Notes: a model not told the origin generated them from the sequence alone. DNA of 64,000 bases from Desulfovibrionales bacterium (GCA_030156255.1 JASGMV010000002.1:62001-126000), one strand, 5' to 3'; numbered from the stretch's first letter, positions 1 through 64,000 are shown. A program made the numbers and translations.

Positions 1-1016
1 TAGACGCCCATGAACTTGATGAAAAGTTTGATGAGCCGGGGATCGAATCCCGCGCGCATTTGGTAAATTTTGGCCATGGCTTGGTGCGGGGTCAGCCGCT
101 CGTCGGGGGCTTTGGCGTTGCACAGGTTGTCGTAGGCGTTCACCACGGCCACGATCTTGGCCAGAGGATTGATCGCTTCGCCGGCCAGTTTGCCGGGGAA
201 GCCCTTGCCGTCCTCCCGCTCGTGGTGCTGCAGGATGACCGCGCGGGCGTTGTCCGCGAAACGGTGGAGTTTCCCGGCCAAGTGCTCGCCGATGGAGGGA
301 TGCTGCTTGTAGATATTGTGCTTGGACTGTTCGTTGACCAAGGCCGCTTTTTTCAGCAGCTCCTTGCCGATGTCGTGGAACATGGCGCCCATGCCCAGCG
401 CGGACATGTTTTCTTTGGAAAGCCCCATTTTTTGCCCCAACAGCATGGCGAGGACCGCCACGTTGAGCCCGTGCAGTTTGAGGCTGTCGTCCGCGGATTT
501 GGTGTTCATGAGGTTGATGACGACGTCCGGAGAAGCCAAAAAGACGGAGGCCATGTCGTCCACCAGACCCAGAGCCTCCGTGGCCGCGTCGGCCGAGTAG
601 CCCGACACCCGCCGCATGACGGTGGCGACGTTGACGTAAGCTTTTTCGTATTTTTTTTGGCAGTGTTGGAACTGACGCTTGCGTTCCTGGCCCCATTTCC
701 GCTGGCGCTGCTTGACCTCCTTGATGGCCTCGGCCAGGGGGTTGGACGCCGGTTTCTCCGCAGCGTCTTCGGCCGACGCCTTCCCGGTTTTCTTGCTCTT
801 TTTTCGACCGCGCAGGGAGGGGGGCAGCGTCTTGCACTTGCTCAGAACAATGGTCACGTCCTTGCGGCCTTGCTTCTTGATTTTATCGATGTCCTGCTGG
901 CTTGTGAGTAAAAAATCCCGCTTGGCGAACAAACGGGACATCCAGGCTCCCTCCAGTCGGACATAAAGGCCTGTGCACAGCTGATCCACAGGTATTTTGA
1001 TTTCATCGTAGCGCAT
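1..1016 (-). CDS. HD-GYP domain protein, C-terminus cut by window edge
   Basis: Reading the minus strand from the ATG at 1016 gives an open frame of 338 codons that runs off the window at base 1. The first ~70 residues (MRYDEIKIPVDQLCTGLYVR) look like the DUF3391 domain that often precedes HD-GYP domains. A lysine-rich charged linker follows, then an HD-GYP phosphodiesterase-like core with FHDIGKE and HHEREDGKGFPGKL. The last motif has GFP in place of GYP. HD-GYP proteins usually hydrolyse cyclic di-GMP through a metal centre; that is family knowledge, and activity here is inferred. I see no strong ribosome binding site. A second protein with the same layout lies at 11524-12669. Confidence 0.85.
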   Translation of the reverse strand, partial: MRYDEIKIPVDQLCTGLYVRLEGAWMSRLFAKRDFLLTSQQDIDKIKKQGRKDVTIVLSKCKTLPPSLRGRKKSKKTGKASAEDAAEKPASNPLAEAIKEVKQRQRKWGQERKRQFQHCQKKYEKAYVNVATVMRRVSGYSADAATEALGLVDDMASVFLASPDVVINLMNTKSADDSLKLHGLNVAVLAMLLGQKMGLSKENMSALGMGAMFHDIGKELLKKAALVNEQSKHNIYKQHPSIGEHLAGKLHRFADNARAVILQHHEREDGKGFPGKLAGEAINPLAKIVAVVNAYDNLCNAKAPDERLTPHQAMAKIYQMRAGFDPRLIKLFIKFMGV

Positions 1017-1150
1017 ATCGGATACGTGTTGTCTTGCTTGTGCAAGGTCATGTGAAGAGAACGGGCGCAAGGGAGGCGCCATCTCTTATATCTGTATATC
1101 CATGCGCTCAGGCGTGTCAAGCAAGCCGCATCGGCGCAAAACGGGAGGTT

Positions 1151-2320
1151 CTAAAGGTTGATGAACTGCTTTTTAGCCGACATGACCTTGAGGAGGTAGC
1201 GGCGGGTTTCCTCATATGGGAGACTGCTTCTTAGCGTTTTGTAGACGTTTAGCGGATCGAGTCCGTTCACACGTTGGAGCGCCTCGTCGCGGTTCCTGGA
1301 AAATGTTCGCAGCGTATTGCCGGCGCCGGTGTTGTAGGCGGCTATGACGCAGTATTCGCGGGATGTCGGGTTGCACACGCCCGCCAAGTAGCGGGCTTGG
1401 AGCAGGTGCAGATACGCGGTCCCGTAGAGGATGTTCGTCTGAGGGGCCAGAAGGGCGTCGCCGTTGGGTCTGCCGCTTTTGCCGTTCAGGTAGGCGTAGA
1501 CGTCTTCTCCGGCCGACGCTGGAACCACCTGCATCAGGCCGATGGCGCCGACGCTGCTCACGGCGAAGGGGTTGAAGTCGCTCTCCACTTGCATGATCGC
1601 GAAGATCAGGTTTTCGCTGACGTTGAACCTTTTGGCCTGCGCGCGGACGATAGGCGCGTACTTTTGGGCTCGCACCTGCAGATGGTCCTTGACCAGGTTG
1701 AACTGAACGTAGCGGAGAGTCCGGCTTCCCTTGGGCGTGTGGATGCTTTTGCTTTGCAGCCGGTTTTTCACGAGGTAGTCGGCGAAGGCTTCGGCCTGCT
1801 GCGGGGTGCTGATCATCCTGCCGTGCTGGTCCTGCACTTCGCCCTGCAGAAACGGCGTTCCCGAAATTTTGACCTCCTGGTCCGAGAACAGGTCCACGGC
1901 GCGGGGATCGTCCGGGGTGAGCAGGGTGGTGGTCACCGCGTTTTTCAGGTTGGTCAGGGGATTTTGGGCAGCCAGGGTCTCCACCATGACCACGCCGGAG
2001 TCGAAGTCGACGCTGGCGCGGCTTTCATAGTTTTGCGTGTACTTGACGTAGACGGTGGGCGAAGGCTCCTTGGTTCGCTTTTCACCCCATGAGCCGGCCA
2101 CGATCTTCCGGAAGTCCTCGAAGGTCTGCTTGAGGCGGTTCAAGTCGCGGACCAGAGCGTTCGGGTTGGCGGCGTATCGGACGGCGCGCTCCCCGGCGAT
2201 ACGGGCTGCAGCGGTCGGATCACCGGAAGCGGCGGCCCGCACCGAGCGCAAGACTTCGCCGGCCGTGCATCCCGCCAGGATCAAGCAGAGCAGAAATGCA
2301 AAAAGACGCAGAGATTTCAT
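1151..2320 (-). CDS. mltC: Membrane-bound lytic murein transglycosylase C-like lipoprotein
   Basis: 389 residues from ATG 2320, chosen because AAGGATCT lies just upstream and the protein then opens with a lipoprotein signal (LILAGC, lipidated Cys18). An earlier in-frame start would add 55 residues of non-signal sequence. Residues ~40-210 match the N-terminal domain of MltC (DUF3393 type). Residues ~215-389 form an SLT lysozyme-like domain with the catalytic glutamate in QVESDFNPFAVS (Glu246) and the GLMQV motif. The enzyme would cleave peptidoglycan glycan strands to 1,6-anhydro ends at the outer membrane. It is transcribed away from the hybrid kinase gene; the two starts are about 160 bases apart and share one upstream region. 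Confidence 0.9.
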   Translation of the reverse strand: MKSLRLFAFLLCLILAGCTAGEVLRSVRAAASGDPTAAARIAGERAVRYAANPNALVRDLNRLKQTFEDFRKIVAGSWGEKRTKEPSPTVYVKYTQNYESRASVDFDSGVVMVETLAAQNPLTNLKNAVTTTLLTPDDPRAVDLFSDQEVKISGTPFLQGEVQDQHGRMISTPQQAEAFADYLVKNRLQSKSIHTPKGSRTLRYVQFNLVKDHLQVRAQKYAPIVRAQAKRFNVSENLIFAIMQVESDFNPFAVSSVGAIGLMQVVPASAGEDVYAYLNGKSGRPNGDALLAPQTNILYGTAYLHLLQARYLAGVCNPTSREYCVIAAYNTGAGNTLRTFSRNRDEALQRVNGLDPLNVYKTLRSSLPYEETRRYLLKVMSAKKQFINL

Positions 2321-2479
2321 GGGCCGAGATCCTTCATGGTTGTCTTGGCGCGATTCTTCCAGATTCTTTGTTGGAGGTAAACCTGAACAAATATCGCGAA
2401 TGTGACAGAAAAGTCTTTGAAATGCATCAGGAAGTGTTCTAACGAGATAAATCACGCGGCGTCTGTTTCGGAGCCAACG

Positions 2480-5359
2480 ATGCACACCCTGCTCAAGAAA
2501 TTATTGATTCGTCATTTTGGAAGCCTTGAATCGGCGCCCGCCGGATGGGAAGATTTCATCCGGGACGTGGACGTCAATCTACGCCGGGCCACGGAGTTGT
2601 TGGACATGTTCGAGATGAGCGAAGAACGGAGCGCCGGGGAACTGGCCCGGGCGTCCTTCGATATGGAGGCGTTCTTTCAGATCGCCCCTGACGTCTTTCT
2701 CCGTCTTGATCCCGATGGAGAAATCAAGGCCGCCAGAGGAGGTCGCTTTTTTTCGCTGTCTCCGGAGGCTTGCTCCGGGCGTTCGGTCAAAGAGGTGCTG
2801 GGCCCGGAGCTTGGCGAGGATTTTATTCGGGCGATCAGGCAATGCATGCATGGAGGCGAAATCGTCTGCATGGAGTTCGTCCGCAAAAACGGCGGCGGCG
2901 CATTGCGCCTGTTCGAGGCCAGATTCATGTCCCGGAAAGGCGAGGCCGTGGCCGTCATCCGCGACGTGACCGAGCGTTTCGAGTCCGAAAATCGGCGCTT
3001 GGCCCTGGAGGAGCGGTATCGGGCCATTTTTGAGAATTCAGGAGCGGCCACGTTCATCGTGGATCCGTCCGCCCGCATTCTGCTGGCCAACGCCATGGCC
3101 GAGCATCTCACGGGTCTTTCCCGGGAGGAACTGCAACGCCGTTTGCGCATATCGGATTTGATCCCCGCGGAGGATTGGGAGACGGTGCGCGTTTCGTCGC
3201 GCGGGGCCAGCCAGAGCCCCTGCCCCGAGTCCAGCTACGCCTGCAGACTGGAGTCCAAAGACGGCGACGTCCGTTACGTCACCGTGACCATGGCCTCCAT
3301 CGGCGGCGGCCCGGAGAGCGTGGTGTCCATGCTGGACATCACCGAGCGGGTCAACATCGAGCACGCCTTGCGGAAGTCCGTCAACCGTTATCGGACCATT
3401 TTCGAGACCACCGGAATGGCCACCGTGATTCTTGAACAGGATGGGGTCATCTCTCTGGCCAACACGGAGTTCGCCAACCTTTCCGGCTACTCCAAGCAGG
3501 ACATCGAATTAAAGTGGTCCTTTTGGAGCTTTGTGCACGAGGACGACGCGGAGCGCATCTGCGAACTTCACCGCATGGGCCTGCGGGATGCGGACGCCGC
3601 GCCGCGCAACTGCGAGCTGCGGATCAAGGCCCGAGGCGGCGAGGTGTTGCACATGGCCGCCACCGGCGCCGTGATCCCGGGCGCCATGCAGACGGTCGTC
3701 TCCATGCAGGACATCACCGAGCGCACCAAGGCCGAGCGGCAGCTCCTGGAGGCGAAAGAACTGGCCGACGTGGCCAACCGGGCCAAAAGCGAATTCTTGG
3801 CGTCCATGAGCCACGAAATCCGCACGCCCATGAACGCCATTATCGGCATGGCCGATCTGCTGGGGGAGACCAGCCTGAACTTGGAGCAGAAAAAGTACGT
3901 CCAGATTTTCCGTTCCGCGGGCGAAGGGTTGTTGGCCCTCATCAACAACATCCTGGACTTGTCCAAGGTGGAGGCCGGCCGGCTGGACCTGGAGGCCGTG
4001 GAGTTCGACCTGGCCAAGGTGGTGGACAAGACCATCGAAATCATGGCCTTGCGCGCCCACGAAAAGAAGCTGGAGATCGTGTGCCGCGTCGCGTCCGACG
4101 TCCCGCCGCGGCTTGTGGGCGATCCCATCCGGCTGCAGCAGGTTTTCGTCAATCTGCTGGGCAACGCCGTCAAGTTTACGGACGAGGGGGAGATCGTTTT
4201 CGCGGTGGAGACGGTCGACGGGAGGAAGAGCGGCGAACCGGGCGATCCCCCGGAGACCGGGCGCCGGAGGGTCGAGCTGCTGTTCTCCATGCGCGACACC
4301 GGCATCGGCATACGTCCGGAGAAGCAGCAGGAGATTTTCGAAAACTTCACCCAGGCGGACTCCTCCACCACCCGGCGGTACGGCGGCACGGGGCTCGGGC
4401 TGTCCATCACCAAACGTTTGGTGGAAATGATGGGAGGCCGCATCTGGCTGGAGTCCGCGCCGGGGCGGGGCAGCACGTTTTTGTTCACCTCCCGCTTTTG
4501 GGTTCAGGAAGCCGCGTCCTCGTCCGAGTCCGCCCGGGAGTTGCGAGGCCTCAAGGCGCTGGTCGTGGACGACAACGCCTCCCAACGGTCGGCCCTGCGC
4601 GATATTCTGCTGGACTGGGGGATGCTCGTCAACGAAGCCGGCGACGCCATCGAAGGGCTGTCGCGCATCAAAACCGCCCGCGACGCCGGCGATCCCTACG
4701 ACCTCTTGCTTCTGGATTGCCGTATGCCGGGCATGGGCGGCTTCAAGATCGCCGAGCATTTGTACAACAACCCGGGCTCCGTGGCCTCTTCGTTCATGCT
4801 GCTCACCGCCAACCACCGGCCGGGCGATGCGGAGCTGGCCCTCCGGCTCGGCATGGACGGCTCGTTCGTCAAACCCCTGAACAAAGCGGAGCTCAAGGAG
4901 GCCATTCTCAAAGCCAAATCGGAAACCTCCGGGGACTTGAGTGCGTTGGATTCGAAGAGGCCTTCGCCCGAGCTTGCGCCGTTGTCCATCCTGGCGGCGG
5001 AGGACTCGGAAAACAACCGCGTGTTGGTGGATTTCTATCTTCAGAAGACGCCCTATCAACTGGATTTCGCCGCCAACGGGGAGCAGGCCGTGGAGCGCTT
5101 TTGCAACCGCGAGTACGATCTGGTGCTCATGGACATCCAGATGCCGGTCATGGACGGATACGACGCCGCCCGCGCCATCCGGGAATGGGAGCGAAACCAT
5201 CAACTGCGGCCCACGCCGATCATCGCCCTTACCGCCAACGCCATGCGCGAGGACGAGCAGCGCTGCCTGGACGCCGGCTGCACCGCCTACCTGCGCAAGC
5301 CGATCCGCAAGGAGGACTTGCTGGAGGCCATCAGGCGGTACACGGCGATCGAGGACTGA
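2480..5359 (+). CDS. Hybrid sensor histidine kinase with three PAS domains and two receivers
   Basis: 959 residues from ATG 2480, which follows GGAG ([14 protein letters not shown]). Order seen: N-terminal region, three PAS-like segments (roughly residues 65-170, 185-310 and 315-435), HisKA box with [10 protein letters not shown] (His445), HATPase with DTGIGI and GGTGLGL, then two receiver domains with phospho-acceptor aspartates in [10 protein letters not shown] (Asp746) and [10 protein letters not shown] (Asp885). No transmembrane segment is evident, so a cytoplasmic sensor is likely. Both receivers keep acceptor aspartates. No output domain or dedicated response regulator is adjacent. Codon use matches its GC-rich neighbours. 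The signal is not deducible from sequence. Confidence 0.95.
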
Positions 5360-5417
5360 TCCGCGCACGGGGGCGCCCGGTCGAAACGAAACAACTCCAG
5401 AAAAATCGTTTTCCGGC

Positions 5418-5466
5418 TTATGGGGCTTGTCCCCCCCCATAAAAGTTTTGGGGAAAGAGGATGGGG
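5418..5466. other. Flanking part of a possible dispersed repeat unit
   Basis: Just before the long hairpin at 5470-5523 lies sequence rich in short C and G runs (a run of eight Cs around 5431-5438, then AAAAGTTTTGGGG and a G run at 5463-5468). It reads like the conserved flank of a repeated intergenic unit. I see only one copy in this window, so the repeat status is a guess. Confidence 0.25.
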
Positions 5467-5469
5467 GGT

Positions 5470-5523
5470 CTGGGGGAAGGGGAAAACCCTTTTTTCTTAA
5501 AAAGGGTTTTCCCCTTCCCCCAG
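5470..5523. terminator. Perfect 25-bp inverted repeat, bidirectional terminator
   Basis: Arms 5470-5494 and 5499-5523 are perfect reverse complements around the 4-base loop TCTT. Each stem ends in five A/T pairs at the loop, and the rest is G-rich opposite C-rich. It sits between the convergent kinase gene and the MEMO gene, as expected for a two-way terminator. A 25-bp perfect stem is longer than an ordinary intrinsic terminator. Confidence 0.75.
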
Positions 5524-5542
5524 TTCTTATCAAACGACGTCT

Positions 5543-6760
5543 CTAGACGCTGAACGCGGCGGCCGCGAAGCTCACGGCCGACTGCGTGGGCGCCTCGCGC
5601 CACATCTCGTAGCCCAAGATTTCGCCTTGGCTTTCCTTGGGCATCACTTCCAGCAGACAGGCCAGCGCGGTCAGGCCGCAGACGTTGTAGGCGTCCTGCA
5701 CTCTGGCCGTTTCCTTCCAGAATCCATCGGCGTCCAGCGCCGCCAGCCGCTCCAGGAGGGTAGCGTCGTGCTTCGAGGCGCTGGCCGCAAGCTCCTGGGC
5801 CGGGTGCTGGTGGCCGAACTTTGGGCCGATGTGGCACAGGTCCACTCCGGCCAGCACCAGGGTTCGCCGGTCGGGGTCAGCGACCATGGCCGACAGGACT
5901 TCCAAAAACGGCCCGGCCGTGTCCAGGAACGCTTGGCGGCCGTACTCGGGCAGCAGAGCGGCCGATCCGCAGAGCACCGGCGTCGCGGGCGGGGTGGACT
6001 CGCCGTAGAGGTGGCGCAGAAACAGGGTTTGGAATTCTATCGAGTGTTCGAATTTGTGCTCGAAATCGTTCCCGGCGCCCAGGCTTCCCGCCGCTTCTTG
6101 CAGGGCTCGGCTTGCGTCGCGGTCGTTGCGCACGATTCCGAGCGGCGTTTTGAAGTCTTTGCACGTTATGCTGAACAGCGCTTCCGCCAGATGATGCCCC
6201 ACGCCGAGGATGATCACCCTGTCGGGGGGGGCCGGGTCCAGGCGGCGGTAGGCCTGGGCGTAAACCCTTTCTCCCGCCGCCAGGTCGATGTGCGGCGCCA
6301 CGAGCCCGGCCAAGCGGCCAGCGCGGCGGTTCACGGGAGAGGCTAGGGCCATGATGCGATGAAGCAAGGAGGACGCTTCGTCCGGTTCTTCCGGATAGGC
6401 GCTTCCGGCCAGGGCGGGTTCGCGCGCGTCGAGGTCCGCGTATGCAGCCTCGATCTGATCCCGTTGTTCGCGCAGTTTGTCGGAGTCCAGGAGCCATGCT
6501 GCGTCCAACTGGTCCACCACCGACTCGATTTCCTGCTCCTTGATCTCTCGGCCTCCGGCGAGCCGCGCCATTTCCTCGGCCAACTCCGCGGCCTCCCGGG
6601 GTTCCTGCAGCAGGGATAGCAGGCTGAAGGATTCCGGGCGCAGGGCCATGCCCTCGGGAACCAGGCCCAGGCGGTCGCGGACCAGCAGCATATCCTGGCC
6701 CTGGTGTTTGATGGGGATCAGCTCCACGTCGCGGCGTAACGGGGGAAGTATACGACTCAT
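5543..6760 (-). CDS. amrB: MEMO-family protein (AmmeMemoRadiSam system protein B) with N-terminal extension
   Basis: 405 residues from ATG 6760, preceded by GAGGAATC. Residues ~1-115 form an extra acidic helical domain (MSRILPPLRRDVELIPI). Residues ~120-400 are the MEMO domain, recognised from GLVAPHIDLAAGERVYAQAY, VIILGVGHH, the KHDATLLERL stretch and a closing MWREAPTQSAVSFAAAAF. MEMO proteins have a non-haem-iron dioxygenase-like fold, and in prokaryotes are often near a radical SAM partner (AmrS) and an AMMECR1 protein. Neither partner is within this window near it. Molecular role is unsettled in the family. The gene converges on the hybrid kinase across the 5470-5523 hairpin. Confidence 0.85.
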   Translation of the reverse strand: MSRILPPLRRDVELIPIKHQGQDMLLVRDRLGLVPEGMALRPESFSLLSLLQEPREAAELAEEMARLAGGREIKEQEIESVVDQLDAAWLLDSDKLREQRDQIEAAYADLDAREPALAGSAYPEEPDEASSLLHRIMALASPVNRRAGRLAGLVAPHIDLAAGERVYAQAYRRLDPAPPDRVIILGVGHHLAEALFSITCKDFKTPLGIVRNDRDASRALQEAAGSLGAGNDFEHKFEHSIEFQTLFLRHLYGESTPPATPVLCGSAALLPEYGRQAFLDTAGPFLEVLSAMVADPDRRTLVLAGVDLCHIGPKFGHQHPAQELAASASKHDATLLERLAALDADGFWKETARVQDAYNVCGLTALACLLEVMPKESQGEILGYEMWREAPTQSAVSFAAAAFSV

Positions 6761-7219
6761 CCGAGATTCCTCGAGTCAAACGACGCTCAGGCGGCTTCGG
6801 CCCCGCCTGGTTGGGCGGGTTCAATTTTCGGCCACGGAGCGACAAACCGCAAAAAACGGACCTGGCCCCATGTCCGCCTCGTGCGGCGTTGTTGGTCGAT
6901 GTGCGCGGAGGCTTCGATCTTGCCGAGAATTGGCCGTTCAACGGCGCCTGAGGCCTTATCCTTTGCGGAGGGGCCGGGGCGCCGAACATCGGTCGGCCGC
7001 GGCAGGCTGCGATAACCTCGACATTCTATTCCAGAATAGACGTTTTATATGGAATGCGCAATGGTTGCAGGAATCAAAAGAAAGGGGACGGCGAAATTCT
7101 TTCGCCACTGCTTGTAGATGCGAGGCGCTGCCGGTGGTTCGGCAACCTGCTCTTCAGCCTGCTTGCAAGCATGAGACTCGTCGTGTGCAAGAACGACGTG
7201 CTTGCTATTTTTTGCGTCC
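6761..7219. other. 459-base intergenic region without a recognisable gene
   Basis: This lies upstream of the MEMO gene and downstream of the CPBP gene, both on the minus strand. I see no coding frame with family resemblance and no tRNA-like fold. The only structured item is a short palindrome at 7025-7040 (TCTATTC and GAATAGA around CA), which could be an operator or chance. Promoter elements for the MEMO gene are probably here but cannot be fixed by eye. Confidence 0.4.
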
Positions 7220-7675
7220 CTACTTGAAAATGGAGTAGAACAAAAAGAAATTGTAGGAAAAATGGATCAATGTCACGGAAAAGATGCTTTTGTAGCGTTC
7301 CCATGCAAAGCCGAACAGAAGGGAGGGAAAAAAGGTCATCGCCGCCCAGAAGAAAGACTGCGTGAACATGTGCATGACGCAAAAGCAGCTCGATACGAAA
7401 ACGTTCGCCAAACTGATCGGTCCAAGCTTCATGCGTCGCGGGATGATGCGCAACAAGGCCTCCAACAAAAGAAATCTGAAAAAGAATTCCTCGATGAAGG
7501 CCTTGACGAGCAGCTTGTCCCAGGTAAAGTGAATGTCGGGACGTCCCATGAACCATCCCGCCAGGCCTGCGCTGAGCAACATGTAGAAAAGAGGGTCGAG
7601 GAACGCTTTGCCCGCGAAGACAAACTGATTCTTTGTCCCTTGGACAAGGCGGCGGCGGAAACTGATAACTTGCAC
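7220..7675 (-). CDS. Small CPBP-family intramembrane glutamic protease
   Basis: 151 residues with about four hydrophobic segments. The three CPBP (CAAX protease and bacteriocin-processing) motifs are present: EEFFFR near residue 62, FCVMH near 98 and HFSYN near 140. The fold hydrolyses or processes membrane proteins within the bilayer; some members give bacteriocin immunity. The start is uncertain: the open frame can begin no earlier than the GTG at 7675 because a stop lies 12 bases before it, and no clear ribosome binding site is visible. It is divergent from the periplasmic protein gene at 7762. The protein is short for the family but has all catalytic residues, so I do not call it truncated. 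The substrate is unknown. Confidence 0.75.
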   Translation of the reverse strand: MQVISFRRRLVQGTKNQFVFAGKAFLDPLFYMLLSAGLAGWFMGRPDIHFTWDKLLVKAFIEEFFFRFLLLEALLRIIPRRMKLGPISLANVFVSSCFCVMHMFTQSFFWAAMTFFPSLLFGFAWERYKSIFSVTLIHFSYNFFLFYSIFK

Positions 7676-7761
7676 GAACCGTGCTTACCCAATCGCCTTC
7701 AGCTTGGCAACTGAGCGATGCGAGGGCGAGGCTGCGGTTTTGTTCCGAACGGAGTGGACTT

Positions 7762-8280
7762 GTGAAAAAAACTCATGCTGTATACTTGGCGCTCGCCGCC
7801 TGCTTGCTGCTCGCCGCTCCCGCCCGGGCGGAACAGGATTTCCGGCTGGCGGCCAGCCCTTGCGTCAAGGCCGTGGATGGCGACCGCAAGACGCTTCAGG
7901 ACATCGAAAATCGTATTTCGGACAGCCTGGAGAACGAATTGGACGCGGGCCAGACCTTCGCCCTGCATGATTTGGCGTTCATGTGCCGGCAGGGAGCCAT
8001 TGAACTGCACGACATCGTCGATGTCTTTCTGATGGAGTCCACGCCGGGAGTTGGAAAAAGCTTCGAAAGCTCCAAACGAAAGGAACTGGCTGGTAAGGCG
8101 CAGTACGCCGTTTGGGACGTGGCCAAGCGCATCGAGTTCGTCAAAATCAACGCCAAGGGCCCTTACGCCGACCCCGAGCGTTGGAGCGTCGTGCGGGGCT
8201 TCGCTTTGGAGATGGAAAAAGCGTTGGAGCCCATTCTGGGCAACCTGAAAAAATTGCAGGCCTTGATTCCCGCCGAGTAG
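7762..8280 (+). CDS. Predicted periplasmic protein of unknown function
   Basis: 172 residues from GTG 7762, chosen for GGAG eight bases upstream and for the clean signal peptide it exposes (KKTHAVYLALAACLLLAAPARA, cleavage near residue 23). The mature part is about 150 residues, mostly helical and charged, with two cysteines (SPCVK, FMCRQ) that could form a disulfide. I recognise no domain. It is followed closely by the hairpin at 8317-8353, so it is probably a single-gene transcript. Confidence 0.7.
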   Translation: MKKTHAVYLALAACLLLAAPARAEQDFRLAASPCVKAVDGDRKTLQDIENRISDSLENELDAGQTFALHDLAFMCRQGAIELHDIVDVFLMESTPGVGKSFESSKRKELAGKAQYAVWDVAKRIEFVKINAKGPYADPERWSVVRGFALEMEKALEPILGNLKKLQALIPAE

Positions 8281-8316
8281 AGCATTTCGCGGCGAGGATT
8301 TGCCCGCAACTCCTTG

Positions 8317-8353
8317 TAGAGCAAATTAACTTTCAAAAAGTTAATTTGCTCTA
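8317..8353. terminator. 17-bp perfect hairpin terminator
   Basis: Arms 8317-8333 and 8337-8353 are exact reverse complements around a CAA loop. The stem is AT-rich with a GAGC base. It lies 37 bases after the stop of the periplasmic protein gene and upstream of the convergent thioredoxin reductase gene, so it could stop transcripts from both sides. Confidence 0.7.
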
Positions 8354-8472
8354 AACGCTCCTTCCCGCTCTTCGGCTGCATTCAGCGCGGGGCTCCATCG
8401 TGTTCAAAGCGGGGACGTCGTCCTCCATGCTTTGGGCGTGGAGCCGAAGGCGCTTCTGCGGCGCTGTCGCAG

Positions 8473-10152
8473 TCAGGACTCGCCGCGAGCCCAGTAGGGC
8501 TGCCGGGCGTCCTCAAAAGCGGCCAGGGCCGCGGCCGCTCCGGCGCCGACGGCGGTGACGATCTGCATGACCCCGCCGACGATGTCTCCCGCAGCGTAAA
8601 TGCGGGGTATCGAAGTGCGCATGGATTTGTCCACCTCGATGAATCCTTCCGGGGTGAGCTTCAGGCCGATCTGCTTGGCCAGGTCGGAGGCCGGGTCGTG
8701 CCCCACGGCGATGAACACGCCGTCGACTTCTTTGTCTTGGGTTTCATGGGTACCCACGTTTTCAAGCCGAATTCCCGTGACCTTGTCCTTGTCGCCCAGA
8801 ATTTCCTGGACAACACTGTTCATGAAGCACTCGATCCCCTCCCGCTCCACGGAGTCCTGCAGATGTTTTTCGGCCCGGAACTCGCCGCGGCGGTGGACGA
8901 TGAAGACTTCCACGCCGAGATTCTTCAGATGCAAGGCGTCGGTCAGCGCGGTGTTGCCTCCGCCCACGACCGCCACCCGGCGGCTCCGGTAGAGGTAGCC
9001 GTCACAGGAGGCGCAATAGTTGACCCCGGCGCCGAAATAGCGCTCCTCGCCCGGAACGCCGAGTTTGCGGTATACGGCTCCCGTCGCCAGGATCACGGCG
9101 CCCGAGGAGTAGACGGCCTTGCTCGTCAGCACCTCGATGCGCTTGCCTACCTTGAGCTCCTCTACGGACTCCTCTTCGTGGATGTCGGCGTACTGGCGCG
9201 CATGGTTGGCCATGATGTCCATGAGCCGCTTGCCCGGAACGGAGTCGTAGGCCGGATAGTTCTCAACCACCGGCGTGATGGCCACTTGTCCGCCAACCAC
9301 GCTTTTCTCCAGGACCACGGTTTTCATGCCTGAGCGTTCGGCGTAGATGGCGGCCGTGAGCCCGGCCGGGCCGGCGCCGATAATGACTAGGTCCGTTTCC
9401 ACGACTTGATCCTGGGCGTTGTCGCTCTTCAGTTTCTGGATCACCTCCTTGGCCTTCTCCAGCAATACCAGCTCCAGGCAGAAGATAACCTCATCCATGA
9501 GTCCGACCTGGGCGTAGGTGTCCGTGAACTGGGTGTGCGGCACGGACCCCACGCCGAACGACGCGGACAGTTCGGCGTTTTCGGAAGTCTCCACGCACTC
9601 GGCGGATACGAGGTCCGGGCGTTCTACGGCGGCCTTGAAGGCGTTCACCACCTGGCCGGGGCAGTAGGGACAGGTGGGGGAAACGAAGACCCGCGCCTTC
9701 CGCGGTTCCTTCAGTTGGGATAAAATCTGTTTGCTTTGATCGGACAGGCCGCTTTCCCCGGTTGCGGCCAGCATGATCCCTTGAATCAGCGATCTGGCCT
9801 CTTCGCCTACGGGAGCGCCTCGGAAACTCATCCGGTACTCGTCCGGGTTGATAAAGATGGTGGGAGAGATTTCCGCACCCAGCTCCTTGGCCCGGTCGGA
9901 GTCCAGATTCTGAAGCTTGGCCGTAATCTTGGGCGACAACCGGTCCAGGTCTTTCGCGAAACGCAGAGCGTATTCCGTAAACTGTTCGTTTTCCTTGTCC
10001 CGGGTGAACACTTCCAGGACCACGTCCCGGTTGATGGATTTGAACATTTGTTCAAGCTGGGGCCTGGCGTCCGCGGGCAAAAGCCAATCCTGGCTCTGGT
10101 CCGCGTCTTTGTCGTTTTTTTTGTCTTTGTCGTGCTTGAACAGGGGGCTCAT
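8473..10152 (-). CDS. Thioredoxin reductase fused to an N-terminal thioredoxin-fold (PDO/AhpF-like) module
   Basis: 559 residues from ATG 10152, preferred over the ATG four codons earlier because GGAG sits six bases upstream of it. Residues ~25-230 form a tandem thioredoxin-fold region with a redox CPYC at 161-164 and a cis-Pro motif SVPHTQF. Residues ~250-550 are a low-molecular-weight thioredoxin reductase: GAGPAGLTAAIYAERSG for FAD, active-site CASC at 380-383, GGGNTALTDA for NAD(P)H and GDIVGG near the end. The architecture resembles AhpF, and no AhpC lies nearby. It probably passes reducing equivalents through its own CPYC to a peroxidase or to protein disulfides. The N-terminus is a lysine/aspartate-rich tail. 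Confidence 0.88.
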   Translation of the reverse strand: MSPLFKHDKDKKNDKDADQSQDWLLPADARPQLEQMFKSINRDVVLEVFTRDKENEQFTEYALRFAKDLDRLSPKITAKLQNLDSDRAKELGAEISPTIFINPDEYRMSFRGAPVGEEARSLIQGIMLAATGESGLSDQSKQILSQLKEPRKARVFVSPTCPYCPGQVVNAFKAAVERPDLVSAECVETSENAELSASFGVGSVPHTQFTDTYAQVGLMDEVIFCLELVLLEKAKEVIQKLKSDNAQDQVVETDLVIIGAGPAGLTAAIYAERSGMKTVVLEKSVVGGQVAITPVVENYPAYDSVPGKRLMDIMANHARQYADIHEEESVEELKVGKRIEVLTSKAVYSSGAVILATGAVYRKLGVPGEERYFGAGVNYCASCDGYLYRSRRVAVVGGGNTALTDALHLKNLGVEVFIVHRRGEFRAEKHLQDSVEREGIECFMNSVVQEILGDKDKVTGIRLENVGTHETQDKEVDGVFIAVGHDPASDLAKQIGLKLTPEGFIEVDKSMRTSIPRIYAAGDIVGGVMQIVTAVGAGAAAALAAFEDARQPYWARGES

Positions 10153-10413
10153 ATCCTTCTCCATGCGTTAATTAAGGGGCCTATTCATGAGGCGGTCAAA
10201 ATTTTTGACCTGTTGCGTCGACATCCCGCTCAGCCTGCGCGGGAGCGAATTCCCGCCGTCTTCACCGTACGATCAACTTCCGCGCGGCGAACCATGGGAG
10301 CAGCTTGTTAAAAATATTTTGCTTCCATTGATTGTATGATTATTTGCTTTCGGAGCGGGAAGGTCAAGTCCAACCCTTTGTCATCAGTTTATTTTTAGCG
10401 TAGTCAGTCTTAC
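10153..10413. promoter_or_regulatory. Divergent intergenic region
   Basis: About 260 bases separate the thioredoxin reductase gene (minus) from the HD-domain gene (plus), so it must hold both promoters. The right half (10310-10400) is AT-rich against the GC-rich surroundings, which suits promoter melting. I cannot assign -35/-10 boxes with confidence. Confidence 0.35.
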
Positions 10414-11427
10414 ATGGACCTGAAAGAAAGAATTGCGGCCAAAGAGGCCGAAGGTCAGTTTATTCCCGTTTCCTCCTTATTGCTGCGCCCTTGGGCGAAT
10501 GGGCCCTTCTCCGTGTTTCTTCGCCAGGAGGGCCATTTCGTTTTGTACACCACCAAAGGCGGCGCCTACTCCGACGAGCATCGACAGAAGTTGTCCGACA
10601 TGGATGTGGATCTGGTCTACGTGCCGAAAGACCAGATAAAGAATTATGAAGCTTATCTGCTGGAGAACCTCGACGCTCTTTTGGCCGACGAGACCGTGCC
10701 GTTGCCCGTGCGCGGACAGGCTTGGTATGAGGCCTCCATGGCCTCGGCGCGGTCGGTGTTCGAGGAAAAGTTGCCCCGCAAACTTTTTCGTACGCGCTTT
10801 AATCACGTGCGTCGTTTGGTGCGTGACTCTGTGGCCTTTTTTGACTCTCCCGGCGCGTTGACCAATGTGACCAAACTCGTTTCCCGGGGATACAAAGGCT
10901 ATCACCACGCCATGGGCGTCATGGTGTTGCACTACTTTGTGCTGCGCGGCTATGAGGAAGTCAACAAAGAAGAATTGTTTCAGGCTTGTCTCGGAGCGCT
11001 GCTGCACGACATCGGTAAGACCGATTTACCTGAGGAAGTCTTGGCCCGTCGGCCGGAAAATTGGTCACAGGCGGAAGAAGACATCTATAAAACCCATCCC
11101 GCCCGCGGCGTTGCTTTGGTCATCGGGTTGCCGCTGGACGCTATGGCGCAGCACTGCATCCTTTTTCACCACGAACGCGAAGACGGCCGGGGCTATCCGG
11201 CTGGTCTGACGGACGAGCATATTCCCCTGGCGGTCAAGTCGCTCAGCGTTTGCAACGAGTACGACCGTTTGACCCGCCCCTCACCCTGGCGGCCGGCCCA
11301 TACGCCCTACGAGGCCTTGCAGAAGATGGGGCGCCGGAAACGAGCTTTCCACGCCGAATCCCTGCGCCGGCTCATTTTGATGCTGGCCAAGGCCGAAATC
11401 ATCGAACCGGATCGTCTGAAAGAATAG
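10414..11427 (+). CDS. HD-domain (HD-GYP-like) signalling protein
   Basis: 337 residues from ATG 10414. The N-terminal ~130 residues are unassigned (a DUF3391-like beta region, DVDLVYVPKDQ). The HD domain follows, with YKGYHHAMGVM, LLHDIGKTDL and HHEREDGRGYPAGL, and a closing NEYDRLTR. These are the metal-ligand and GYP motifs of cyclic di-GMP phosphodiesterases of the HD-GYP class. The usual N-terminal receiver is absent. It converges on the HD-GYP gene at 11524-12669, so two related signalling proteins are tail to tail. No strong ribosome binding site is visible. Confidence 0.82.
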   Translation: MDLKERIAAKEAEGQFIPVSSLLLRPWANGPFSVFLRQEGHFVLYTTKGGAYSDEHRQKLSDMDVDLVYVPKDQIKNYEAYLLENLDALLADETVPLPVRGQAWYEASMASARSVFEEKLPRKLFRTRFNHVRRLVRDSVAFFDSPGALTNVTKLVSRGYKGYHHAMGVMVLHYFVLRGYEEVNKEELFQACLGALLHDIGKTDLPEEVLARRPENWSQAEEDIYKTHPARGVALVIGLPLDAMAQHCILFHHEREDGRGYPAGLTDEHIPLAVKSLSVCNEYDRLTRPSPWRPAHTPYEALQKMGRRKRAFHAESLRRLILMLAKAEIIEPDRLKE

Positions 11428-11489
11428 GGCGGCCGCTGGCGGCGTTTAGAATTTCTGTGGCTATCGCGCTTGTCGGCAACAAGGATGAG

Positions 11490-11509
11490 CCGCCCCTCTG
11501 AGGGGGCGG
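11490..11509. terminator. Weak GC-rich hairpin between convergent genes
   Basis: CCGCCCC (11490-11496) pairs with GGGGCGG (11503-11509) over a 6-base loop. There is no clear T tract on either strand, so termination is plausible but weakly supported. Confidence 0.35.
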
Positions 11510-11523
11510 GGCGTCGGCTTTGC

Positions 11524-12669
11524 TCAGAAGATGAACCGCTCCGTGTCCAGGCGCAATGGGCGTGGGTCCAGGCACTCCTTGATCTGCAGCGGGGAATTTT
11601 CGCCCTCGAGTTCAAAGGGCGCGATGATCTGGCTTGGAATGGGCTTGAGGCGGGCGTCGAAAGCTATGCGCATTGTCGGGCGCAACGGAGCTTCCTCTGA
11701 TACGTCCACCACGACGGCGTACCGCCCGTCGTGAAGCCTGACCAGGGAGCCCAGCGGATACACGCCAAGAAGCCGAACGAAGGCGGCCACTTCGACGACA
11801 GGAAATCCCGCTCCGGATTGCAGATAGAGCCTGCTCAGCGCCGTATGCGGCGTGTGGCCTTCTTTGCTTTCTTTGGCCGGACCGGACGCCAGCAACCGGT
11901 CGTAAGCGTTCGCCAAGCCGACGATGCGGGAGATGTCGCCGATCTTCTCCAAAGAAAGTCCTCGCGGATATCCGGTCCCGTCGGCCCGTTCGTGGTGCTC
12001 CAGCACGGCGCGAAGCACGTCTCGATGGATCGATGCCTCAAGCATTTTATAGCCCAGCACCGGGTGCATGCGCATTTGCCGGGGGTTCTTGCGGAGCGCG
12101 CCTATGCGAAGTTTGCCGACATCGTGCAGCAGGCCTGCCGCGGCGAGTTTCTTTACGGTTTCTTCGGAGAGCTCCAAGCGCACGCCGAGCGCGGCGGCCA
12201 TGAAGGCGACGCGCATGGAATGGGCCTCCAGGTCCGGGGCGCGGGCGAGGCAAGCCAGGCTGGGCCCCGCCTTGGCGTTGCGGAAAACACTGGCCGACAC
12301 TTCGTCCACAATCGGCTCGATGGCCGAGATATCCAGATTCCTGGCCTGCTGCAGCAGGCTCATAACGTCCTTCAGGATTCTTACGGAGGCATCATAGCTC
12401 TGCCGGGCGACGTGTATTTCCCTCCTCAGGGCCTCAGCCGAGGCTAGGGGGTCGTAAGGCGCCGCCAAGCCTTGGATGGCGACTCTGGGATCGAGGCCCA
12501 AAGCAGGGTCGATGAACACGGCTTTGGTCCCGGAAAGCATGATCTCCCGTATTTCCGAAGCGGTCGGGACGCGGTGGAGATGTACGGTGGGATCATTGAA
12601 GGAACCCACGCCGTATTCGTGCACATACATGCCGGGGCGTAGTGCGAGAGGGGAAATTTTTTTTAACAT
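11524..12669 (-). CDS. HD-GYP domain protein with DUF3391-type N-terminus
   Basis: 381 residues from ATG 12669, fixed by GGAGGACGCC directly before it; the open frame extends further upstream without homology. Residues ~1-75 (MLKKISPLALRPGMYVHEYG) form the DUF3391-like domain. A helical linker follows, then the HD-GYP core with LLHDVGKLRI, the MHP motif, HHERADGTGYPRGL and ANAYDRLL. The C-terminal ~70 residues are a PilZ-like or small beta domain (GSLVRLHDGRYAVVVDVSE), a tail common in this class. The likely function is cyclic di-GMP hydrolysis. It has the same domain order as the truncated gene at 1-1016. Confidence 0.88.
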   Translation of the reverse strand: MLKKISPLALRPGMYVHEYGVGSFNDPTVHLHRVPTASEIREIMLSGTKAVFIDPALGLDPRVAIQGLAAPYDPLASAEALRREIHVARQSYDASVRILKDVMSLLQQARNLDISAIEPIVDEVSASVFRNAKAGPSLACLARAPDLEAHSMRVAFMAAALGVRLELSEETVKKLAAAGLLHDVGKLRIGALRKNPRQMRMHPVLGYKMLEASIHRDVLRAVLEHHERADGTGYPRGLSLEKIGDISRIVGLANAYDRLLASGPAKESKEGHTPHTALSRLYLQSGAGFPVVEVAAFVRLLGVYPLGSLVRLHDGRYAVVVDVSEEAPLRPTMRIAFDARLKPIPSQIIAPFELEGENSPLQIKECLDPRPLRLDTERFIF

Positions 12670-12968
12670 GGCGTCCTCCATGCGACGAAATGTCGATAGT
12701 GGAGATCGAATTTCACGAACAGTCGTGAGAGAATCTCCCCAAAGGCCCGGAGCCATGCGTCCGAGGGCTTGTTGGAGAATAAAGCAATAAGGGCGCCACG
12801 CGGAGGACAAACACTTGAGGCGGCGATCCGAACGGAGTGAATTTTTTGACCGGAGTTCTGCGAGGCTTTCCTCTGGGGGTAAGCCTGTCCTTGGGGACGC
12901 CGCGTCGGTTCCGGAGAGCCTCAGAATCGACGGAGGCGAAAGGGAGCCGATTTATCGTGGTCCGGAGG
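12670..12968. other. 299-base gap, no gene recognised
   Basis: This separates the HD-GYP gene from the end of the type II secretion/PglB/receiver operon, both on the minus strand. It should hold the HD-GYP promoter. I see no terminator-like hairpin for the upstream operon and no small gene with a credible start. Confidence 0.35.
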
Positions 12969-13871
12969 CTATTCTGCGTACGAAGAGTAGTTGTGCTTGA
13001 GCCATTTATCCATGCCTTTGGTGTCGTGGACCGTGTCCAAGCGCAGCAGTTTCTTGCGGGTGGACTTTTGGCCGCGATAATAGAACAGTCGGACTTTCAC
13101 CGACAGCCGGATGGAATATACGTTGTCCGCGCCTTTGTGTTTGTGGATATCCAGTCCCGGCGTGGATTCGTCCGCCATGTCAAAGCGGACAAGCGTCTCG
13201 ATAACTTTCTTCAGCAGGTTGAATTGTGAAGCATAGATGGCTTCCATATCCTCCACAAAGGAAGGGGTGATCTCGCTGCGCGGCAGCAGGGACGCCAGAA
13301 TGTCCTTGATTTTTTCAAAGGGCTTATTTCTCTTGCTCTTTTTTGTTTCGCTGTCCTCCCCCGCAGGCGCCTGAGCGAGTTTGTCCAGCTCGTCTTCCAA
13401 AAGTTTTTGATATTCTTTTGTCTCGTCCAGCTCCACTTCCAATTGCTCGATGTATTCCCCGCTTTTCTTGCTTGTCCCCATGTAAAAGGAGACCATCCGG
13501 ACCAACTGCTCCTGTCCCACCGGTTTGGGGATGAAGTAGGTGCACTGGTAATTTTGCGCTTCCCGCATGGCGTCCGCATCCATCCCGGAAAGCAGGATCA
13601 CCGGAAGAAATGGATGGTCCTCGCGGATGAAAGGCAGGATGTCCACACCGGAAAGTCCTGCGTTTTCGAAGTGGACGTCCAGAAGAATAAGGTCCGGAGG
13701 TTCGTCAGCTTCTTTGAGCCAGGAAAGAAAGCTGACGGGTTCTTCAAAGCAGAGGCTGCGACGCAGCAAGCCGGCTTCTCCCAGCATCGAGGCGACCGCC
13801 TCGCGGATGCGAGGTTCGTCATCGACCAAGACGATGAAGAAACCGGCTCCTGTCGCGTCGGAAGGCGTCAC
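12969..13871 (-). CDS. Response regulator with coiled linker and RelE/ParE-like C-terminal domain
   Basis: 300 residues. GTG 13871 overlaps the stop of pglB (GTGA), so translation is coupled. Residues ~10-125 are a receiver with acidic VDDEP, acceptor Asp65 in LILLDVHF, Ser95 and Lys116 (IPKPVG). Residues ~135-185 form a charged coiled coil. Residues ~205-295 (NVYSIRLSVKVRLFYYR, then KKLLRLDTVHDTKGMDKWL) have the strand pattern of RelE/ParE mRNA-interferase folds; that assignment is by eye and tentative. There is no DNA-binding domain. As the last gene of the type II secretion operon it may control secretion or glycosylation, which is inference. Confidence 0.7.
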   Translation of the reverse strand: MTPSDATGAGFFIVLVDDEPRIREAVASMLGEAGLLRRSLCFEEPVSFLSWLKEADEPPDLILLDVHFENAGLSGVDILPFIREDHPFLPVILLSGMDADAMREAQNYQCTYFIPKPVGQEQLVRMVSFYMGTSKKSGEYIEQLEVELDETKEYQKLLEDELDKLAQAPAGEDSETKKSKRNKPFEKIKDILASLLPRSEITPSFVEDMEAIYASQFNLLKKVIETLVRFDMADESTPGLDIHKHKGADNVYSIRLSVKVRLFYYRGQKSTRKKLLRLDTVHDTKGMDKWLKHNYSSYAE

Positions 13872-16033
13872 CGGAGGACCTCATAGATACGGACGTCCGG
13901 GTAGCCTTCCCATATAAGATGGAAATAACGGCTCCGCTCGGGATTCTTGTAGTCGCCGATGAGCAATTGGACCATCATGGAGTTGTAGGCCGTATCGTCC
14001 ATCAGGTAGGCGTCGTGCGCGTCGTTGTTGATCACGAGGTGCGGACCATGTGGAACGTTGTAATCTTGATGCTGTGATCCTTGGCGGGAGCAGACGTCCA
14101 GTGTCTGGAGCTGAATCGGCTGCTGTCCTTGGATGGTGACGGTTCCTGTTCGGGGATCGGCCTCGAAAGCCTGGGTGATCTGTATCGACCGTGCGTGATA
14201 GCCGCTTTGGGTTATAAAATTCCACGAGCCGTAGAATGATATCCAATGAATGATGCGGAGGTTTTCCCACGTCACCACCATGTAAGGGGAGGGGATTTTC
14301 GGGAAATCAATTTTTTGCGTCGCTAGGCTGTTGATGATCGCCTGGGCTTCTTTCGGGGTTTTTCCAGTGAATTCTTTGGTGATATTATTGTCAAGCATGG
14401 TCGTAAGATAAATAATCTGAGACGACTGCAAAGGCGAAGGGGTAGTGAGCGCCAGCCCCAAGGGAAAGATGCGGTCCCCGCTGTGTTTGCCGCCGTCGGA
14501 GAAGCTCTTTCGCCTGGAATAGAAATCGGTGGCGTAGCCCCAATCCCACCATGTCCAGACCTGGCTGGAGGGCGAGGACAATTCCCGGAGTTGCGTCAGG
14601 GCGAAGGCGTGGGGCTTGGAAAGTACCGGGGTTGGGCCCAGATTGAGATAGATGTTGTAGGAAGAAATCATGATGAGCACGCCCGCCGCAGCCTGCACTG
14701 ACCAAATTGCGTATTTCCTCCACGGCTTTTTGTCCAAAAGCCAGCGCATGCTCCATTCAAGGGGGACGGCGACGCCTAAAGCGACTCCTGGGCCGCCGAA
14801 CATGTCAAAACGAGCCCCCATTTTTACGCCGAATAGGCTGAGTATGGCTAAAGGGGCGAGGAACAGCGCCACAGGCCGTATGACGATGACGCAAGCCAAA
14901 CCGATGTAGCCCAACACGCTCAACCATGCGTAGGGCGTCACCCGGTTGAGTATCTCGCTGAGAGGGACGTTCTGGGCCTCGACCACGCTTTGGGCGATTG
15001 CTGGTAACGCAATGGATTCATTGGAGTTTTCCTCCTGAACGACCGGCTTGAGATAGGCGCTGAAAGTGCGTTTTGAGGCGCTGTAGAAGGAACCGATCAT
15101 TCCTGAGCCGAGAAGCGTCAAGACAAGTAAAGCGATGACAACCCAAATGTTGTTTTCCGCTTGTTGGAAACGTTCTTTGAGGAGCTGGCGCGCCAGCAGA
15201 AGGAGCAATGCGGCCAAAAGGCCGTACCAGCCGCAGACTCCGGCCATCGCGAATATCACGACGCCGAACAGCGTCTTGGCCTTTTTTCCTTTTTTCCCGA
15301 GGAGTAAAGTCAAAACGACGGCTACGCCGATAACAATGATGTTGAACTGGTGGATGTAGTCGTGCCACCAGCCGGCGAATCCGGCGAAGATTCCCACCAG
15401 GAGCGGCCAAGTGAGGCCGGGGGCGGAATCCTTTATGGCTTGATTCGTAACTTGCAGCCAGGTTTTTTTCAGTTTCGGCGTGAGCCAAAACGCCATGCCC
15501 AAGGAAACAAGCAGGGGAAACGCCAAGGTGACGATATCAGTGTCGTAATATCCAAGGCGGGTTCGGAAATAGAAGCCTTGAGCCAAACCTCCGACCAGGG
15601 CGGCGAAGATTCCGGCTCCGACGCCTCCCAAAAGCCGACCCCAGAAAAAACAGGCCAGAGCGGCGAAGGAGCAAACCACGGCCGGAGCGTAAAATGCTAT
15701 TTTAGTCAGGGAAACTTTACTGATCCTGGAGGCTATGTCCAAAAAAATGGACATGGCGCTATCCGCGGCGCTACCGATTTTCTCCGCTCCTGCAAGCCAG
15801 AAATAGGCGTCATGGGTTCCCATGATGTGCTCGCCCGCGACTTTGAGGGCGGGCTGCTCCCAGCTGCTGAGGTCCGCCAGTCGGATGCCCAGCGTGAACA
15901 GGTAAATGATGGTGCAAAAAACAACCAGCATTTTCCAATCGCTTGAAAAATCAGGAAGAGAGAAGGCCCTTGCAATTTTTTCCCTGGCTTGGCTTGAAGG
16001 GCTTTCTTTTGCCGTCGCTTGGCGAGCAGTCAT
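13868..16033 (-). CDS. pglB: PglB/STT3-family oligosaccharyltransferase
   Basis: 721 residues from ATG 16033, with AGAGG upstream, ten bases after the gspF stop. About a dozen membrane segments fill residues 35-470, and a periplasmic domain follows. The family's signature motifs are all visible: the first acidic motif in GTHDAYFWLAGAEK (Asp75), GYYDTDI at 162-168 (Asp164 and Asp166), and the acceptor-binding WWDWG with Asp497, followed by DGGKHSG as in Campylobacter PglB. The enzyme transfers a lipid-linked glycan to asparagine in periplasmic proteins. Bacterial PglB activity is established for Campylobacter and a Desulfovibrio homologue. Its place inside a type II secretion operon is unusual. 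Confidence 0.92.
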   Translation of the reverse strand: MTARQATAKESPSSQAREKIARAFSLPDFSSDWKMLVVFCTIIYLFTLGIRLADLSSWEQPALKVAGEHIMGTHDAYFWLAGAEKIGSAADSAMSIFLDIASRISKVSLTKIAFYAPAVVCSFAALACFFWGRLLGGVGAGIFAALVGGLAQGFYFRTRLGYYDTDIVTLAFPLLVSLGMAFWLTPKLKKTWLQVTNQAIKDSAPGLTWPLLVGIFAGFAGWWHDYIHQFNIIVIGVAVVLTLLLGKKGKKAKTLFGVVIFAMAGVCGWYGLLAALLLLLARQLLKERFQQAENNIWVVIALLVLTLLGSGMIGSFYSASKRTFSAYLKPVVQEENSNESIALPAIAQSVVEAQNVPLSEILNRVTPYAWLSVLGYIGLACVIVIRPVALFLAPLAILSLFGVKMGARFDMFGGPGVALGVAVPLEWSMRWLLDKKPWRKYAIWSVQAAAGVLIMISSYNIYLNLGPTPVLSKPHAFALTQLRELSSPSSQVWTWWDWGYATDFYSRRKSFSDGGKHSGDRIFPLGLALTTPSPLQSSQIIYLTTMLDNNITKEFTGKTPKEAQAIINSLATQKIDFPKIPSPYMVVTWENLRIIHWISFYGSWNFITQSGYHARSIQITQAFEADPRTGTVTIQGQQPIQLQTLDVCSRQGSQHQDYNVPHGPHLVINNDAHDAYLMDDTAYNSMMVQLLIGDYKNPERSRYFHLIWEGYPDVRIYEVLR

Positions 16034-16042
16034 GGGAAACCT

Positions 16043-17257
16043 CTAGCGGATGATTTTGCTCAAGTCGAAAATGGGGCCCATGATGGCCAGCACAATAAAG
16101 CCGATCATCAGGCCTACGACGAGAATGAGAAGTGGTTCGGACAGGGCGACCAGCCGCTTGACGATGTTGTCGACTTCTTTTTCCAGTACTTGGGAAATAC
16201 GTTGCAGGAATTCGCCGAGCTTGCCCGATTTTTGGCCGGTCGACAAGGTCATAATATAAAGCTCGGGATATATCCCCTGGTCGGCCAGGACCTTGTGCAG
16301 CGGCTGGCCCGTGGCCACCTCCGCGCGCGCCGCTTGGATGTGTTTTTTGAAGAAGTTTGAATTTACGGCTTCCGCCGCGCTGTCCAACGCCTGCACCATG
16401 GGGACGCCGGCCTGAAGCTGGAATCCCAACAGGCCTGAGAACCGGGCGAGAACATGGCGCTGCACCAACGGCGCTTTCCAAAGCGTTTTGTCCAGCCAAT
16501 TGTGCAACGTTGGAATTTTACGAAACGATACGCTGATCAGAAGCAATAGAATCAAGGGAACCAATATGCCCGCCGGGCCCAATGAAGCGAAAAATTCGCC
16601 GATGGACATGAGCACACGGGTGTTGAGGGGCAGGGTTTGCTTGCTTGATTCAAAGATGGCTGCAATCTTGGGCAGCACACCCGTGAGCAGAAAATACGCC
16701 GCTCCGAATCCCACCAGCATAATGACGATGGGGTAGACCATGGCCGTGTATAGGCGACCCGTGACCTCGCCGCGCGCTTCTTCGTACCGCGCGATTTGCT
16801 CCAGTATGGGGCCGAGGCTGCCTACGGACTCGGCGACCCGAATCATACCGATGTAGACGCTCTCAAAAGACTTGCCGTGGCGTTTGAGAGCTTCGGAAAA
16901 GGCTTCGCCCGATTCGACGGTGTCGCGGATGTCCAACCAAATACGGCTGGTTTTGCCGGAGGACATACGGCCGAGCATGTCCAGGGATTGGGACAGGGAG
17001 GTGCCGGATTGCAGCAACATGCCAAGGTAGTAGAAGGACTCGCTGATGTTGATTTTGCGGCCGGGCAGCAACTCGCTCAGCGAGAAGGAGAGTTTGCGCC
17101 TTTCGCCGCGTGGCTTTCGGCGCACGCTTTCCAGCGCCAACGGAGTCAGCCCGTCGTTCTGGAGCAGGATCATGGCCCGGGTCTGGCTTTCGGCCTCGAT
17201 GAACCCTTTGCGTTTTTTGCCTTGGGCGGTCAGGGCTTGGTATTGAAAAGTCGGCAT
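16043..17257 (-). CDS. gspF: Type II secretion inner-membrane platform protein GspF
   Basis: 404 residues. The N-terminus MPTFQYQALTAQGKKRKGFIEAES is typical of GspF/PilC. Two repeated T2SSF domains occupy residues ~65-190 and ~265-390, and hydrophobic segments occur near 165-190, 215-245 and 370-400. GspF forms the membrane platform that couples the ATPase GspE to pseudopilus assembly. It follows gspE by 30 bases and precedes pglB by 9, so all three share one transcript. Confidence 0.95.
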   Translation of the reverse strand: MPTFQYQALTAQGKKRKGFIEAESQTRAMILLQNDGLTPLALESVRRKPRGERRKLSFSLSELLPGRKINISESFYYLGMLLQSGTSLSQSLDMLGRMSSGKTSRIWLDIRDTVESGEAFSEALKRHGKSFESVYIGMIRVAESVGSLGPILEQIARYEEARGEVTGRLYTAMVYPIVIMLVGFGAAYFLLTGVLPKIAAIFESSKQTLPLNTRVLMSIGEFFASLGPAGILVPLILLLLISVSFRKIPTLHNWLDKTLWKAPLVQRHVLARFSGLLGFQLQAGVPMVQALDSAAEAVNSNFFKKHIQAARAEVATGQPLHKVLADQGIYPELYIMTLSTGQKSGKLGEFLQRISQVLEKEVDNIVKRLVALSEPLLILVVGLMIGFIVLAIMGPIFDLSKIIR

Positions 17258-17287
17258 GGGGGATAGGCTCTCGAACGCTCGCCGGGC

Positions 17288-18769
17288 TTAAAGCTTCGTA
17301 ACGCGGATGACCTCATCCAGAGTGGTGAGTCCGCGGACTACAAGCTCCAGCCCGTGCTCCATCATGGTGCGCTGGCCATGCTCCTTGGCGTAATGTTTGA
17401 TGCGGTCGGAGGCGGCCCGCTCCATGATCAGGCTCCGCATGCCTTCATCTACGGGCATCATTTCGAAGATGCCGCGGCGGCCTTTGAAGCCGGTGTACTG
17501 GCACTTTTCGCAGCCAGCGCCCTTTTGATGCCTCGTCACGTTATTCACACCCGCCTGGGCGATGACGGCGTCGGAAATGTCCATTTCTTGGGCGCAATTG
17601 GGGCAGACCAAGCGCACCAAGCGCTGCCCCATGACCAGAGCCATGCTGGAGGCCAGCAAAAACGGCTCGATCCCCATTTCAAGGAGCCGGGAGACGGCCG
17701 TCGCCGCGTCGTTGGTGTGCAGGGTGGTCAAAACCAAGTGGCCGGTGAGGGCGGCTTGGACGGCGGTGCTGCCGGTTTCCTTGTCGCGGACCTCGCCGAC
17801 CAGGATAATGTCCGGGTCCTGGCGAAGAAAGGCGCGGATGGCGCCTGCGAAGCTCACTCCGGCCGCCCGGTTGACCTGGACCTGGTTGACGCCGGGCAGG
17901 TGGTACTCGACGGGATCCTCGACGGTCATGATGTTGCGTTCGTCGCTCACCAGTTCAGAAAGTCCTGCGTACAAGGTGGTGGTTTTACCGGAGCCGGTTG
18001 GACCGGTGACCAGCACAATGCCGTGCGGTTGGGCTATGGCCTGCCGGAAAATGGTCAGGTCCTGGTTTTCCATGCCTAGGTCCGGGAGGGAGAGAATAGT
18101 CTTGGAGCGGTCAAGAATACGCAAGACCGCTTTTTCTCCGTTCATCGTGGGCATGGTGGAGACGCGAACGTCCACGCTTTTTTGTCCCAGGCGCACCTGG
18201 ATGCGGCCGTCTTGGGGAATGCGGGATTCGGCGACGTCCATTTCCCCCATAACTTTGATGCGCGCCACGATCGTCGGCTGAAGATTGCGGTCCAGCTTTT
18301 TGACAGTGTGAAGTTCTCCGTCCAGGCGATAGCGAACCAAAAAGGAGTTGGCTTGGCCTTCGAAATGGATGTCGCTCGCTCCCTGGGTGATGGCCTGCTG
18401 CAGGACCTTGTTCACCAGGCGGACGATTGGGGCGTCGTCGTGCGACCACCCAAGCAGTTCCTGGCCGTTGACTTCGGAGTTGTCTTCTTCGGCGGTGTCT
18501 TCCTCCTCCGCGCTCGTATCCACCTCCCAAAGGGCGAGCGCCTCCTCCAGCAAAGGATAGAAACGCTCCGGGGTCGTCGACTCGGTATGGATGTCGAGGT
18601 TGAGGCTCCAGGCGAGGTAATCCGCCAAAGCTTTCGCCCGTTCACTGATGGTCCAGACCGTAAGGCGTCCTTTGTCGCAGGCTACGGGCAAGAATTCATT
18701 GCGCTGCGGAAATTGCAGATAATGATTGAGAATATCCTTGGGTAATTCACGGAAGTTCATAGACTCCAC
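17288..18769 (-). CDS. gspE: Type II secretion ATPase GspE
   Basis: 493 residues from GTG 18769; ATG 18760 is an alternative, preceded by GGAG at short spacing. The N-terminal domain (1-100) ends in an acidic stretch (SAEEEDTAEEDNSE). Walker A GPTGSGKT is at 256-263, the Asp box near 285, Walker B-like ILVGEVRD near 322-329 and the His box TTLHTND near 348-354. Four zinc-type cysteines are C389, C392, C420 and C423. The hexameric ATPase drives pseudopilus extension from the cytoplasmic face through GspL and GspF. Confidence 0.95.
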   Translation of the reverse strand: MESMNFRELPKDILNHYLQFPQRNEFLPVACDKGRLTVWTISERAKALADYLAWSLNLDIHTESTTPERFYPLLEEALALWEVDTSAEEEDTAEEDNSEVNGQELLGWSHDDAPIVRLVNKVLQQAITQGASDIHFEGQANSFLVRYRLDGELHTVKKLDRNLQPTIVARIKVMGEMDVAESRIPQDGRIQVRLGQKSVDVRVSTMPTMNGEKAVLRILDRSKTILSLPDLGMENQDLTIFRQAIAQPHGIVLVTGPTGSGKTTTLYAGLSELVSDERNIMTVEDPVEYHLPGVNQVQVNRAAGVSFAGAIRAFLRQDPDIILVGEVRDKETGSTAVQAALTGHLVLTTLHTNDAATAVSRLLEMGIEPFLLASSMALVMGQRLVRLVCPNCAQEMDISDAVIAQAGVNNVTRHQKGAGCEKCQYTGFKGRRGIFEMMPVDEGMRSLIMERAASDRIKHYAKEHGQRTMMEHGLELVVRGLTTLDEVIRVTKL

Positions 18770-18787
18770 GTCGGGCCCCCTCGTTTA

Positions 18788-20857
18788 TTAGAACTCGTGC
18801 ACTGTTGGCGCTTGCGACGGGGCCTGATCCGTTGCTTCCTGGGGCTGGCTCTTGGCTTTGTCGCCCATTTTCTCCAGACCGAACTCCTTTTCGATGACCT
18901 GCTCCATTTTATTCCGTTCTTTCTTGTAGCGCTCCATCTTTTTCCGGCTGATGGCGCTGGCTTGGTCCAGCGTGCGAACAATGCGTGCGGAGATGAAGAC
19001 CATGAGCGTTTTTTTGTCGTTCGAACTGCTGCGCCGCTTGAAGAGCCAGCCGAAGACGGGGAGATCGGATAATCCAGGAATGCCTTCCTGGGCGCGGTTC
19101 TGGGTGTTTTCAATCAGTCCGGAGATGACCATGGTGGAGCCGTCGATGAGTTGCACGGAGGTCGAGGTGACGCGGTTGATGGTTTTTGTCAGGCCGTCGG
19201 CGCCGCTTGCGCCCTCTTGGTTGTATTCCTGATTGAGGTCTAGGCGGATTAGGCCTTTCTCCGAGTTGACGTAGGGCGTGACGGTCAATTTGACGCCGAC
19301 GTCGCGGTAGTCGTACGCCACCTGCGTGCTGCCGCCGGACGTGGTTTGCGAACCCGTTTTAAACGGAAGCTCATCGCCGACGAAAATTTCCGCCTCGGAG
19401 TTGTCCAGGGTCATGATTTGCGGCGCCGAGAGTAGATTGAAGTCGGTAACTCCCTTGGTATAGGTGATAAGGGCTCCGATGGTCGGAAAATACTGGCCGT
19501 TGTATTCGATCATGTTGCCGAGAATGCCCATGGAGAATCCGCCGCCCGCGGCGGCCACGTTCGGCGCTCCGCTTCCGTCAATGACGGGCTGGGCGTAGGA
19601 CATGAGCGAACTAGGGGTATTCAGGTAACCTATTGTGCCGATAGAGCTGGATTCCGACCCGGAGCCCCCGACCCATTCAACCCCGAAGGCCTGGGAGTTG
19701 GTCAGTGAGGTTTCCAGAATCAGGGCCTCGATGAAAACCTGGTCCAGGGTCCGGTCCAGTTGTTTGATGACCTCCTCGACAGTGGCCTGGAACGACGGAT
19801 CAGCGAGGACGAGCAGCGAGTTGGTGTCGGTGTCCGCGGACACCAGCAGCGATTGCTGGCCGTTCGAAGCGGAAGTCATTGTCGAGGTCGAACGGGGTGC
19901 GGAGGGGGCGGATGTATCGGATTTGATGCCGCCTGTTCCCGTTTGCGTAGAGGTTTGGCCCTCGACAAGGGCTGTGAGAACCTGGGCCGCGGATTCCGCC
20001 TTGGCGTTCAACAACCGGTAGACTTTCAATTCTTTTTTGACGGATTCCTGGCCTTGTTCGTCGATACGCTCCAAGAGGGACACAACCATCTGGATTTGGT
20101 CCGGCGAGCCCGTCACGATGAGGCTGTTGGTCCAATCCACCGAGGAGATCAAAGGCGGCTCGGCGATCTGTCCCAGTTTTACCATGGATTGGAAGATTTC
20201 CGTCAGCTTCTGCGCCGCCTCGCTGGCCTGGGCGGTCTTCATGGGCACGACTTCGAATTTCCAGGAAGGTTTGACGTGCTGAATGTCTTTCAACAGCGCC
20301 AACATCTTTTGGATGTAATCGGCCCGGTCGCGGATCAAAACGGCGCGCGCCTGCGGGATGGGATGCACTTGGCCGAACTTGGAGGAAAAGCGGGTTAACA
20401 ACGTGGCGGCGTCTTGAGGCGAAATGTCGTCGGACAATCTATAAACGGTGGTGACAAGCTCTTCCGGGGGAGGTTGGCGCATTTGGGGGCCGCTCGGCAA
20501 GTCCTTGGCTTCGTTTTGCGATAAGATGTAAAGAACATTGCCGCGCGCCACAGAGTAGAGGTTGGAGCTGTTGAGCACCTGATCGAAGATCGCCATGAGT
20601 TCAGGCTCGGTCATGGACTTCGTGGAGAAAATCGTCACCACGCTGGCGGGAATCTTATTTTCTTGGAAGACAATGTTCCTACCCGTATAGCTTGCAATAA
20701 ATTTTATAAAATCTTTGAGTTGGATATTTTCCAGGTTGGCTTGCATGTTGTTTTCTTCTTGCGCATGAACAGTAGAGGGTGCGCACAAGAGAAAACCGCT
20801 CAAAATGATAGCGAAGAAGGGGAGGAAAAAGGATGCTTTGAGTTCCTTACGATTCAT
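18788..20857 (-). CDS. gspD: Type II secretion secretin GspD
   Basis: 689 residues from an ATG at 20857, with a signal peptide (cleavage after VHA, residue ~32). N0-N3 periplasmic domains cover residues ~40-390, and a Ser/Thr-rich insert lies near 300-335. The secretin channel domain follows with LLSAPQIMTLDNSEAEIFVGDELPF and the closing VISGLIENT...PVFGWLF...LMVFISARIVR. It forms the outer-membrane pore for folded exoproteins. The C-terminal ~70 residues are charged and Gln-rich, as in S-domains that bind a pilotin. The gap to gspC is 186 bases, longer than elsewhere in the operon. Confidence 0.95.
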   Translation of the reverse strand: MNRKELKASFFLPFFAIILSGFLLCAPSTVHAQEENNMQANLENIQLKDFIKFIASYTGRNIVFQENKIPASVVTIFSTKSMTEPELMAIFDQVLNSSNLYSVARGNVLYILSQNEAKDLPSGPQMRQPPPEELVTTVYRLSDDISPQDAATLLTRFSSKFGQVHPIPQARAVLIRDRADYIQKMLALLKDIQHVKPSWKFEVVPMKTAQASEAAQKLTEIFQSMVKLGQIAEPPLISSVDWTNSLIVTGSPDQIQMVVSLLERIDEQGQESVKKELKVYRLLNAKAESAAQVLTALVEGQTSTQTGTGGIKSDTSAPSAPRSTSTMTSASNGQQSLLVSADTDTNSLLVLADPSFQATVEEVIKQLDRTLDQVFIEALILETSLTNSQAFGVEWVGGSGSESSSIGTIGYLNTPSSLMSYAQPVIDGSGAPNVAAAGGGFSMGILGNMIEYNGQYFPTIGALITYTKGVTDFNLLSAPQIMTLDNSEAEIFVGDELPFKTGSQTTSGGSTQVAYDYRDVGVKLTVTPYVNSEKGLIRLDLNQEYNQEGASGADGLTKTINRVTSTSVQLIDGSTMVISGLIENTQNRAQEGIPGLSDLPVFGWLFKRRSSSNDKKTLMVFISARIVRTLDQASAISRKKMERYKKERNKMEQVIEKEFGLEKMGDKAKSQPQEATDQAPSQAPTVHEF

Positions 20858-21043
20858 AGAAAGCCGCCCTGCATAGCTTGGCCAACGCCGTTAAGATTAA
20901 AATAGTTCAGGAACAAAACATACAGCGGCGTGTCGTTCGCCTGTTGCGCTTGGAATATATTTACTATTGTATCTATAGCCTGAAATGTTCAAATTGCTTC
21001 GCAAAATATGTTTAGTTGATGAAAGTCGACGGATGGAGGGAGT

Positions 21044-21832
21044 CTAGTCAACTTCGACGACGAGCGTCAAGACCTGCCCCTCTCGCAATACATTCAGGGT
21101 GATAGCTTTGCTGGATTGCAACCCCGAGTAAACCTGCATCATCTTAGCCGGGCCGTCTATGGATTCTCCATTGATGCGAACGAGTACGTCATTATTGTGC
21201 AATCCCATGCGTTGCAACAGGGAATCGCTTTTGATGTTGCTTATTCGGAATCCCCCGACTTTGCCATCCTGCATATGCGGTTTGAAAAGCGCCTGTTGCA
21301 GGAGCATGTTTGGATTGTTTAGAACTTTGCTTGCTTCGGCTTTATCCAAAACCAGCTTATTTTTTTGGCCCATGACCAGATTGATCTTCGGTTTTGTTTT
21401 AAAAATGGACAGCTCGACCCGCTCCCTTCCGGAGGTGAGGAGCAAGTGCGTCGGTTCGATTTTTTCCAACAGCCATCCTTGGACTTCTTGTCCTTCCTGA
21501 ATAGCCTCCGTTTTGGATTGTATTTGGATCAGAGCCATGTGCTTCCCGCCGGTGAAAATGCCCAGCACGGTCCATGATTCCGGATCGGGGCGGGAGTCGG
21601 CTTTGGGTTTGGGCGCCGGGTTGTCGAGGCCCAACACATTGTTTTCCGTGATGATAGCAATCTGTTGATCGGAATTTTGATTCGGCTGAGCGATCTTCAC
21701 CTGTGGAGAAGTGAGCACAGGAAGCGGTGTTGCTCCCGCCAGGATGCCCGTGGCGAGATACGCGGTGGATAACCCTAAAACGAACGGCCAGCATTTGAGC
21801 AGGGTTGTGGAGAATGACTTGAGATTATACAC
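21044..21832 (-). CDS. gspC: Type II secretion protein GspC with PDZ domain
   Basis: 262 residues from GTG 21832. There is a single N-terminal membrane anchor (~12-33), a periplasmic homology region (~60-140, ENNVLGLDNPAPKP... WTVLGIFTGG) and a C-terminal PDZ domain (~185-262, ISNIKSDSLLQRMGLHNNDVLVRINGESI). GspC links the inner-membrane platform to the secretin N0 domain and helps select substrates. A gap of about 240 bases separates it from gspN, so the C-D-E-F half may have its own promoter. Confidence 0.88.
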   Translation of the reverse strand: MYNLKSFSTTLLKCWPFVLGLSTAYLATGILAGATPLPVLTSPQVKIAQPNQNSDQQIAIITENNVLGLDNPAPKPKADSRPDPESWTVLGIFTGGKHMALIQIQSKTEAIQEGQEVQGWLLEKIEPTHLLLTSGRERVELSIFKTKPKINLVMGQKNKLVLDKAEASKVLNNPNMLLQQALFKPHMQDGKVGGFRISNIKSDSLLQRMGLHNNDVLVRINGESIDGPAKMMQVYSGLQSSKAITLNVLREGQVLTLVVEVD

Positions 21833-22075
21833 GAGAGCCTCGCACCGGGCTAGCTTCCTTGACGATGAGCACCATATGTCAACTCGTCTTTATTGACAAC
21901 TCTGGCGCGCGTATTTTGACTGCAAATTTTTTGCCGCCGCGCCATCTGATGCAAAATTTAAAATAATAATATAGGTTGGTTACAGCGAGGGCCGCGCGTT
22001 TCTTTAAAGCAGCAGTGCGGTTCTTTGCGCCCGCCGCCGTCCTTTGTTGGATGAATGTCGCATAAATTCTTTGAG
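21833..22075. promoter_or_regulatory. Probable internal promoter region of the secretion operon
   Basis: This 243-base gap between gspN and gspC is AT-rich in part (21945-21985), unlike the tight spacing elsewhere, so a second promoter for gspCDEF-pglB is plausible. No box can be fixed with confidence. Confidence 0.35.
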
Positions 22076-22801
22076 TTACAACCCTGGGAGCTTGTCCAGC
22101 GCTCCGGCCTTTTGGAATTTTTTTACGTTCTCCCCAAATTGTACGGACCCGGAAAAATCGTAGGAAGATCTTTTGAAATTGGACCAGTCCAACTGAAGCG
22201 TTCCGCTCCCCTCTACGGGGATGGGGCCGGTCGTCTTGAAGGCACGGACGGCTAAGGTGGGACCGTCGAGCTCGGCCTCTGCGGCGACGTTTTCCGCCGT
22301 CAGCCCTTGGGGCAAGGCGAGGCTTGCGCTGTGTATTTCAAGTCGCCCGGTAGACGGCGGCGCTCCCCATTTAGGGAACGCCGCATCGCCGGTCAGGGCG
22401 ACGACTCCGGAGGTGTCCTCTCGGTTGAGCAAGGCGTTCAGGTCCAGGGCGCCGTCCAGTCGAACGGCTTTCGACCGGAAAATGTCCAGTGTCAACGTCG
22501 GGCCCGTATTGCACGTCAGTTTGACCAACGGAGTGATTCCGAACTCCAATTGCAGGCTGTTGATGTCCAGCGAAGCGGGAAGGGCTTTCGGTCTCACTTT
22601 CAGCCCCATGAGTGTGACGCCAAGAGGCCCGGCGTGTTGGATGGCCGTCCAGGTAATTTCCACCTTCCCGTCGAGTTTTTTGTTGGCGGCGTTCAGAGCG
22701 GTGTTCCAAACGTTTTCCCAAGGCAAAAAGAGGAAGACGCCGACAAGCAATCCGGCAAAAAATAGAAGGGATGAAATGACAAGGCGTTTGATTCGAACCA
22801 T
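22076..22801 (-). CDS. gspN: Type II secretion protein GspN
   Basis: 241 residues from ATG 22801, with AAGGAG upstream at slightly long spacing; a TTG nine codons earlier overlaps gspM. One N-terminal membrane segment (VISSLLFFAGLLVGVFLFLPW) is followed by a periplasmic beta-rich domain with WTAIQHAGPLGVTLMGLKVRP and LDGALDLNALLNREDTSGVVALTGDAAF, the pattern of the GspN family. GspN is an accessory component found in only some type II systems, and its role is poorly defined. It directly follows gspM. Confidence 0.8.
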   Translation of the reverse strand: MVRIKRLVISSLLFFAGLLVGVFLFLPWENVWNTALNAANKKLDGKVEITWTAIQHAGPLGVTLMGLKVRPKALPASLDINSLQLEFGITPLVKLTCNTGPTLTLDIFRSKAVRLDGALDLNALLNREDTSGVVALTGDAAFPKWGAPPSTGRLEIHSASLALPQGLTAENVAAEAELDGPTLAVRAFKTTGPIPVEGSGTLQLDWSNFKRSSYDFSGSVQFGENVKKFQKAGALDKLPGL

Positions 22802-22817
22802 AGCGGCCAAAGTCTCC

Positions 22818-23321
22818 TTACCGTGCAAGTACGAGTTGCAGGTCCGCCAGGTCCTTGTTGTCCAAGCGGCGACTCAGGCTGAAGTTCAGCACGCCCAAGC
22901 CTGCGCGATGGTCCAGATTGTCCATGAGCGTAAGCAGCTCAGGCAAATTTATGGACTCCATGATTAACTGCACCCCTTCCGCGCCTCCGCCGAGCTGTGT
23001 GGGCCGGATGGAAGCGAGCCGGTTGTCCAGCCCCATCTCCCGGATGACTTGCTGAGCCGCGGGCATCGGCCCCATGCCCGCTAGGGCGCCTTTGCGCGCC
23101 TGAAGCTCCGAGGCTTGCTCCACCAGCGGCGCGGCTTGGGCGTATCGTTGGGCAAGCACGTCGACGCGCCGCTGGGAGCGTTGCGCCATAACGTAAAGCA
23201 TGATCCAGGCTCCAACCAGCGCTGCGACAAGTAGCCAGAAACCGCATAGGAACAACCCGCGGCGTTGCCTGCCGGTGAGGTCTTGCCAGAAAAAAAAATC
23301 GGATACGGCCATGAGCGCCAC
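22818..23321 (-). CDS. gspM: Type II secretion protein GspM
   Basis: 167 residues from GTG 23321 (ATG 23312 is possible). A cytoplasmic stub, one membrane helix (~22-45), a helical linker and a ferredoxin-like periplasmic domain (~95-165) match GspM. It stabilises GspL in the inner-membrane platform. It lies between gspL and gspN with only short gaps. Confidence 0.82.
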   Translation of the reverse strand: MALMAVSDFFFWQDLTGRQRRGLFLCGFWLLVAALVGAWIMLYVMAQRSQRRVDVLAQRYAQAAPLVEQASELQARKGALAGMGPMPAAQQVIREMGLDNRLASIRPTQLGGGAEGVQLIMESINLPELLTLMDNLDHRAGLGVLNFSLSRRLDNKDLADLQLVLAR

Positions 23322-23331
23322 GATCTCGTTG

Positions 23332-24435
23332 TTATTGTGTTATCGTCACACGAAGGTGGAATTGAATTCCGTCCTTCGTATTGGCGGCCTGCTCCAATGT
23401 GAATGTATATGTGGAGTCAGAATTAAGAGTATTCAAATAACTTTCCAAGCCATCATAGGAATCGGTTCGGCCCATGATGGAGCCAGACTCTACGGAAAAA
23501 TTCAAGTTTTCAACGTCCAAACCTGCTGGCGGCTGTTTGCTGAGCGCCGTAAGGATTTCAAGGACGTTGACGCCTTTGGACTGCGTGCGCTGCAATTGGT
23601 TCATCGTGTACAGCAATTTGCCGTAGGGATCGGGTCCCGGGTCGGGACCGAAGATGGAGGAATACAGGCTTTGCGTGCGGTCCCTCCATTGCTCTACTCT
23701 CCCTTGGTGATGTTGCAGTCGGATATATTGGCCGGCGACGGCCAGGGCGCCGACTAGGAAAATCACCAGCATGGCTCGCCGGTAAGGCTGTAAACTGGTT
23801 TGTTCGTCTATGGGAAGTCGTACGGGCGTGCGCAGGGACGACCATTTATTCCCACCGCTCATGTGCCTGCTAAGCGATGCAACCCAGTCCAAAGTCTCCG
23901 CAGGCTTCTCGTCAAGAAGCGCGATCCGGGCCTCCAATTCCGATTCGTCGGCCTGAAAGAAAAGAAGATTGTCCCCGGAGCAGATAGCCTTGAGCTTGTC
24001 CTCTCCCCGCCAGATGAATGCATCCACTCCCTCCACGGCCGCGTCGCGCCAACAAATGGCGAATTCGGTTGTGATCACAGTAGCACTGGAGAGGAGCTTG
24101 TGGTGTTCCGCAATGAAATCGGCGAGTTCAGGTCTGGTGAAAAAGCCCAGCAGGTTGCCGTTGTGGGGTTTGAGCATGCCGATGGATTGTTGTTCGTCAA
24201 AAGACGGAAACAGGTGGCTCATTTGGAGCTGAACCGCCGCCCGCGTTTTCCGGGAGGAGGCAGCGGCAACGCCTTGGGGGCGGTAGTAGAAAAAGTAGCG
24301 ATCCGGCAATATGGCGACCACGATGCTGCGTTTTTTCGTGGCGGGAGGCTCGCAAAGCTCAAGCCTTGCTCCGTCAAAAACGCTCCAGACAGCCTGATTA
24401 TTGCGAAATTGGATCACATAGACCGTTGTGGTCAT
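23332..24435 (-). CDS. gspL: Type II secretion protein GspL
   Basis: 367 residues. An actin-like cytoplasmic domain (~1-210) with ILPDRYFFYYRPQGV and a central DWVASLSRHMSG is followed by one membrane helix (~228-248) and a periplasmic ferredoxin-like domain (~285-367). The layout is that of GspL, which recruits the ATPase GspE to the membrane. The periplasmic part contains a Pro/Gly loop (FGPDPGPDPYG). Confidence 0.85.
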   Translation of the reverse strand: MTTTVYVIQFRNNQAVWSVFDGARLELCEPPATKKRSIVVAILPDRYFFYYRPQGVAAASSRKTRAAVQLQMSHLFPSFDEQQSIGMLKPHNGNLLGFFTRPELADFIAEHHKLLSSATVITTEFAICWRDAAVEGVDAFIWRGEDKLKAICSGDNLLFFQADESELEARIALLDEKPAETLDWVASLSRHMSGGNKWSSLRTPVRLPIDEQTSLQPYRRAMLVIFLVGALAVAGQYIRLQHHQGRVEQWRDRTQSLYSSIFGPDPGPDPYGKLLYTMNQLQRTQSKGVNVLEILTALSKQPPAGLDVENLNFSVESGSIMGRTDSYDGLESYLNTLNSDSTYTFTLEQAANTKDGIQFHLRVTITQ

Positions 24436-24456
24436 GGCGTTTTCTAATGCTGTCGT

Positions 24457-25452
24457 TTAGATGCCGCTGAGGGACACGAACAACTCGTCTTGGGCCACTA
24501 GCTGCGGCTTGGCTTGGGGCTGCATGGGATCGCGTTCTAATATATATCTTTTTTGAAGATGGCAACCGTTTGAGTTTACGGTGACCAGCACCTGAAAGAT
24601 TGAAGATTTTATCGTAGCATACTTGATGACGTCTTGATATTCTTCGGAAGCTGGGTCCATTCCTGTGATGTCAAGGAGCTGGCTGATGTTGGTGAGTCCG
24701 GAAAGTTGCGTATGCTTTACAAGTTCTTCTGTATATGGACGTAGTTCTGGAAAATATGCATCAATCAAAAGGGAGGAAGCAAAGTTTAAGTTCATTTTTT
24801 TATCTTCGCCCCAAACAGTGAAGACTCTGCGGATATCGTCTAAAGGAATATCTTGAAAACCCTCAACAAGCGACAACTCTTCTGGACGCGTTAGCTCGTC
24901 TTCTCGTGGTCCGTAGTGCGGCTCTGTCATGCTGTAATTCGGTCTGCGAAAAATTGGAAGTCTGCGCAGGATGCTTGGGTCCATCCAACATTTGAGCGAC
25001 ATCAGCATGAGCTCGCGTTCCGGGTTCTTCAAGAGGTACAAAATAGCGTTTGCAACGCGGTCATCTTGCACGTCATTAATGTTTATCAGGGCGTCGCAAG
25101 GAGTTATCTGGATTTTCAGTTCTTGTGTCTCAAAAGGTTGGAACCACGGCTCCTCCCGCGTGTCCGAAAGAGCGTCCTTGTCGGCGCCGAGCATCGCCAT
25201 GGCGATCCGCAGTGCTGATTCGGCTTGCAGGTCTGCTTCGTATTCGGACGGCAAACTGGCTGAAGCCACGGCTCCATTGGTGGATATCTTCAGTTGGCTC
25301 AGCACGATGGCGCTCAGCGAAAGCAACACGATGAGCACCAATACGAGAACGACGCCGTGCTCGTTCATCTGGGTGTCATACCGGACAGAGGGCGGCGTCG
25401 CGTGCGCGCATTGGTATTTCATCCAGTCGTGTTGCTGTGTCGGATGTCTCAT
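24457..25452 (-). CDS. gspK: Type II secretion minor pseudopilin GspK
   Basis: Up to 331 residues. ATG 25452 gives a long leader. ATG 25368 gives MNEHG followed by VVLVLVLIVLLSL, a short prepilin leader more typical of GspK, so the true start may be 25368. The hydrophobic pseudopilin helix is followed by a large globular domain, including DALININDVQDDRVANAILYLL and LSLVEGFQDIPLDDIRRVFTVWG, as in the helix-hairpin domain of GspK. It caps the pseudopilus tip with GspI and GspJ. Confidence 0.85.
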   Translation of the reverse strand: MRHPTQQHDWMKYQCAHATPPSVRYDTQMNEHGVVLVLVLIVLLSLSAIVLSQLKISTNGAVASASLPSEYEADLQAESALRIAMAMLGADKDALSDTREEPWFQPFETQELKIQITPCDALININDVQDDRVANAILYLLKNPERELMLMSLKCWMDPSILRRLPIFRRPNYSMTEPHYGPREDELTRPEELSLVEGFQDIPLDDIRRVFTVWGEDKKMNLNFASSLLIDAYFPELRPYTEELVKHTQLSGLTNISQLLDITGMDPASEEYQDVIKYATIKSSIFQVLVTVNSNGCHLQKRYILERDPMQPQAKPQLVAQDELFVSLSGI

Positions 25453-25477
25453 GATCTTGCAGGCAGGAGGCAGCTCT

Positions 25478-26047
25478 TCACTCCGAGTTCGTTTGCACCC
25501 ATGTAAAGGGAATTCTTTCTATAATATCCATGGTCACTGCGTCGGTTTCCAGATGCAAATAGATACCGGTGAAGCTGGTCGCCAAGTCTTTCATGGACGA
25601 TCCAATGAGATTCAGCCATCGGTTTTGCTTGGGGTCCAGCACGGACAGCCGCCAGGACTTCAGCTTTGGAATGAGCACTTGCTCCATGCTGTAGTCGAGG
25701 CTTTCGTCTACTTCGTAGCGTCGGACCTGCCCTCCGGTGAACGTCCACGCCACATCTACGGGAAGCGGACCGTTTAAGAGCATGTTGTGGCTGGTGTTCA
25801 GGGTGAATCCTCCGGCGGCGACTTGTAGTGGCTTTTGGATTCCTTGCATGTCTCTGTGCAGCAGCCTTCGAAGTATGGCCTCCTGGCTGGACGCTCCCTG
25901 CGTTGCGCGCAGGTTTGTGTCGTTTTGGACAATTTGTCCCATGACCAGACTCAGCGCCCCCATGATCAAGCCGGTAATGAACAGGCTGACGATGACTTCA
26001 ATAATAGTGAAGCCGTATTTTCTCGTTTCCTTGAAGCGCGGCATCAT
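25478..26047 (-). CDS. gspJ: Type II secretion minor pseudopilin GspJ
   Basis: 189 residues. The ATG at 26047 overlaps the gspI stop (ATGA), and the protein opens with a basic leader and GFTIIEVIVSLFITGLIMG, the prepilin peptidase site and helix with Glu+5. An open frame extends 77 codons upstream but is non-homologous and overlaps gspI. The globular part is beta-rich. It forms a tip complex with GspI and GspK. Confidence 0.9.
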   Translation of the reverse strand: MMPRFKETRKYGFTIIEVIVSLFITGLIMGALSLVMGQIVQNDTNLRATQGASSQEAILRRLLHRDMQGIQKPLQVAAGGFTLNTSHNMLLNGPLPVDVAWTFTGGQVRRYEVDESLDYSMEQVLIPKLKSWRLSVLDPKQNRWLNLIGSSMKDLATSFTGIYLHLETDAVTMDIIERIPFTWVQTNSE

Positions 26048-26448
26048 GGATTCTTGGACAGCGAGGCCTGCGCGGCTCCGATCCACCGCCAAGTCATGGT
26101 GTAATCTCCGCTCTTGCCCTCCAGGTCGATCATGCGCACCCCGGTTGATCCGGGCGGCCTCTGTTCCTGCAGCCTCCACTCCCCTTGGGCCGCTCCGGAC
26201 CAGGAGAGGAAGCTCGACGAGCCGGCGAGGCCGTCCGGATACCGGACGGCCAGGATTTCCTGCAGCAGGTTGATACATTGAAGATTTTCGCGGCTTATGC
26301 TTTGGAACTTGGCGGATTGGCTTTGCATCGTCAGCAGGGACGAGGCCAATATAGCGGCCACGGCCATGGCGATAATAACCTCCAGCAGGGTGAATCCGGA
26401 GGCATTGGATCTTTGGCGGGATTGGCCTGGAGAAGCCCCTTGCAACAT
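26044..26448 (-). CDS. gspI: Type II secretion minor pseudopilin GspI
   Basis: 134 residues. An 18-residue basic leader ends at Gly before FTLLEVIIAMAVAAILASSLL. Length and position between gspH and gspJ fit GspI, which starts tip-complex assembly. It is four bases after the gspH stop and overlaps gspJ. Confidence 0.88.
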   Translation of the reverse strand: MLQGASPGQSRQRSNASGFTLLEVIIAMAVAAILASSLLTMQSQSAKFQSISRENLQCINLLQEILAVRYPDGLAGSSSFLSWSGAAQGEWRLQEQRPPGSTGVRMIDLEGKSGDYTMTWRWIGAAQASLSKNP

Positions 26449-26452
26449 CGGA

Positions 26453-26920
26453 TTATTGAACCCGGCTCAGGCTTGCAGTGAGGGGCGCGCCGGCCAGAAT
26501 GACGCCGTTGCCCAAAGAGAGGCGCAATTCGTCCATGACGCCCGAAGGGTAGATGCGGAACAATACCCAGTGATCGCGGCGTGTTTCGCCGTTGACCCGG
26601 CAATCGCTCACAGAGGACGGCAGTGGTTCGGTCCGCTCCCCCCAGGCGACGCTGACGCCTCGGTGTTGGATCTTCAGGCGTTGGATGCCGCCGCCGGACA
26701 TGGCCTCCAGGCGGGCTTTGTTCAGCATGGCGTTGACGGCGTTCAGCTCGGTGACGGATGGATCTTCTTCTTGCGGATTGAGCGTTGGCAACAGGGCGAA
26801 CCATCCCAATGCGAAGATCATCATGACAACGATGAGTTCGATCAGGGTCAGGCCGCGTTGCCCGGAGTTCGCGGCTGCGGCCGGCTCACTCGTTGGTTTC
26901 GTAGCTCTTGAGGTCCGCAT
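26453..26920 (-). CDS. gspH: Type II secretion minor pseudopilin GspH
   Basis: 155 residues from ATG 26920, which lies inside the end of gspG with GAAGG upstream; an earlier start at 26971 would overlap more and add no leader-like sequence. The leader ends in GQRG before [17 protein letters not shown]. GspH bridges the tip complex and the GspG shaft. It keeps the order G-H-I-J-K. Confidence 0.85.
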
Positions 26921-27353
26921 CGAAGCCTTCGCCGCCCTCCATATTGTCCGCGCCCAGCGTGATAATTTCATAAGGGCGATTGTCTCCGCCCGGGGAGCGA
27001 TAAATGTATTCGTTCCCCCAGGGATCTTTGGGCACGGTCTGTTGGTTCAGGTAACCGCCTTGCGGGTAGTTTCTCGGGATGGGCTTGATGACCGGCTTTT
27101 GGATCAACGCCTTCAGTCCCTGCTCCGTGCTGGGATAGAATCCGTTTTGAACTTTGAAGAGAATCAAGGCGGACTGCAGGGTCTGCATGTCCGTTTTCGC
27201 TTTGGTCACTCTGGCTTCGTCCGGCGCTCCCGCAATGTTGAGGATCACCAGGGTGGACAGAATGCCGAGGATGACGATGACGATCATCAATTCGATAAGG
27301 GTGAATCCTCGGGCTTTGCTGATAGTTCTACGTTTTTTGGCGTCGTTGTTCAT
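26886..27353 (-). CDS. gspG: Type II secretion major pseudopilin GspG
   Basis: 155 residues from ATG 27353, which has AAGGA seven bases upstream. The leader ends KARG, then [20 protein letters not shown]. The globular domain has the hallmark [21 protein letters not shown] and [14 protein letters not shown] of GspG, including the calcium-loop region near the C-terminus. It forms the pseudopilus shaft. Processing requires a prepilin peptidase (GspO), which is not in this window. Confidence 0.96.
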
Positions 27354-27419
27354 CAAAGAATCCTTGCTGAATGTGAGAACTGCGGATTTGCTTTTGTCGT
27401 ATGAACTTGAAACGCCAGA

Positions 27420-28799
27420 TTACAGCAAATCGTTCGAAGGCTCAATAGCCACCCAGTTCGGAGGGCTGTCCGCAAGAATAGACTCACGAACAGGCAGCAT
27501 GCCCGGATGCGGATCGAATTCCGCCGGCCGCAGAGATTGGCTCCACCAAAGCACGAATCGACCATTCTGAAGGCTGCGGCAATTTAGTTGTAAATGCTCC
27601 CATTGGGCCGCCTTGACGGCCAACGCGTATTTTCGTCCGTCCACGCTGAATTCTCCCGCCTTCGATACATCGACCGGAGTCCAAGCCCCGCCCTGCGCCG
27701 GCTTCGGAACCGGACGCCCCTGGAGCAGATCGTAGTGGCGCACCATGCCGTCCATATCCTCCACCATCAGCAGATTCACATCTTTATTGACGAATACGTG
27801 GAAAACAGGAGGGACCATGTGCAGTTTTTTTACCGGAAGCTTCGCCGAGGTCTTGTAGGTAAGCACTCCGTTTTCAAGTTGATACGGTGTTTGCGGCGGC
27901 AGCGTGGAGCTTTCCTCCATGGAGGCGACATTGAAGCTGGCGGTTTTTCCCTCTGCGGGCGTTAGAAAGAGGCGCTGTCCCTCGAAGCGGGCTTTGAGAA
28001 AGGGCCCTCCAGGGATGAGATGTTCATGGAGCCGTTTGCCGGTCAGGGGCGCCCACAGGGTCAGCCAGCCGGCGTTGTCGATCACCATGAGCAGGCCTTC
28101 CCGGGGGGTGAAGTTCATGGCCAGCGATGCGTAACGCAACTCCCCCAACGTTTGGAATTTCAAGCCGGCGCCTGGCGAGAGGACCAATCCATGTCCCCCG
28201 ACAGCGCCGGCGATCCAGGAGCCGTGCGAGGAGATGGTCAGATCCGTGAGGGGCGATGAGAATGCATGCTCGTCGATGAGCTGGCAGGATCGTAAATCGT
28301 AGAGGAAAAGTTGTTCCTTTTCGGCGTCGAGCGCAGCCAGTAGGGGGGATTGGGGCGACCATGCGACATCGCCCAACTTGTTCTTCCCTGGCAGCGCAAT
28401 GGAGGGGCAAAAGGACCCTCCGAACGTGCGGATAGCGCCATCCTGGAAGCCGATGGCGAGTCCGTCGTTGCCGGAGGCGAACGCCGCGACGCCTGAGGCC
28501 AAAATCAGATTCGCCGGTTCGCGGTCCAGCTCCATGTAGAATTTGCCGACCATCTCCCGAGGGGGCGGGGAGGCCAACTTTTCCGGGGAGGCGTATTGTT
28601 GGGCGGCGACGGCCGTCAGGTATTCCTTTAAACTCAAGGAGGATTCGGCGGCCGACGGCGTCGTCGTTTGCTCCTCCGCCGCAGCGGGGACGGCTTGGGA
28701 ACGTTGCAAAGCCGTCTCCGGTGAGGTAGATGCGCAACCGGCCAGAGCTAACCCGAGCATCAGCAAAGCCGCTTCGCAAATTTTCACGAACCGCAGCAT
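27420..28799 (-). CDS. Secretion-operon lipoprotein with WD40-like beta-propeller repeats
   Basis: 459 residues from ATG 28799. A lipoprotein signal (LGLALAGC, Cys22) is followed by a Thr/Ala/Glu-rich linker and about 350 residues of repeating beta strands with WD40-like cues (LASGVAAFASGNDGLAIGFQDGAIRTF, LGDVAWSPQSPLLAAL, DLTISSHGSWIAGAV). It is the first gene of the secretion operon, 64 bases ahead of gspG. It may scaffold or stabilise the secretin at the outer membrane, but it is not a recognised pilotin and the role is inferred only from position. Confidence 0.75.
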   Translation of the reverse strand: MLRFVKICEAALLMLGLALAGCASTSPETALQRSQAVPAAAEEQTTTPSAAESSLSLKEYLTAVAAQQYASPEKLASPPPREMVGKFYMELDREPANLILASGVAAFASGNDGLAIGFQDGAIRTFGGSFCPSIALPGKNKLGDVAWSPQSPLLAALDAEKEQLFLYDLRSCQLIDEHAFSSPLTDLTISSHGSWIAGAVGGHGLVLSPGAGLKFQTLGELRYASLAMNFTPREGLLMVIDNAGWLTLWAPLTGKRLHEHLIPGGPFLKARFEGQRLFLTPAEGKTASFNVASMEESSTLPPQTPYQLENGVLTYKTSAKLPVKKLHMVPPVFHVFVNKDVNLLMVEDMDGMVRHYDLLQGRPVPKPAQGGAWTPVDVSKAGEFSVDGRKYALAVKAAQWEHLQLNCRSLQNGRFVLWWSQSLRPAEFDPHPGMLPVRESILADSPPNWVAIEPSNDLL

Positions 28800-29124
28800 G
28801 GGGGCAAACTAAGGTAATCTTGGCTGGCCGGCAAGGGGCTCACGGTCTGTTTCGCATGGAGACGGGCTCTGGGCGCTTTCCTTAAAGGGATGGCTCCGCT
28901 TCTTCGACCGGCGTTTTTATAGGAATCTGTATGGTTCGCGGGGAGGGTTTTCGTTGACTGTTTGTACAGTTTTTATTAATGAACTCATACAGCAAATCGC
29001 AATTTTCATTACGCTTCATGATGCGCTGGAGCTTGGCTTGAGGTGTAGGAAACTGTAGGCTGCGGCCTGCAAAATCAATAGCCCGGCGCGGTTCGCGACG
29101 AGCTTGAAGAATTGAGGATATGCG
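28800..29124. promoter_or_regulatory. Divergent 325-base control region
   Basis: This separates the secretion operon (leftward) from the glycan locus (rightward). It contains the first copy of the 26-bp element at 28954-28979. The sequence around 28965-29010 is AT-rich. No small gene or stable hairpin is recognised. Confidence 0.5.
28954..28979 (+). promoter_or_regulatory. Repeated promoter/operator element, copy 1
   Basis: The 26-bp element reads TTGAC, three variable bases, TTGT, one variable base, CAGTTTTT, two variable bases, then TAA. TTGAC looks like a -35 box, and a TAA-beginning hexamer lies 17 bases after it. This copy also contains the inverted repeat ACTGT/ACAGT. It is 146 bases before the CMP transferase gene. 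Confidence 0.6.
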
Positions 29125-29844
29125 ATGAGCGCAAAGCCCTTGGCTTTAGGATTTATCCCCGCTCGTGGGGGCTCCAAAGGCGTGCCCGGCAAGAATCTCA
29201 AACCACTGGCGGGGAAACCCCTGATTCATTGGACGATCGAGGCCGCCTTGGCTAGCCGTCTGGATCGCGTGCTGCTGTCCACCGATGCGGCGGATATCGC
29301 CGAGGCGGCTCGGCAGGCGGGGGCTGAGGCGCCTTTTTTGCGGCCGGCGGAGTTTTCCGGCGACGCCTCCGTCATGGACGACGCCATCCTCCATGCCTTG
29401 AAGTGGTTGCAGGGGGCTGACGACTGGATGCCGGATATCATCGTCGTACTGCAGCCCACCTCGCCCTTGAGGCGGTTCGAGCATATTGACGGATGCCTGG
29501 ATTTACTTATACGCGAAAGAGCCTGCAGCGTGGTTTCCGTGTCCGACCCCATGGAACATCCGTCGGAAATGGTCTACTGGACGCCCCAAGACGGCATGCG
29601 GTCGTTTCTTGAAAGCTGCTCAAGCATGGGCGCGGTCCAGCGACAGGCGTATCCGAAGTGCTATTTCATCAACGGAGCCGTCTACGCGTTCACGCGGGAG
29701 GCGCTGGAAAACGGGCAAAGGATGGGAGCGCAAACGCTGCCGTTTTTCATGGCGCAGAAAGATTCCATAGACATTGACACTCCTGACGATTTTGAAATCG
29801 CCGAGGCCCTTATGGTGGCGCGTCTCTCTCACCAAAACGGTTAA
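29125..29844 (+). CDS. CMP-nonulosonic acid cytidylyltransferase (LegF/NeuA type)
   Basis: 239 residues from ATG 29125. The N-terminal IPARGGSKGVPGKN is the nucleotide-binding motif of CMP-sialate synthetases. VLLSTDAADIAEAA, LQPTSPLR and the closing DIDTPDDFEIAEALM also match. It couples CTP to a free nonulosonic acid. Because LegC-, LegG-, LegI- and LegH-like genes follow, N,N'-diacetyl-legionaminic acid is the likeliest substrate. Two further CMP transferases lie at 47512 and 54903, so sugar specificity is assigned by neighbourhood. Confidence 0.85.
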   Translation: MSAKPLALGFIPARGGSKGVPGKNLKPLAGKPLIHWTIEAALASRLDRVLLSTDAADIAEAARQAGAEAPFLRPAEFSGDASVMDDAILHALKWLQGADDWMPDIIVVLQPTSPLRRFEHIDGCLDLLIRERACSVVSVSDPMEHPSEMVYWTPQDGMRSFLESCSSMGAVQRQAYPKCYFINGAVYAFTREALENGQRMGAQTLPFFMAQKDSIDIDTPDDFEIAEALMVARLSHQNG

Positions 29845-29916
29845 CCGGACCTGCGCCGGGGTGTCTTCGAGAGACGGCGTGCGTCATGATTTTTCATTTC
29901 GACAAGAGCATGCCTG

Positions 29917-29942
29917 TTGACAGTTTGTTCAGTTTTTCGTAA
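29917..29942 (+). promoter_or_regulatory. Repeated promoter/operator element, copy 2
   Basis: Same 26-bp element as at 28954, matching copy 3 at 23 of 26 positions. TTGACA and TAACAA are 17 bases apart. The predicted transcription start falls about 20-25 bases before the ATG at 29975, which has its own GAGGAGG. This is the best-placed of the three copies as a sigma-70-type promoter. Confidence 0.65.
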
Positions 29943-29974
29943 CAAATTTCCATTGATATTTTTGAGGAGGAATT

Positions 29975-30982
29975 ATGTCGAAGACAGTGATGGTCACGGG
30001 GGGCGCCGGGTACGTCGGCTCTGGGCTGCTGCGGGTATTGCTTGGAGCAGGGTGCCGCGTCGTCTGCGTGGACAAATTGATGTTCGGCGGCGAATCTATT
30101 CTTGATATTTGGGGCCATCCCAACTTCGTGCTTCACAAGACGGACATCAATGACCATCCGGCCCTGGATGCAGTGCTGCAATCCGAGCCCTTCGACGCCG
30201 TGATCCACTTGGCGGCCATTGTGGGCGATCCGGCCTGCAAACGGGAGTCCGAGCTGGCGCGCAAGACCAACTGGGAATCCTCCAAATATTTGCTGGATCG
30301 CTGCAAAGAACTGAAAGTCCCTCGCTTCGCTTTCGCCTCCACCTGCTCGAATTATGGAAAAATGGCCGACCCCGAGGCTTATGTGGATGAATCCTCCGAG
30401 CTGGCCCCGGTGTCCCTATACGCCGAACTCAAGGTTAAGTTTGAAAAGTATATGTTGGAGGAGATGGAGAAGTCGGACGATTTTTGCCCCGTGGCTTTGC
30501 GTTTCTCCACGGTGTACGGCGTATCTCCCCGCATGCGTTTCGATTTGACCGTGAACGAGTTCACCAAAGATTTGGCTATGGGGCGGGAGCTGGTGGTCTT
30601 TGGCGAGCAGTTCTGGCGTCCGTATTGCCATGTGAAGGATTTTTCCAACGCGTTCATGACCGTGCTGGACGCCCCGCGTGAAAAAGTGGCCTACAACGTG
30701 TTCAACGTCGGCGACACGAGCGAGAACTACACCAAGCAGATGTTGGTGGATGAGATCAAGAAACAGATTCCCGGCGCTCGCATCAAATATGTGCGTAAGG
30801 ATGAGGACCCTCGCGACTACCGTGTTAATTCCGATAAGATCAAACGCGAGCTTGGATTTGAGATCACCATGACGGTTCCCGACGGTATCCGCGAGGTGCG
30901 CGACATCGTGTCGCTGGGCGTCATTCGGGATCCGGACGAGCAGCGTTATTACAACATTCCTCACGTGAGGCCTGAAGCGTGA
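29975..30982 (+). CDS. Extended SDR, NAD-dependent sugar epimerase/dehydratase
   Basis: 335 residues from ATG 29975 behind GAGGAGG. The Rossmann motif GGAGYVGS is at 9-16, STCSNYG near 122 and the catalytic YAELK (Tyr149, Lys153). It resembles nucleotide-sugar epimerases of LPS loci. It does not have the N-terminal sequence I expect of LegB, the 4,6-dehydratase that normally starts the legionaminic pathway, yet it sits where LegB would be. It overlaps legC by four bases (GTGA). It could be a divergent dehydratase or a separate epimerase. Confidence 0.75.
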   Translation: MSKTVMVTGGAGYVGSGLLRVLLGAGCRVVCVDKLMFGGESILDIWGHPNFVLHKTDINDHPALDAVLQSEPFDAVIHLAAIVGDPACKRESELARKTNWESSKYLLDRCKELKVPRFAFASTCSNYGKMADPEAYVDESSELAPVSLYAELKVKFEKYMLEEMEKSDDFCPVALRFSTVYGVSPRMRFDLTVNEFTKDLAMGRELVVFGEQFWRPYCHVKDFSNAFMTVLDAPREKVAYNVFNVGDTSENYTKQMLVDEIKKQIPGARIKYVRKDEDPRDYRVNSDKIKRELGFEITMTVPDGIREVRDIVSLGVIRDPDEQRYYNIPHVRPEA

Positions 30983-32139
30983 ATCTGAGTGATGCTATCC
31001 TGGAAGCCTTGGTTTCGACGCTTCCCGCTGAAGGGTTCAAACCGTTGCACGAGCCTTGTTTCGAAGGGCGCGAGTGGGAGTACGTCAAGGAGTGCCTGGA
31101 CACGGGGTGGGTCTCCACCGCCGGCAAGTTCGTCGACCGGTTCGAGTCCATGCTGCAGGAGTTCACCGGCGCCCGCCGGGCCGTGGCTGTGGTCAATGGC
31201 ACGGCCGCTCTGCATGCGGCGTTGGCCCTGGCCGGAGTCGAGGCCGGCGATGAGGTGGTGATGCCCGCCCTGACCTTTGTCGCCACGGCCAACGCCGTCG
31301 CCTACATCGGCGCGACGCCGCATTTCGTGGATTGCGAGGAGTCCTCGTTGTCCATGAACTCGGAGTCTCTGGCTGCCAGGTTGGAGGCCGTGGCCGAAAT
31401 CCGGGACGGCGCCTGCGTCAACAAGGAGACCGGACGCCGGATATCGGCCGTGGTCCCGATGCACGCCTTCGGCCATGCCGCGGACTTGGACGGCCTGCTC
31501 GATATTTGTGGCAGGTATGGGCTGGTCATGGTGGAGGACTCCGCCGAGTCCCTGGGTTCGTATTACCGCGGCCGTCACACCGGGCTGTTCGGGCTGATGG
31601 GAATTCTAAGCTTTAATGGCAACAAGACCGTCACCACGGGTGGCGGCGGGGCTATTCTCACCAACGATGAGGCCTTGGCTGACCGGGCCAAGCATGTCAC
31701 CACTACGGCCAAGCTTCCGCACAAGTGGGAGTATGTCCATGATCGGGTAGGATTCAACTACCGGTTGCCGAATATCAACGCGGCGTTGGGTTGCGCGCAG
31801 ATGGAGGTTTTGCCGGACTTTTTGGCCCGCAAGCGCCGTTTGGCCGAAGCCTACGCTCGGGCTTTCGACGCGGTGAACGGGGTGCGTTTCGTCACGGAGC
31901 CCGAGGGGCGTCGCTCCAATTACTGGCTGAACGCGTTGCTGCTGGATGAAGACTTGGCCGACCTGCGCGACGAGGTGCTGGAGAAGACCAACGCGGCCGG
32001 TGTCATGACCCGGCCTGCGTGGACGCTCATGCACCGCTTGGCCATGTATCAAGATTGCCCTCGGGGCGATCTGAGCGTGTCCGAGTCCCTGGAGCGGCGG
32101 TTGATCAACATACCGAGCGGACCGAAGCTGCATGGATAG
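30979..32139 (+). CDS. legC: LegC-family PLP-dependent sugar aminotransferase
   Basis: 386 residues from GTG 30979, overlapping the previous stop. DegT/DnrJ/EryC1 fold: GTAALHAAL, PALTFVATANAV, VMVEDSAESLGSYY and the PLP lysine in SFNGNKTVTTGGGG (Lys216). The opening region (EPCFEGREWEYVKECLDTGWVSTAGKFV) is characteristic of LegC. It aminates C4 of a 4-keto-6-deoxy-HexNAc nucleotide sugar on the way to legionaminic acid. It overlaps the LegG gene by eight bases. Confidence 0.88.
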   Translation: MNLSDAILEALVSTLPAEGFKPLHEPCFEGREWEYVKECLDTGWVSTAGKFVDRFESMLQEFTGARRAVAVVNGTAALHAALALAGVEAGDEVVMPALTFVATANAVAYIGATPHFVDCEESSLSMNSESLAARLEAVAEIRDGACVNKETGRRISAVVPMHAFGHAADLDGLLDICGRYGLVMVEDSAESLGSYYRGRHTGLFGLMGILSFNGNKTVTTGGGGAILTNDEALADRAKHVTTTAKLPHKWEYVHDRVGFNYRLPNINAALGCAQMEVLPDFLARKRRLAEAYARAFDAVNGVRFVTEPEGRRSNYWLNALLLDEDLADLRDEVLEKTNAAGVMTRPAWTLMHRLAMYQDCPRGDLSVSESLERRLINIPSGPKLHG

Positions 32140-33295
32140 CAAGCGAAGGCTTTGCATCGTTACCGGCTCCCGGGCGGAGTGGGGTCTGTTGTCGCCTGTC
32201 GCCGACGCGTTACGGGCCAGCGGCGCCTTCCTCGTGGACGTTGTGGCGACAGGCATGCATCTTTCTCCTGAATTTGGAATGACGGCGGCTAGCATCCAGC
32301 AGGATGGCTATGAGCTTGCGGAAAAGGTGGAAATGCTTTTGTCTAGCGACTCTGGAGTCGGTGTCGCCAAATCCGTAGGCCTGGGCGTTATCGGATTTTC
32401 GGACGCCCTGGCTCGTCTTTCTCCCGACATGGTGATGGTGTTGGGAGACCGGTTTGAAATCCTGTCCGCGGTTACGGCTGCCTTATTTTTGCGAATTCCC
32501 GTCGCTCATCTCTGCGGGGGGGATGTGACCGAAGGTGCTTTTGATGATTCGATCCGTCATTCGATCACCAAAATGTCTCACGTGCATTTCCCCTCCAACA
32601 AGGACGCCGCCCGGCGAATCATCTGCATGGGCGAGCGGCCGGACCGGGTGTTTGTCGTGGGCAGCCCGGGCGTTGACCACTTGCTGCGTTTGAAACTCAT
32701 GGGGCGTGAGGCTCTTGAGATGGATTTGGGCTTCCAATTCAGGCCCCGCAACATTCTCGCTACGTTTCATCCGGAGACTCTGGCTGACGTCTCTCCCGTC
32801 GATCAGTGTGCTGAATTGTTGGCCGCCATCGAGACGTTGGGGCCGGAGGTGGGCGTCATATTCACGCACCCCAACGCGGACACGCAGGGGCGGGCGCTGC
32901 TGAATATGACGGAAGCGTTTGCGTCTTCTCGGGAGAATGTTCTTGCTCGTTCTTCTCTTGGGCAACTGCGCTACTTGAGCGTGATGAACCTTTGCGATGC
33001 GGTGGTGGGCAACTCGTCCAGCGGACTCTACGAGGCCCCGTCCCTCAAGACGCCGACCGTGAACATCGGCGGCAGGCAGGCGGGCCGGCCAAAGGCCGTC
33101 TCGGTCGTCGATTGTCCAGCGGAAAGAACGGCCATCGTCTCCGCCGTTCGGAAGGCGTTTGATCTTGATTGCTCCGATGTGGTCAACCCGTATGGCGACG
33201 GCGAGGCTTCGGGCCGGATTGTCCGGGTTTTGAGAGAGATGCAAGACTGGCAGTCTTTGCTGTGCAAGGGATTTTACGAGGAGCTTGAGCCATGA
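32132..33295 (+). CDS. legG: Hydrolysing UDP/GDP-sugar 2-epimerase (NeuC/LegG family)
   Basis: 387 residues from ATG 32132. VTGSRAEWGLLSPVADALR, VLGDRFEILSAV, HLCGGDVTEGAFDDSIRHSITKMSHVHF and NSSSGLYEAPSLKTPTVNIGGRQAGR are the NeuC-type signature of the GT-B-like 2-epimerase fold. The enzyme inverts C2 and removes the nucleotide, releasing the 2,4-diacetamido hexose used by the synthase encoded next. Overlaps with both neighbours show strict co-expression. Confidence 0.93.
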   Translation: MDSKRRLCIVTGSRAEWGLLSPVADALRASGAFLVDVVATGMHLSPEFGMTAASIQQDGYELAEKVEMLLSSDSGVGVAKSVGLGVIGFSDALARLSPDMVMVLGDRFEILSAVTAALFLRIPVAHLCGGDVTEGAFDDSIRHSITKMSHVHFPSNKDAARRIICMGERPDRVFVVGSPGVDHLLRLKLMGREALEMDLGFQFRPRNILATFHPETLADVSPVDQCAELLAAIETLGPEVGVIFTHPNADTQGRALLNMTEAFASSRENVLARSSLGQLRYLSVMNLCDAVVGNSSSGLYEAPSLKTPTVNIGGRQAGRPKAVSVVDCPAERTAIVSAVRKAFDLDCSDVVNPYGDGEASGRIVRVLREMQDWQSLLCKGFYEELEP

Positions 33296-34371
33296 ATGGC
33301 GACCATGTCTTCATCATCGCCGAAGCCGGGGTGAACCACAACGGCTCCCTGGACATGGCCATGGATTTGGTCGACGCGGCTCGCGAAGCCGGCGCCGACG
33401 CGGTCAAGTTCCAGACCTTTTCCGCCGCCTCCATCGCCTCCGCCAATGCAGCCAAGGCCGGCTACCAACTCCAGACCACCGACGCCGGGGAATCCCAGCT
33501 GGATATGCTGCGGCGTCTCGAGCTTTCACTGAACGGGCACAAAGCGTTGTACGACCGATGCCGGAAGCTTGGCCTGGAGTTCATGTCCACTCCGTTTGAT
33601 CTTGGCAGCGTGGACCTGTTGATCGAACTCGGCGTGTCCCGGCTCAAGGTTCCGTCCGGAGAGATCACCAACGGGCCGTTGCTGCTCAAAGTCGCCAGGA
33701 CCGGGCTGCCCCTGATCGTGTCCACGGGCATGGCGACCTTGGGTGATGTGGAGGCGTGCTTGGGCGCGCTTGCCTACGGCATGTTGGACGCGGCGGATGC
33801 GCCAGGCGTCGAAGCCTTCGCCCAGGTCTTTGCCTCCGAAGAGGGAGGGAGGCTGCTCCGGGAGCGGGTGACCCTGTTGCATTGCACGACGGAATATCCG
33901 GCGCCCTTGGATGAAGTGAACTTGCGGGCTATGGGTACGTTGTCCTCGGCCTTCGGGCTTCCCGTGGGCTACTCCGACCATACGGAGGGAATCTCCGTGG
34001 CTGTGGCCGCAGCGGCCCGGGGGGCCAGGATTATTGAGAAACATTTCACGTTGGACAAAACGCTGCCCGGCCCGGACCACAAGGCGTCTCTTGAGCCTCG
34101 GGAGTTGGCGGCCATGGTTCAATCCGTGCGCGCGGTGGAGTCGGCCCTGGGCCATGGCCGAAAGGTTTCCGGCGCCGCAGAACTCGGCAACCGTTTCGTG
34201 GTCCGTAAAAGTTTGATCGCGGCGCGCCCCATCGCCAAAGGCGAAGTTTTCAGCGAAGAGAACGTGACGGTCAAGCGTCCCGGAACCGGCGTCTCCCCGA
34301 TGCTTTGGTGGGACTGGCTGGGACGTCCGGCCGATCGTGATTACGTCGTGGACGAGGTGATCGAGTCATGA
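33292..34371 (+). CDS. legI: Nonulosonic acid synthase (NeuB/LegI)
   Basis: 359 residues. A TIM barrel with FIIAEAGVNHNGSLDMAMDL, GADAVKFQTF, EFMSTPFD, TTEYPAP, GYSDHTEG and EKHFTLDKTLPGPDH is followed by a C-terminal SAF antifreeze-like domain (~300-359, RKSLIAARPIAKGEVFSEENV). It condenses a 2,4-diamino hexose with phosphoenolpyruvate. It belongs with the legC/legG genes; a second NeuB-type synthase at 50209 is a fusion. Confidence 0.93.
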   Translation: MNGDHVFIIAEAGVNHNGSLDMAMDLVDAAREAGADAVKFQTFSAASIASANAAKAGYQLQTTDAGESQLDMLRRLELSLNGHKALYDRCRKLGLEFMSTPFDLGSVDLLIELGVSRLKVPSGEITNGPLLLKVARTGLPLIVSTGMATLGDVEACLGALAYGMLDAADAPGVEAFAQVFASEEGGRLLRERVTLLHCTTEYPAPLDEVNLRAMGTLSSAFGLPVGYSDHTEGISVAVAAAARGARIIEKHFTLDKTLPGPDHKASLEPRELAAMVQSVRAVESALGHGRKVSGAAELGNRFVVRKSLIAARPIAKGEVFSEENVTVKRPGTGVSPMLWWDWLGRPADRDYVVDEVIES

Positions 34372-35006
34372 ACCCGCCGGTGATCGTCATCGGAGCGGGC
34401 GGACACGCCAAGGTGTTGGTGGACGCGCTGTTGCTGGCCGGCGTCCAAGTCCTCGGCCTGCTGGATCGCGACCCGGCCATGGCCGGCCGCGACGTTTTGG
34501 GCGTTCCGGTTCTGGGCGGGGAGGACAAGCTTGTGCAGTACGCGCCGGACCAAGTGGCGTTGGTCAACGCCGTGGGGTCCGTGGACAGCATGCAGGCCCG
34601 CAAAACGGTGTACGACCGCTTGCGCGGGCAAGGCTATGGGCTCGCCCCAGTGGTTCATCCTCAGGCCGTGGTTTCGAAGTTCGCTGAAATTCAGCCCGGC
34701 GTCCAGATTCTCGCTGGCGCCGTCGTCGGGCCGGGCGCCGTGATCGGAGAGAACGCCATCATCAACACCAAGGCGTCCGTGGACCACGACTGCCGCATAG
34801 GAGCGCACACGCACATCGCTCCCGGCGCCACGCTGTCCGGGGGCGTCGTGGTTGGCGAGTCGAGCCATGTCGGTACGGGCGCAAGCGCCATTCAAGGAAT
34901 CCGCATTGGTCGGGATTGCCTGGTCGCGGCCGGGGCCGTGGTGGTCCGGGACGTCCCGGACGGCGCCAAGGTCCGGGGAGCGCCGGCCAGGGAGTGGGGC
35001 GCATGA
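34368..35006 (+). CDS. legH: Hexapeptide-repeat sugar N-acetyltransferase (NeuD/PglD/LegH type)
   Basis: 212 residues. A Rossmann-like pre-domain VIVIGAGGHAKVLVDALL (1-60) is followed by a left-handed beta helix with repeated hexapeptides (VGPGAVIGENAIINTKASVDHDCRIGAHTHIAPGA, shortened here in function to the catalytic His in VDHDC) and the closing VRGAPAREW. It would transfer acetyl from acetyl-CoA to the C4 amine made by LegC. Overlaps of four bases link it to both flanking genes. NeuD-type O-acetylation is the alternative. Confidence 0.85.
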   Translation: MNPPVIVIGAGGHAKVLVDALLLAGVQVLGLLDRDPAMAGRDVLGVPVLGGEDKLVQYAPDQVALVNAVGSVDSMQARKTVYDRLRGQGYGLAPVVHPQAVVSKFAEIQPGVQILAGAVVGPGAVIGENAIINTKASVDHDCRIGAHTHIAPGATLSGGVVVGESSHVGTGASAIQGIRIGRDCLVAAGAVVVRDVPDGAKVRGAPAREWGA

Positions 35007-36064
35007 AGGATTGGAGTAAAACGCTGATAGGGCCCGAAGCTCCCATCATCGAGGCTTTGCGCATCATTTCCAAAGGCGCTTTGCAGATCGCCTTGGTGGT
35101 GGACGAAGACAAGCGGTTGCTGGGGACGGTGACCGACGGCGATGTGCGTGCGTGGCTGTTGGAGGGGAAAAGTCTACAAGAGCCTGCGTCTGCGATTATG
35201 GCCGCCAGTCCGATCGTCGCCAGAGTCGAAGATTCGGAAGCTGAGATGCTCAGGCTGATGAGGGCCAAGGACATCCTGCAGATTCCCGTCGTCGATGCGC
35301 AGGGCCGCCTTGCTGGGCTCCGATTGCTCAAAGAAATGGTCCGCGTTCCGGAGCGGGAAAACCTGGTGGTGCTCATGGCTGGAGGCTTGGGTTCCAGGCT
35401 TGGGCCGCTTACCGAGAAGTGCCCAAAACCACTACTGAAAGTTGGCTCCAAACCGATTTTGGAGACCATTCTGACGAACTTCGTGAATCAGGGATTTAAA
35501 AAATTTTATATTTCAGTCAATTACATGGCTGAGGCTTTTGAAAACCATTTTCGGGACGGCTCCCGCTGGGGCGTAAAGGTTGATTATTTGCGCGAAGACA
35601 AGCGGCTGGGAACGGCCGGGGCGCTGAGCCTGTTGCCGGCGCCGCCGGATTCACCGTTTTTCGTCATGAATGGCGATATCCTGACGAATATTGATTTCAG
35701 ACGATTGTTGGAGTTTCATGAGGCGTCCGGCGCCGAGGCCACCATGTGCGTGCGGGAGTATGAGCAACAGATCCCTTACGGCGTGATTCGATCCCTGGAC
35801 GGCCGACTGCTCGGCATCGAGGAAAAACCGACGACGACCTATCACGTGAATGCCGGCATCTACATGCTGAACGCTTCTTGCCTGGATTGCATACCGGAAG
35901 GTGAATTTTTCGACATGACGGATTTGTTTTCCAAGCTTATCGCTCTGGGGCGGAAGGCCATGATCTTTCCCGTCACCGATTACTGGATCGATATCGGGAG
36001 AATGGAAGACCTTAAAAGGGCTCATGGCGAGTACTGCGATAACTTTATGAACGGTGGAGTGTAA
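35003..36064 (+). CDS. CBS-domain sugar nucleotidyltransferase (PtmE-like)
   Basis: 353 residues from ATG 35003 (ATGA overlap); a longer frame upstream is an artefact. Two CBS motifs (~8-120) precede a nucleotidyltransferase with VLMAGGLGSRLGPLTEKCPKPLLKVG and VMNGDILTNIDF. This fusion is that of Campylobacter PtmE, the glucosamine-1-phosphate guanylyltransferase of the GDP-sugar route to legionaminic acid. GDP, not UDP, intermediates are therefore likely here. The CBS pair may sense adenine nucleotides. Confidence 0.85.
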   Translation: MKDWSKTLIGPEAPIIEALRIISKGALQIALVVDEDKRLLGTVTDGDVRAWLLEGKSLQEPASAIMAASPIVARVEDSEAEMLRLMRAKDILQIPVVDAQGRLAGLRLLKEMVRVPERENLVVLMAGGLGSRLGPLTEKCPKPLLKVGSKPILETILTNFVNQGFKKFYISVNYMAEAFENHFRDGSRWGVKVDYLREDKRLGTAGALSLLPAPPDSPFFVMNGDILTNIDFRRLLEFHEASGAEATMCVREYEQQIPYGVIRSLDGRLLGIEEKPTTTYHVNAGIYMLNASCLDCIPEGEFFDMTDLFSKLIALGRKAMIFPVTDYWIDIGRMEDLKRAHGEYCDNFMNGGV

Positions 36065-36068
36065 GATC

Positions 36069-37238
36069 GTGAGCGAGACGTTTCGTTTCCAATTGATGAC
36101 GGATATGCGTTTCGGCTGTGGCTGGTCCAGAGGGCTTGGCGAATTTTTGTCGGAGCGCGGACTGAAGCGCATCGCGGTATTGGCCGATGAAGGCTGCGCC
36201 AGCCATGCAAAATACTTCCCTGAGATTGTCTCTTTGCTGGAGGCGGCGCTGGAACGAGTGGAAGTGCTGCAGCTTCGCGGAAGCGAGGAGCCGGACTACG
36301 ACTACCTTGACAGCGTGGCCGACAAGGTCAAGGCCTTGGGCGAGATGGACGCGTTGGTGGGAATTGGCGGCGGGTCCTGCCTGGACATCACCAAGACCGT
36401 CGCCGTCCTTTTGACCAACCCGGGCCAAGGGATCGAGTATCGCGGTTTCGACAACGTGAAGGTCCCCGGCGTCCCGACGGTGTGTATCCCGACCACGGCC
36501 GGCACGGGCTCCGAGGTGACCATCAACGCCGTGTTCACGGATAAGAAGGAAATGAAGAAACTCGGCGTCAACGGCCGATACATGAACGCGACCTACGCCG
36601 TGCTCGACGCCGAGTGGACCATGAGCTGCCCACAAAGCGTGGCCGTGTCGTCGGGACTGGACGCTATGACGCATACCTTGGAGAGCTTTACCTGCAAGCA
36701 GCACAACGCAATGACTCGGTCCCTGAGCCGGGAGGCGTTCAAGATTTTATATGAAAACCTGCCATGCCTTGTGGAGGAGCCGGAGAATGCGGATCGCCGT
36801 CAGCAACTGCTGCTGGGCAGCTATCTGGCCGCTTCCGCGCTGTTCAATTCCGGATCGGGGATCGCGGGGGCGCTGTCCTACCCCATCGGTGTGCATTTCC
36901 ACGTGCCCCACGGCATTGGCGGCGGAATTTTCCTGGCGTCCGTGGCCCGGTTCAATGTGGAGCGGGGGTACACGGATTACGCCGAGCTGCTGGACATGGT
37001 CGAGCCGCATCCTGATTGGACGGCGGAGCAAAAGAGCAAACGCTTCGTCGAGGCCCTGCAAGCCCTCGCCGACCGCCTGGGCGCGCCGCGTACGCTGGAG
37101 CAGTGGGGGATCAGCAAGGACAACGTTGAAGACGTGGCGAAATTGATGCATCCCTTGCAGGGCGCCTTTGACCAGAATCCGATTTCGTTTGATGCGAAGA
37201 CGGATGCGCTGGCGATGCTAAAGGAGCATGTAGCATGA
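36069..37238 (+). CDS. Iron-containing alcohol dehydrogenase, possible KdnB-like sugar oxidase
   Basis: About 389 residues from GTG 36069, chosen because GGAG is nine bases upstream; GTG 36054 is the longest option. Group III metal ADH: GIGGGSCLDITKTVAVLLTNPG, IPTTAGTGSEVTINAVF and the metal-binding histidines in GLDAMTHTLESF and HVPHGIGGG. The TNPG, YRGFDNVKVP and KLGVN features resemble KdnB, the Kdo 8-oxidase of Shewanella, from memory of that sequence. With the KdnA-like gene at 44092 it may make an amino-ulosonic acid. Substrate is not proven. Confidence 0.75.
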   Translation: MSETFRFQLMTDMRFGCGWSRGLGEFLSERGLKRIAVLADEGCASHAKYFPEIVSLLEAALERVEVLQLRGSEEPDYDYLDSVADKVKALGEMDALVGIGGGSCLDITKTVAVLLTNPGQGIEYRGFDNVKVPGVPTVCIPTTAGTGSEVTINAVFTDKKEMKKLGVNGRYMNATYAVLDAEWTMSCPQSVAVSSGLDAMTHTLESFTCKQHNAMTRSLSREAFKILYENLPCLVEEPENADRRQQLLLGSYLAASALFNSGSGIAGALSYPIGVHFHVPHGIGGGIFLASVARFNVERGYTDYAELLDMVEPHPDWTAEQKSKRFVEALQALADRLGAPRTLEQWGISKDNVEDVAKLMHPLQGAFDQNPISFDAKTDALAMLKEHVA

Positions 37239-37885
37239 CCGGCAAGAAGTACGATTCTTGTACGGAATACTGGATGAATCCTCAGGATTGCACTTTTCGA
37301 GGTGAATTTGAACAGATGTATCAGGAGATTGAAGATCCATGGGGATGTCAGGCGGGAGCATTATCCCTGCACAACAAGATGTTCCTAGATATTCTGTTCG
37401 ATGGTTGTTGCTATAAAAATATTCTGGATGTTGGATGTGGAACCGGCGGTTTTACCAAGCAGCTATTTGAACGAAACAACGGTGGAGCAGTGTGCGGGTG
37501 TGATATTTCCGCTACAGCAGTGCAAAAGGCAAAAAATTTGTATTCGCAAATAGATTTCAGGCAACTCAATATCTTGGATGCGAATGATAACGAATTTGGT
37601 CCTTTTGATATGATCATTTGTTCTGAGATTTTGTGGTATATCTTGGACGGGTTAGAGGCGACATACTCGAAAATGGTTAGTTGGTTGACTTCGGCAGGCA
37701 AGCTCGGCGTGCATCAATTCTTCCCGTCTTGCCAGAATTTTGGCAAGTGTGCGCTGGATGGTCTTAAAGGTTTCGATGCGTTCATAGCGTCTTCCACCTG
37801 TTTGAGCTATGAGCGGAAAGTTGTGAGTTACACGGATGACGGGATGGTCTTACTTGCGACCTTCGTGAAAAAGGACGGGAAGTAG
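37235..37885 (+). CDS. Class I SAM-dependent methyltransferase
   Basis: 216 residues; the ATG overlaps the previous stop. ILDVGCGTGGFTKQLF is motif I and GCDISATAV motif II, with FDMIICSEILWYILDG as motif IV. From here codon use and base composition become strongly AT-rich, which marks the start of the cassette. The acceptor, sugar or otherwise, is unknown. No membrane segment. Confidence 0.82.
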   Translation: MTGKKYDSCTEYWMNPQDCTFRGEFEQMYQEIEDPWGCQAGALSLHNKMFLDILFDGCCYKNILDVGCGTGGFTKQLFERNNGGAVCGCDISATAVQKAKNLYSQIDFRQLNILDANDNEFGPFDMIICSEILWYILDGLEATYSKMVSWLTSAGKLGVHQFFPSCQNFGKCALDGLKGFDAFIASSTCLSYERKVVSYTDDGMVLLATFVKKDGK

Positions 37886-37888
37886 GAT

Positions 37889-39067
37889 ATGGCGAACCGA
37901 TCCATCGTGCTTCTGGTTGAAAACCCTTTTACGCAACGCGATTATGAACGTTTTGGGATTGATATTTTTTTAAAGCGTGGATACCGGGTTAAAATTTTAC
38001 AGGTTACGCCCATTACGAAGCCTCATGTACACCGTTTTGTGGGGTTCAAAAAAATTTGTGATTTTCATTGTATCGTTAATACCTTGCAGCAGTTCCAAAA
38101 TGTTATTGAGAAGAATAAAAATAGTATCGTTATTTCCTTTGTGCAGTATGGACTACTCTCTTTTTGTTTGTTTAGAATGTTGAGTAAATATAATATAAGA
38201 TTATGTGTCTTGGCTTTTTCTGGACCATTTTTCAGCATCAAAGGAAAAGGAAAATGGCTATTTCGGCTGCAAAGAATTTCTATAAGAAACATTATAGATT
38301 ATCTGTTTCGGTATATAAAGCCATGCTGGCTGAATATTAAAGACGCTGATATATGTTTGGTGTTGGGTGGTCAAAGATATGTTGCCCAGGAGCCAATTGG
38401 AGCAGCAACCAAGATAATCTATGGGCATGCTTTTGATTATGACCTTTTCTTAAAGAGAAAGCTGCCGAGTGGTGATCTTAAAGAAAATATTGCAGTATTT
38501 TTAGATGAATATGCACCATACCATCCAGATGATGTCAACGCTGGCGTTACCTCTATTGATGCAACAACATATTATGGCAGGCTGAACAATTTTTTTAACA
38601 AGTTGGAGCAAGAGACTGGCTTACAGGTAGTAGTCGCTGCTCATCCTCGGTCTGACTATGAACTTCACGGGAATGTGTTTGGAAAGCGCAGATTGGAGAA
38701 AGGACAAACCATTGATTTGATTGCTCAGGCCAAGCTTGTCGTCGCTCACATGTCAACCGCGGTCAACTTTGCTATTTTAATGAAGAAGCCAATTCTTTTG
38801 TTCGCAACTGAAGAATTTATGGCGGCCAACGAATGCTTTGTTTTGGCGCTTGCTCAGGCACTGGGAAAAAAGGTTTATGATGCCGAAGATCAAAAGATAA
38901 ATTTTGAAGAAGAAATGAGCATTGACTATGATATTTATGAATTTTACAAAAAAAAATATATTTCTGTACAAAACGATTGTGTAAAAAATTCTTGGGAAAT
39001 TTTATGTGATACCCTGGAAATGAAGATTGACAATGCGGAGAAAATTAATGAGATCCAGTGTAAATAG
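37889..39067 (+). CDS. Unassigned transferase-like surface-glycan protein
   Basis: 392 residues from ATG 37889. No family is recognised with certainty. The C-terminal half has features of GT-B-type or capsule polymer transferases: VVVAAHPRSDYE, then AKLVVAHMSTAVNFAILMKKPILLFAT, where a His-Ser/Thr pair and a following hydrophobic helix resemble nucleotide-sugar-binding loops. The N-terminal half is hydrophobic in places (FVQYGLLSFCLFRML). Strongly AT-rich. Comparable unassigned proteins are encoded at 48270 and 59976. Confidence 0.65.
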   Translation: MANRSIVLLVENPFTQRDYERFGIDIFLKRGYRVKILQVTPITKPHVHRFVGFKKICDFHCIVNTLQQFQNVIEKNKNSIVISFVQYGLLSFCLFRMLSKYNIRLCVLAFSGPFFSIKGKGKWLFRLQRISIRNIIDYLFRYIKPCWLNIKDADICLVLGGQRYVAQEPIGAATKIIYGHAFDYDLFLKRKLPSGDLKENIAVFLDEYAPYHPDDVNAGVTSIDATTYYGRLNNFFNKLEQETGLQVVVAAHPRSDYELHGNVFGKRRLEKGQTIDLIAQAKLVVAHMSTAVNFAILMKKPILLFATEEFMAANECFVLALAQALGKKVYDAEDQKINFEEEMSIDYDIYEFYKKKYISVQNDCVKNSWEILCDTLEMKIDNAEKINEIQCK

Positions 39068-40400
39068 CGAAAAAATTTTTTTTACTGCTGATATCTTGAG
39101 CGAAATTGAATGTCGATCTCTAGCAGATGTTTTGTGTTCGTCATTTGATTTGCTTATGCAACAGTTGCGTTATGCCTTAAAAAATAGCCTATTTTACCAA
39201 AAAAAATTCAAAACCATTGATTTTCGAACCAAGAACTTTAGTTTAGATGCATTTCGAAGTTTACCATTTACTGAGAAAAGTGAGCTTCTTGTAGATCAAG
39301 AGGCGTTTCCTCCTTTTGGGAGTAATCTTTGTGTAGATTTAGCTTCCGTTGTCAGAGTGCATAAGACTTCCGGGACCACGGGGCGACCACTGATCATCGC
39401 ATTGACGGACGAAGACCTTCGCTGGACAAAGCTTGCTGGCGGGCGTTGTTTTTATTCGGCCGGGCTGCGTTCAAGTGATCTTGTTTTTCATTGTTTAAAT
39501 TTTTGTATGTGGGCAGGAGGACTCACTGATTGCCTTAGTTTGGAAAATGTTGGGGCGAGTGTCGTTCCTTTTGGGGTGGGTAATTCTAAGAATCTTATTG
39601 AAATGATGTTATTGTTGAAGCCTTCTGCAATCCATTGCACTCCCTCATATTTATCGAAATTAGAACAATTGCTGCACGAAGATTATTCTCTCAAGCCAGA
39701 ACAGCTTGGTTTAAAGCTTGGTCTCTTTGGTGCAGAGGGGGGACTCGAAGATGCGCACTATAGAAGCAAAATAGAACAAACTTGGGGCATAAGAGCAATA
39801 AACGCCAATTATGGCATGGCCGATGTCCTTGCCACTTTTGGCGCTGAATGTAGCCAACGCGATGGTTTGCATTTTATGGGGCAACATATTCTTTATCCTG
39901 AACTTATTGATCCTCAGCGCATGACTCCTCGTCCAATTGTCGAGGGCGCTGTTGGAGAGCTTGTTCTGACCAATCTATGCAAACAGGCTCAACCGCTCAT
40001 CCGTTATCGAACCCGTGACATCATCGAGGTTATTGCTACCGGCCCATGTTCCTGTGGAAGAGGCGGCATGCGGTTTAGAATTTTGGGGCGCAGCGATGAT
40101 ATGTTCGTTGTGAAAGGTGTTAATGTCTTTCCGAGCACAGTGTCTCACGTTATACGATCCATGCCTGATGTGTTAAGCGGTGAGTATCAAATTTATATTG
40201 ATAAAAATCAACCAATAAAAAAAATGCTTATCAAGCTTGAGTTGAGTGCTGGAGTCCAACTTGTTGAAAGTTTACAGCAAAGAGTAACAACTGCTTTGGC
40301 GTCTAAATTGTCTTTTCATCCTGCCATTGAATTTCTTCCTGCAGGAAGTTTGCCACGAACTGCCGAGAAAACAAAACATGTTTTCAAGCTGCTAGATTAA
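39048..40400 (+). CDS. PaaK-like adenylate-forming ligase
   Basis: 450 residues from ATG 39048, which follows GGAG by eight bases and overlaps the previous gene by 20. The AMP-binding P-loop HKTSGTTGRP lies near 106-114. NANYGMADVLATFGAECSQ, LIRYRTRD, GRSDDMFVVKGVNVFPS and a cysteine pair CSCGRGG match phenylacetate-CoA ligase relatives. It activates a carboxylic acid as the adenylate, then as a thioester. Phenylacetate degradation genes are absent and the glycan context suggests activation of an acyl or amino-acid decoration. No carrier protein gene is adjacent. Confidence 0.82.
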   Translation: MRSSVNSEKIFFTADILSEIECRSLADVLCSSFDLLMQQLRYALKNSLFYQKKFKTIDFRTKNFSLDAFRSLPFTEKSELLVDQEAFPPFGSNLCVDLASVVRVHKTSGTTGRPLIIALTDEDLRWTKLAGGRCFYSAGLRSSDLVFHCLNFCMWAGGLTDCLSLENVGASVVPFGVGNSKNLIEMMLLLKPSAIHCTPSYLSKLEQLLHEDYSLKPEQLGLKLGLFGAEGGLEDAHYRSKIEQTWGIRAINANYGMADVLATFGAECSQRDGLHFMGQHILYPELIDPQRMTPRPIVEGAVGELVLTNLCKQAQPLIRYRTRDIIEVIATGPCSCGRGGMRFRILGRSDDMFVVKGVNVFPSTVSHVIRSMPDVLSGEYQIYIDKNQPIKKMLIKLELSAGVQLVESLQQRVTTALASKLSFHPAIEFLPAGSLPRTAEKTKHVFKLLD

Positions 40401-40502
40401 TATTGTTTTTGTTGAAAAGTTATTTTTTTTACTTTTTAGTGTCGCATTTTAGATTGTGGATGAATGGCATTTTGTGTAATTTATTTTTAATGCGAGGGTG
40501 TT
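40401..40502. other. AT-rich spacer ahead of the radical SAM gene
   Basis: Only about 100 bases, but it is the largest gap in the cassette and very T-rich (a run of eight Ts near 40422-40430). It could hold an internal promoter. GAGGGTGTT directly before ATG 40503 is the ribosome binding site. Confidence 0.35.
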
Positions 40503-41591
40503 ATGGAACGTTTGAAGCACCGTAAAGAAAAAATCACTCCTTTTTTGAAGTCAAAGTTTGAATTTTTAAAAACAAAATATGGAGAACAGCATCCATATTA
40601 CAAAGGATTATCTTTACAATATTTTGTGTCTGATCAGAATACGGATGAAAAATTTGTATTGACTAATCTTAAGCATTATGAGGCAGGCGTTCATATTGCA
40701 GAAGAGCATGGATTTATTCCTGGATTGGAGCGTTTATATCGGAGGACTCTTGTTATAGAGCCTACTTTGGTGTGCTCTGCTCATTGTCAATTTTGCTTGC
40801 GGCAAAACTATACGCAGCACACGTTAAGCGATGAATTATTAGTCGACGTAGCGAAGTATTGTGGTGATTCGAAAAATAGAGACATTCTTAATGAAGTTCT
40901 AATTACTGGCGGGGATCCCTTGTTAATTCCTGCTAAATTAGAATTTTTAATTAATGCGCTCATCAGGTATGCTCCTAATATACGAATTATCCGTATCGGG
41001 TCACGCATTATGACGCAATGCCCGGAAAAATTTGATGCTTCAGTGTTTTCGATTTTTTCCGGCAAGTCTGATGTTCGTTTCGAGTTGGGGACTCAACTCA
41101 ACCATCCGGTTGAATTTTTTCCTGAGGCAGGTGAAATATTCGACCGTGTAAACGAGTTGGGGATTAAAATTTATGCGCAAAATGTCTTGCTGCGTGGAGT
41201 TAATGATGATCTAGAAACCTTGGTCGCCTTATATGAGCTTATGCGGCGCTATAATATTGAATCACATTATTTGTTTCATTGTTGTCCAATTGTTGGCATG
41301 CAGCATTTACGACCTTCGATTGAGAAAAGTTTGGCTTTAGTGCGTGGTTTGAGCATGGGAGGAAAAATTTCCGGCCGTGCAAAACCAATGTTTGCCGCGA
41401 TGACGGATATTGGGAAGATTCTTTTTTATGAGGGCACCATCATTAAGAAAAAAGGGGGCCTCTTATTGCTTCGCAGCGGCTACAAATTGAGTGAGCGAAC
41501 CGATTGGAATCCTTCATATGAAGCGCCTGCTTCTGCACAGGTTGATGAGAATGGTTTTTTAACTGTATGGTATGCTGACGGGGTGGAGTAG
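40503..41591 (+). CDS. KamA-family radical SAM enzyme, probable amino-acid 2,3-aminomutase of new specificity
   Basis: 362 residues. The radical SAM cluster is Cys91, Cys95 and Cys98 (CSAHCQFC). ITGGDPLL, RIIRIGSR, LNHPVEF, QNVLLRGVNDD and SGRAKPMF...GKI match lysine 2,3-aminomutase (KAM) region by region; Lys305 aligns with the PLP lysine. By eye, the two aspartates that hold the lysine side chain in Clostridium KAM (D293, D330) align with Cys261 and Ala298 here, so lysine is an unlikely substrate. The protein is shorter than KAM, lacking its C-terminal zinc region. It would give a beta-amino acid for the neighbouring ligase. Confidence 0.85.
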   Translation: MERLKHRKEKITPFLKSKFEFLKTKYGEQHPYYKGLSLQYFVSDQNTDEKFVLTNLKHYEAGVHIAEEHGFIPGLERLYRRTLVIEPTLVCSAHCQFCLRQNYTQHTLSDELLVDVAKYCGDSKNRDILNEVLITGGDPLLIPAKLEFLINALIRYAPNIRIIRIGSRIMTQCPEKFDASVFSIFSGKSDVRFELGTQLNHPVEFFPEAGEIFDRVNELGIKIYAQNVLLRGVNDDLETLVALYELMRRYNIESHYLFHCCPIVGMQHLRPSIEKSLALVRGLSMGGKISGRAKPMFAAMTDIGKILFYEGTIIKKKGGLLLLRSGYKLSERTDWNPSYEAPASAQVDENGFLTVWYADGVE

Positions 41592-41596
41592 TGGCT

Positions 41597-42703
41597 ATGC
41601 AGTATCAATTTGAATTTCTTGAACTAGAGCAGCTTGGGCAGCTGCAGCGTATTTTATACGATTTCTTTGGGGAAAATTATTATGGAGCGCATGTAGATTA
41701 TTTTAACTGGCAATATCGAGATTCTTTGTTTAGCGAATCTGTTGCTGGGGCGAATAGATATACTGTTTTTGTTGCCAGAGAAGATGATAGAATATTAGCC
41801 TTGGATGCTTTTTTACCATGGAAGACCTATATACGAAAAGAGCCTATCCAAACAATGTGGGATATCGAATGGATAAATACCTCTGATATTAAAGGGATAG
41901 GGCGTAAATTGGTTGCCGAACTTCGCTCTCATTTTGAAATGTATTGCGGTTACGGATTGAATGCGCATTCCACCACTGCTTATGGCAAGTTAGGATTTCG
42001 CATCAATGATTCAATTGAGCGAATGGTCGCAATTCTTGATGCAGAACGCTGTATTGAGGAGTTTGGGGTTATAAACGATGCAGAAAAAGTTTCTTTTTAC
42101 AAAGACAATCAAGCCCAATATGCGCAGTCTTCCTGGGATATCCTTACTTCTGTTGCAGAAATCAGCGAAGCTTATTGGGAAGATGCATTGTCTAATTTCT
42201 GCTGCATTTCTTACAAAGGGCCTCGATATTTAGATTGGAGGTATTTAAGGCATCCATTTTTAAAATATCATCTGATTTCTCTTGATTCAAGGGGAAAGAG
42301 CGGTATAGCCGCTGTGCGACTGGAGCAGATTCGAGGTCGCAATGCTATTGTGCTCAGGATATTGGACTTCTTACCATGCTCTGGAAAAGAAAAAGAGCTT
42401 GCAGTTGCTGTTTGCGCCTTTGGTCGAAAGCATCGGGCTATATTAGCGGATTTTTTTTGTGCTTCTTCTCGATATGCTCAACAATTGCTTACAGTTCCTT
42501 TTTTGCCTTTGTCTTTTCATTCTCTCTATGAGGTCCCGATGCTTTTTCAACCGTTAGAAGTTCGTAAGCGTAAGAGCATCAATATGGTTTGGGATTTTCA
42601 AAAGCATTTTGGTGAACTTGGTTTCGATGACTTTTACGCCACTAAAGCGGATGGTGATCAGGATGTTTTCATTAATCCCGAATACAGCACGGTATCATTC
42701 TGA
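41597..42703 (+). CDS. GNAT-like acyltransferase, possibly duplicated fold
   Basis: About 368 residues from ATG 41597, favoured by GGAG eight bases upstream; GTG 41591 overlaps the previous stop. VDYFNWQYRDS, VFVAREDDRILALDAFLPW and NAHSTTAYGKLGFR resemble the N-terminal GNAT domain of polysaccharide-locus acetyltransferases, and PRYLDWRYLRHPFLKYHLI begins a second, similar half, so a double GNAT or FemAB-like fold is likely. It would transfer an acyl or aminoacyl group from the ligase product. AT-rich. Confidence 0.65.
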   Translation: MQYQFEFLELEQLGQLQRILYDFFGENYYGAHVDYFNWQYRDSLFSESVAGANRYTVFVAREDDRILALDAFLPWKTYIRKEPIQTMWDIEWINTSDIKGIGRKLVAELRSHFEMYCGYGLNAHSTTAYGKLGFRINDSIERMVAILDAERCIEEFGVINDAEKVSFYKDNQAQYAQSSWDILTSVAEISEAYWEDALSNFCCISYKGPRYLDWRYLRHPFLKYHLISLDSRGKSGIAAVRLEQIRGRNAIVLRILDFLPCSGKEKELAVAVCAFGRKHRAILADFFCASSRYAQQLLTVPFLPLSFHSLYEVPMLFQPLEVRKRKSINMVWDFQKHFGELGFDDFYATKADGDQDVFINPEYSTVSF

Positions 42704-44067
42704 TGGATAGTAACTTGGTGTTAGTTGTTCACTGCGTAGACACCGAAGGTCCACTTTATGAGTCAACTGCTGCAACTTTCGAGCGCCTCGAAAAAACGTT
42801 TGGCGTGAGATTAAAGCCGACGCTGGAGCAACTCGACCGTTTAAAACAAGGTCTGGACCTTGAGCCTTCGGTGCGATCTTCCGTAATGGATTTTTTGTCC
42901 GACGACCGCTTGAACTACAACCGCTCTTGGGCTGATGTTGACGCCATGCTGCGCGACATGATGCGCCCCGAATGGCGGTTGCAATACTCTGATGATTTTG
43001 GAAATGGTTACGCATTCAACTGGTTTATTCTTGATCATGTTGGCTTTGAAATCAATCCTCGGCAAAGAGCTTTAGGCTATCATGCCGTTTATGAACACTA
43101 TCTTGAGTTTTTGCAAGAGTATGCTCCTCCTATGGATCGGCTATATTGGCATAATCATCCTGTCTCTTTTTTTCATGAAGCCCATAAAACTTCCAATAAT
43201 TTCAGTTATACGAATCATCATGTGCAAGTCCTGAGTCGCAGGGTCATCGATTACCTCGATTTTCCCGTAGCTTATAGACCTGGTTGTCATTGCGAACGGC
43301 CCGATATCAATCTTTTTTTGGAGATGTGGATACCGTTCGATTACGGCAACCAAGGTATGCCTGAGCGGGCGGAAGATCGTGCGCAAAAGGATGTTTCCGG
43401 TGGTCGATATGGAGATTGGCGCCGGGCGACTTCAGAATGGGAGGTTTATCACCCTGATTTTTATGATTATCAGTCGAAGGGTGGCATGAAGCGGCATGTT
43501 GCACGCTGTCTGAATTTAAACTCTAGGCTTCGCCCTGTCACTGAAGAAGAAATTACCAAGGCTTTTGCGAGGGCTTCCTCCGGCAAGCCGACCATCTTGT
43601 CCGTGACGAACCATGATGAACGTGAGATGAGACCGTATATTGCCCAATTTATGGGTGATGTCCGAAACGTTCAGAAAAAGTTTCCTGACGTTAAGATACG
43701 GCATGCGAACGCTGTGGACGCGATACGTCTTGCGGAAGGTTTGGTGCGGAAAGACCCCGTGAATCTTTCTTTTTCTTGGGATGGACCTCGCCTCGATGTT
43801 AAAACAAATTCATCAATTTGGGGACCGCAGCCCTGGTTATGCTTTAAGACACACGATAAACGGTACATTCATGAGAATTTTGATTTCCAGGAGCCAGGCG
43901 AGTCTTGGAGCTATGTTTTCGATGAAGACACCATCCAATTGGATCAAGTTGAATGCATTGGTGTGGCGACAAATGATGACTATGGAAACACTTCTGTCTA
44001 TCGGCTATATCCTGACCGGAATCTAGATAAGACGGAAGTTATGCATCGTAATGAGCCAGTGTTATAA
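42703..44067 (+). CDS. Polysaccharide deacetylase-like protein of unknown substrate
   Basis: 454 residues; start and previous stop overlap (TGATG). VLVVHCVDTEGPL at the N-terminus, LYWHNHPVSFFHE, YRPGCHCERPDINLFLEMWIPFDYGNQ and TNHDERE recall the Asp/His metal site of NodB-type deacetylases, but the match is loose. A C-terminal beta-rich part (~350-454) may be a separate domain. It is the last AT-rich gene; composition returns toward GC-rich across it. An N-deacetylase would expose an amine for acylation, which is inference. Confidence 0.5.
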   Translation: MDSNLVLVVHCVDTEGPLYESTAATFERLEKTFGVRLKPTLEQLDRLKQGLDLEPSVRSSVMDFLSDDRLNYNRSWADVDAMLRDMMRPEWRLQYSDDFGNGYAFNWFILDHVGFEINPRQRALGYHAVYEHYLEFLQEYAPPMDRLYWHNHPVSFFHEAHKTSNNFSYTNHHVQVLSRRVIDYLDFPVAYRPGCHCERPDINLFLEMWIPFDYGNQGMPERAEDRAQKDVSGGRYGDWRRATSEWEVYHPDFYDYQSKGGMKRHVARCLNLNSRLRPVTEEEITKAFARASSGKPTILSVTNHDEREMRPYIAQFMGDVRNVQKKFPDVKIRHANAVDAIRLAEGLVRKDPVNLSFSWDGPRLDVKTNSSIWGPQPWLCFKTHDKRYIHENFDFQEPGESWSYVFDEDTIQLDQVECIGVATNDDYGNTSVYRLYPDRNLDKTEVMHRNEPVL

Positions 44068-44091
44068 CAATCTATTTTGTGGAGTGCTCCC

Positions 44092-45264
44092 ATGCCCGGT
44101 TTTGAAGTGTTCGGCGAAGAAGAACGCCAAGCGATCAATGATATTTTTGACAAGAACGGCGGCATCCTGTTTGCGCATGGCTTTGACGCCATGCGCAACG
44201 GTGTCTATCGCGTGCGCGAGTTTGAGGCCGCCGTCTGCAAGAAATTTAATGTGAAATATGCTCAGGCCGTCGCCTCCTGCACGGCGGCGCTGCGCATCGC
44301 TCTGGCCGCTGCCGGCGTGGGGCGAGGAGACGAGGTCATCATCCCGGCCTTTACCTTTGTGGCCACGGCCGAGGCCGTGATCCAGACCGGAGCCGACCTT
44401 GTCATTGTCGATATCGACGAGTCCTTCAACATGGATCCGGATGCGTTCGAAGCGGCCATCACCGACCGCACCAAGCTCGTCATGCCCGTTCACATGATGG
44501 GCGCTCCGGCAGACATGGACCGCATTCCGGCGATCGCCGCCAAGCGCGGCGTGATGGTCATCGAGGACAGCGCACAGGGCGTGGGCGGAACTTGGCGCGG
44601 CAAGCATCTTGGAACTATCGGCGCCATGGGCTGCTACTCCTTCGACGCGGGCAAGGTCATGATCACCGGCGAGGGCGGCATGACCATCACCAACGACGAG
44701 TCCCTGTTCGTCAAGGCCCGGGCCTACCATGACCACGGCCACGAGTATTCCACCACTGTCGGCCGCGGAGCGGAAGGGGCCATCGGCGAAGGCTTCAACT
44801 ATCGCATGACCGAGCTGCAAGGCGCTATCGGCATTGTCCAGCTCGGAAAATTGGATATGATTGTTGAAACGCAGCGCGCTAACAAAGCCAAACTCAAGGC
44901 GTTGCTCGACGACGGCGGATTCCCGTTTAGATATCGCAAGATTCTGGATGAGGGAGAGCTGGGCGACGCGTTGATTTTCTTCCTTGAAAGCCGCGACCAA
45001 ACCCAGGCGTTTCTCGCGGGCATGCAACAGGAAGGCTTGGGCACCAAGAATATTCCTGACGCCATTCGTTGGCATTTCGCCAAACACTGGTCCCACATGT
45101 TTGAGAAGTACGGTTGGTACCGTGATTCCTACGCGACCCTGTGGTCGCGTTCCGCCGATATTCTGGAGCAGTCGGTCGCCGTCCCAATCATGATCAAGAT
45201 GACCGATGCGCGTATTGAGGAGGTAGCGGCGAAGCTTTTGAAGATCGCCAAGGACGTTGCATAG
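44092..45264 (+). CDS. DegT/DnrJ-family aminotransferase, KdnA-like
   Basis: 390 residues from ATG 44092 behind GGAG (44082-44085); a TTG five codons earlier is less likely. MPGFEVFGEEE, the HGFDAMRNG stretch, VMVIEDSAQGVGG, GCYSFDAGKVMITGEGG with PLP Lys188, and HDHGHEYSTTVGRGAE resemble KdnA, which puts the 8-amino group on Kdo in Shewanella, as I recall that sequence. Its partner there, KdnB, is an iron ADH, as at 36069 here. The substrate could equally be another ulosonic acid or nucleotide sugar. GC-rich, unlike the preceding genes. Confidence 0.8.
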   Translation: MPGFEVFGEEERQAINDIFDKNGGILFAHGFDAMRNGVYRVREFEAAVCKKFNVKYAQAVASCTAALRIALAAAGVGRGDEVIIPAFTFVATAEAVIQTGADLVIVDIDESFNMDPDAFEAAITDRTKLVMPVHMMGAPADMDRIPAIAAKRGVMVIEDSAQGVGGTWRGKHLGTIGAMGCYSFDAGKVMITGEGGMTITNDESLFVKARAYHDHGHEYSTTVGRGAEGAIGEGFNYRMTELQGAIGIVQLGKLDMIVETQRANKAKLKALLDDGGFPFRYRKILDEGELGDALIFFLESRDQTQAFLAGMQQEGLGTKNIPDAIRWHFAKHWSHMFEKYGWYRDSYATLWSRSADILEQSVAVPIMIKMTDARIEEVAAKLLKIAKDVA

Positions 45265-45361
45265 AGAAATTGTTGTGCATGCTGTGCTTGGTTTAAAGCA
45301 GCGCAGTGTGGTCGTTGCAACCAGTTGTCTGCGATCGGCAGGCATGTGTTAAAGGATCGAC

Positions 45362-46351
45362 ATGCTTAACGGAAAGACTCTTCTGATCACTGGAGGAACA
45401 GGATCTTTTGGCAAGGCTTGCACGAAGATTCTCTTGGAGCGTTATGACCTCGCCAAGCTGATCATCTTCAGCCGTGACGAGCAAAAGCAGTATGAGATGG
45501 CGCAGCAGTTTCCCATGAAAAGCAGTCCCATCCGCTATTTTATTGGCGACGTGCGCGACAAAGAACGATTGCAGCGGGCTTTTCGCGGCGTGGACTATGT
45601 GATCCACGCCGCGGCCATGAAGCATGTCCCGGCGTCAGAATACAATCCTACGGAAGCCATCAAGACCAATGTGCATGGAGCGCAGAACATCGTCAATGTG
45701 GCTTCCGACGTGGGGGTCCAGCGCGTGGTGGCCCTGTCCACGGACAAGGCGGTTAGTCCGGTGAATCTTTACGGCGCCACCAAACTGTGCTCGGACAAGC
45801 TGTTTGTCGCGGCCAACGCCTTCACCGCCAACGACGCCTGTCGATACTCGGTCGTTCGTTACGGCAACGTCATGGGCAGCCGCGGCAGTGTGATTCCGTT
45901 TTTCATCAGGCAACGGGCAAAGGGCGTGCTGCCCATCACCGATCCGAGGATGACCCGGTTTTGGATCACCTTGGAAGCCGGCGTCGAGCAGGTCCTTTGG
46001 GCGTTGCAGAACATGAAGGGCGGAGAAATCGTGGTGCCCAAGCTGCCGTCCATGCGCATTACTGATTTGGCTGAAGCCGTCGCTCCGGGCTGCAAGACAG
46101 AGGTTGTAGGCATCCGGCCGGGCGAAAAGCTGCACGAGGCCATGATCGCCAAGGCCGACGCCCGCAACACCGTGGATATGGGCAAGTACTATCTCATTTT
46201 GCCGGATACCGGCTTTGTTGAATTGGAGTGCAATCACGACTGCGGAACACCGGTTCCCGAGGAGTTCGAATACAACTCTCGCGACAACGACTGGTGGCTT
46301 GGAGTCGATGAAATGCGAGAAGTGTTGCGCTATCAAGGTTGGGATATATAA
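45362..46351 (+). CDS. pseB: UDP-GlcNAc 4,6-dehydratase (inverting), PseB
   Basis: 329 residues with AAGGATCG upstream. LITGGTGSFGKACTKILLE, IFSRDEQKQYEMAQQF, VIHAAAMKHVPASEYNP, NLYGATKLCSDKL and RYGNVMGSRGSVIPFF are PseB/FlaA1 signatures. It converts UDP-GlcNAc to the 4-keto-L-altrose-type intermediate for pseudaminic acid. Next genes pseC and pseF are fused head to tail (no gap), so a single operon begins here after a 97-base gap. Confidence 0.95.
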   Translation: MLNGKTLLITGGTGSFGKACTKILLERYDLAKLIIFSRDEQKQYEMAQQFPMKSSPIRYFIGDVRDKERLQRAFRGVDYVIHAAAMKHVPASEYNPTEAIKTNVHGAQNIVNVASDVGVQRVVALSTDKAVSPVNLYGATKLCSDKLFVAANAFTANDACRYSVVRYGNVMGSRGSVIPFFIRQRAKGVLPITDPRMTRFWITLEAGVEQVLWALQNMKGGEIVVPKLPSMRITDLAEAVAPGCKTEVVGIRPGEKLHEAMIAKADARNTVDMGKYYLILPDTGFVELECNHDCGTPVPEEFEYNSRDNDWWLGVDEMREVLRYQGWDI

Positions 46352-47512
46352 ATGAGTCGGAGTTCGCTCAAATTTTTGCCCTATGGTCGTCAGCAGGTCG
46401 ACGAAGACGACATACAGGCTGTCGTCGAGACGCTACGCAGCGATTTTTTGACTACTGGTCCCAAAGTTGGCGAATTTGAACGGGCCGTCGCCGAATATTG
46501 CGGAGTGGAGCACGCCGTCGCCGTGTCGAGCGGTACGGCGGCTCTGCACGCGGCCATGCACGCCTTGGGTGTTGGCCCTGGCGATGAAGTCATTGTTCCT
46601 CCTATGACTTTTGCTGCGTCTGCAAATTGCGTACTGTACCAGGGCGGCCGACCAATCTTTGCGGACGTCGATCCCGGAACGTTGCTCATTGATCCGGAGC
46701 AGGCGGAGCGGGCTGTCACGCCGAAGACGCGAGCGATCATCGGCGTGGACTACGCGGGCCAGCCCTGTGACTGGGATGCGCTCCGGGGCATCGCTGATCG
46801 TCATGGCCTGGCCCTGGTCGCGGACGGCTGCCACGCTCTGGGCGGCGAGTACAAAGAGCGGAAAGTCGGGACGTTGGCTGATATGACTGTGTTCAGCTTT
46901 CATCCGGTCAAACATGTGGCCACGGGCGAAGGCGGCATGGTCGCGACCGATGACTCCAGGTTGGCCGATCGCGTCAAATTGTTCCGCAATCATGGGATCG
47001 CCACGGATTACCGCCAACGAGAGGAGCAGGGCTCCTGGTTCTATGAGCAGGTGGAGCTGGGTTTCAACTACCGGATCACAGACATTCAATGCGCTCTGGG
47101 CGTCAGCCAGATGCGCAAGCTGGCCGGTTTCCTCGTCCGGCGTCGGGAGATCGCGGCCCGCTATGACAAAGCGTTCGCGTCCGTGGAGAACGTTGCGCCG
47201 CTGTCCGTGCGCGGCGACGTGCGCCACGCCTACCATCTTTATGTTGTCCGGTTGTCAGAGCAGGTGGATCGGGCCAAAGTATTCTCTGAGCTCCGGGCGG
47301 CCGGCATCGGGGTCAACGTGCATTACATTCCGGCGCATCTGCATCCGTACTACCAAAAGCATTTGGGAACGGCGCCGGGATTGTGCCCCGTGGCCGAAGC
47401 CGCCTATGAGCGCATTATCTCCTTGCCCATGCACCCCGGGTTGACGGATGCGGATGTGGATCGGATCGTGGAGGAAACGGCCAAGATCGCTGACCCGACG
47501 GGGCGTGGATAA
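46352..47512 (+). CDS. pseC: UDP-4-keto-sugar aminotransferase PseC
   Basis: 386 residues; the ATG starts on the base after the pseB stop. LKFLPYGRQQVDEDDIQAVVETLRSDFLTTGP is the typical PseC opening. PLP Lys187 lies in FSFHPVKHVATGEGG, followed by LFRNHGI and FNYRITDIQCALG. It adds the C4 amine in pseudaminic acid synthesis. The stop and pseF start overlap (TAATG). Confidence 0.95.
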   Translation: MSRSSLKFLPYGRQQVDEDDIQAVVETLRSDFLTTGPKVGEFERAVAEYCGVEHAVAVSSGTAALHAAMHALGVGPGDEVIVPPMTFAASANCVLYQGGRPIFADVDPGTLLIDPEQAERAVTPKTRAIIGVDYAGQPCDWDALRGIADRHGLALVADGCHALGGEYKERKVGTLADMTVFSFHPVKHVATGEGGMVATDDSRLADRVKLFRNHGIATDYRQREEQGSWFYEQVELGFNYRITDIQCALGVSQMRKLAGFLVRRREIAARYDKAFASVENVAPLSVRGDVRHAYHLYVVRLSEQVDRAKVFSELRAAGIGVNVHYIPAHLHPYYQKHLGTAPGLCPVAEAAYERIISLPMHPGLTDADVDRIVEETAKIADPTGRG

Positions 47513-48213
47513 TGAATGTGGCGGTGATTCCTGCGAGGGGGGGCAGCAAGCGCATCCCCAAGAAGAATATCAAACCGTTCGCGGGCAAACCGCTCATTGC
47601 GTATTCCATTCTTGCGGCCTTGGAGTCGAAGCTTTTTGACCGGGTAATCGTATCGACGGATTCGGAAGAGATTGCCGCAACATCCGTGGCTTGGGGAGCG
47701 GAGGCGCCCTTTCTCCGGCCTGAAGAGTTGTCCGATGATATAACGGGTACGGATTCCGTACTATTGCATGCTATCGGATGGCTGGAGCAGTATGGTGAAA
47801 CTCCGGACTACCTGTGCTGTATTTATGCAACTGCCGCATTCGTGCAAGCGCAGTATCTGCGGCGAGGTTTTGAATTGTTGGTGCAGAACCAGGCAACAAC
47901 GGCATTTAGCGTTGCCACGTATCCGTATCCGATATTCCGGTCGTTGCGCATCAATGCGGGCGGCCGGCTGGAGATGTTCTGGCCGGAGCACCTGAAAAGC
48001 AGGTCCCAGGATTTGCCGGAGGCCTATCACGATGCGGGGCAGTTTTATTGGCTGGATGTCGAGAAGTACAGACAGGAAGGAAAATTGTTTTCCGAAGACG
48101 CGGTTCCTGTGGCGTTGCCCAGGTGGCTGGTGCAGGACATCGATACGGAGGAAGATTTTGTGCGGGCGGAGTTGATGTACAAGAGCTTCTCCAGTCGCAA
48201 GTCTTTCGTTTAG
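47512..48213 (+). CDS. pseF: Pseudaminic acid cytidylyltransferase PseF
   Basis: 233 residues. VIPARGGSKRIPKKNIKPFAGKPLIAYSI, VIVSTDSEEIA, YATAAFVQ and YHDAGQFYWLD match PseF more closely than NeuA or LegF. It makes CMP-pseudaminic acid. The gene is translationally coupled to pseC and followed by a 56-base gap and an AT-rich gene. Confidence 0.93.
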   Translation: MNVAVIPARGGSKRIPKKNIKPFAGKPLIAYSILAALESKLFDRVIVSTDSEEIAATSVAWGAEAPFLRPEELSDDITGTDSVLLHAIGWLEQYGETPDYLCCIYATAAFVQAQYLRRGFELLVQNQATTAFSVATYPYPIFRSLRINAGGRLEMFWPEHLKSRSQDLPEAYHDAGQFYWLDVEKYRQEGKLFSEDAVPVALPRWLVQDIDTEEDFVRAELMYKSFSSRKSFV

Positions 48214-48269
48214 CTTTCTAGCAGGTATTTTAGCCTTCGATTGTATAAACTTGATTTTTAAAAAAGCAT

Positions 48270-50216
48270 ATGAGTACGATACCGGATGCTTCACCCAAGC
48301 GTATCAATTATTTTCTTATTGAGCGCTTGTCACTGTTTCTTTTGGTTCTAGCTTTCATTTTGCGTTGCATGGGGTGGGTCGTTTACTATGCAAACCTCAG
48401 CCCAGTGTTTCGATTCCATTGCCTAAAGCATTTGATCAGATGGGGTGGGCTGCGTGCATTAGACTTGGGTAAAATGGAAATATTGGAGGCTGACAAAGTC
48501 TTTACGGATGGTTTAAACTTCATACCAACCGCAGTTAACGATTTTATGGAGCAATCAAAGGTTTTTTCCTTAGTTGAGGACGCCTGTTTCGGCGTCAAAG
48601 AGGGAGGAAAATCGCTTAAGACGGCTCTATATGCCCAGGCGACGCGGCGGTATCACATAGTTTACTACTTTTTGCTACTTTTGAGATCCGCTCCAATAAA
48701 GCCGCGTTTTGTTTTAACGTATATTTATCGTGATATTTATGTGTCGAACTACCTACGGCATATTGAGGCGCCTGTTCTCAATATTGCTCCAAGTTTTTGG
48801 TCCATCAAGCTTTGGGAATGCGGCGCGAGGACGCTCAAGGGAGCGCCTTCAAAAATCTGTCGTCGTTTTTTTCGGCAGCCTTCGATAAACAAACTTGAAG
48901 ATGTCGCAAGACGGGTGCCTGACACGTATAAGACGCTATACTTCCCGCACCAATCAATTTTTTACGGTCAGCTTTTCGCCAAGGATCATTTTTATTCCGA
49001 GAGGCAAGACTCATTGCTGCATTCCAGTAATATCCTTCATGTGGAGTTCAGACCTTCATCATGCCCGAATGAGCATTTAGAAAAGCAAAAGGAAATGAAT
49101 CTTGAGACGTATACATTGAATGGACTTGGCGTGAAGGTTATTTTTTTTAGTATGACTGAATTTTTTCATTTTCTGTGGCAACATCGGAAGCAGCTTTTGA
49201 ACGCCTCTGCGAAGCGATCGCTATGCATGCAGCTTCTTATATTATATATTGAATTCAGACACTATGTCAAAGAAGTACTCCCTATAGAAAAAAACGCGCA
49301 GCTTGCCATTGTGGGCTATGACATGCTTTTGCCTGCCGGCTTAGCGCTGGCTCTCAAGTCGCTTGGGATACAAACTGTCGCTACGCAGGAAAGGCTGTAT
49401 CCGGTATTCCAGGCTCCATATTGTTCCGTTATCTTAGATCATTATCTGGTTGCAAGCAACTTTGTTAAGGACAGACTTGCTGCGGCGCCGAATTTTTGTG
49501 TAAATAATGTAATTTCTGTTGGAATGGTTCGAACTGATCTTTTGCACCGATATTCTTCTTTGCATAGAGATATGACGTGTTTCAAAAAATCGTCGAGCGT
49601 TATCGTTACAGTGCTTGACTTCCATTCAGAGAAGAATGCTGATGCACAACGTCTATGTCCTGTCAACAACTGGACGGCAAATAAAAATTTTTATTTTGAT
49701 GTCATTCAATTAGCAAAATTTTTCAATGAATTACATATTACGATACGCGGCAAGGATGACGCTTGGCTCCATTTGGAGTATTTTCAGGATGTAAAGCAAG
49801 TCATTCAATCGTTGCCCAATGTGGAGGTGAGCCGAGAATACGGGATGCTCAATGAGTCCTATCGGCTATGCGCAAATTCGGATTTGGTCATAGCGAAGCA
49901 CACATCCTTGGCGGATGAATGCCTGGCGGTCGGTAAGCAAGTTTTGATTCACGATTATACACACAATTCACGTTCTTTGTTGAGCGCCAGTTTTGACTAT
50001 TTTGGCGCTCCTTTTTTCTGCCACAGCTTCGAAGAATTGAGGTGTGGGGTGCAACGCTATTTAGATACTGGGTGTGTTATGGACCCAAAGCAGTATGAGG
50101 CCATTCGCAGCCGTGTTTTCGAAGGGCGAGCCGACGGCAAGGTGCGACAACGGGTTCAGCAAGTTATTTTAGATATACTCCAGGGCGACTCTGCTCCCGG
50201 AAGTGCTGATGCATAA
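48270..50216 (+). CDS. Large unassigned transferase-like surface-glycan protein
   Basis: 648 residues, AT-rich against pseF and the GNAT-PseI gene on either side, so probably acquired separately. An N-terminal hydrophobic segment (LSLFLLVLAFILRCMGWVVYY) may be a membrane anchor. The C-terminal half has ISVGMVRTDLL, VIVTVLDFHSEK, LHITIRGKDD and ANSDLVIAKHTSLADECLAVGKQVLIHDY, reminiscent of GT-B or CDP-glycerophosphotransferase-like folds in capsule loci. I do not recognise a family. It lies where pseG might be expected, but no PseG motif is visible. It may transfer pseudaminic acid. Confidence 0.6.
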   Translation: MSTIPDASPKRINYFLIERLSLFLLVLAFILRCMGWVVYYANLSPVFRFHCLKHLIRWGGLRALDLGKMEILEADKVFTDGLNFIPTAVNDFMEQSKVFSLVEDACFGVKEGGKSLKTALYAQATRRYHIVYYFLLLLRSAPIKPRFVLTYIYRDIYVSNYLRHIEAPVLNIAPSFWSIKLWECGARTLKGAPSKICRRFFRQPSINKLEDVARRVPDTYKTLYFPHQSIFYGQLFAKDHFYSERQDSLLHSSNILHVEFRPSSCPNEHLEKQKEMNLETYTLNGLGVKVIFFSMTEFFHFLWQHRKQLLNASAKRSLCMQLLILYIEFRHYVKEVLPIEKNAQLAIVGYDMLLPAGLALALKSLGIQTVATQERLYPVFQAPYCSVILDHYLVASNFVKDRLAAAPNFCVNNVISVGMVRTDLLHRYSSLHRDMTCFKKSSSVIVTVLDFHSEKNADAQRLCPVNNWTANKNFYFDVIQLAKFFNELHITIRGKDDAWLHLEYFQDVKQVIQSLPNVEVSREYGMLNESYRLCANSDLVIAKHTSLADECLAVGKQVLIHDYTHNSRSLLSASFDYFGAPFFCHSFEELRCGVQRYLDTGCVMDPKQYEAIRSRVFEGRADGKVRQRVQQVILDILQGDSAPGSADA

Positions 50217-51783
50217 CCAGCCCACGGTCTCCTTCCGCAACGCCAAGTCCCGTCTAGACGACGTCGCAACGATCATGTCCTGGCGTAACGACCCCGTGAC
50301 CCTTGCGATGTCGTATCACCAGGAACCCAAGGTCATGCCGGGCTTCTTGGAGGAGTTTACCTCGGACTATTTCTTCGCCCCCGACTATCCACCCTTGTTC
50401 GTCATGCTGGACGGCGAGGAAATCGCTTTTCTTCGGGTGAAACCCTACGACTTGCCCGGCTTTGAAGGACGAGTCGTCAGCATTGACGTGAACCTGGCGC
50501 CCGAGCGTCGCGGCCAAGGCTTGGGGGCCATCGTGCTGGAGCGCGTGTGCCGCAGGATTTTCAGCCAGGGCGTTGATATTGCTGTCGCAGAGATCAAACG
50601 CGAGAATGCAGCTTCCTTCCGGGCCTTTGAAAAGGCTGGCTTTTGCTTTCTCGACGAGCAAATACACACTGTCGAGGATACCGGCGAGCGTGTTCCCATT
50701 TTCCGCTTGATGCGTCGCAAGCCCCGCTTCGAGCAGCGTGTTGCTGCGCCGGTCTTCATCATTGCCGAAGCCGGCTCCAACTTTCGCATGGGGACGCCGC
50801 CTCGGGATTTGGCCATGGCCAAGGCGCTCATCGATGTCGCCGCCGAGTCAGGCGCGGACGCCGTCAAGTTCCAGACCTATCGTCCGGAAACCGTCTACGT
50901 CTCCAATGCCGGCGAGGCGGACTATCTGAGTGAGGCCGGCGTGAAGGAGTCCATCTCCGACATCTTTCGCGACCTGTCCATGCCGTACGACATGATCCCC
51001 AAGCTCGCCGAGTACTGCCAGGCCCGGGGTATCGAGTTCATGTCCACCCCGTTTTCCGTGGCCGACGCCGAGGCCGTGGATCCGTTTGTGACGCGCCACA
51101 AGCTCGCCTCCTACGAGATCAGCCATCGCCGACTCATCGAGCGGCTGGCCGCCTCAGGCAAGCCGCTCATCATGTCTACGGGCGCTGCGGAGGAGGCGGA
51201 CATCGAGTGGGCTGTCGATTTATTCCTTCAATCCGGGGGCAAGGATCTAACCCTGCTGCAATGCACGGCCAAGTATCCCGCGCCGCTGGCCAGCTTGAAC
51301 CTGCGGGCCATTCCCTGGTTGCGTGAGCGATTCGGCGTCCCGTCCGGTTTGTCCGACCACAGCCGCGATCCGGTGATCGGCCCGGCCGGAGCCGTGGCCT
51401 TGGGCGCCACGGTCATCGAGAAGCATTTCACCCTGGACAACAGGCTGCCCGGACCGGACCACTCCTTCGCCCTGACGCCGGACGACCTGAAGACGATGGT
51501 GCGCGCCATTCGCGACATGGAGCAGGCCGTGAGCCAGGAGGGTAAAACCATTTTGGCGGACGAGCAGGAGTTGCGCAGCTTCGCTCGGCGCTCCGTTCAG
51601 GCTGTCCGCGCGATCAAAAAGGGAGAGCCGATCCGGGAGGGCGTCAACGTGGACATCCTGCGCCCTGGCAAGCAGCGGCAGGGCGCGCATCCTAGACTCC
51701 TGGACGACATGGAGGGCAAGCCCGCGACGCGGGATATTCCTGCGGGAGACGGTGTCGAGCCGGGCGATTGGACGGATGCATGA
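50209..51783 (+). CDS. pseI: GNAT acetyltransferase-pseudaminic acid synthase fusion (PseH-PseI like)
   Basis: About 524 residues from ATG 50209 (GGAAG upstream; GTG 50203 also possible), overlapping the previous gene. Residues ~8-170 are a GNAT domain (SIDVNLAPERRGQGLGAIVLE, IKRENAASFRAFEKAGF). Residues ~178-440 are a NeuB-type TIM barrel (FIIAEAGSNF, GADAVKFQTY, EFMSTPFS, EKHFTLDNRLPGPDHSF), then a SAF domain. With pseB/C/F close by, N-acetylation and PEP condensation for pseudaminic acid are inferred. The fusion order is unusual, since PseH is generally separate or joined to PseG. No PseG gene is in the window. Confidence 0.85.
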   Translation: MHNQPTVSFRNAKSRLDDVATIMSWRNDPVTLAMSYHQEPKVMPGFLEEFTSDYFFAPDYPPLFVMLDGEEIAFLRVKPYDLPGFEGRVVSIDVNLAPERRGQGLGAIVLERVCRRIFSQGVDIAVAEIKRENAASFRAFEKAGFCFLDEQIHTVEDTGERVPIFRLMRRKPRFEQRVAAPVFIIAEAGSNFRMGTPPRDLAMAKALIDVAAESGADAVKFQTYRPETVYVSNAGEADYLSEAGVKESISDIFRDLSMPYDMIPKLAEYCQARGIEFMSTPFSVADAEAVDPFVTRHKLASYEISHRRLIERLAASGKPLIMSTGAAEEADIEWAVDLFLQSGGKDLTLLQCTAKYPAPLASLNLRAIPWLRERFGVPSGLSDHSRDPVIGPAGAVALGATVIEKHFTLDNRLPGPDHSFALTPDDLKTMVRAIRDMEQAVSQEGKTILADEQELRSFARRSVQAVRAIKKGEPIREGVNVDILRPGKQRQGAHPRLLDDMEGKPATRDIPAGDGVEPGDWTDA

Positions 51784-52430
51784 TTTCGGCGGTCTTTTTC
51801 GATCTCGACGGGACGTTGCGCGACTCCATCAGCGCTTTACGGCGCGCCTATTTTGATTTTCTCGCCGGATTCGGCTGCACGGGGTCCGATGCGGAGTTTG
51901 ATGCGCTGAACGGGCCGTCGCTGTCGGAAATTGCGGTCAGACTTGCCGAGGCGCACCACCTTTCTCTTCCTCCTCCACTCTTGGAGCAGCTTTTTTTCGC
52001 GGGCCAACAGCGAGCCATGGCAACGGGTATTGCCTTGCATGAAGGTGCACGCGAGCTTTTACGCAGGTTGAAGGATCGAAAAATCCCTCTGGGCTTGGCC
52101 ACTTCGAGTCCTCGCCAGGAGGTGGAGCGTTATCTGTGGGGGATGCATTTGGATTGTTTCCAAGTCGTTGTTTGCGGCGATGAAGTGGCGCGCTCCAAGC
52201 CCGATCCAGCGTTGTACAATTTGGCGGTTGGACGCATGGGCGAGGATGCCGCCTGTTGCGCTGCCGTGGAGGACGCGCCGAACGGCGTCATCGCCGCCAA
52301 GCAAGCGGGACTCCGTGTCGTGGCAGTGTCGCACCATACTGCTCCCCAGATCCTTCAGGAAAGCGGGGCTGACGCTGTTGTCTCGACATTGCCGGAAGTG
52401 TTGGATGCTTTGGCCCTGGAGGGCTCATGA
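51780..52430 (+). CDS. HAD-family sugar phosphatase-like hydrolase
   Basis: 216 residues from ATG 51780 (ATGA overlap). FFDLDGTLRDS is motif I, LATSSP motif II, SKPDPALY motif III and VEDAPNGVIAAKQAG motif IV of class IA HAD phosphatases such as phosphoglycolate phosphatase. In a nonulosonic acid locus it might act on a sugar phosphate intermediate. A second HAD protein is encoded at 59344. Confidence 0.82.
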   Translation: MISAVFFDLDGTLRDSISALRRAYFDFLAGFGCTGSDAEFDALNGPSLSEIAVRLAEAHHLSLPPPLLEQLFFAGQQRAMATGIALHEGARELLRRLKDRKIPLGLATSSPRQEVERYLWGMHLDCFQVVVCGDEVARSKPDPALYNLAVGRMGEDAACCAAVEDAPNGVIAAKQAGLRVVAVSHHTAPQILQESGADAVVSTLPEVLDALALEGS

Positions 52431-53197
52431 GCGTGCGGATTCTTGCGGAGGGCGATTTTACCGTTCGGGCCGCGGCTGCTTCCGAACTTGCTGAACGCAT
52501 CGCCTGTCGGCGGGCGGAGATCGACGAGATTTGGGAAATGGGGGTCGCTGAGTCCCAAGGGCGACTTTTCAATGGGCGACTGCTGCATTTCGTGTCCGCA
52601 ACGCCCAGGCAAGGCGTGGTGGATATCCAGGGCTTTTTCGTGGACTACAAAGCCTTCTGGGCGAATCGGCGGGAACCTTCGCTGGCGTTGGATATCCAGC
52701 CGGTGGGAGTCAGCGGCCTCACTATCACCCAAGACGGCTGGATCATGTTGGCGAGGCGCTCCGCCAGCGTGACGCAGTATCCCGGGAGGTTGGAGCTTCT
52801 TCCCTCCGGGGGGATTGATGACGCCCACTTGGCGAATGGCGGCGCGATTGACCACCATGCGGCGTTGCTTCAAGAACTCGCGGAGGAGGCGGGAGTTGCG
52901 TCCCGCCTGTGCGATTTCGTCCAGGATTTGGCTCTGATCGAGGATGAAGACGAACCTGTGGTGGACCTTTGCTCCGTCATTGCGCTCACGATAGACCGGC
53001 GGACCGCTGCCTCCGCGTTTCCGAGAAACGCCGAGTATGAGGAGCCGCTGTTCATGCGGCCTTGGGAGCTTGCTGATTTTGCGGCGAGCCGGGAGCCGGC
53101 GGTGGTTCCGACCACCATGGCGTTGTTGAGAAATATTCAGGAGCGCCGGGATGGGGGAACGCTCGGCTCTCTTGACAAATTGTTCAGTTTTTCTTAA
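52427..53197 (+). CDS. Nudix-family hydrolase-like protein
   Basis: 256 residues from ATG 52427 (overlap with HAD). An N-terminal ~95-residue domain precedes a Nudix fold with LTITQDGWIMLARRS, LLPSGGIDDA and an extended Nudix box in which QELAEEAG carries the metal glutamates. The box is longer than the usual 23 residues between Gly and Glu, so activity is uncertain. It may hydrolyse a nucleotide sugar or nucleotide. Its last codons overlap the third promoter-like element, at 53172. Confidence 0.7.
   Translation: MSVRILAEGDFTVRAAAASELAERIACRRAEIDEIWEMGVAESQGRLFNGRLLHFVSATPRQGVVDIQGFFVDYKAFWANRREPSLALDIQPVGVSGLTITQDGWIMLARRSASVTQYPGRLELLPSGGIDDAHLANGGAIDHHAALLQELAEEAGVASRLCDFVQDLALIEDEDEPVVDLCSVIALTIDRRTAASAFPRNAEYEEPLFMRPWELADFAASREPAVVPTTMALLRNIQERRDGGTLGSLDKLFSFS
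53172..53197 (+). promoter_or_regulatory. Repeated promoter/operator element, copy 3
   Basis: Same 26-bp element as at 28954 and 29917. TTGACA is 17 bases from TAACGA (53195-53200). It overlaps the final codons and stop of the Nudix gene and ends 12 bases before the winged-helix gene start, so a transcript from it would be nearly leaderless. It may instead act as an operator. Confidence 0.55.
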
Positions 53198-53209
53198 CGA
53201 AAAGTCTCC

Positions 53210-53734
53210 ATGCTCGATAAGCTATTCACTTCCAAGACCCGGATCAAGCTGCTCTTGAAGTTGTTCTTGAATCCCGAGGTTTCATCCTATTTACGCGAAC
53301 TTTCAAGCGAATTTTCCTTGTCGCCCAACGCCCTCAAGGAGGAGCTGGATGGGCTGTCCGGGGCCGGCTATCTTGAGAAGAAGAAGAAGGGGCGGTACAT
53401 CTATTACAAGGCCAACACAAAGCATCCCTTTTTCCCCGAGATCAGCTCCATCGTGCGCAAGCATATGGGGATCGACCGCCTTATTGACGAGATCGTGAAC
53501 CATATCGGCAAGGTGGAGGAGGCTTATCTCCTGGACGATTACGCCCAGGGGGTTGATTCCGGACTGATCGACGTGCTTATTGTCGGCGAGGTGGACATTA
53601 CCAAGGTGTTGGAGGTCTGCCGGCCCATAGAAAAAAAATTATCCCGCAAGATACGGCCGATGGTGATGACCTCGGAAGAGCTTGCAGCCAACCGGGGAAT
53701 TTTGGATAAGCGGCCGCATTGGAAAATTATCTGA
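53210..53734 (+). CDS. Winged-helix transcriptional regulator with degenerate nucleotidyltransferase-like domain
   Basis: 174 residues from ATG 53210. Residues ~1-75 form an ArsR/MarR-type winged helix (LRELSSEFSLSPNALKEELDGLSGAGYLEKKKKGRYIYYKAN). Residues ~95-165 (AYLLDDYAQGVDSGLIDVLIVGEVD) look like an MNT nucleotidyltransferase fold, but without the Gly-Ser and paired Asp of active enzymes. Proteins of this layout are common in polysaccharide loci. It is the only regulator in the glycan region and is preceded by the 26-bp element, so it may bind that element and autoregulate. Confidence 0.82.
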   Translation: MLDKLFTSKTRIKLLLKLFLNPEVSSYLRELSSEFSLSPNALKEELDGLSGAGYLEKKKKGRYIYYKANTKHPFFPEISSIVRKHMGIDRLIDEIVNHIGKVEEAYLLDDYAQGVDSGLIDVLIVGEVDITKVLEVCRPIEKKLSRKIRPMVMTSEELAANRGILDKRPHWKII

Positions 53735-53749
53735 GGTAACAACGACATC

Positions 53750-54880
53750 ATGACGATACCATTTATAGATTTGAAGACCCAAATCGCTCGCGTCCGCGAC
53801 GATCTTGACCGCCGTATGGCTGCAGTAGTCGAGCACGGCCAGTTCATCCTTGGCCCGGAAGTGAAGGCGCTTGAGTCCGAACTGGCCGGCTTTTCCGGAC
53901 GCAGCCGCGCCATCGGCGTGTCCTCCGGTTCGGACGCCCTGCTGCTGGCGCTTATGGCGTTGGGCGTGGGGCCGGGCGACGCCGTTCTGGTTCCGGCTTT
54001 CACCTTTGTGGCGCCGGCCGAGATGGCCGTGTTGCTTGGCGCGACGCCCGTCTTCGTGGACGTGGACCCAGTTACGTTCAACATGGACCCGGCCAGTGCG
54101 GAACAAGCGGTGAGCGAACTCAAAAAGCGGCCGGAGTTGCGTCTTAAGGCGATCATAGCCGTGGACCTGTTCGGCGTTCCGGCCGATTTCCAACGCTTGA
54201 CCACATTGGCGAAGGAGGCGAGGGTGGTCCTCATTGAGGACGCGGCCCAGAGTTTCGGAGCCGAGCGCTTCGGCCGCAAGTCCTGCTCCTTCGGCGACAT
54301 CTCCTGCACGTCGTTTTTCCCGGCCAAGCCTTTGGGATGTCTGGGCGACGGCGGTATGTGCTTCACCGATGACGAGGAAATCGAGGCAAAAATCCGTTCG
54401 CTGCTGTTTCACGGCTGCGGGGAGATTCGCTACGAACACGTGCGGATCGGCGTCAATGGTCGGTTGGACACGCTTCAAGCCGCAGCGTTGCAGGCCAAGA
54501 TGACGATTTTCCCGGACGAAATCGAGAAGCGCAACCTCGTTGCCGACCGCTACCGTGAACTGTTGGCCGGAGTGAAAGATTTGATTGCTCCGCAGCCACC
54601 CGAAGGATGCACGAGCGTCTGGGCGCAGTATTGCGTTTTGTCCCGCGATGCAGCGCACCGCAAGGCGCTCTTCGCCGCTCTGGATAAGGAAGGCGTCCCA
54701 CACGCCATCCACTACCCCATGCCGCTGCATCAACAGCCGGCTTACAAGCAGTATGCTGACGGTCCTGGGCAATTTCCCGTGTCGGAATCCCTGTGTGAAC
54801 GAATTTTCGCACTGCCCATGCATCCGTATTTGAAAGAAGAAGACCAGGCGCGCATCGCCCAGGCCTTGAAAAACGCCTGA
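53750..54880 (+). CDS. DegT/DnrJ/EryC1 aminotransferase (WbpE-like)
   Basis: 376 residues. MTIPFIDLKTQIARVRDDLDRRMAAVVEHGQFILGPEV is the opening of WbpE/DegT sugar aminotransferases. SSGSDALLLAL, VPAFTFVAPAE, VLIEDAAQSFGA and PLP Lys193 in SFFPAKPLGCLGDGG are visible. It is the fourth DegT-type aminotransferase in this locus and pairs with the cytidylyltransferase that follows. The keto-sugar substrate is unknown. Confidence 0.88.
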   Translation: MTIPFIDLKTQIARVRDDLDRRMAAVVEHGQFILGPEVKALESELAGFSGRSRAIGVSSGSDALLLALMALGVGPGDAVLVPAFTFVAPAEMAVLLGATPVFVDVDPVTFNMDPASAEQAVSELKKRPELRLKAIIAVDLFGVPADFQRLTTLAKEARVVLIEDAAQSFGAERFGRKSCSFGDISCTSFFPAKPLGCLGDGGMCFTDDEEIEAKIRSLLFHGCGEIRYEHVRIGVNGRLDTLQAAALQAKMTIFPDEIEKRNLVADRYRELLAGVKDLIAPQPPEGCTSVWAQYCVLSRDAAHRKALFAALDKEGVPHAIHYPMPLHQQPAYKQYADGPGQFPVSESLCERIFALPMHPYLKEEDQARIAQALKNA

Positions 54881-54902
54881 GCCACGGAAGAGGAGTCCAA
54901 GA

Positions 54903-55664
54903 ATGATCGCGGCGATCCTGATCGGCCGGAAAGGCAGCACCGGATTTCCAGGGAAGAACACCATGGAGGTCCTTGGTCGTAAACTCAGCGAATACCCTTT
55001 GCTTGCGGCCGCAAACTCCCGCGGCGTGGATCAGGTCTTTGTCTCCACGGACGATCCGGTCATTATGGAAATCGGCGGAAAGTACGGCGCGACGATCATC
55101 GACCGTCCCGCCTATCTGGCGACGAAGGAGGCTTTGGGCGAGGACGCCTATGTCCATGCTCTGAGCGTGATCCGCGAGAAGCATCTGCCGGTCGGAGAAG
55201 AACTGGAGCAGTTGGTTCTGCTGATGTGCAACGCCGCGACCATCACGGCCGCGACCATCGACCAGGGGGTCGAGGCGTTGCGCGAGCATCCGGACTACGA
55301 CTCGGCCGTGACCGTGTCCTGCTACAACATGTGGAGCCCGCTACGGGCGCGTAAGATCGGCGAGGACGGTTTGCTGCACCCCTTTGTTCCGTTCGAGGCC
55401 TTCGGCGATCCCGAGACCTTGAACTGCGACCGGGATTCCCAAGGCGACGTTTGGTTTGCGGACATGGACGTGTCCGTGGTGCGCCCGCAAAATCTCGACA
55501 ACATGCACGCCGGGCTCTTGCCGCAAAAGTGGATGGGGCGAAAGATTTACCCCCTCAAGCAATGGGGCGGCGGGGATATTGACTATGAATGGCAGGTCCC
55601 GGTGGTGGAGTTTCGGCTGAAGAAGCTCGGGTTTACTGAAACCTCAACCCCCTACGACAAGTAG
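54903..55664 (+). CDS. CMP-sugar synthetase-like cytidylyltransferase
   Basis: 253 residues with GAGGAG upstream. ILIGRKGSTGFPGKN is the NeuA-type nucleotide motif, varied at the start (RKGSTG for RGGSKG). QVFVSTDDPVIMEI and LMCNAATITAATI also fit, as does an active DVWFADMDVSV region. It diverges from the LegF- and PseF-like enzymes, so a third activated ulosonic acid, possibly a Kdo8N-like one, is plausible. Substrate unproven. Confidence 0.75.
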   Translation: MIAAILIGRKGSTGFPGKNTMEVLGRKLSEYPLLAAANSRGVDQVFVSTDDPVIMEIGGKYGATIIDRPAYLATKEALGEDAYVHALSVIREKHLPVGEELEQLVLLMCNAATITAATIDQGVEALREHPDYDSAVTVSCYNMWSPLRARKIGEDGLLHPFVPFEAFGDPETLNCDRDSQGDVWFADMDVSVVRPQNLDNMHAGLLPQKWMGRKIYPLKQWGGGDIDYEWQVPVVEFRLKKLGFTETSTPYDK

Positions 55665-55665
55665 C

Positions 55666-56658
55666 ATGCCGACGGTCAAAGCCGATCCCAACGCCAACCT
55701 GACCGTGCTTGGCGGGGTGTCCGTGCATGAAAGCCGGGACCCCCGCTATCTGGAGTACCGGCGGGAGTGGATGGAGAACCCCAAGAATTTTGTTGTCCGG
55801 GATTTCCCGGTGCATTTGGATATCGAGGCCACGAATCGCTGCAATCTGCGCTGCACCTTCTGCGATAAGCTGCCCTTGCTCAAACCCGAGGATTTCGGGG
55901 ATCTGGACTTCGATCTGTTCCGCAAGATCATTGACGAAGGGGAGCGGGGCGACCTCTGCGGGCTCAAGCTCTCCTATCGGGGGGAGCCGTTGCTGCATCC
56001 CCGGTTGGCCGAGATGGTCGCTTACGCCAAGGATCACGGACTGTTGGATATTTATTTCAACACCAACGCCATGCTGCTGACGGAGAAAAAGGCGCGGGAC
56101 TTGATTGACGCCCGGCTGGATCGCATTTCCATCTCCGTGGAGGGCGTGGACCCCGTCCCCTTCGAACGCGAGCGCGTGGGCGCCAAGTTCGACAAAATCA
56201 AAGAGAACGTTGGCCGCCTGAAACGGTTACGTGAGGAAATGGGACGGGGGATTCCAAAGATTCGCATCCAGACCGTAACGCTGCCGGACATCGACATGGA
56301 GGAGTATGCGGCGTACTGGGGGCCATTTTGCGATGAGACCGCTTCCGTGGATTATAAGGACGTGGAAAACCGGGACGAAGCGCTTGTCGAACCGGATTGG
56401 GCGTGCCCTCAGCTTTGGCAGCGTATGACCGTGGAATGGGACGGGGCGGTCATGCCGTGCAACAACGACGACTTCCGGACGTTGTCGCCGGGTAATCTGA
56501 AGGATATTTCCGTACGCGAGGCGTGGCGCGCGCCCGTGGTGGAGGCGGCCCGCAGGCTGCACAAGGAGGGACGCTCCCACGAGGTGGAGGCCTGCAACGG
56601 TTGTCCGTGGCGAACCACGCAGATTTTGAAGAAACGCGAGCGGGGAAGACGCAGCTAA
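55666..56658 (+). CDS. Radical SAM protein with SPASM/twitch-type C-terminus
   Basis: 330 residues, starting two bases after the previous stop. Radical SAM cluster at Cys59, Cys63 and Cys66 (CNLRCTFC), with SYRGEPLLHP and ISISVEGVDP. The C-terminal part has ACPQLW, MPCNNDD and ACNGCPWR, four cysteines for an auxiliary iron-sulfur cluster. SPASM enzymes act on peptides, sugars and other substrates; in a glycan locus a sugar dehydrogenase, epimerase or dehydratase is possible. Not recognised further. Confidence 0.82.
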   Translation: MPTVKADPNANLTVLGGVSVHESRDPRYLEYRREWMENPKNFVVRDFPVHLDIEATNRCNLRCTFCDKLPLLKPEDFGDLDFDLFRKIIDEGERGDLCGLKLSYRGEPLLHPRLAEMVAYAKDHGLLDIYFNTNAMLLTEKKARDLIDARLDRISISVEGVDPVPFERERVGAKFDKIKENVGRLKRLREEMGRGIPKIRIQTVTLPDIDMEEYAAYWGPFCDETASVDYKDVENRDEALVEPDWACPQLWQRMTVEWDGAVMPCNNDDFRTLSPGNLKDISVREAWRAPVVEAARRLHKEGRSHEVEACNGCPWRTTQILKKRERGRRS

Positions 56659-56731
56659 AGCCCTTTCGTGGGCGATCGGTGCGGCTCCAAAGATTCGATT
56701 CATTGTCGCTCTTTCGATGCTAGGAGTAATC

Positions 56732-57472
56732 GTGGCGGAGAGTTATTCCGGACGCACCGTCCTGGTCACGGGCGGTTCCAGCGGCATCGGCCTTGAAATT
56801 TGTCGGGGGCTCGCCAGAAAAGGATGGCGTGTCTTCTGCCACTATCGCAGCAATTCGGATCGAGCCCTTGCTCTGAAGACCGAAATACAGGAAATGGGGC
56901 GCGAGTGCCTTTTGGTTCAGGCCGACCTCGGAAATGAGGCCGGAATCGAGTCCGTCGCTGTCCGAGCCAAGGAGCTGCAGGTGGACAGCCTCGTCAACAA
57001 TGCGGGAACTTATGTTTGCCCCAAGCCTTACGGCGAACTTGGGCTAAAGGACTACGTTTGCTCTTTCACCGTCAATGCGTTTGCTCCCGCAATACTCGCC
57101 TCTCGGCTTTTTGCCGGAATGGCGGAGCGGGGATTCGGGCGCATCGTGAATATCAGCTCTGTGGCCGCTAAGTATGGTGGCGGAGCGCAGTCAATGCACT
57201 ATGGCGCCGCCAAAAGGGCCTTGGAAGGAGTGACCAAGACTTTGGCTCGAGAGGGCGCCTTCAAAGGCGTGCTGGTGAACACGTTGCGCCCCGGGGTCAT
57301 TGATACCGATTTCCACGAAAAACACCCCAAGGACATGGCGGCCAGAATTGCCCTGATTCCCATGCGCCGCTTGGGCGAGGCTTCGGAAGTGGCCCGGCTT
57401 GCATGCTTTTTGGCGAGCGAAGAAAACACCTTCATTACGAACGAAACCATCGCTGTCGCGGGCGGTGAATAG
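56732..57472 (+). CDS. Classical short-chain dehydrogenase/reductase (FabG/PtmA-like)
   Basis: 246 residues from GTG 56732, chosen for AGGAG six bases upstream; an ATG at 56717 would precede that site. VLVTGGSSGIGLEICRGL, NNAGTY, NISSVAAKYGGGAQSMHYGAAK (catalytic Tyr and Lys) and PGVIDTDF match classical SDRs. In Campylobacter a similar SDR, PtmA, supplies the legionaminic pathway, which is one option here. Confidence 0.85.
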   Translation: MAESYSGRTVLVTGGSSGIGLEICRGLARKGWRVFCHYRSNSDRALALKTEIQEMGRECLLVQADLGNEAGIESVAVRAKELQVDSLVNNAGTYVCPKPYGELGLKDYVCSFTVNAFAPAILASRLFAGMAERGFGRIVNISSVAAKYGGGAQSMHYGAAKRALEGVTKTLAREGAFKGVLVNTLRPGVIDTDFHEKHPKDMAARIALIPMRRLGEASEVARLACFLASEENTFITNETIAVAGGE

Positions 57473-57498
57473 TTTTTAAGACGTTACCGGGAATACTT

Positions 57499-58431
57499 AT
57501 GGTCATGAGGGCTTCTGAAAGAGGTAAAGTGGTCGTGGTCGGAGGCGCGGGATTCATGGGAAGCCATCTCGCCGATGCACTTTCCGACGCTGGATATGCT
57601 GTTACAATTTTTGATATTTCGCCATCCCGGTGGTTGAGAGAGAGTCAGACGATGGTCGTCGGCGACGTCATGGACGCTCAGGCCCTGCGGGGCTGTTGCC
57701 GCGATGCTCGGTATGTCTACCACTTGGCGGGCGTTGCGGATATCGGGGCGGCTGCGGCCGCACCGCGCAAAACCATCGAGATGAACGTGGTGGGCAGCCT
57801 TAACGTGATGGAGGCCTGCGTCGAATCCAAAGTCGAGCGGTTCATGTTTGCGTCCACGGTGTATGTATATAGCGACAAAGGTTCGTTCTACCGGGTGAGC
57901 AAACAAGCGGTGGAGTCCATCGTGGAAGTCTTTGATGCTCAGTACGGTTTGGACTACACCATTTTGAGGTACGGTTCGCTGTACGGACCCAGGGCTCAAG
58001 CCTGGAACGGCTTGAAAAGGTGGGTGACCCAGGCGGTGAAGAGCGGGCGCATTGTGTACCCCGGCGAGGGATTGGAACGTCGGGAATACATCCACGTTAA
58101 GGATGCGGCCCGCCTTAGTGTTCGCGCCTTGTCCGAAGAATTTTCCCGACAGTGCCTGACCGTCACCGGCGCGCAGATCATGACCGTGAAAGACGTGCTG
58201 AACATGATCGGCGAGATCTGCGGTTTGCCCATAGATGTGGAGTTCTCTCGAGAAACTTCGGATTACAAGACCTCACACTATGCGTTGACGCCATACCGGT
58301 ACACGCCTAAACGCGGCCGCAAACTCGTCCCGGACTACTTCGTGGACTTGGGGCAGGGGATTCTCGATCTTGTTGAAGAGCTGGATGGTGAACACAACGG
58401 GTCCGGGGAGGACTCCGCACGGGAGCTATGA
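57499..58431 (+). CDS. NAD-dependent epimerase/dehydratase (extended SDR)
   Basis: 310 residues (ATG 57499 or 57505). VVVVGGAGFMGSHLADAL, MFASTVYVYSDKGSFYRVSKQ with catalytic Tyr131 and Lys135, RYGSLYGPRAQ and REYIHVKDAA match UDP-sugar epimerases. It is distinct from the extended SDR at 29975. It overlaps the next gene at its stop. Confidence 0.87.
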   Translation: MVMRASERGKVVVVGGAGFMGSHLADALSDAGYAVTIFDISPSRWLRESQTMVVGDVMDAQALRGCCRDARYVYHLAGVADIGAAAAAPRKTIEMNVVGSLNVMEACVESKVERFMFASTVYVYSDKGSFYRVSKQAVESIVEVFDAQYGLDYTILRYGSLYGPRAQAWNGLKRWVTQAVKSGRIVYPGEGLERREYIHVKDAARLSVRALSEEFSRQCLTVTGAQIMTVKDVLNMIGEICGLPIDVEFSRETSDYKTSHYALTPYRYTPKRGRKLVPDYFVDLGQGILDLVEELDGEHNGSGEDSAREL

Positions 58432-59354
58432 TGAAAGTCGCTGTCACCACGTCCACTTTCGCTCAATATTCTCAGGAACCTTTGGAAAAGCTGCGCACTT
58501 GCGGCGCGACGCCGGTTCTCAACCCTTTCGGCCGCAAGCTGACGGAGGCGGAGACCATTGAAATGCTGGCCGACTGCGACGGCGTGGTGGCCGGCACGGA
58601 GCCTCTGACAGAGAAAGTCATGTCCGCCTGTCCGCGGCTGAAGGCCATTTCCCGTTGCGGCGTGGGCATGGACAATGTGGACGCCGAGGCCGCAAAAAAA
58701 CGCGGCGTCGCTGTCCGCAACACGCCCTTCGGCCCGACATTGGCCGTGGCCGAATTGGCGTTGGGCCTCGCTCTGGACCTGCTCCGAAACGTCAGCCGCA
58801 TGGATCGGGAACTGCGGGCCGGAACCTGGAAAAAGCGCATGGGCTCCACGCTGCAGGGCAAAAAGCTCGGAGTGATAGGCTTCGGCCGGATCGGGCGGGC
58901 CACGGCTCGGACCTTCGCCCCGCACGGTGTGGAGATAGGCTTTTACGATCCCTTCGTGGACAGGGCCGAAGAGGGCGAGCGCATGGAGCTGGACGTCTTG
59001 CTGGCTTGGGCCGACATCGTGACTCTGCACTGTTCCAAGCCTGAAGGCGTCGCGCATCTGCTCGGCGAGCGGGAGTTGGCCCTGATGCGGGAGGGGGCTT
59101 GGCTTATCAACGCCGGCCGCGGCGGATTGGTTGACGAGAGCGCTTTGTTCGAAGCTCTGAAGTCGGGACGCTTAGCCGGGGCGGCCGTGGACGTCTTTGA
59201 AAAGGAGCCGTATCACGGCCCTCTTTGCGAACTGGACAATGCGCTGCTGACGCCGCACATCGGCTCCTACGCCCGTGAGTCGCGGATTCAGATGGAGCTG
59301 GACGCCGTGGAGAATCTTCTGGAAGCCTTGGGAGCTGCGGCGCATGAAGGTTGA
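58431..59354 (+). CDS. D-isomer specific 2-hydroxyacid dehydrogenase
   Basis: 307 residues from ATG 58431, with GGGAG five bases upstream; ATG 58428 is just before it. GKKLGVIGFGRIGRATARTFAPHG is the NAD fold, INAGRGGLVDESALFEAL and VDVFEKEP follow, and TPHIGS has the catalytic His. It resembles phosphoglycerate and PdxB-like dehydrogenases. In this locus it might reduce or oxidise a 2-oxo/2-hydroxy acid, perhaps a glycan decoration. Overlaps both neighbours. Confidence 0.88.
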   Translation: MKVAVTTSTFAQYSQEPLEKLRTCGATPVLNPFGRKLTEAETIEMLADCDGVVAGTEPLTEKVMSACPRLKAISRCGVGMDNVDAEAAKKRGVAVRNTPFGPTLAVAELALGLALDLLRNVSRMDRELRAGTWKKRMGSTLQGKKLGVIGFGRIGRATARTFAPHGVEIGFYDPFVDRAEEGERMELDVLLAWADIVTLHCSKPEGVAHLLGERELALMREGAWLINAGRGGLVDESALFEALKSGRLAGAAVDVFEKEPYHGPLCELDNALLTPHIGSYARESRIQMELDAVENLLEALGAAAHEG

Positions 59355-59979
59355 GCTGGTGGTGTTCGACTGCGACGGCGTGCTCCTGGAGTCCGTGGAC
59401 GCCAAAAGCCGGGCCTTCGCGCGATGCGTCGAGGGCCTTGCGCCCGACGCCCCGGAACGGCTCATCGCCTATCATCTGGCGCATGGCGGGGTTAGCCGGC
59501 AAAAGAAGTTCGAATGGCTGTACCGGGAGGTGCTGGGCCGGGAGATCGACACCGCCGAAATGGACCGTCTTTGCGGCAGATTCACCGAACTTTGCTATGA
59601 CGAAGTCCTTCACGCCGAGTTCGTCCCCGGAGCGCAAAAGGTCCTTCAGGCCTGGGCCGGCCGCTTGCCCTTGTACGTGGCTTCGGGAGCGCCGCAGGAC
59701 GAACTCCGCACGATTTTCCGAGATCGCGGCCTGACCGTCTGCTTCAAGGGCGTATACGGTTCTCCGCCGGCCAAGGCCGACTTGCTGCGCCGGATCGCTT
59801 CCATGGAAAATATTGATCCGGCGGCCATGCTCATGGTCGGCGACAGCTCCACGGATATGGAGGCGGCCGAGGCCGTGGGAGCGATGTTCTACGGCCGCGG
59901 ACTGGCCTTTCAGGAGTCGGGACATCCCTGGGGCGAGGATTTGACCGGCTTGGCGGACTATCTGGCGGGCTTGACGTGA
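59344..59979 (+). CDS. HAD-superfamily phosphatase
   Basis: 211 residues from ATG 59344, inside the end of the dehydrogenase gene; an upstream frame is a shadow. VVFDCDGVLLESVDAKSRAF is motif I, YVASGAPQDELRTI motif II, PPAKADLLRRI motif III and MLMVGDSSTDMEAAEAVGA motif IV. A sugar-phosphate or phosphoglycolate-type substrate is likely. Overlaps the next gene by GTGA. Confidence 0.88.
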   Translation: MKVELVVFDCDGVLLESVDAKSRAFARCVEGLAPDAPERLIAYHLAHGGVSRQKKFEWLYREVLGREIDTAEMDRLCGRFTELCYDEVLHAEFVPGAQKVLQAWAGRLPLYVASGAPQDELRTIFRDRGLTVCFKGVYGSPPAKADLLRRIASMENIDPAAMLMVGDSSTDMEAAEAVGAMFYGRGLAFQESGHPWGEDLTGLADYLAGLT

Positions 59980-61523
59980 CGGGGGAGCCTGCGCGGCATT
60001 CGCTCCATCCAGGGCTTGCGCCGCTTTTTCGTCGGTTGCAGGAGGTGAATCAGACCGCTTATCGGCTGCCGTACGTGCTTTGCAACCGCGTGTTAAGTAA
60101 GATTCCGGACGCCGGAGCGTTGCTGGCGGCGTACACGGCCGAATATCCGCCGGCTGAACCGGGGCGCCTGCAAAAAGCTTGGACGCTTGTCCGTTACCTC
60201 GTCCGAAACGTCGTCTGGTTCGCCCTTCACGCCGCCTGGACCTTGGCCTGGATGTGCTCCGGACAGAAATACGATACGCGGCGCCGATCAGGGATTCGGC
60301 TCATCGACGCATATTTTCTTATAGGGAAGATTTTGGACTCCCGTTGTTTTCAGGACGTGTATTTCCCCGGGCTGACGGAAGAGATGCAGCGCCTGGACGA
60401 GGATTACATCCACTGCCCGAGATTTTACGGGGCCTACAATCCGATTCGATTTTTCAGGATGTTCCGGATTCTTGCGAAAGAGGGCCGGCCGGTGTTGTCC
60501 GAATTTCAGTTGCTGCGCTTTTCCGACAGGCTGCGCATGCTGCTTTGCATCGCTTTGTATCCACTGCAACTGTTGAAAGTCCTGCGGCTGCTCGGCGACA
60601 GCAGGGAGGATAAGGCGCTACGGTCCGCCTTGTGGAGGGCCATGGATGACGTCGTGCTCGGCGCTTACGCCAGGGGGCTTTTCGCCAAACGATTGTCCCA
60701 TATCTTTCGGGACGGCGCATGCATCAGCTGGTATGAGAACCAGGAACTCGAGAAATGCTTTATTCAAGGCTTGCGCAGCGGAAATCAGGGAATCCGAATC
60801 ATTGGGGCGCAGCTCTACATTTGGCCGGATTCCATTTTGAATTTTTTCCCCGACCCCGCGGAGCGGATGTTGGGTTTGACGCCGGATAAAATTTTGGCGA
60901 ATGGCCCCTATTATCTGCAACATACCCATGGAATAGACTGTGCTGTGGGCCCGTCATTGCGCTACCGCCGGTTATTCGAGCAACAGCGCCCAGAGCAGAA
61001 GGGCGATAGCGTCCTGCTGCTCACGTCGTACTTTGAAAACGAGACCCGGTTATTGCTGGAATGGGCCGGGGGCCTTGACTTGGGAGAACGCCTGAGCGTT
61101 CGTTTTCATCCTGCGGTGTCGGTGGAGGCGCACCGCGCACTTCTCCCCCGGGGGGCGAGCCTCTCGCAGGGCGATTTGTATGACGCCGTCCAATCGAGCA
61201 TGCTGGTTGCGGGCCGCTCCACGGGGGCGCTGGTCGAAGCTTTGGCGCTGGGAGTCCCATGCGTTACGCCGGTCTTTGACGGACGCTTCGTTCATCAGTA
61301 TTTGCCAGAAACAGGCCGCGGCGTTCTCTGGTTCGAGGTGCGGACCCGGCAGGAGTTCTCATCGCTATTGGATGAGTTGAGGCGGCCAAGCAGCGAACAA
61401 AGGCGGGCCAGGGACGAGACTGCGAAGTGGTTCCGCGAACACTTGTTTTGCGAACCTACTGCAGAAAGAATTTGTGAAGCCTTTGAGCTGGGAGCAAGAC
61501 GATCATTTTCCGCAGGCGGATGA
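59976..61523 (+). CDS. Unassigned surface-glycan transferase-like protein
   Basis: 515 residues from GTG 59976, overlapping the HAD stop. The N-terminal half is helical with one hydrophobic segment (LVRNVVWFALHAAWTLAWM). The C-terminal half has DSVLLLTSYFENETRLLLEWAGG, RFHPAVSVEAHRALLPRG and VQSSMLVAGRSTGALVEALALGVPCVTPVFDG, the pattern of GT-B-like capsule/LPS transferases. GC-rich, unlike the similar proteins at 37889 and 48270. No family assigned. Confidence 0.65.
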   Translation: MTGEPARHSLHPGLAPLFRRLQEVNQTAYRLPYVLCNRVLSKIPDAGALLAAYTAEYPPAEPGRLQKAWTLVRYLVRNVVWFALHAAWTLAWMCSGQKYDTRRRSGIRLIDAYFLIGKILDSRCFQDVYFPGLTEEMQRLDEDYIHCPRFYGAYNPIRFFRMFRILAKEGRPVLSEFQLLRFSDRLRMLLCIALYPLQLLKVLRLLGDSREDKALRSALWRAMDDVVLGAYARGLFAKRLSHIFRDGACISWYENQELEKCFIQGLRSGNQGIRIIGAQLYIWPDSILNFFPDPAERMLGLTPDKILANGPYYLQHTHGIDCAVGPSLRYRRLFEQQRPEQKGDSVLLLTSYFENETRLLLEWAGGLDLGERLSVRFHPAVSVEAHRALLPRGASLSQGDLYDAVQSSMLVAGRSTGALVEALALGVPCVTPVFDGRFVHQYLPETGRGVLWFEVRTRQEFSSLLDELRRPSSEQRRARDETAKWFREHLFCEPTAERICEAFELGARRSFSAGG

Positions 61524-61640
61524 GGATGACGCTGCATTTGACCGAAAGCGCCTTTTTCCGGCTAGGGATCGTTTTCCCCATCCCCAGATTCTCGGCAAAC
61601 AAACATTGCTCCAAGATGTAACTTCGAGGTGAGCCATTCC

Positions 61641-62411
61641 ATGAAAACCATCATCCTCTGCGGGGGCAAGGGCACGCGGTTGCGCGAAGAGACCGAGTAC
61701 AAGCCCAAGCCCATGGTCGAGATCGGCGGGCGGCCCATCATCTGGCACATCATGTCCCTGTACGCCCGGGCCGGGTTCAAGGACTTCGTGCTTCCCCTCG
61801 GCTACAAGGGCGAAGTCATCAAGGACTACTTCTTCCATTTCAAGGCCATGAACTCCGACTTCACCGTGGATCTCGGCACGGGGGACATTCGGACCTACAA
61901 CGGCTGCAATTGCAGCGATTGGCGCGTGACGCTCTCGGACACCGGCCAGGAGACCTACAAGGGCGCGCGCATCAAGCGCATCGCCAAGTACATCGACACC
62001 GACCGGTTCATGGTCACCTACGGCGACGGCGTGGCCGATGTTGATTTGGCCAAGCTCATCGCCTTTCACAAGGATTCCGACGCTGTCGGAACGTTCACGG
62101 GGGTGCGCCTGCCCTCTCGGTTCGGGGCCGTGTCCACCGCGGACGACGGCCGTATCTTGTCCTGGCAGGAAAAGCCCGTGCTCAACGAGTACATCAACGG
62201 CGGCTTCTTCGTGTTCAAACGCGAATTCCTGGACTATCTCTGGGAGGACGACGACTGCGACCTGGAAAAGGAGCCCCTGGAGCGGCTGGCCGCCGAGGGC
62301 AAGTTGAACATGTACCGCCACGACGGTTTCTGGCAGTGCATGGACACCTACCGCGACTACACGAAACTCAACGCCCTGTGGGACGCCGGTCAGGCGCCGT
62401 GGGTGAAGTAG
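61641..62411 (+). CDS. rfbF: Glucose-1-phosphate cytidylyltransferase RfbF
   Basis: 256 residues from ATG 61641; GAGG is upstream and a GTG four codons earlier is possible. ILCGGKGTRLREETEYKPKPMVEIGGRPIIWHIM and VTYGDGVADVDL are RfbF signatures. It makes CDP-glucose from CTP and glucose-1-phosphate, the precursor of CDP-6-deoxy and dideoxy sugars. It follows a 117-base gap and leads the rfbFG operon. Confidence 0.96.
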   Translation: MKTIILCGGKGTRLREETEYKPKPMVEIGGRPIIWHIMSLYARAGFKDFVLPLGYKGEVIKDYFFHFKAMNSDFTVDLGTGDIRTYNGCNCSDWRVTLSDTGQETYKGARIKRIAKYIDTDRFMVTYGDGVADVDLAKLIAFHKDSDAVGTFTGVRLPSRFGAVSTADDGRILSWQEKPVLNEYINGGFFVFKREFLDYLWEDDDCDLEKEPLERLAAEGKLNMYRHDGFWQCMDTYRDYTKLNALWDAGQAPWVK

Positions 62412-62420
62412 GAGACAGCC

Positions 62421-63518
62421 GTGTTCGACAACGTCTATGCCGGCCGCCGGGTTCTGGTCACCGGGCACACCGGATTCAAGGGCTTCTGGCTCACGACGTG
62501 GCTGCTTTCCCTGGGCGCCGAGGTCGCCGGGCTCGCCTTGGATCCGCCCTCCGAACCGTCCGGGTTCAACATTCTGGGGCTGCATGACCGCATCATCGAT
62601 ATCCGCGTCGACATCCGCGACCACCAAGCCGTGGCCCGGGCCTTCGCGGACTTCAAACCCGAGGTCGTCTTCCATCTGGCGGCCCAGGCTCTTGTGCGGC
62701 GCTCCTACGCCGATCCCGCGGCCACCATCGAGACCAACGCCATCGGGACCATGAACATTTGCGAGGCTGCGCGCCGGACCGATTCGTTGCAGGCGCTGGT
62801 CCTCATCACCTCGGACAAATGCTATAAAAACGTGGAGTGGGAGTACGGCTACCGCGAGCCGGACGCCTTGGGCGGGTTTGATCCCTACAGCGCCTCCAAG
62901 GGCTGCGCCGAGATCGTCGCGGCCAGCTATTTCGAGTCCTTTTTTCGGCGAGAGGGCCGGCCCATGGCCGCCACCACCCGGGCGGGCAATGTCGTGGGCG
63001 GCGGCGACTGGGCCGAGGACCGCATCGTTCCGGACTGCGCCCGCGCCTGGGCCTCGGGCGAACCGGTGCGTATTCGTTCTCCCCGAGCCACGCGGCCGTG
63101 GCAGCACGTCCTGGAGCCGTTATCCGGCTATTTGCGGCTGGGCGCCCGGCTTTTGGCCAAAGACCCGGCCGTCTGTTTTGAAGCCTTCAATTTCGGACCC
63201 CGAGCCGAAGTGGTGCAAACGGTGGAGGAAGTGGCCAACGCTCTGGCTCTCGTCTGGCCTGGCTTCAAGGCGAACATGGATAGGGCCGGCCAGGGCGGCG
63301 CCAAGGAGTCCACCTTACTCAAGCTGTGCTGCGACAAGGCGCTGGCCCGGCTCAAATGGCGCGCCGTGCTCGACTTCGAATCCACCATGCGCTTTACCGC
63401 GGAGTGGTACCGCGCCTATTACCAACAGGGCGCCCAGGAGGCGGCCGCCCTCACGCAGCGGCAAATCCAGGAATATAAAAACCGGGCGGAACAGGAAGGC
63501 TTGCCGTGGACGAGTTGA
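62421..63518 (+). CDS. rfbG: CDP-glucose 4,6-dehydratase RfbG
   Basis: 365 residues from GTG 62421. VLVTGHTGFKGFWLTTWLLSLGAEVAGLAL is the RfbG Rossmann motif, with HLAAQALVRRSYADP, LITSDKCYKNVEWEYGYRE and YSASKGCAEIVAASY (catalytic Tyr and Lys). It produces CDP-4-keto-6-deoxyglucose. The following gene overlaps its end. Confidence 0.95.
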   Translation: MFDNVYAGRRVLVTGHTGFKGFWLTTWLLSLGAEVAGLALDPPSEPSGFNILGLHDRIIDIRVDIRDHQAVARAFADFKPEVVFHLAAQALVRRSYADPAATIETNAIGTMNICEAARRTDSLQALVLITSDKCYKNVEWEYGYREPDALGGFDPYSASKGCAEIVAASYFESFFRREGRPMAATTRAGNVVGGGDWAEDRIVPDCARAWASGEPVRIRSPRATRPWQHVLEPLSGYLRLGARLLAKDPAVCFEAFNFGPRAEVVQTVEEVANALALVWPGFKANMDRAGQGGAKESTLLKLCCDKALARLKWRAVLDFESTMRFTAEWYRAYYQQGAQEAAALTQRQIQEYKNRAEQEGLPWTS

Positions 63519-63976
63519 AAACGGAAGTGGACGGCGCGCTTCTTCAGGAATTGCGCCAAATTCCCACGAATGGCGGCCCGGTGTTGCACATGCTGCGGGC
63601 GGACTCCCCCATGTTCATCGATTTTGGCGAGGTCTATTTTTCCGAGGTGGAGCCCGATGCAGTCAAGGCCTGGAAATATCATACGAAAATAACGCAACAT
63701 TTTGCTGTTCCCGTCGGGAGGATCAAGGTCGTGTTGTTCGACGACCGTGAAGGCTCCGCTACTCGCGGCGCTGTGGCCGAGGTGGAATTGGGCCGCCCCG
63801 ACGCCTACCGGCTTTTGCGTATTCCTCCGCGGGTCTGGTACGGGTTTACGTGCCTGGGTGCGGCGCCTGCGCTGGTTTGTAACGTGGCGGATTTACCCCA
63901 CGACCCCGAGGAATCCATGCGGGCGGACCTCGACGATCCGCGATTCCCCTACCGTTTTTCCCCGGGGGGGCGGTGA
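63506..63976 (+). CDS. RmlC-like cupin sugar 3,5-epimerase family protein
   Basis: 156 residues from GTG 63506. FGEVYFSEVEPDAVKAWKYHTKITQHFAVPVGRIKVVLFDDRE and RLLRIPPRVWYGFTCL match the dTDP-4-dehydrorhamnose 3,5-epimerase cupin fold, but the protein is short. In the CDP-sugar operon it probably epimerises CDP-4-keto-6-deoxyglucose rather than a dTDP-sugar. Confidence 0.85.
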   Translation: MDELKTEVDGALLQELRQIPTNGGPVLHMLRADSPMFIDFGEVYFSEVEPDAVKAWKYHTKITQHFAVPVGRIKVVLFDDREGSATRGAVAEVELGRPDAYRLLRIPPRVWYGFTCLGAAPALVCNVADLPHDPEESMRADLDDPRFPYRFSPGGR

Positions 63977-63979
63977 TCC

Positions 63980-64000
63980 ATGAAATATGCGCGGGGCAAT
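63980..64000 (+). CDS. Start of next gene, cut by window edge
   Basis: ATG 63980 opens MKYARGN before the window ends. It directly follows the epimerase gene and is probably the next CDP-sugar or LPS gene. Too short to identify. Confidence 0.35.

Follow-up and report, generated by a model that had tools for sequence, protein, structure and literature searches.

A putative pathway for beta-amino-acylation of surface sugars that pairs a distinct clade of KamA-type radical SAM enzymes with a PaaK-type ligase

In lysine 2,3-aminomutase (KamA/AblA), cysteines bind the cluster, Arg134 binds the substrate carboxylate and Lys337 holds PLP, and two further residues, Asp293 and Asp330, bind the epsilon-amine of lysine. 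A related enzyme, BlsG, is the arginine 2,3-aminomutase of blasticidin S synthesis, where the beta-amino acid that it makes is finally joined to an amino sugar through an amide bond. The adenylate-forming ligases of the PaaK type usually act on non-amino acids. On the side of the glycans, amino sugars often carry N-linked alpha-amino acids, and the simple N-linked amino acids of bacterial glycans covered in one review are alpha-amino acids (PMC10609480). The nearest described product is found in E. coli O161, where D-alanyl is present on N-7 of legionaminic acid (Leg5Ac7-D-alanyl); the amino acid is amide-linked to the nonulosonate nitrogen as in the structure proposed below, but it is an alpha-amino acid (PMC10609480).

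The window analysed here is a stretch of 64,000 nucleotides from the draft genome (3.84 Mb) of a Desulfovibrionales bacterium. It carries an AT-rich block of six consecutive plus-strand ORFs (37235-44067) that sits inside a locus of the legionaminic/pseudaminic nonulosonate type. We propose, with a probability of roughly 0.68, that this block makes and attaches a beta-amino-acyl group during the synthesis of a nonulosonate-type or related amino sugar of a surface glycan, with chemical steps that are predicted from the sequences. The genes of the block and its surroundings are as follows.

29975-36064, plus strand: legB-like, legC, legG/neuC, legI/neuB, legH/neuD and ptmE-like genes (profile matches)
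36054-37238, plus strand: iron-containing alcohol dehydrogenase, Fe-ADH (Pfam Fe-ADH; 42% homologue in the Omnitrophica locus L099)
37235-37885, plus strand: SAM-dependent methyltransferase, 216 aa (PF08242 Methyltransf_12, 4.7e-15; GC3 0.50)
37889-39067, plus strand: unassigned transferase, UT (TIGR04331, 2.6e-4; homologue in L099)
39048-40400, plus strand: PaaK-type adenylate-forming ligase (TIGR02155, 236 bits; PF14535, 1.9e-16)
40503-41591, plus strand: KamA-type radical SAM enzyme, 362 aa (TIGR04468, ~122 bits; TIGR00238, 110 bits)
41591-42703, plus strand: GNAT-type acyltransferase, 370 aa, with a C-terminal DGDQD tail (assigned via homologues)
42703-44067, plus strand: DAC, possible NodB-like deacetylase, 454 aa (motifs; homologues in L099 and L050)
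44077-45264, plus strand: DegT aminotransferase, directly downstream of the block (profile match)
Downstream of the DegT gene, up to 48213, plus strand: pseB, pseC and pseF (PseB 502, PseC 484 and PseF 322 bits, above cut-off)
50203-51783, plus strand: fused GNAT-NeuB protein, pseH-pseI-like (profile matches)

The upstream assignments are firm for LegC (548 bits), NeuC (433), NeuB (476) and NeuD (225), all above cut-off; the legB-like gene gives a generic epimerase/dehydratase match, and the ptmE-like gene contains CBS and NTP_transferase domains. The window carries a canonical legH in addition to the GNAT of the block. No pseG homologue was recognised among the scanned genes near the GNAT-NeuB fusion. 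The block itself resembles a single operon, with most of its junctions overlapping or abutting: the Fe-ADH gene (start 36054) overlaps the methyltransferase start at an ATGA, KamA and GNAT are joined at TAGTG, and GNAT and DAC at TGATGG, while about 100 bases separate PaaK from KamA. The ligase probably starts at the ATG at 39048, in an ORF that is open from a TTG at 39027.

The original prediction of six consecutive AT-rich genes in a GC-rich locus is borne out by both ORFs and composition. The block has a G+C content of 41.5%, against a mean of 60.9% (SD 2.8%, minimum 49.6%) in 977 windows of its own length taken from 372 kb of the genome. In GC3, four of its genes rank lower than all 238 background ORFs, and the other two stand out less: 14 of the 238 are as low as the methyltransferase and 6 as low as DAC, the last gene. 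The predicted gene families also stood in large part: methyltransferase, PaaK-type ligase and KamA-type radical SAM enzyme by profile and GNAT through its homologues, with the deacetylase-like assignment lacking a profile match. The block is set into a GC-rich operon, the overlapping Fe-ADH gene upstream being itself GC-rich, and of 395 genomes from the phylum just 3, that of the window among them, have a close KamA; among 99 genomes of sampled relatives the KamA proteins are all distant (best 33-34%). Low G+C, the junction within a GC-rich operon and the rarity of close KamAs in relatives fit a horizontal gain of the block. The genome encodes another KamA relative (31%) and another PaaK-type ligase (34%) apart from these, so that the block copies are extra ones. 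On plasmids no member of the KamA clade was found, the best KamA matches there being 30-36%.

Evidence that the two enzymes belong together comes from their linkage in other bacteria. When about 85,000 species genomes were scanned with an alignment of two KamAs, 14 further loci emerged whose KamA is 41-58% identical over nearly the full length, with ordinary KamAs at <=32%. These loci take in G107 and G380 (L098, L108) and come from Planctomycetota (including Phycisphaerae), Deltaproteobacteria, Omnitrophica, Bacteroidota, Calditrichales, Hydrogenedentota, Firmicutes, Epsilonproteobacteria and Aminicenantes, a spread of about ten phylum-level lineages. A PaaK-type ligase (38-53%) is present in all 14, on the same strand and either adjacent to KamA or with one or two genes between. 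With the window this makes 15 of 15, and the co-occurrence suggested by the original prediction therefore extends beyond this strain. At 66 ordinary KamA loci (1.07 Mb) a ligase match was seen once, and that match was weak and covered 134 residues. The search of the phylum led to the same pairing from the side of the ligase: the one close relative of the ligase, in G107 (51%), has a 53% KamA one gene away, in an apparent operon that also holds two LbH acyltransferases and a PF01522 deacetylase, and close ligases in 247 phylum genomes were those of the window and G107 only, both KamA-linked. Since the loci were sampled through KamA, there are few cases from which to judge the reverse linkage, in other words whether such a ligase occurs where KamA is missing. 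The pairwise distances of KamA and ligase correlate at 0.86 (0 of 9999 permutations), and at 0.40 (127 of 9999) when the Firmicutes/Epsilonproteobacteria group is left out, a pattern that two genes moving as a unit should produce.

Sugar-nucleotide, NeuB or glycosyltransferase genes surround the clade loci (NeuB in 7 of 15), and every one of the 15, the window included, has an acyltransferase nearby, although this is partly expected because glycan loci are rich in acyltransferases. The acyltransferase is of the GNAT type in the window, L097, L099 and L100, an LpxD-like LbH protein in L097, L098, L099, L101, L102, L103, L108, L109 and L144, and of the NeuD type in L104-L107 and L109. In L104, L105, L106, L107 and L109 KamA ends within or right at the start of neuD, and in four of these five NeuB follows. 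The most complete match to the window is L099, with DAC (59%), GNAT (44%), LbH, KamA, PaaK and UT (30%); five of the six window genes are kept in reversed order and the methyltransferase is missing, which argues that the set is conserved and not the order. In L103 a methyltransferase lies between PaaK and KamA.

The ligase shares full-length homology, the TSGTTG motif and the C-terminal domain with PaaK (PDB 4r1l, 2y4o), but differs from it in the acyl-pocket segment, at positions that are invariant in its clade. Where PaaK has GLFTGG, the ligases of the window and G107 have CMWAGG, a segment that presumably lines the phenyl pocket in the PaaK structures. The clade signature is M152/W153/T105, with Trp153 invariant and Met near-invariant. 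An identity as PaaK itself was rejected, since the protein scores 236 bits with the equivalog model of phenylacetate-CoA ligase, whose cut-off is 646; here too the original prediction held up, as a ligase specific for phenylacetate would have spoken against it. A midpoint-rooted tree sets the 15 linked ligases apart from the 28 nearest ligases that lack the linkage.

A different arrangement would place KamA and the ligase in separate branches of one glycan locus, with the ligase activating an ordinary acid such as 3-hydroxybutyrate or an aryl acid. The usual non-amino acid substrates of the family speak for this, and so does 2-hydroxyisobutyryl-CoA synthetase, a solved relative of the ligase; moreover, many N-acyl groups of glycans are hydroxy acids (PMC10609480). 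However, linkage in 15 of 15 loci and matching trees would be unexpected for independent branches, and the unlinked ligases fall outside the linked clade. We therefore regard separate branches as unlikely, and prefer a joint pathway in which the ligase activates the product of the KamA-type enzyme.

The KamA-type enzyme matches none of the characterised subfamilies closely. Its best-scoring NCBIfam model is arginine 2,3-aminomutase (TIGR04468, 122.6 bits, cut-off 600); the lysine 2,3-aminomutase model gives 93.7 bits (TIGR03820, cut-off 525), and the protein also falls below the cut-off of 199 bits for the KamA subfamily as a whole (TIGR00238). An EpmB identity, which would have spoken against the original prediction, was rejected (TIGR03821, 93 bits, cut-off 369). 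In a FastTree analysis of 72 sequences the 15 KamAs form one clade with a support of 1.0, which has a C-terminal extension of its own (WNP...YLDG). Homology to lysine 2,3-aminomutase (PDB 2a5h) is nonetheless clear (E 1e-26), and an alignment to that structure shows the CX3CX2C motif and the equivalents of Arg134 and Lys337 to be invariant in 15 of 15 members. The two lysine-binding residues are both replaced: the Asp293 equivalent is C, V, I or L in all 15, and the Asp330 equivalent is M in all 15. This makes it unlikely that the clade acts on lysine or arginine; its members appear to be functional aminomutases of an amino acid whose side chain is not basic, most likely a small or aliphatic one.

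BlsG provides an instructive comparison. It is 35% identical to the window KamA over 219 residues, and it too adjoins a DegT aminotransferase, together with a carboxylate-amine ligase. BlsG keeps the Asp at the position of lysine 2,3-aminomutase residue 293, whereas the window clade has no acidic residue there; the window ligase is of the PaaK type, and the window is a glycan locus rather than an antibiotic cluster.

These residues and the gene context also bear on whether the pair might instead make a soluble beta-amino acid or derivative, as an osmolyte or a peptide-type metabolite in the manner of N-acetyl-beta-lysine or blasticidin, with no sugar substituent at all. KamA homologues do serve N-acetyl-beta-lysine (PMC11337218), another acts in blasticidin synthesis (the BlsG region), and the arginine enzyme is the best-scoring model. 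The acidic contacts for a lysine- or arginine-type side chain are missing in 15 of 15, however, and the clade loci have the glycan context described above. No ACP-like gene was recognised near the pair by motif search, which also favours CoA as the acyl carrier. We consider a soluble product quite improbable, and a beta-lysine osmolyte in particular was rejected on active-site residues and gene context. Finally, the altered substrate pocket, the C-terminal extension and the low subfamily score might indicate a radical enzyme other than a mutase, such as a lyase or epimerase, with the ligase still activating its product for placement on a sugar, but the invariance of the residues of aminomutase chemistry (cluster Cys, carboxylate Arg, PLP Lys) makes this very doubtful.

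From the gene set and the active-site residues we infer the chemical steps of the preferred beta-amino-acylation pathway, as well as which amino acid is used, which sugar accepts it and what the deacetylase-like protein and the methyltransferase do. The KamA-clade enzyme would act as a radical SAM/PLP 2,3-aminomutase and turn an alpha-amino acid whose side chain is not basic into the beta isomer. From this product and ATP the PaaK-type ligase would form an acyl adenylate and then a CoA thioester, and the GNAT (elsewhere the LpxD-like or NeuD protein) would move the beta-aminoacyl group onto a sugar amino group. The deacetylase-like protein may free the acceptor amine, and the methyltransferase may N-methylate the product; more generally, we propose that it methylates either the amino-acyl group or the sugar. 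In the leg-type loci the single neuD-type gene seen is coupled to KamA, so the group should land on N-7 of a legionaminic-type acid; this placement need not hold for the window, where a canonical legH is present as well. As to the chain of functions originally predicted, its acyltransferase step gained a partner in 15 of 15 loci, and its deacetylase step fared less well, since the pair has a DAC or PF01522 gene next to it in 3 of 15 loci only.

The evidence on the remaining proteins of the block is more varied. UT is probably a GT-B-like glycosyltransferase distantly of the LIC12162 type, judging from its weak match to the LIC12162-transferase model; its L099 homologue (1.3e-44) adjoins PaaK. 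No family profile recognises the GNAT itself (PF13508, E 0.04), but one of its homologues, in G185 (L035), matches PF00583 at 1.9e-6, and comparison with the KamA-linked GNATs by hhalign gives weak support (E 2e-4). A scan of the genome collection with the GNAT as query gave no match. Structural models built from two-sequence alignments were unusable for both GNAT (pLDDT 36) and DAC (pLDDT 42), and a PDB sequence search returned nothing for DAC or UT. DAC matches no Pfam or NCBIfam model, and an hhalign comparison with two PF01522 proteins was negative (0.1%). A NodB-like deacetylase is possible in view of D-T-E, H-x-H, R-x-G and H-D motifs that are conserved in three homologues. The homologues in L099 and L050 (34%) both lie in nonulosonate-type loci; matches in G331 belong to an unrelated binding-protein-like gene and were dismissed as chance. 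The L050 locus (G372) lacks KamA and PaaK and has, by eye, a PseA-like amidotransferase and HisH/HisF-like genes. GNAT homologues also occur without the pair, in L034 and L035, where they lie near PF01522 deacetylases, and this makes a step of deacetylation followed by acylation plausible. A C-terminal tail of the form (A/G)-x-GDQD is common to the GNAT homologues of the window (42650-42700), L034, L035 and L099; a transketolase-like ORF in L034 (about 6934-7431) has it too, which gives the tail the look of an independent module exchanged between proteins.

Taken across the clade, the data make it probable that there is a widespread branch, found in about ten phylum-level lineages, in which the new KamA clade and a dedicated PaaK-type ligase put beta-amino-acyl groups on nonulosonates or other surface amino sugars. 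Amino-acylation of amino sugars is known; what we propose as new is the KamA clade and the beta-amino-acyl version. The original prediction knew of no described glycan pathway with this set, and likewise no paper tying KamA- or PaaK-type genes to such a pathway was found in the open-access literature, a weak absence in that subscription literature lay mostly outside. If the proposal is correct, the pair would be a genetic marker for beta-amino-acyl sugars, and it would extend the radical SAM aminomutases to a new class of substrates and provide NeuD, LpxD-like and GNAT enzymes with a new acyl donor. Because beta-alanyl and alanyl have the same mass, nonulosonates reported as "alanyl" by MS could hide beta-alanyl groups.

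Several other genes of these loci deserve mention. A second AT-rich gene (48270-50216, 648 aa, GC3 0.46) lies between pseF and the GNAT-NeuB fusion of the window; it matches nothing in Pfam or NCBIfam and is possibly another acquired glycosyltransferase. At 53210-53734 the sugar locus contains a candidate for a small ArsR-like regulator (NF033788, 1.1e-5, below cut-off). Lastly, L098, L099 and L105 have in common a gene family near the KamA-PaaK pair, whose member in L099 is a B12-binding radical SAM protein.
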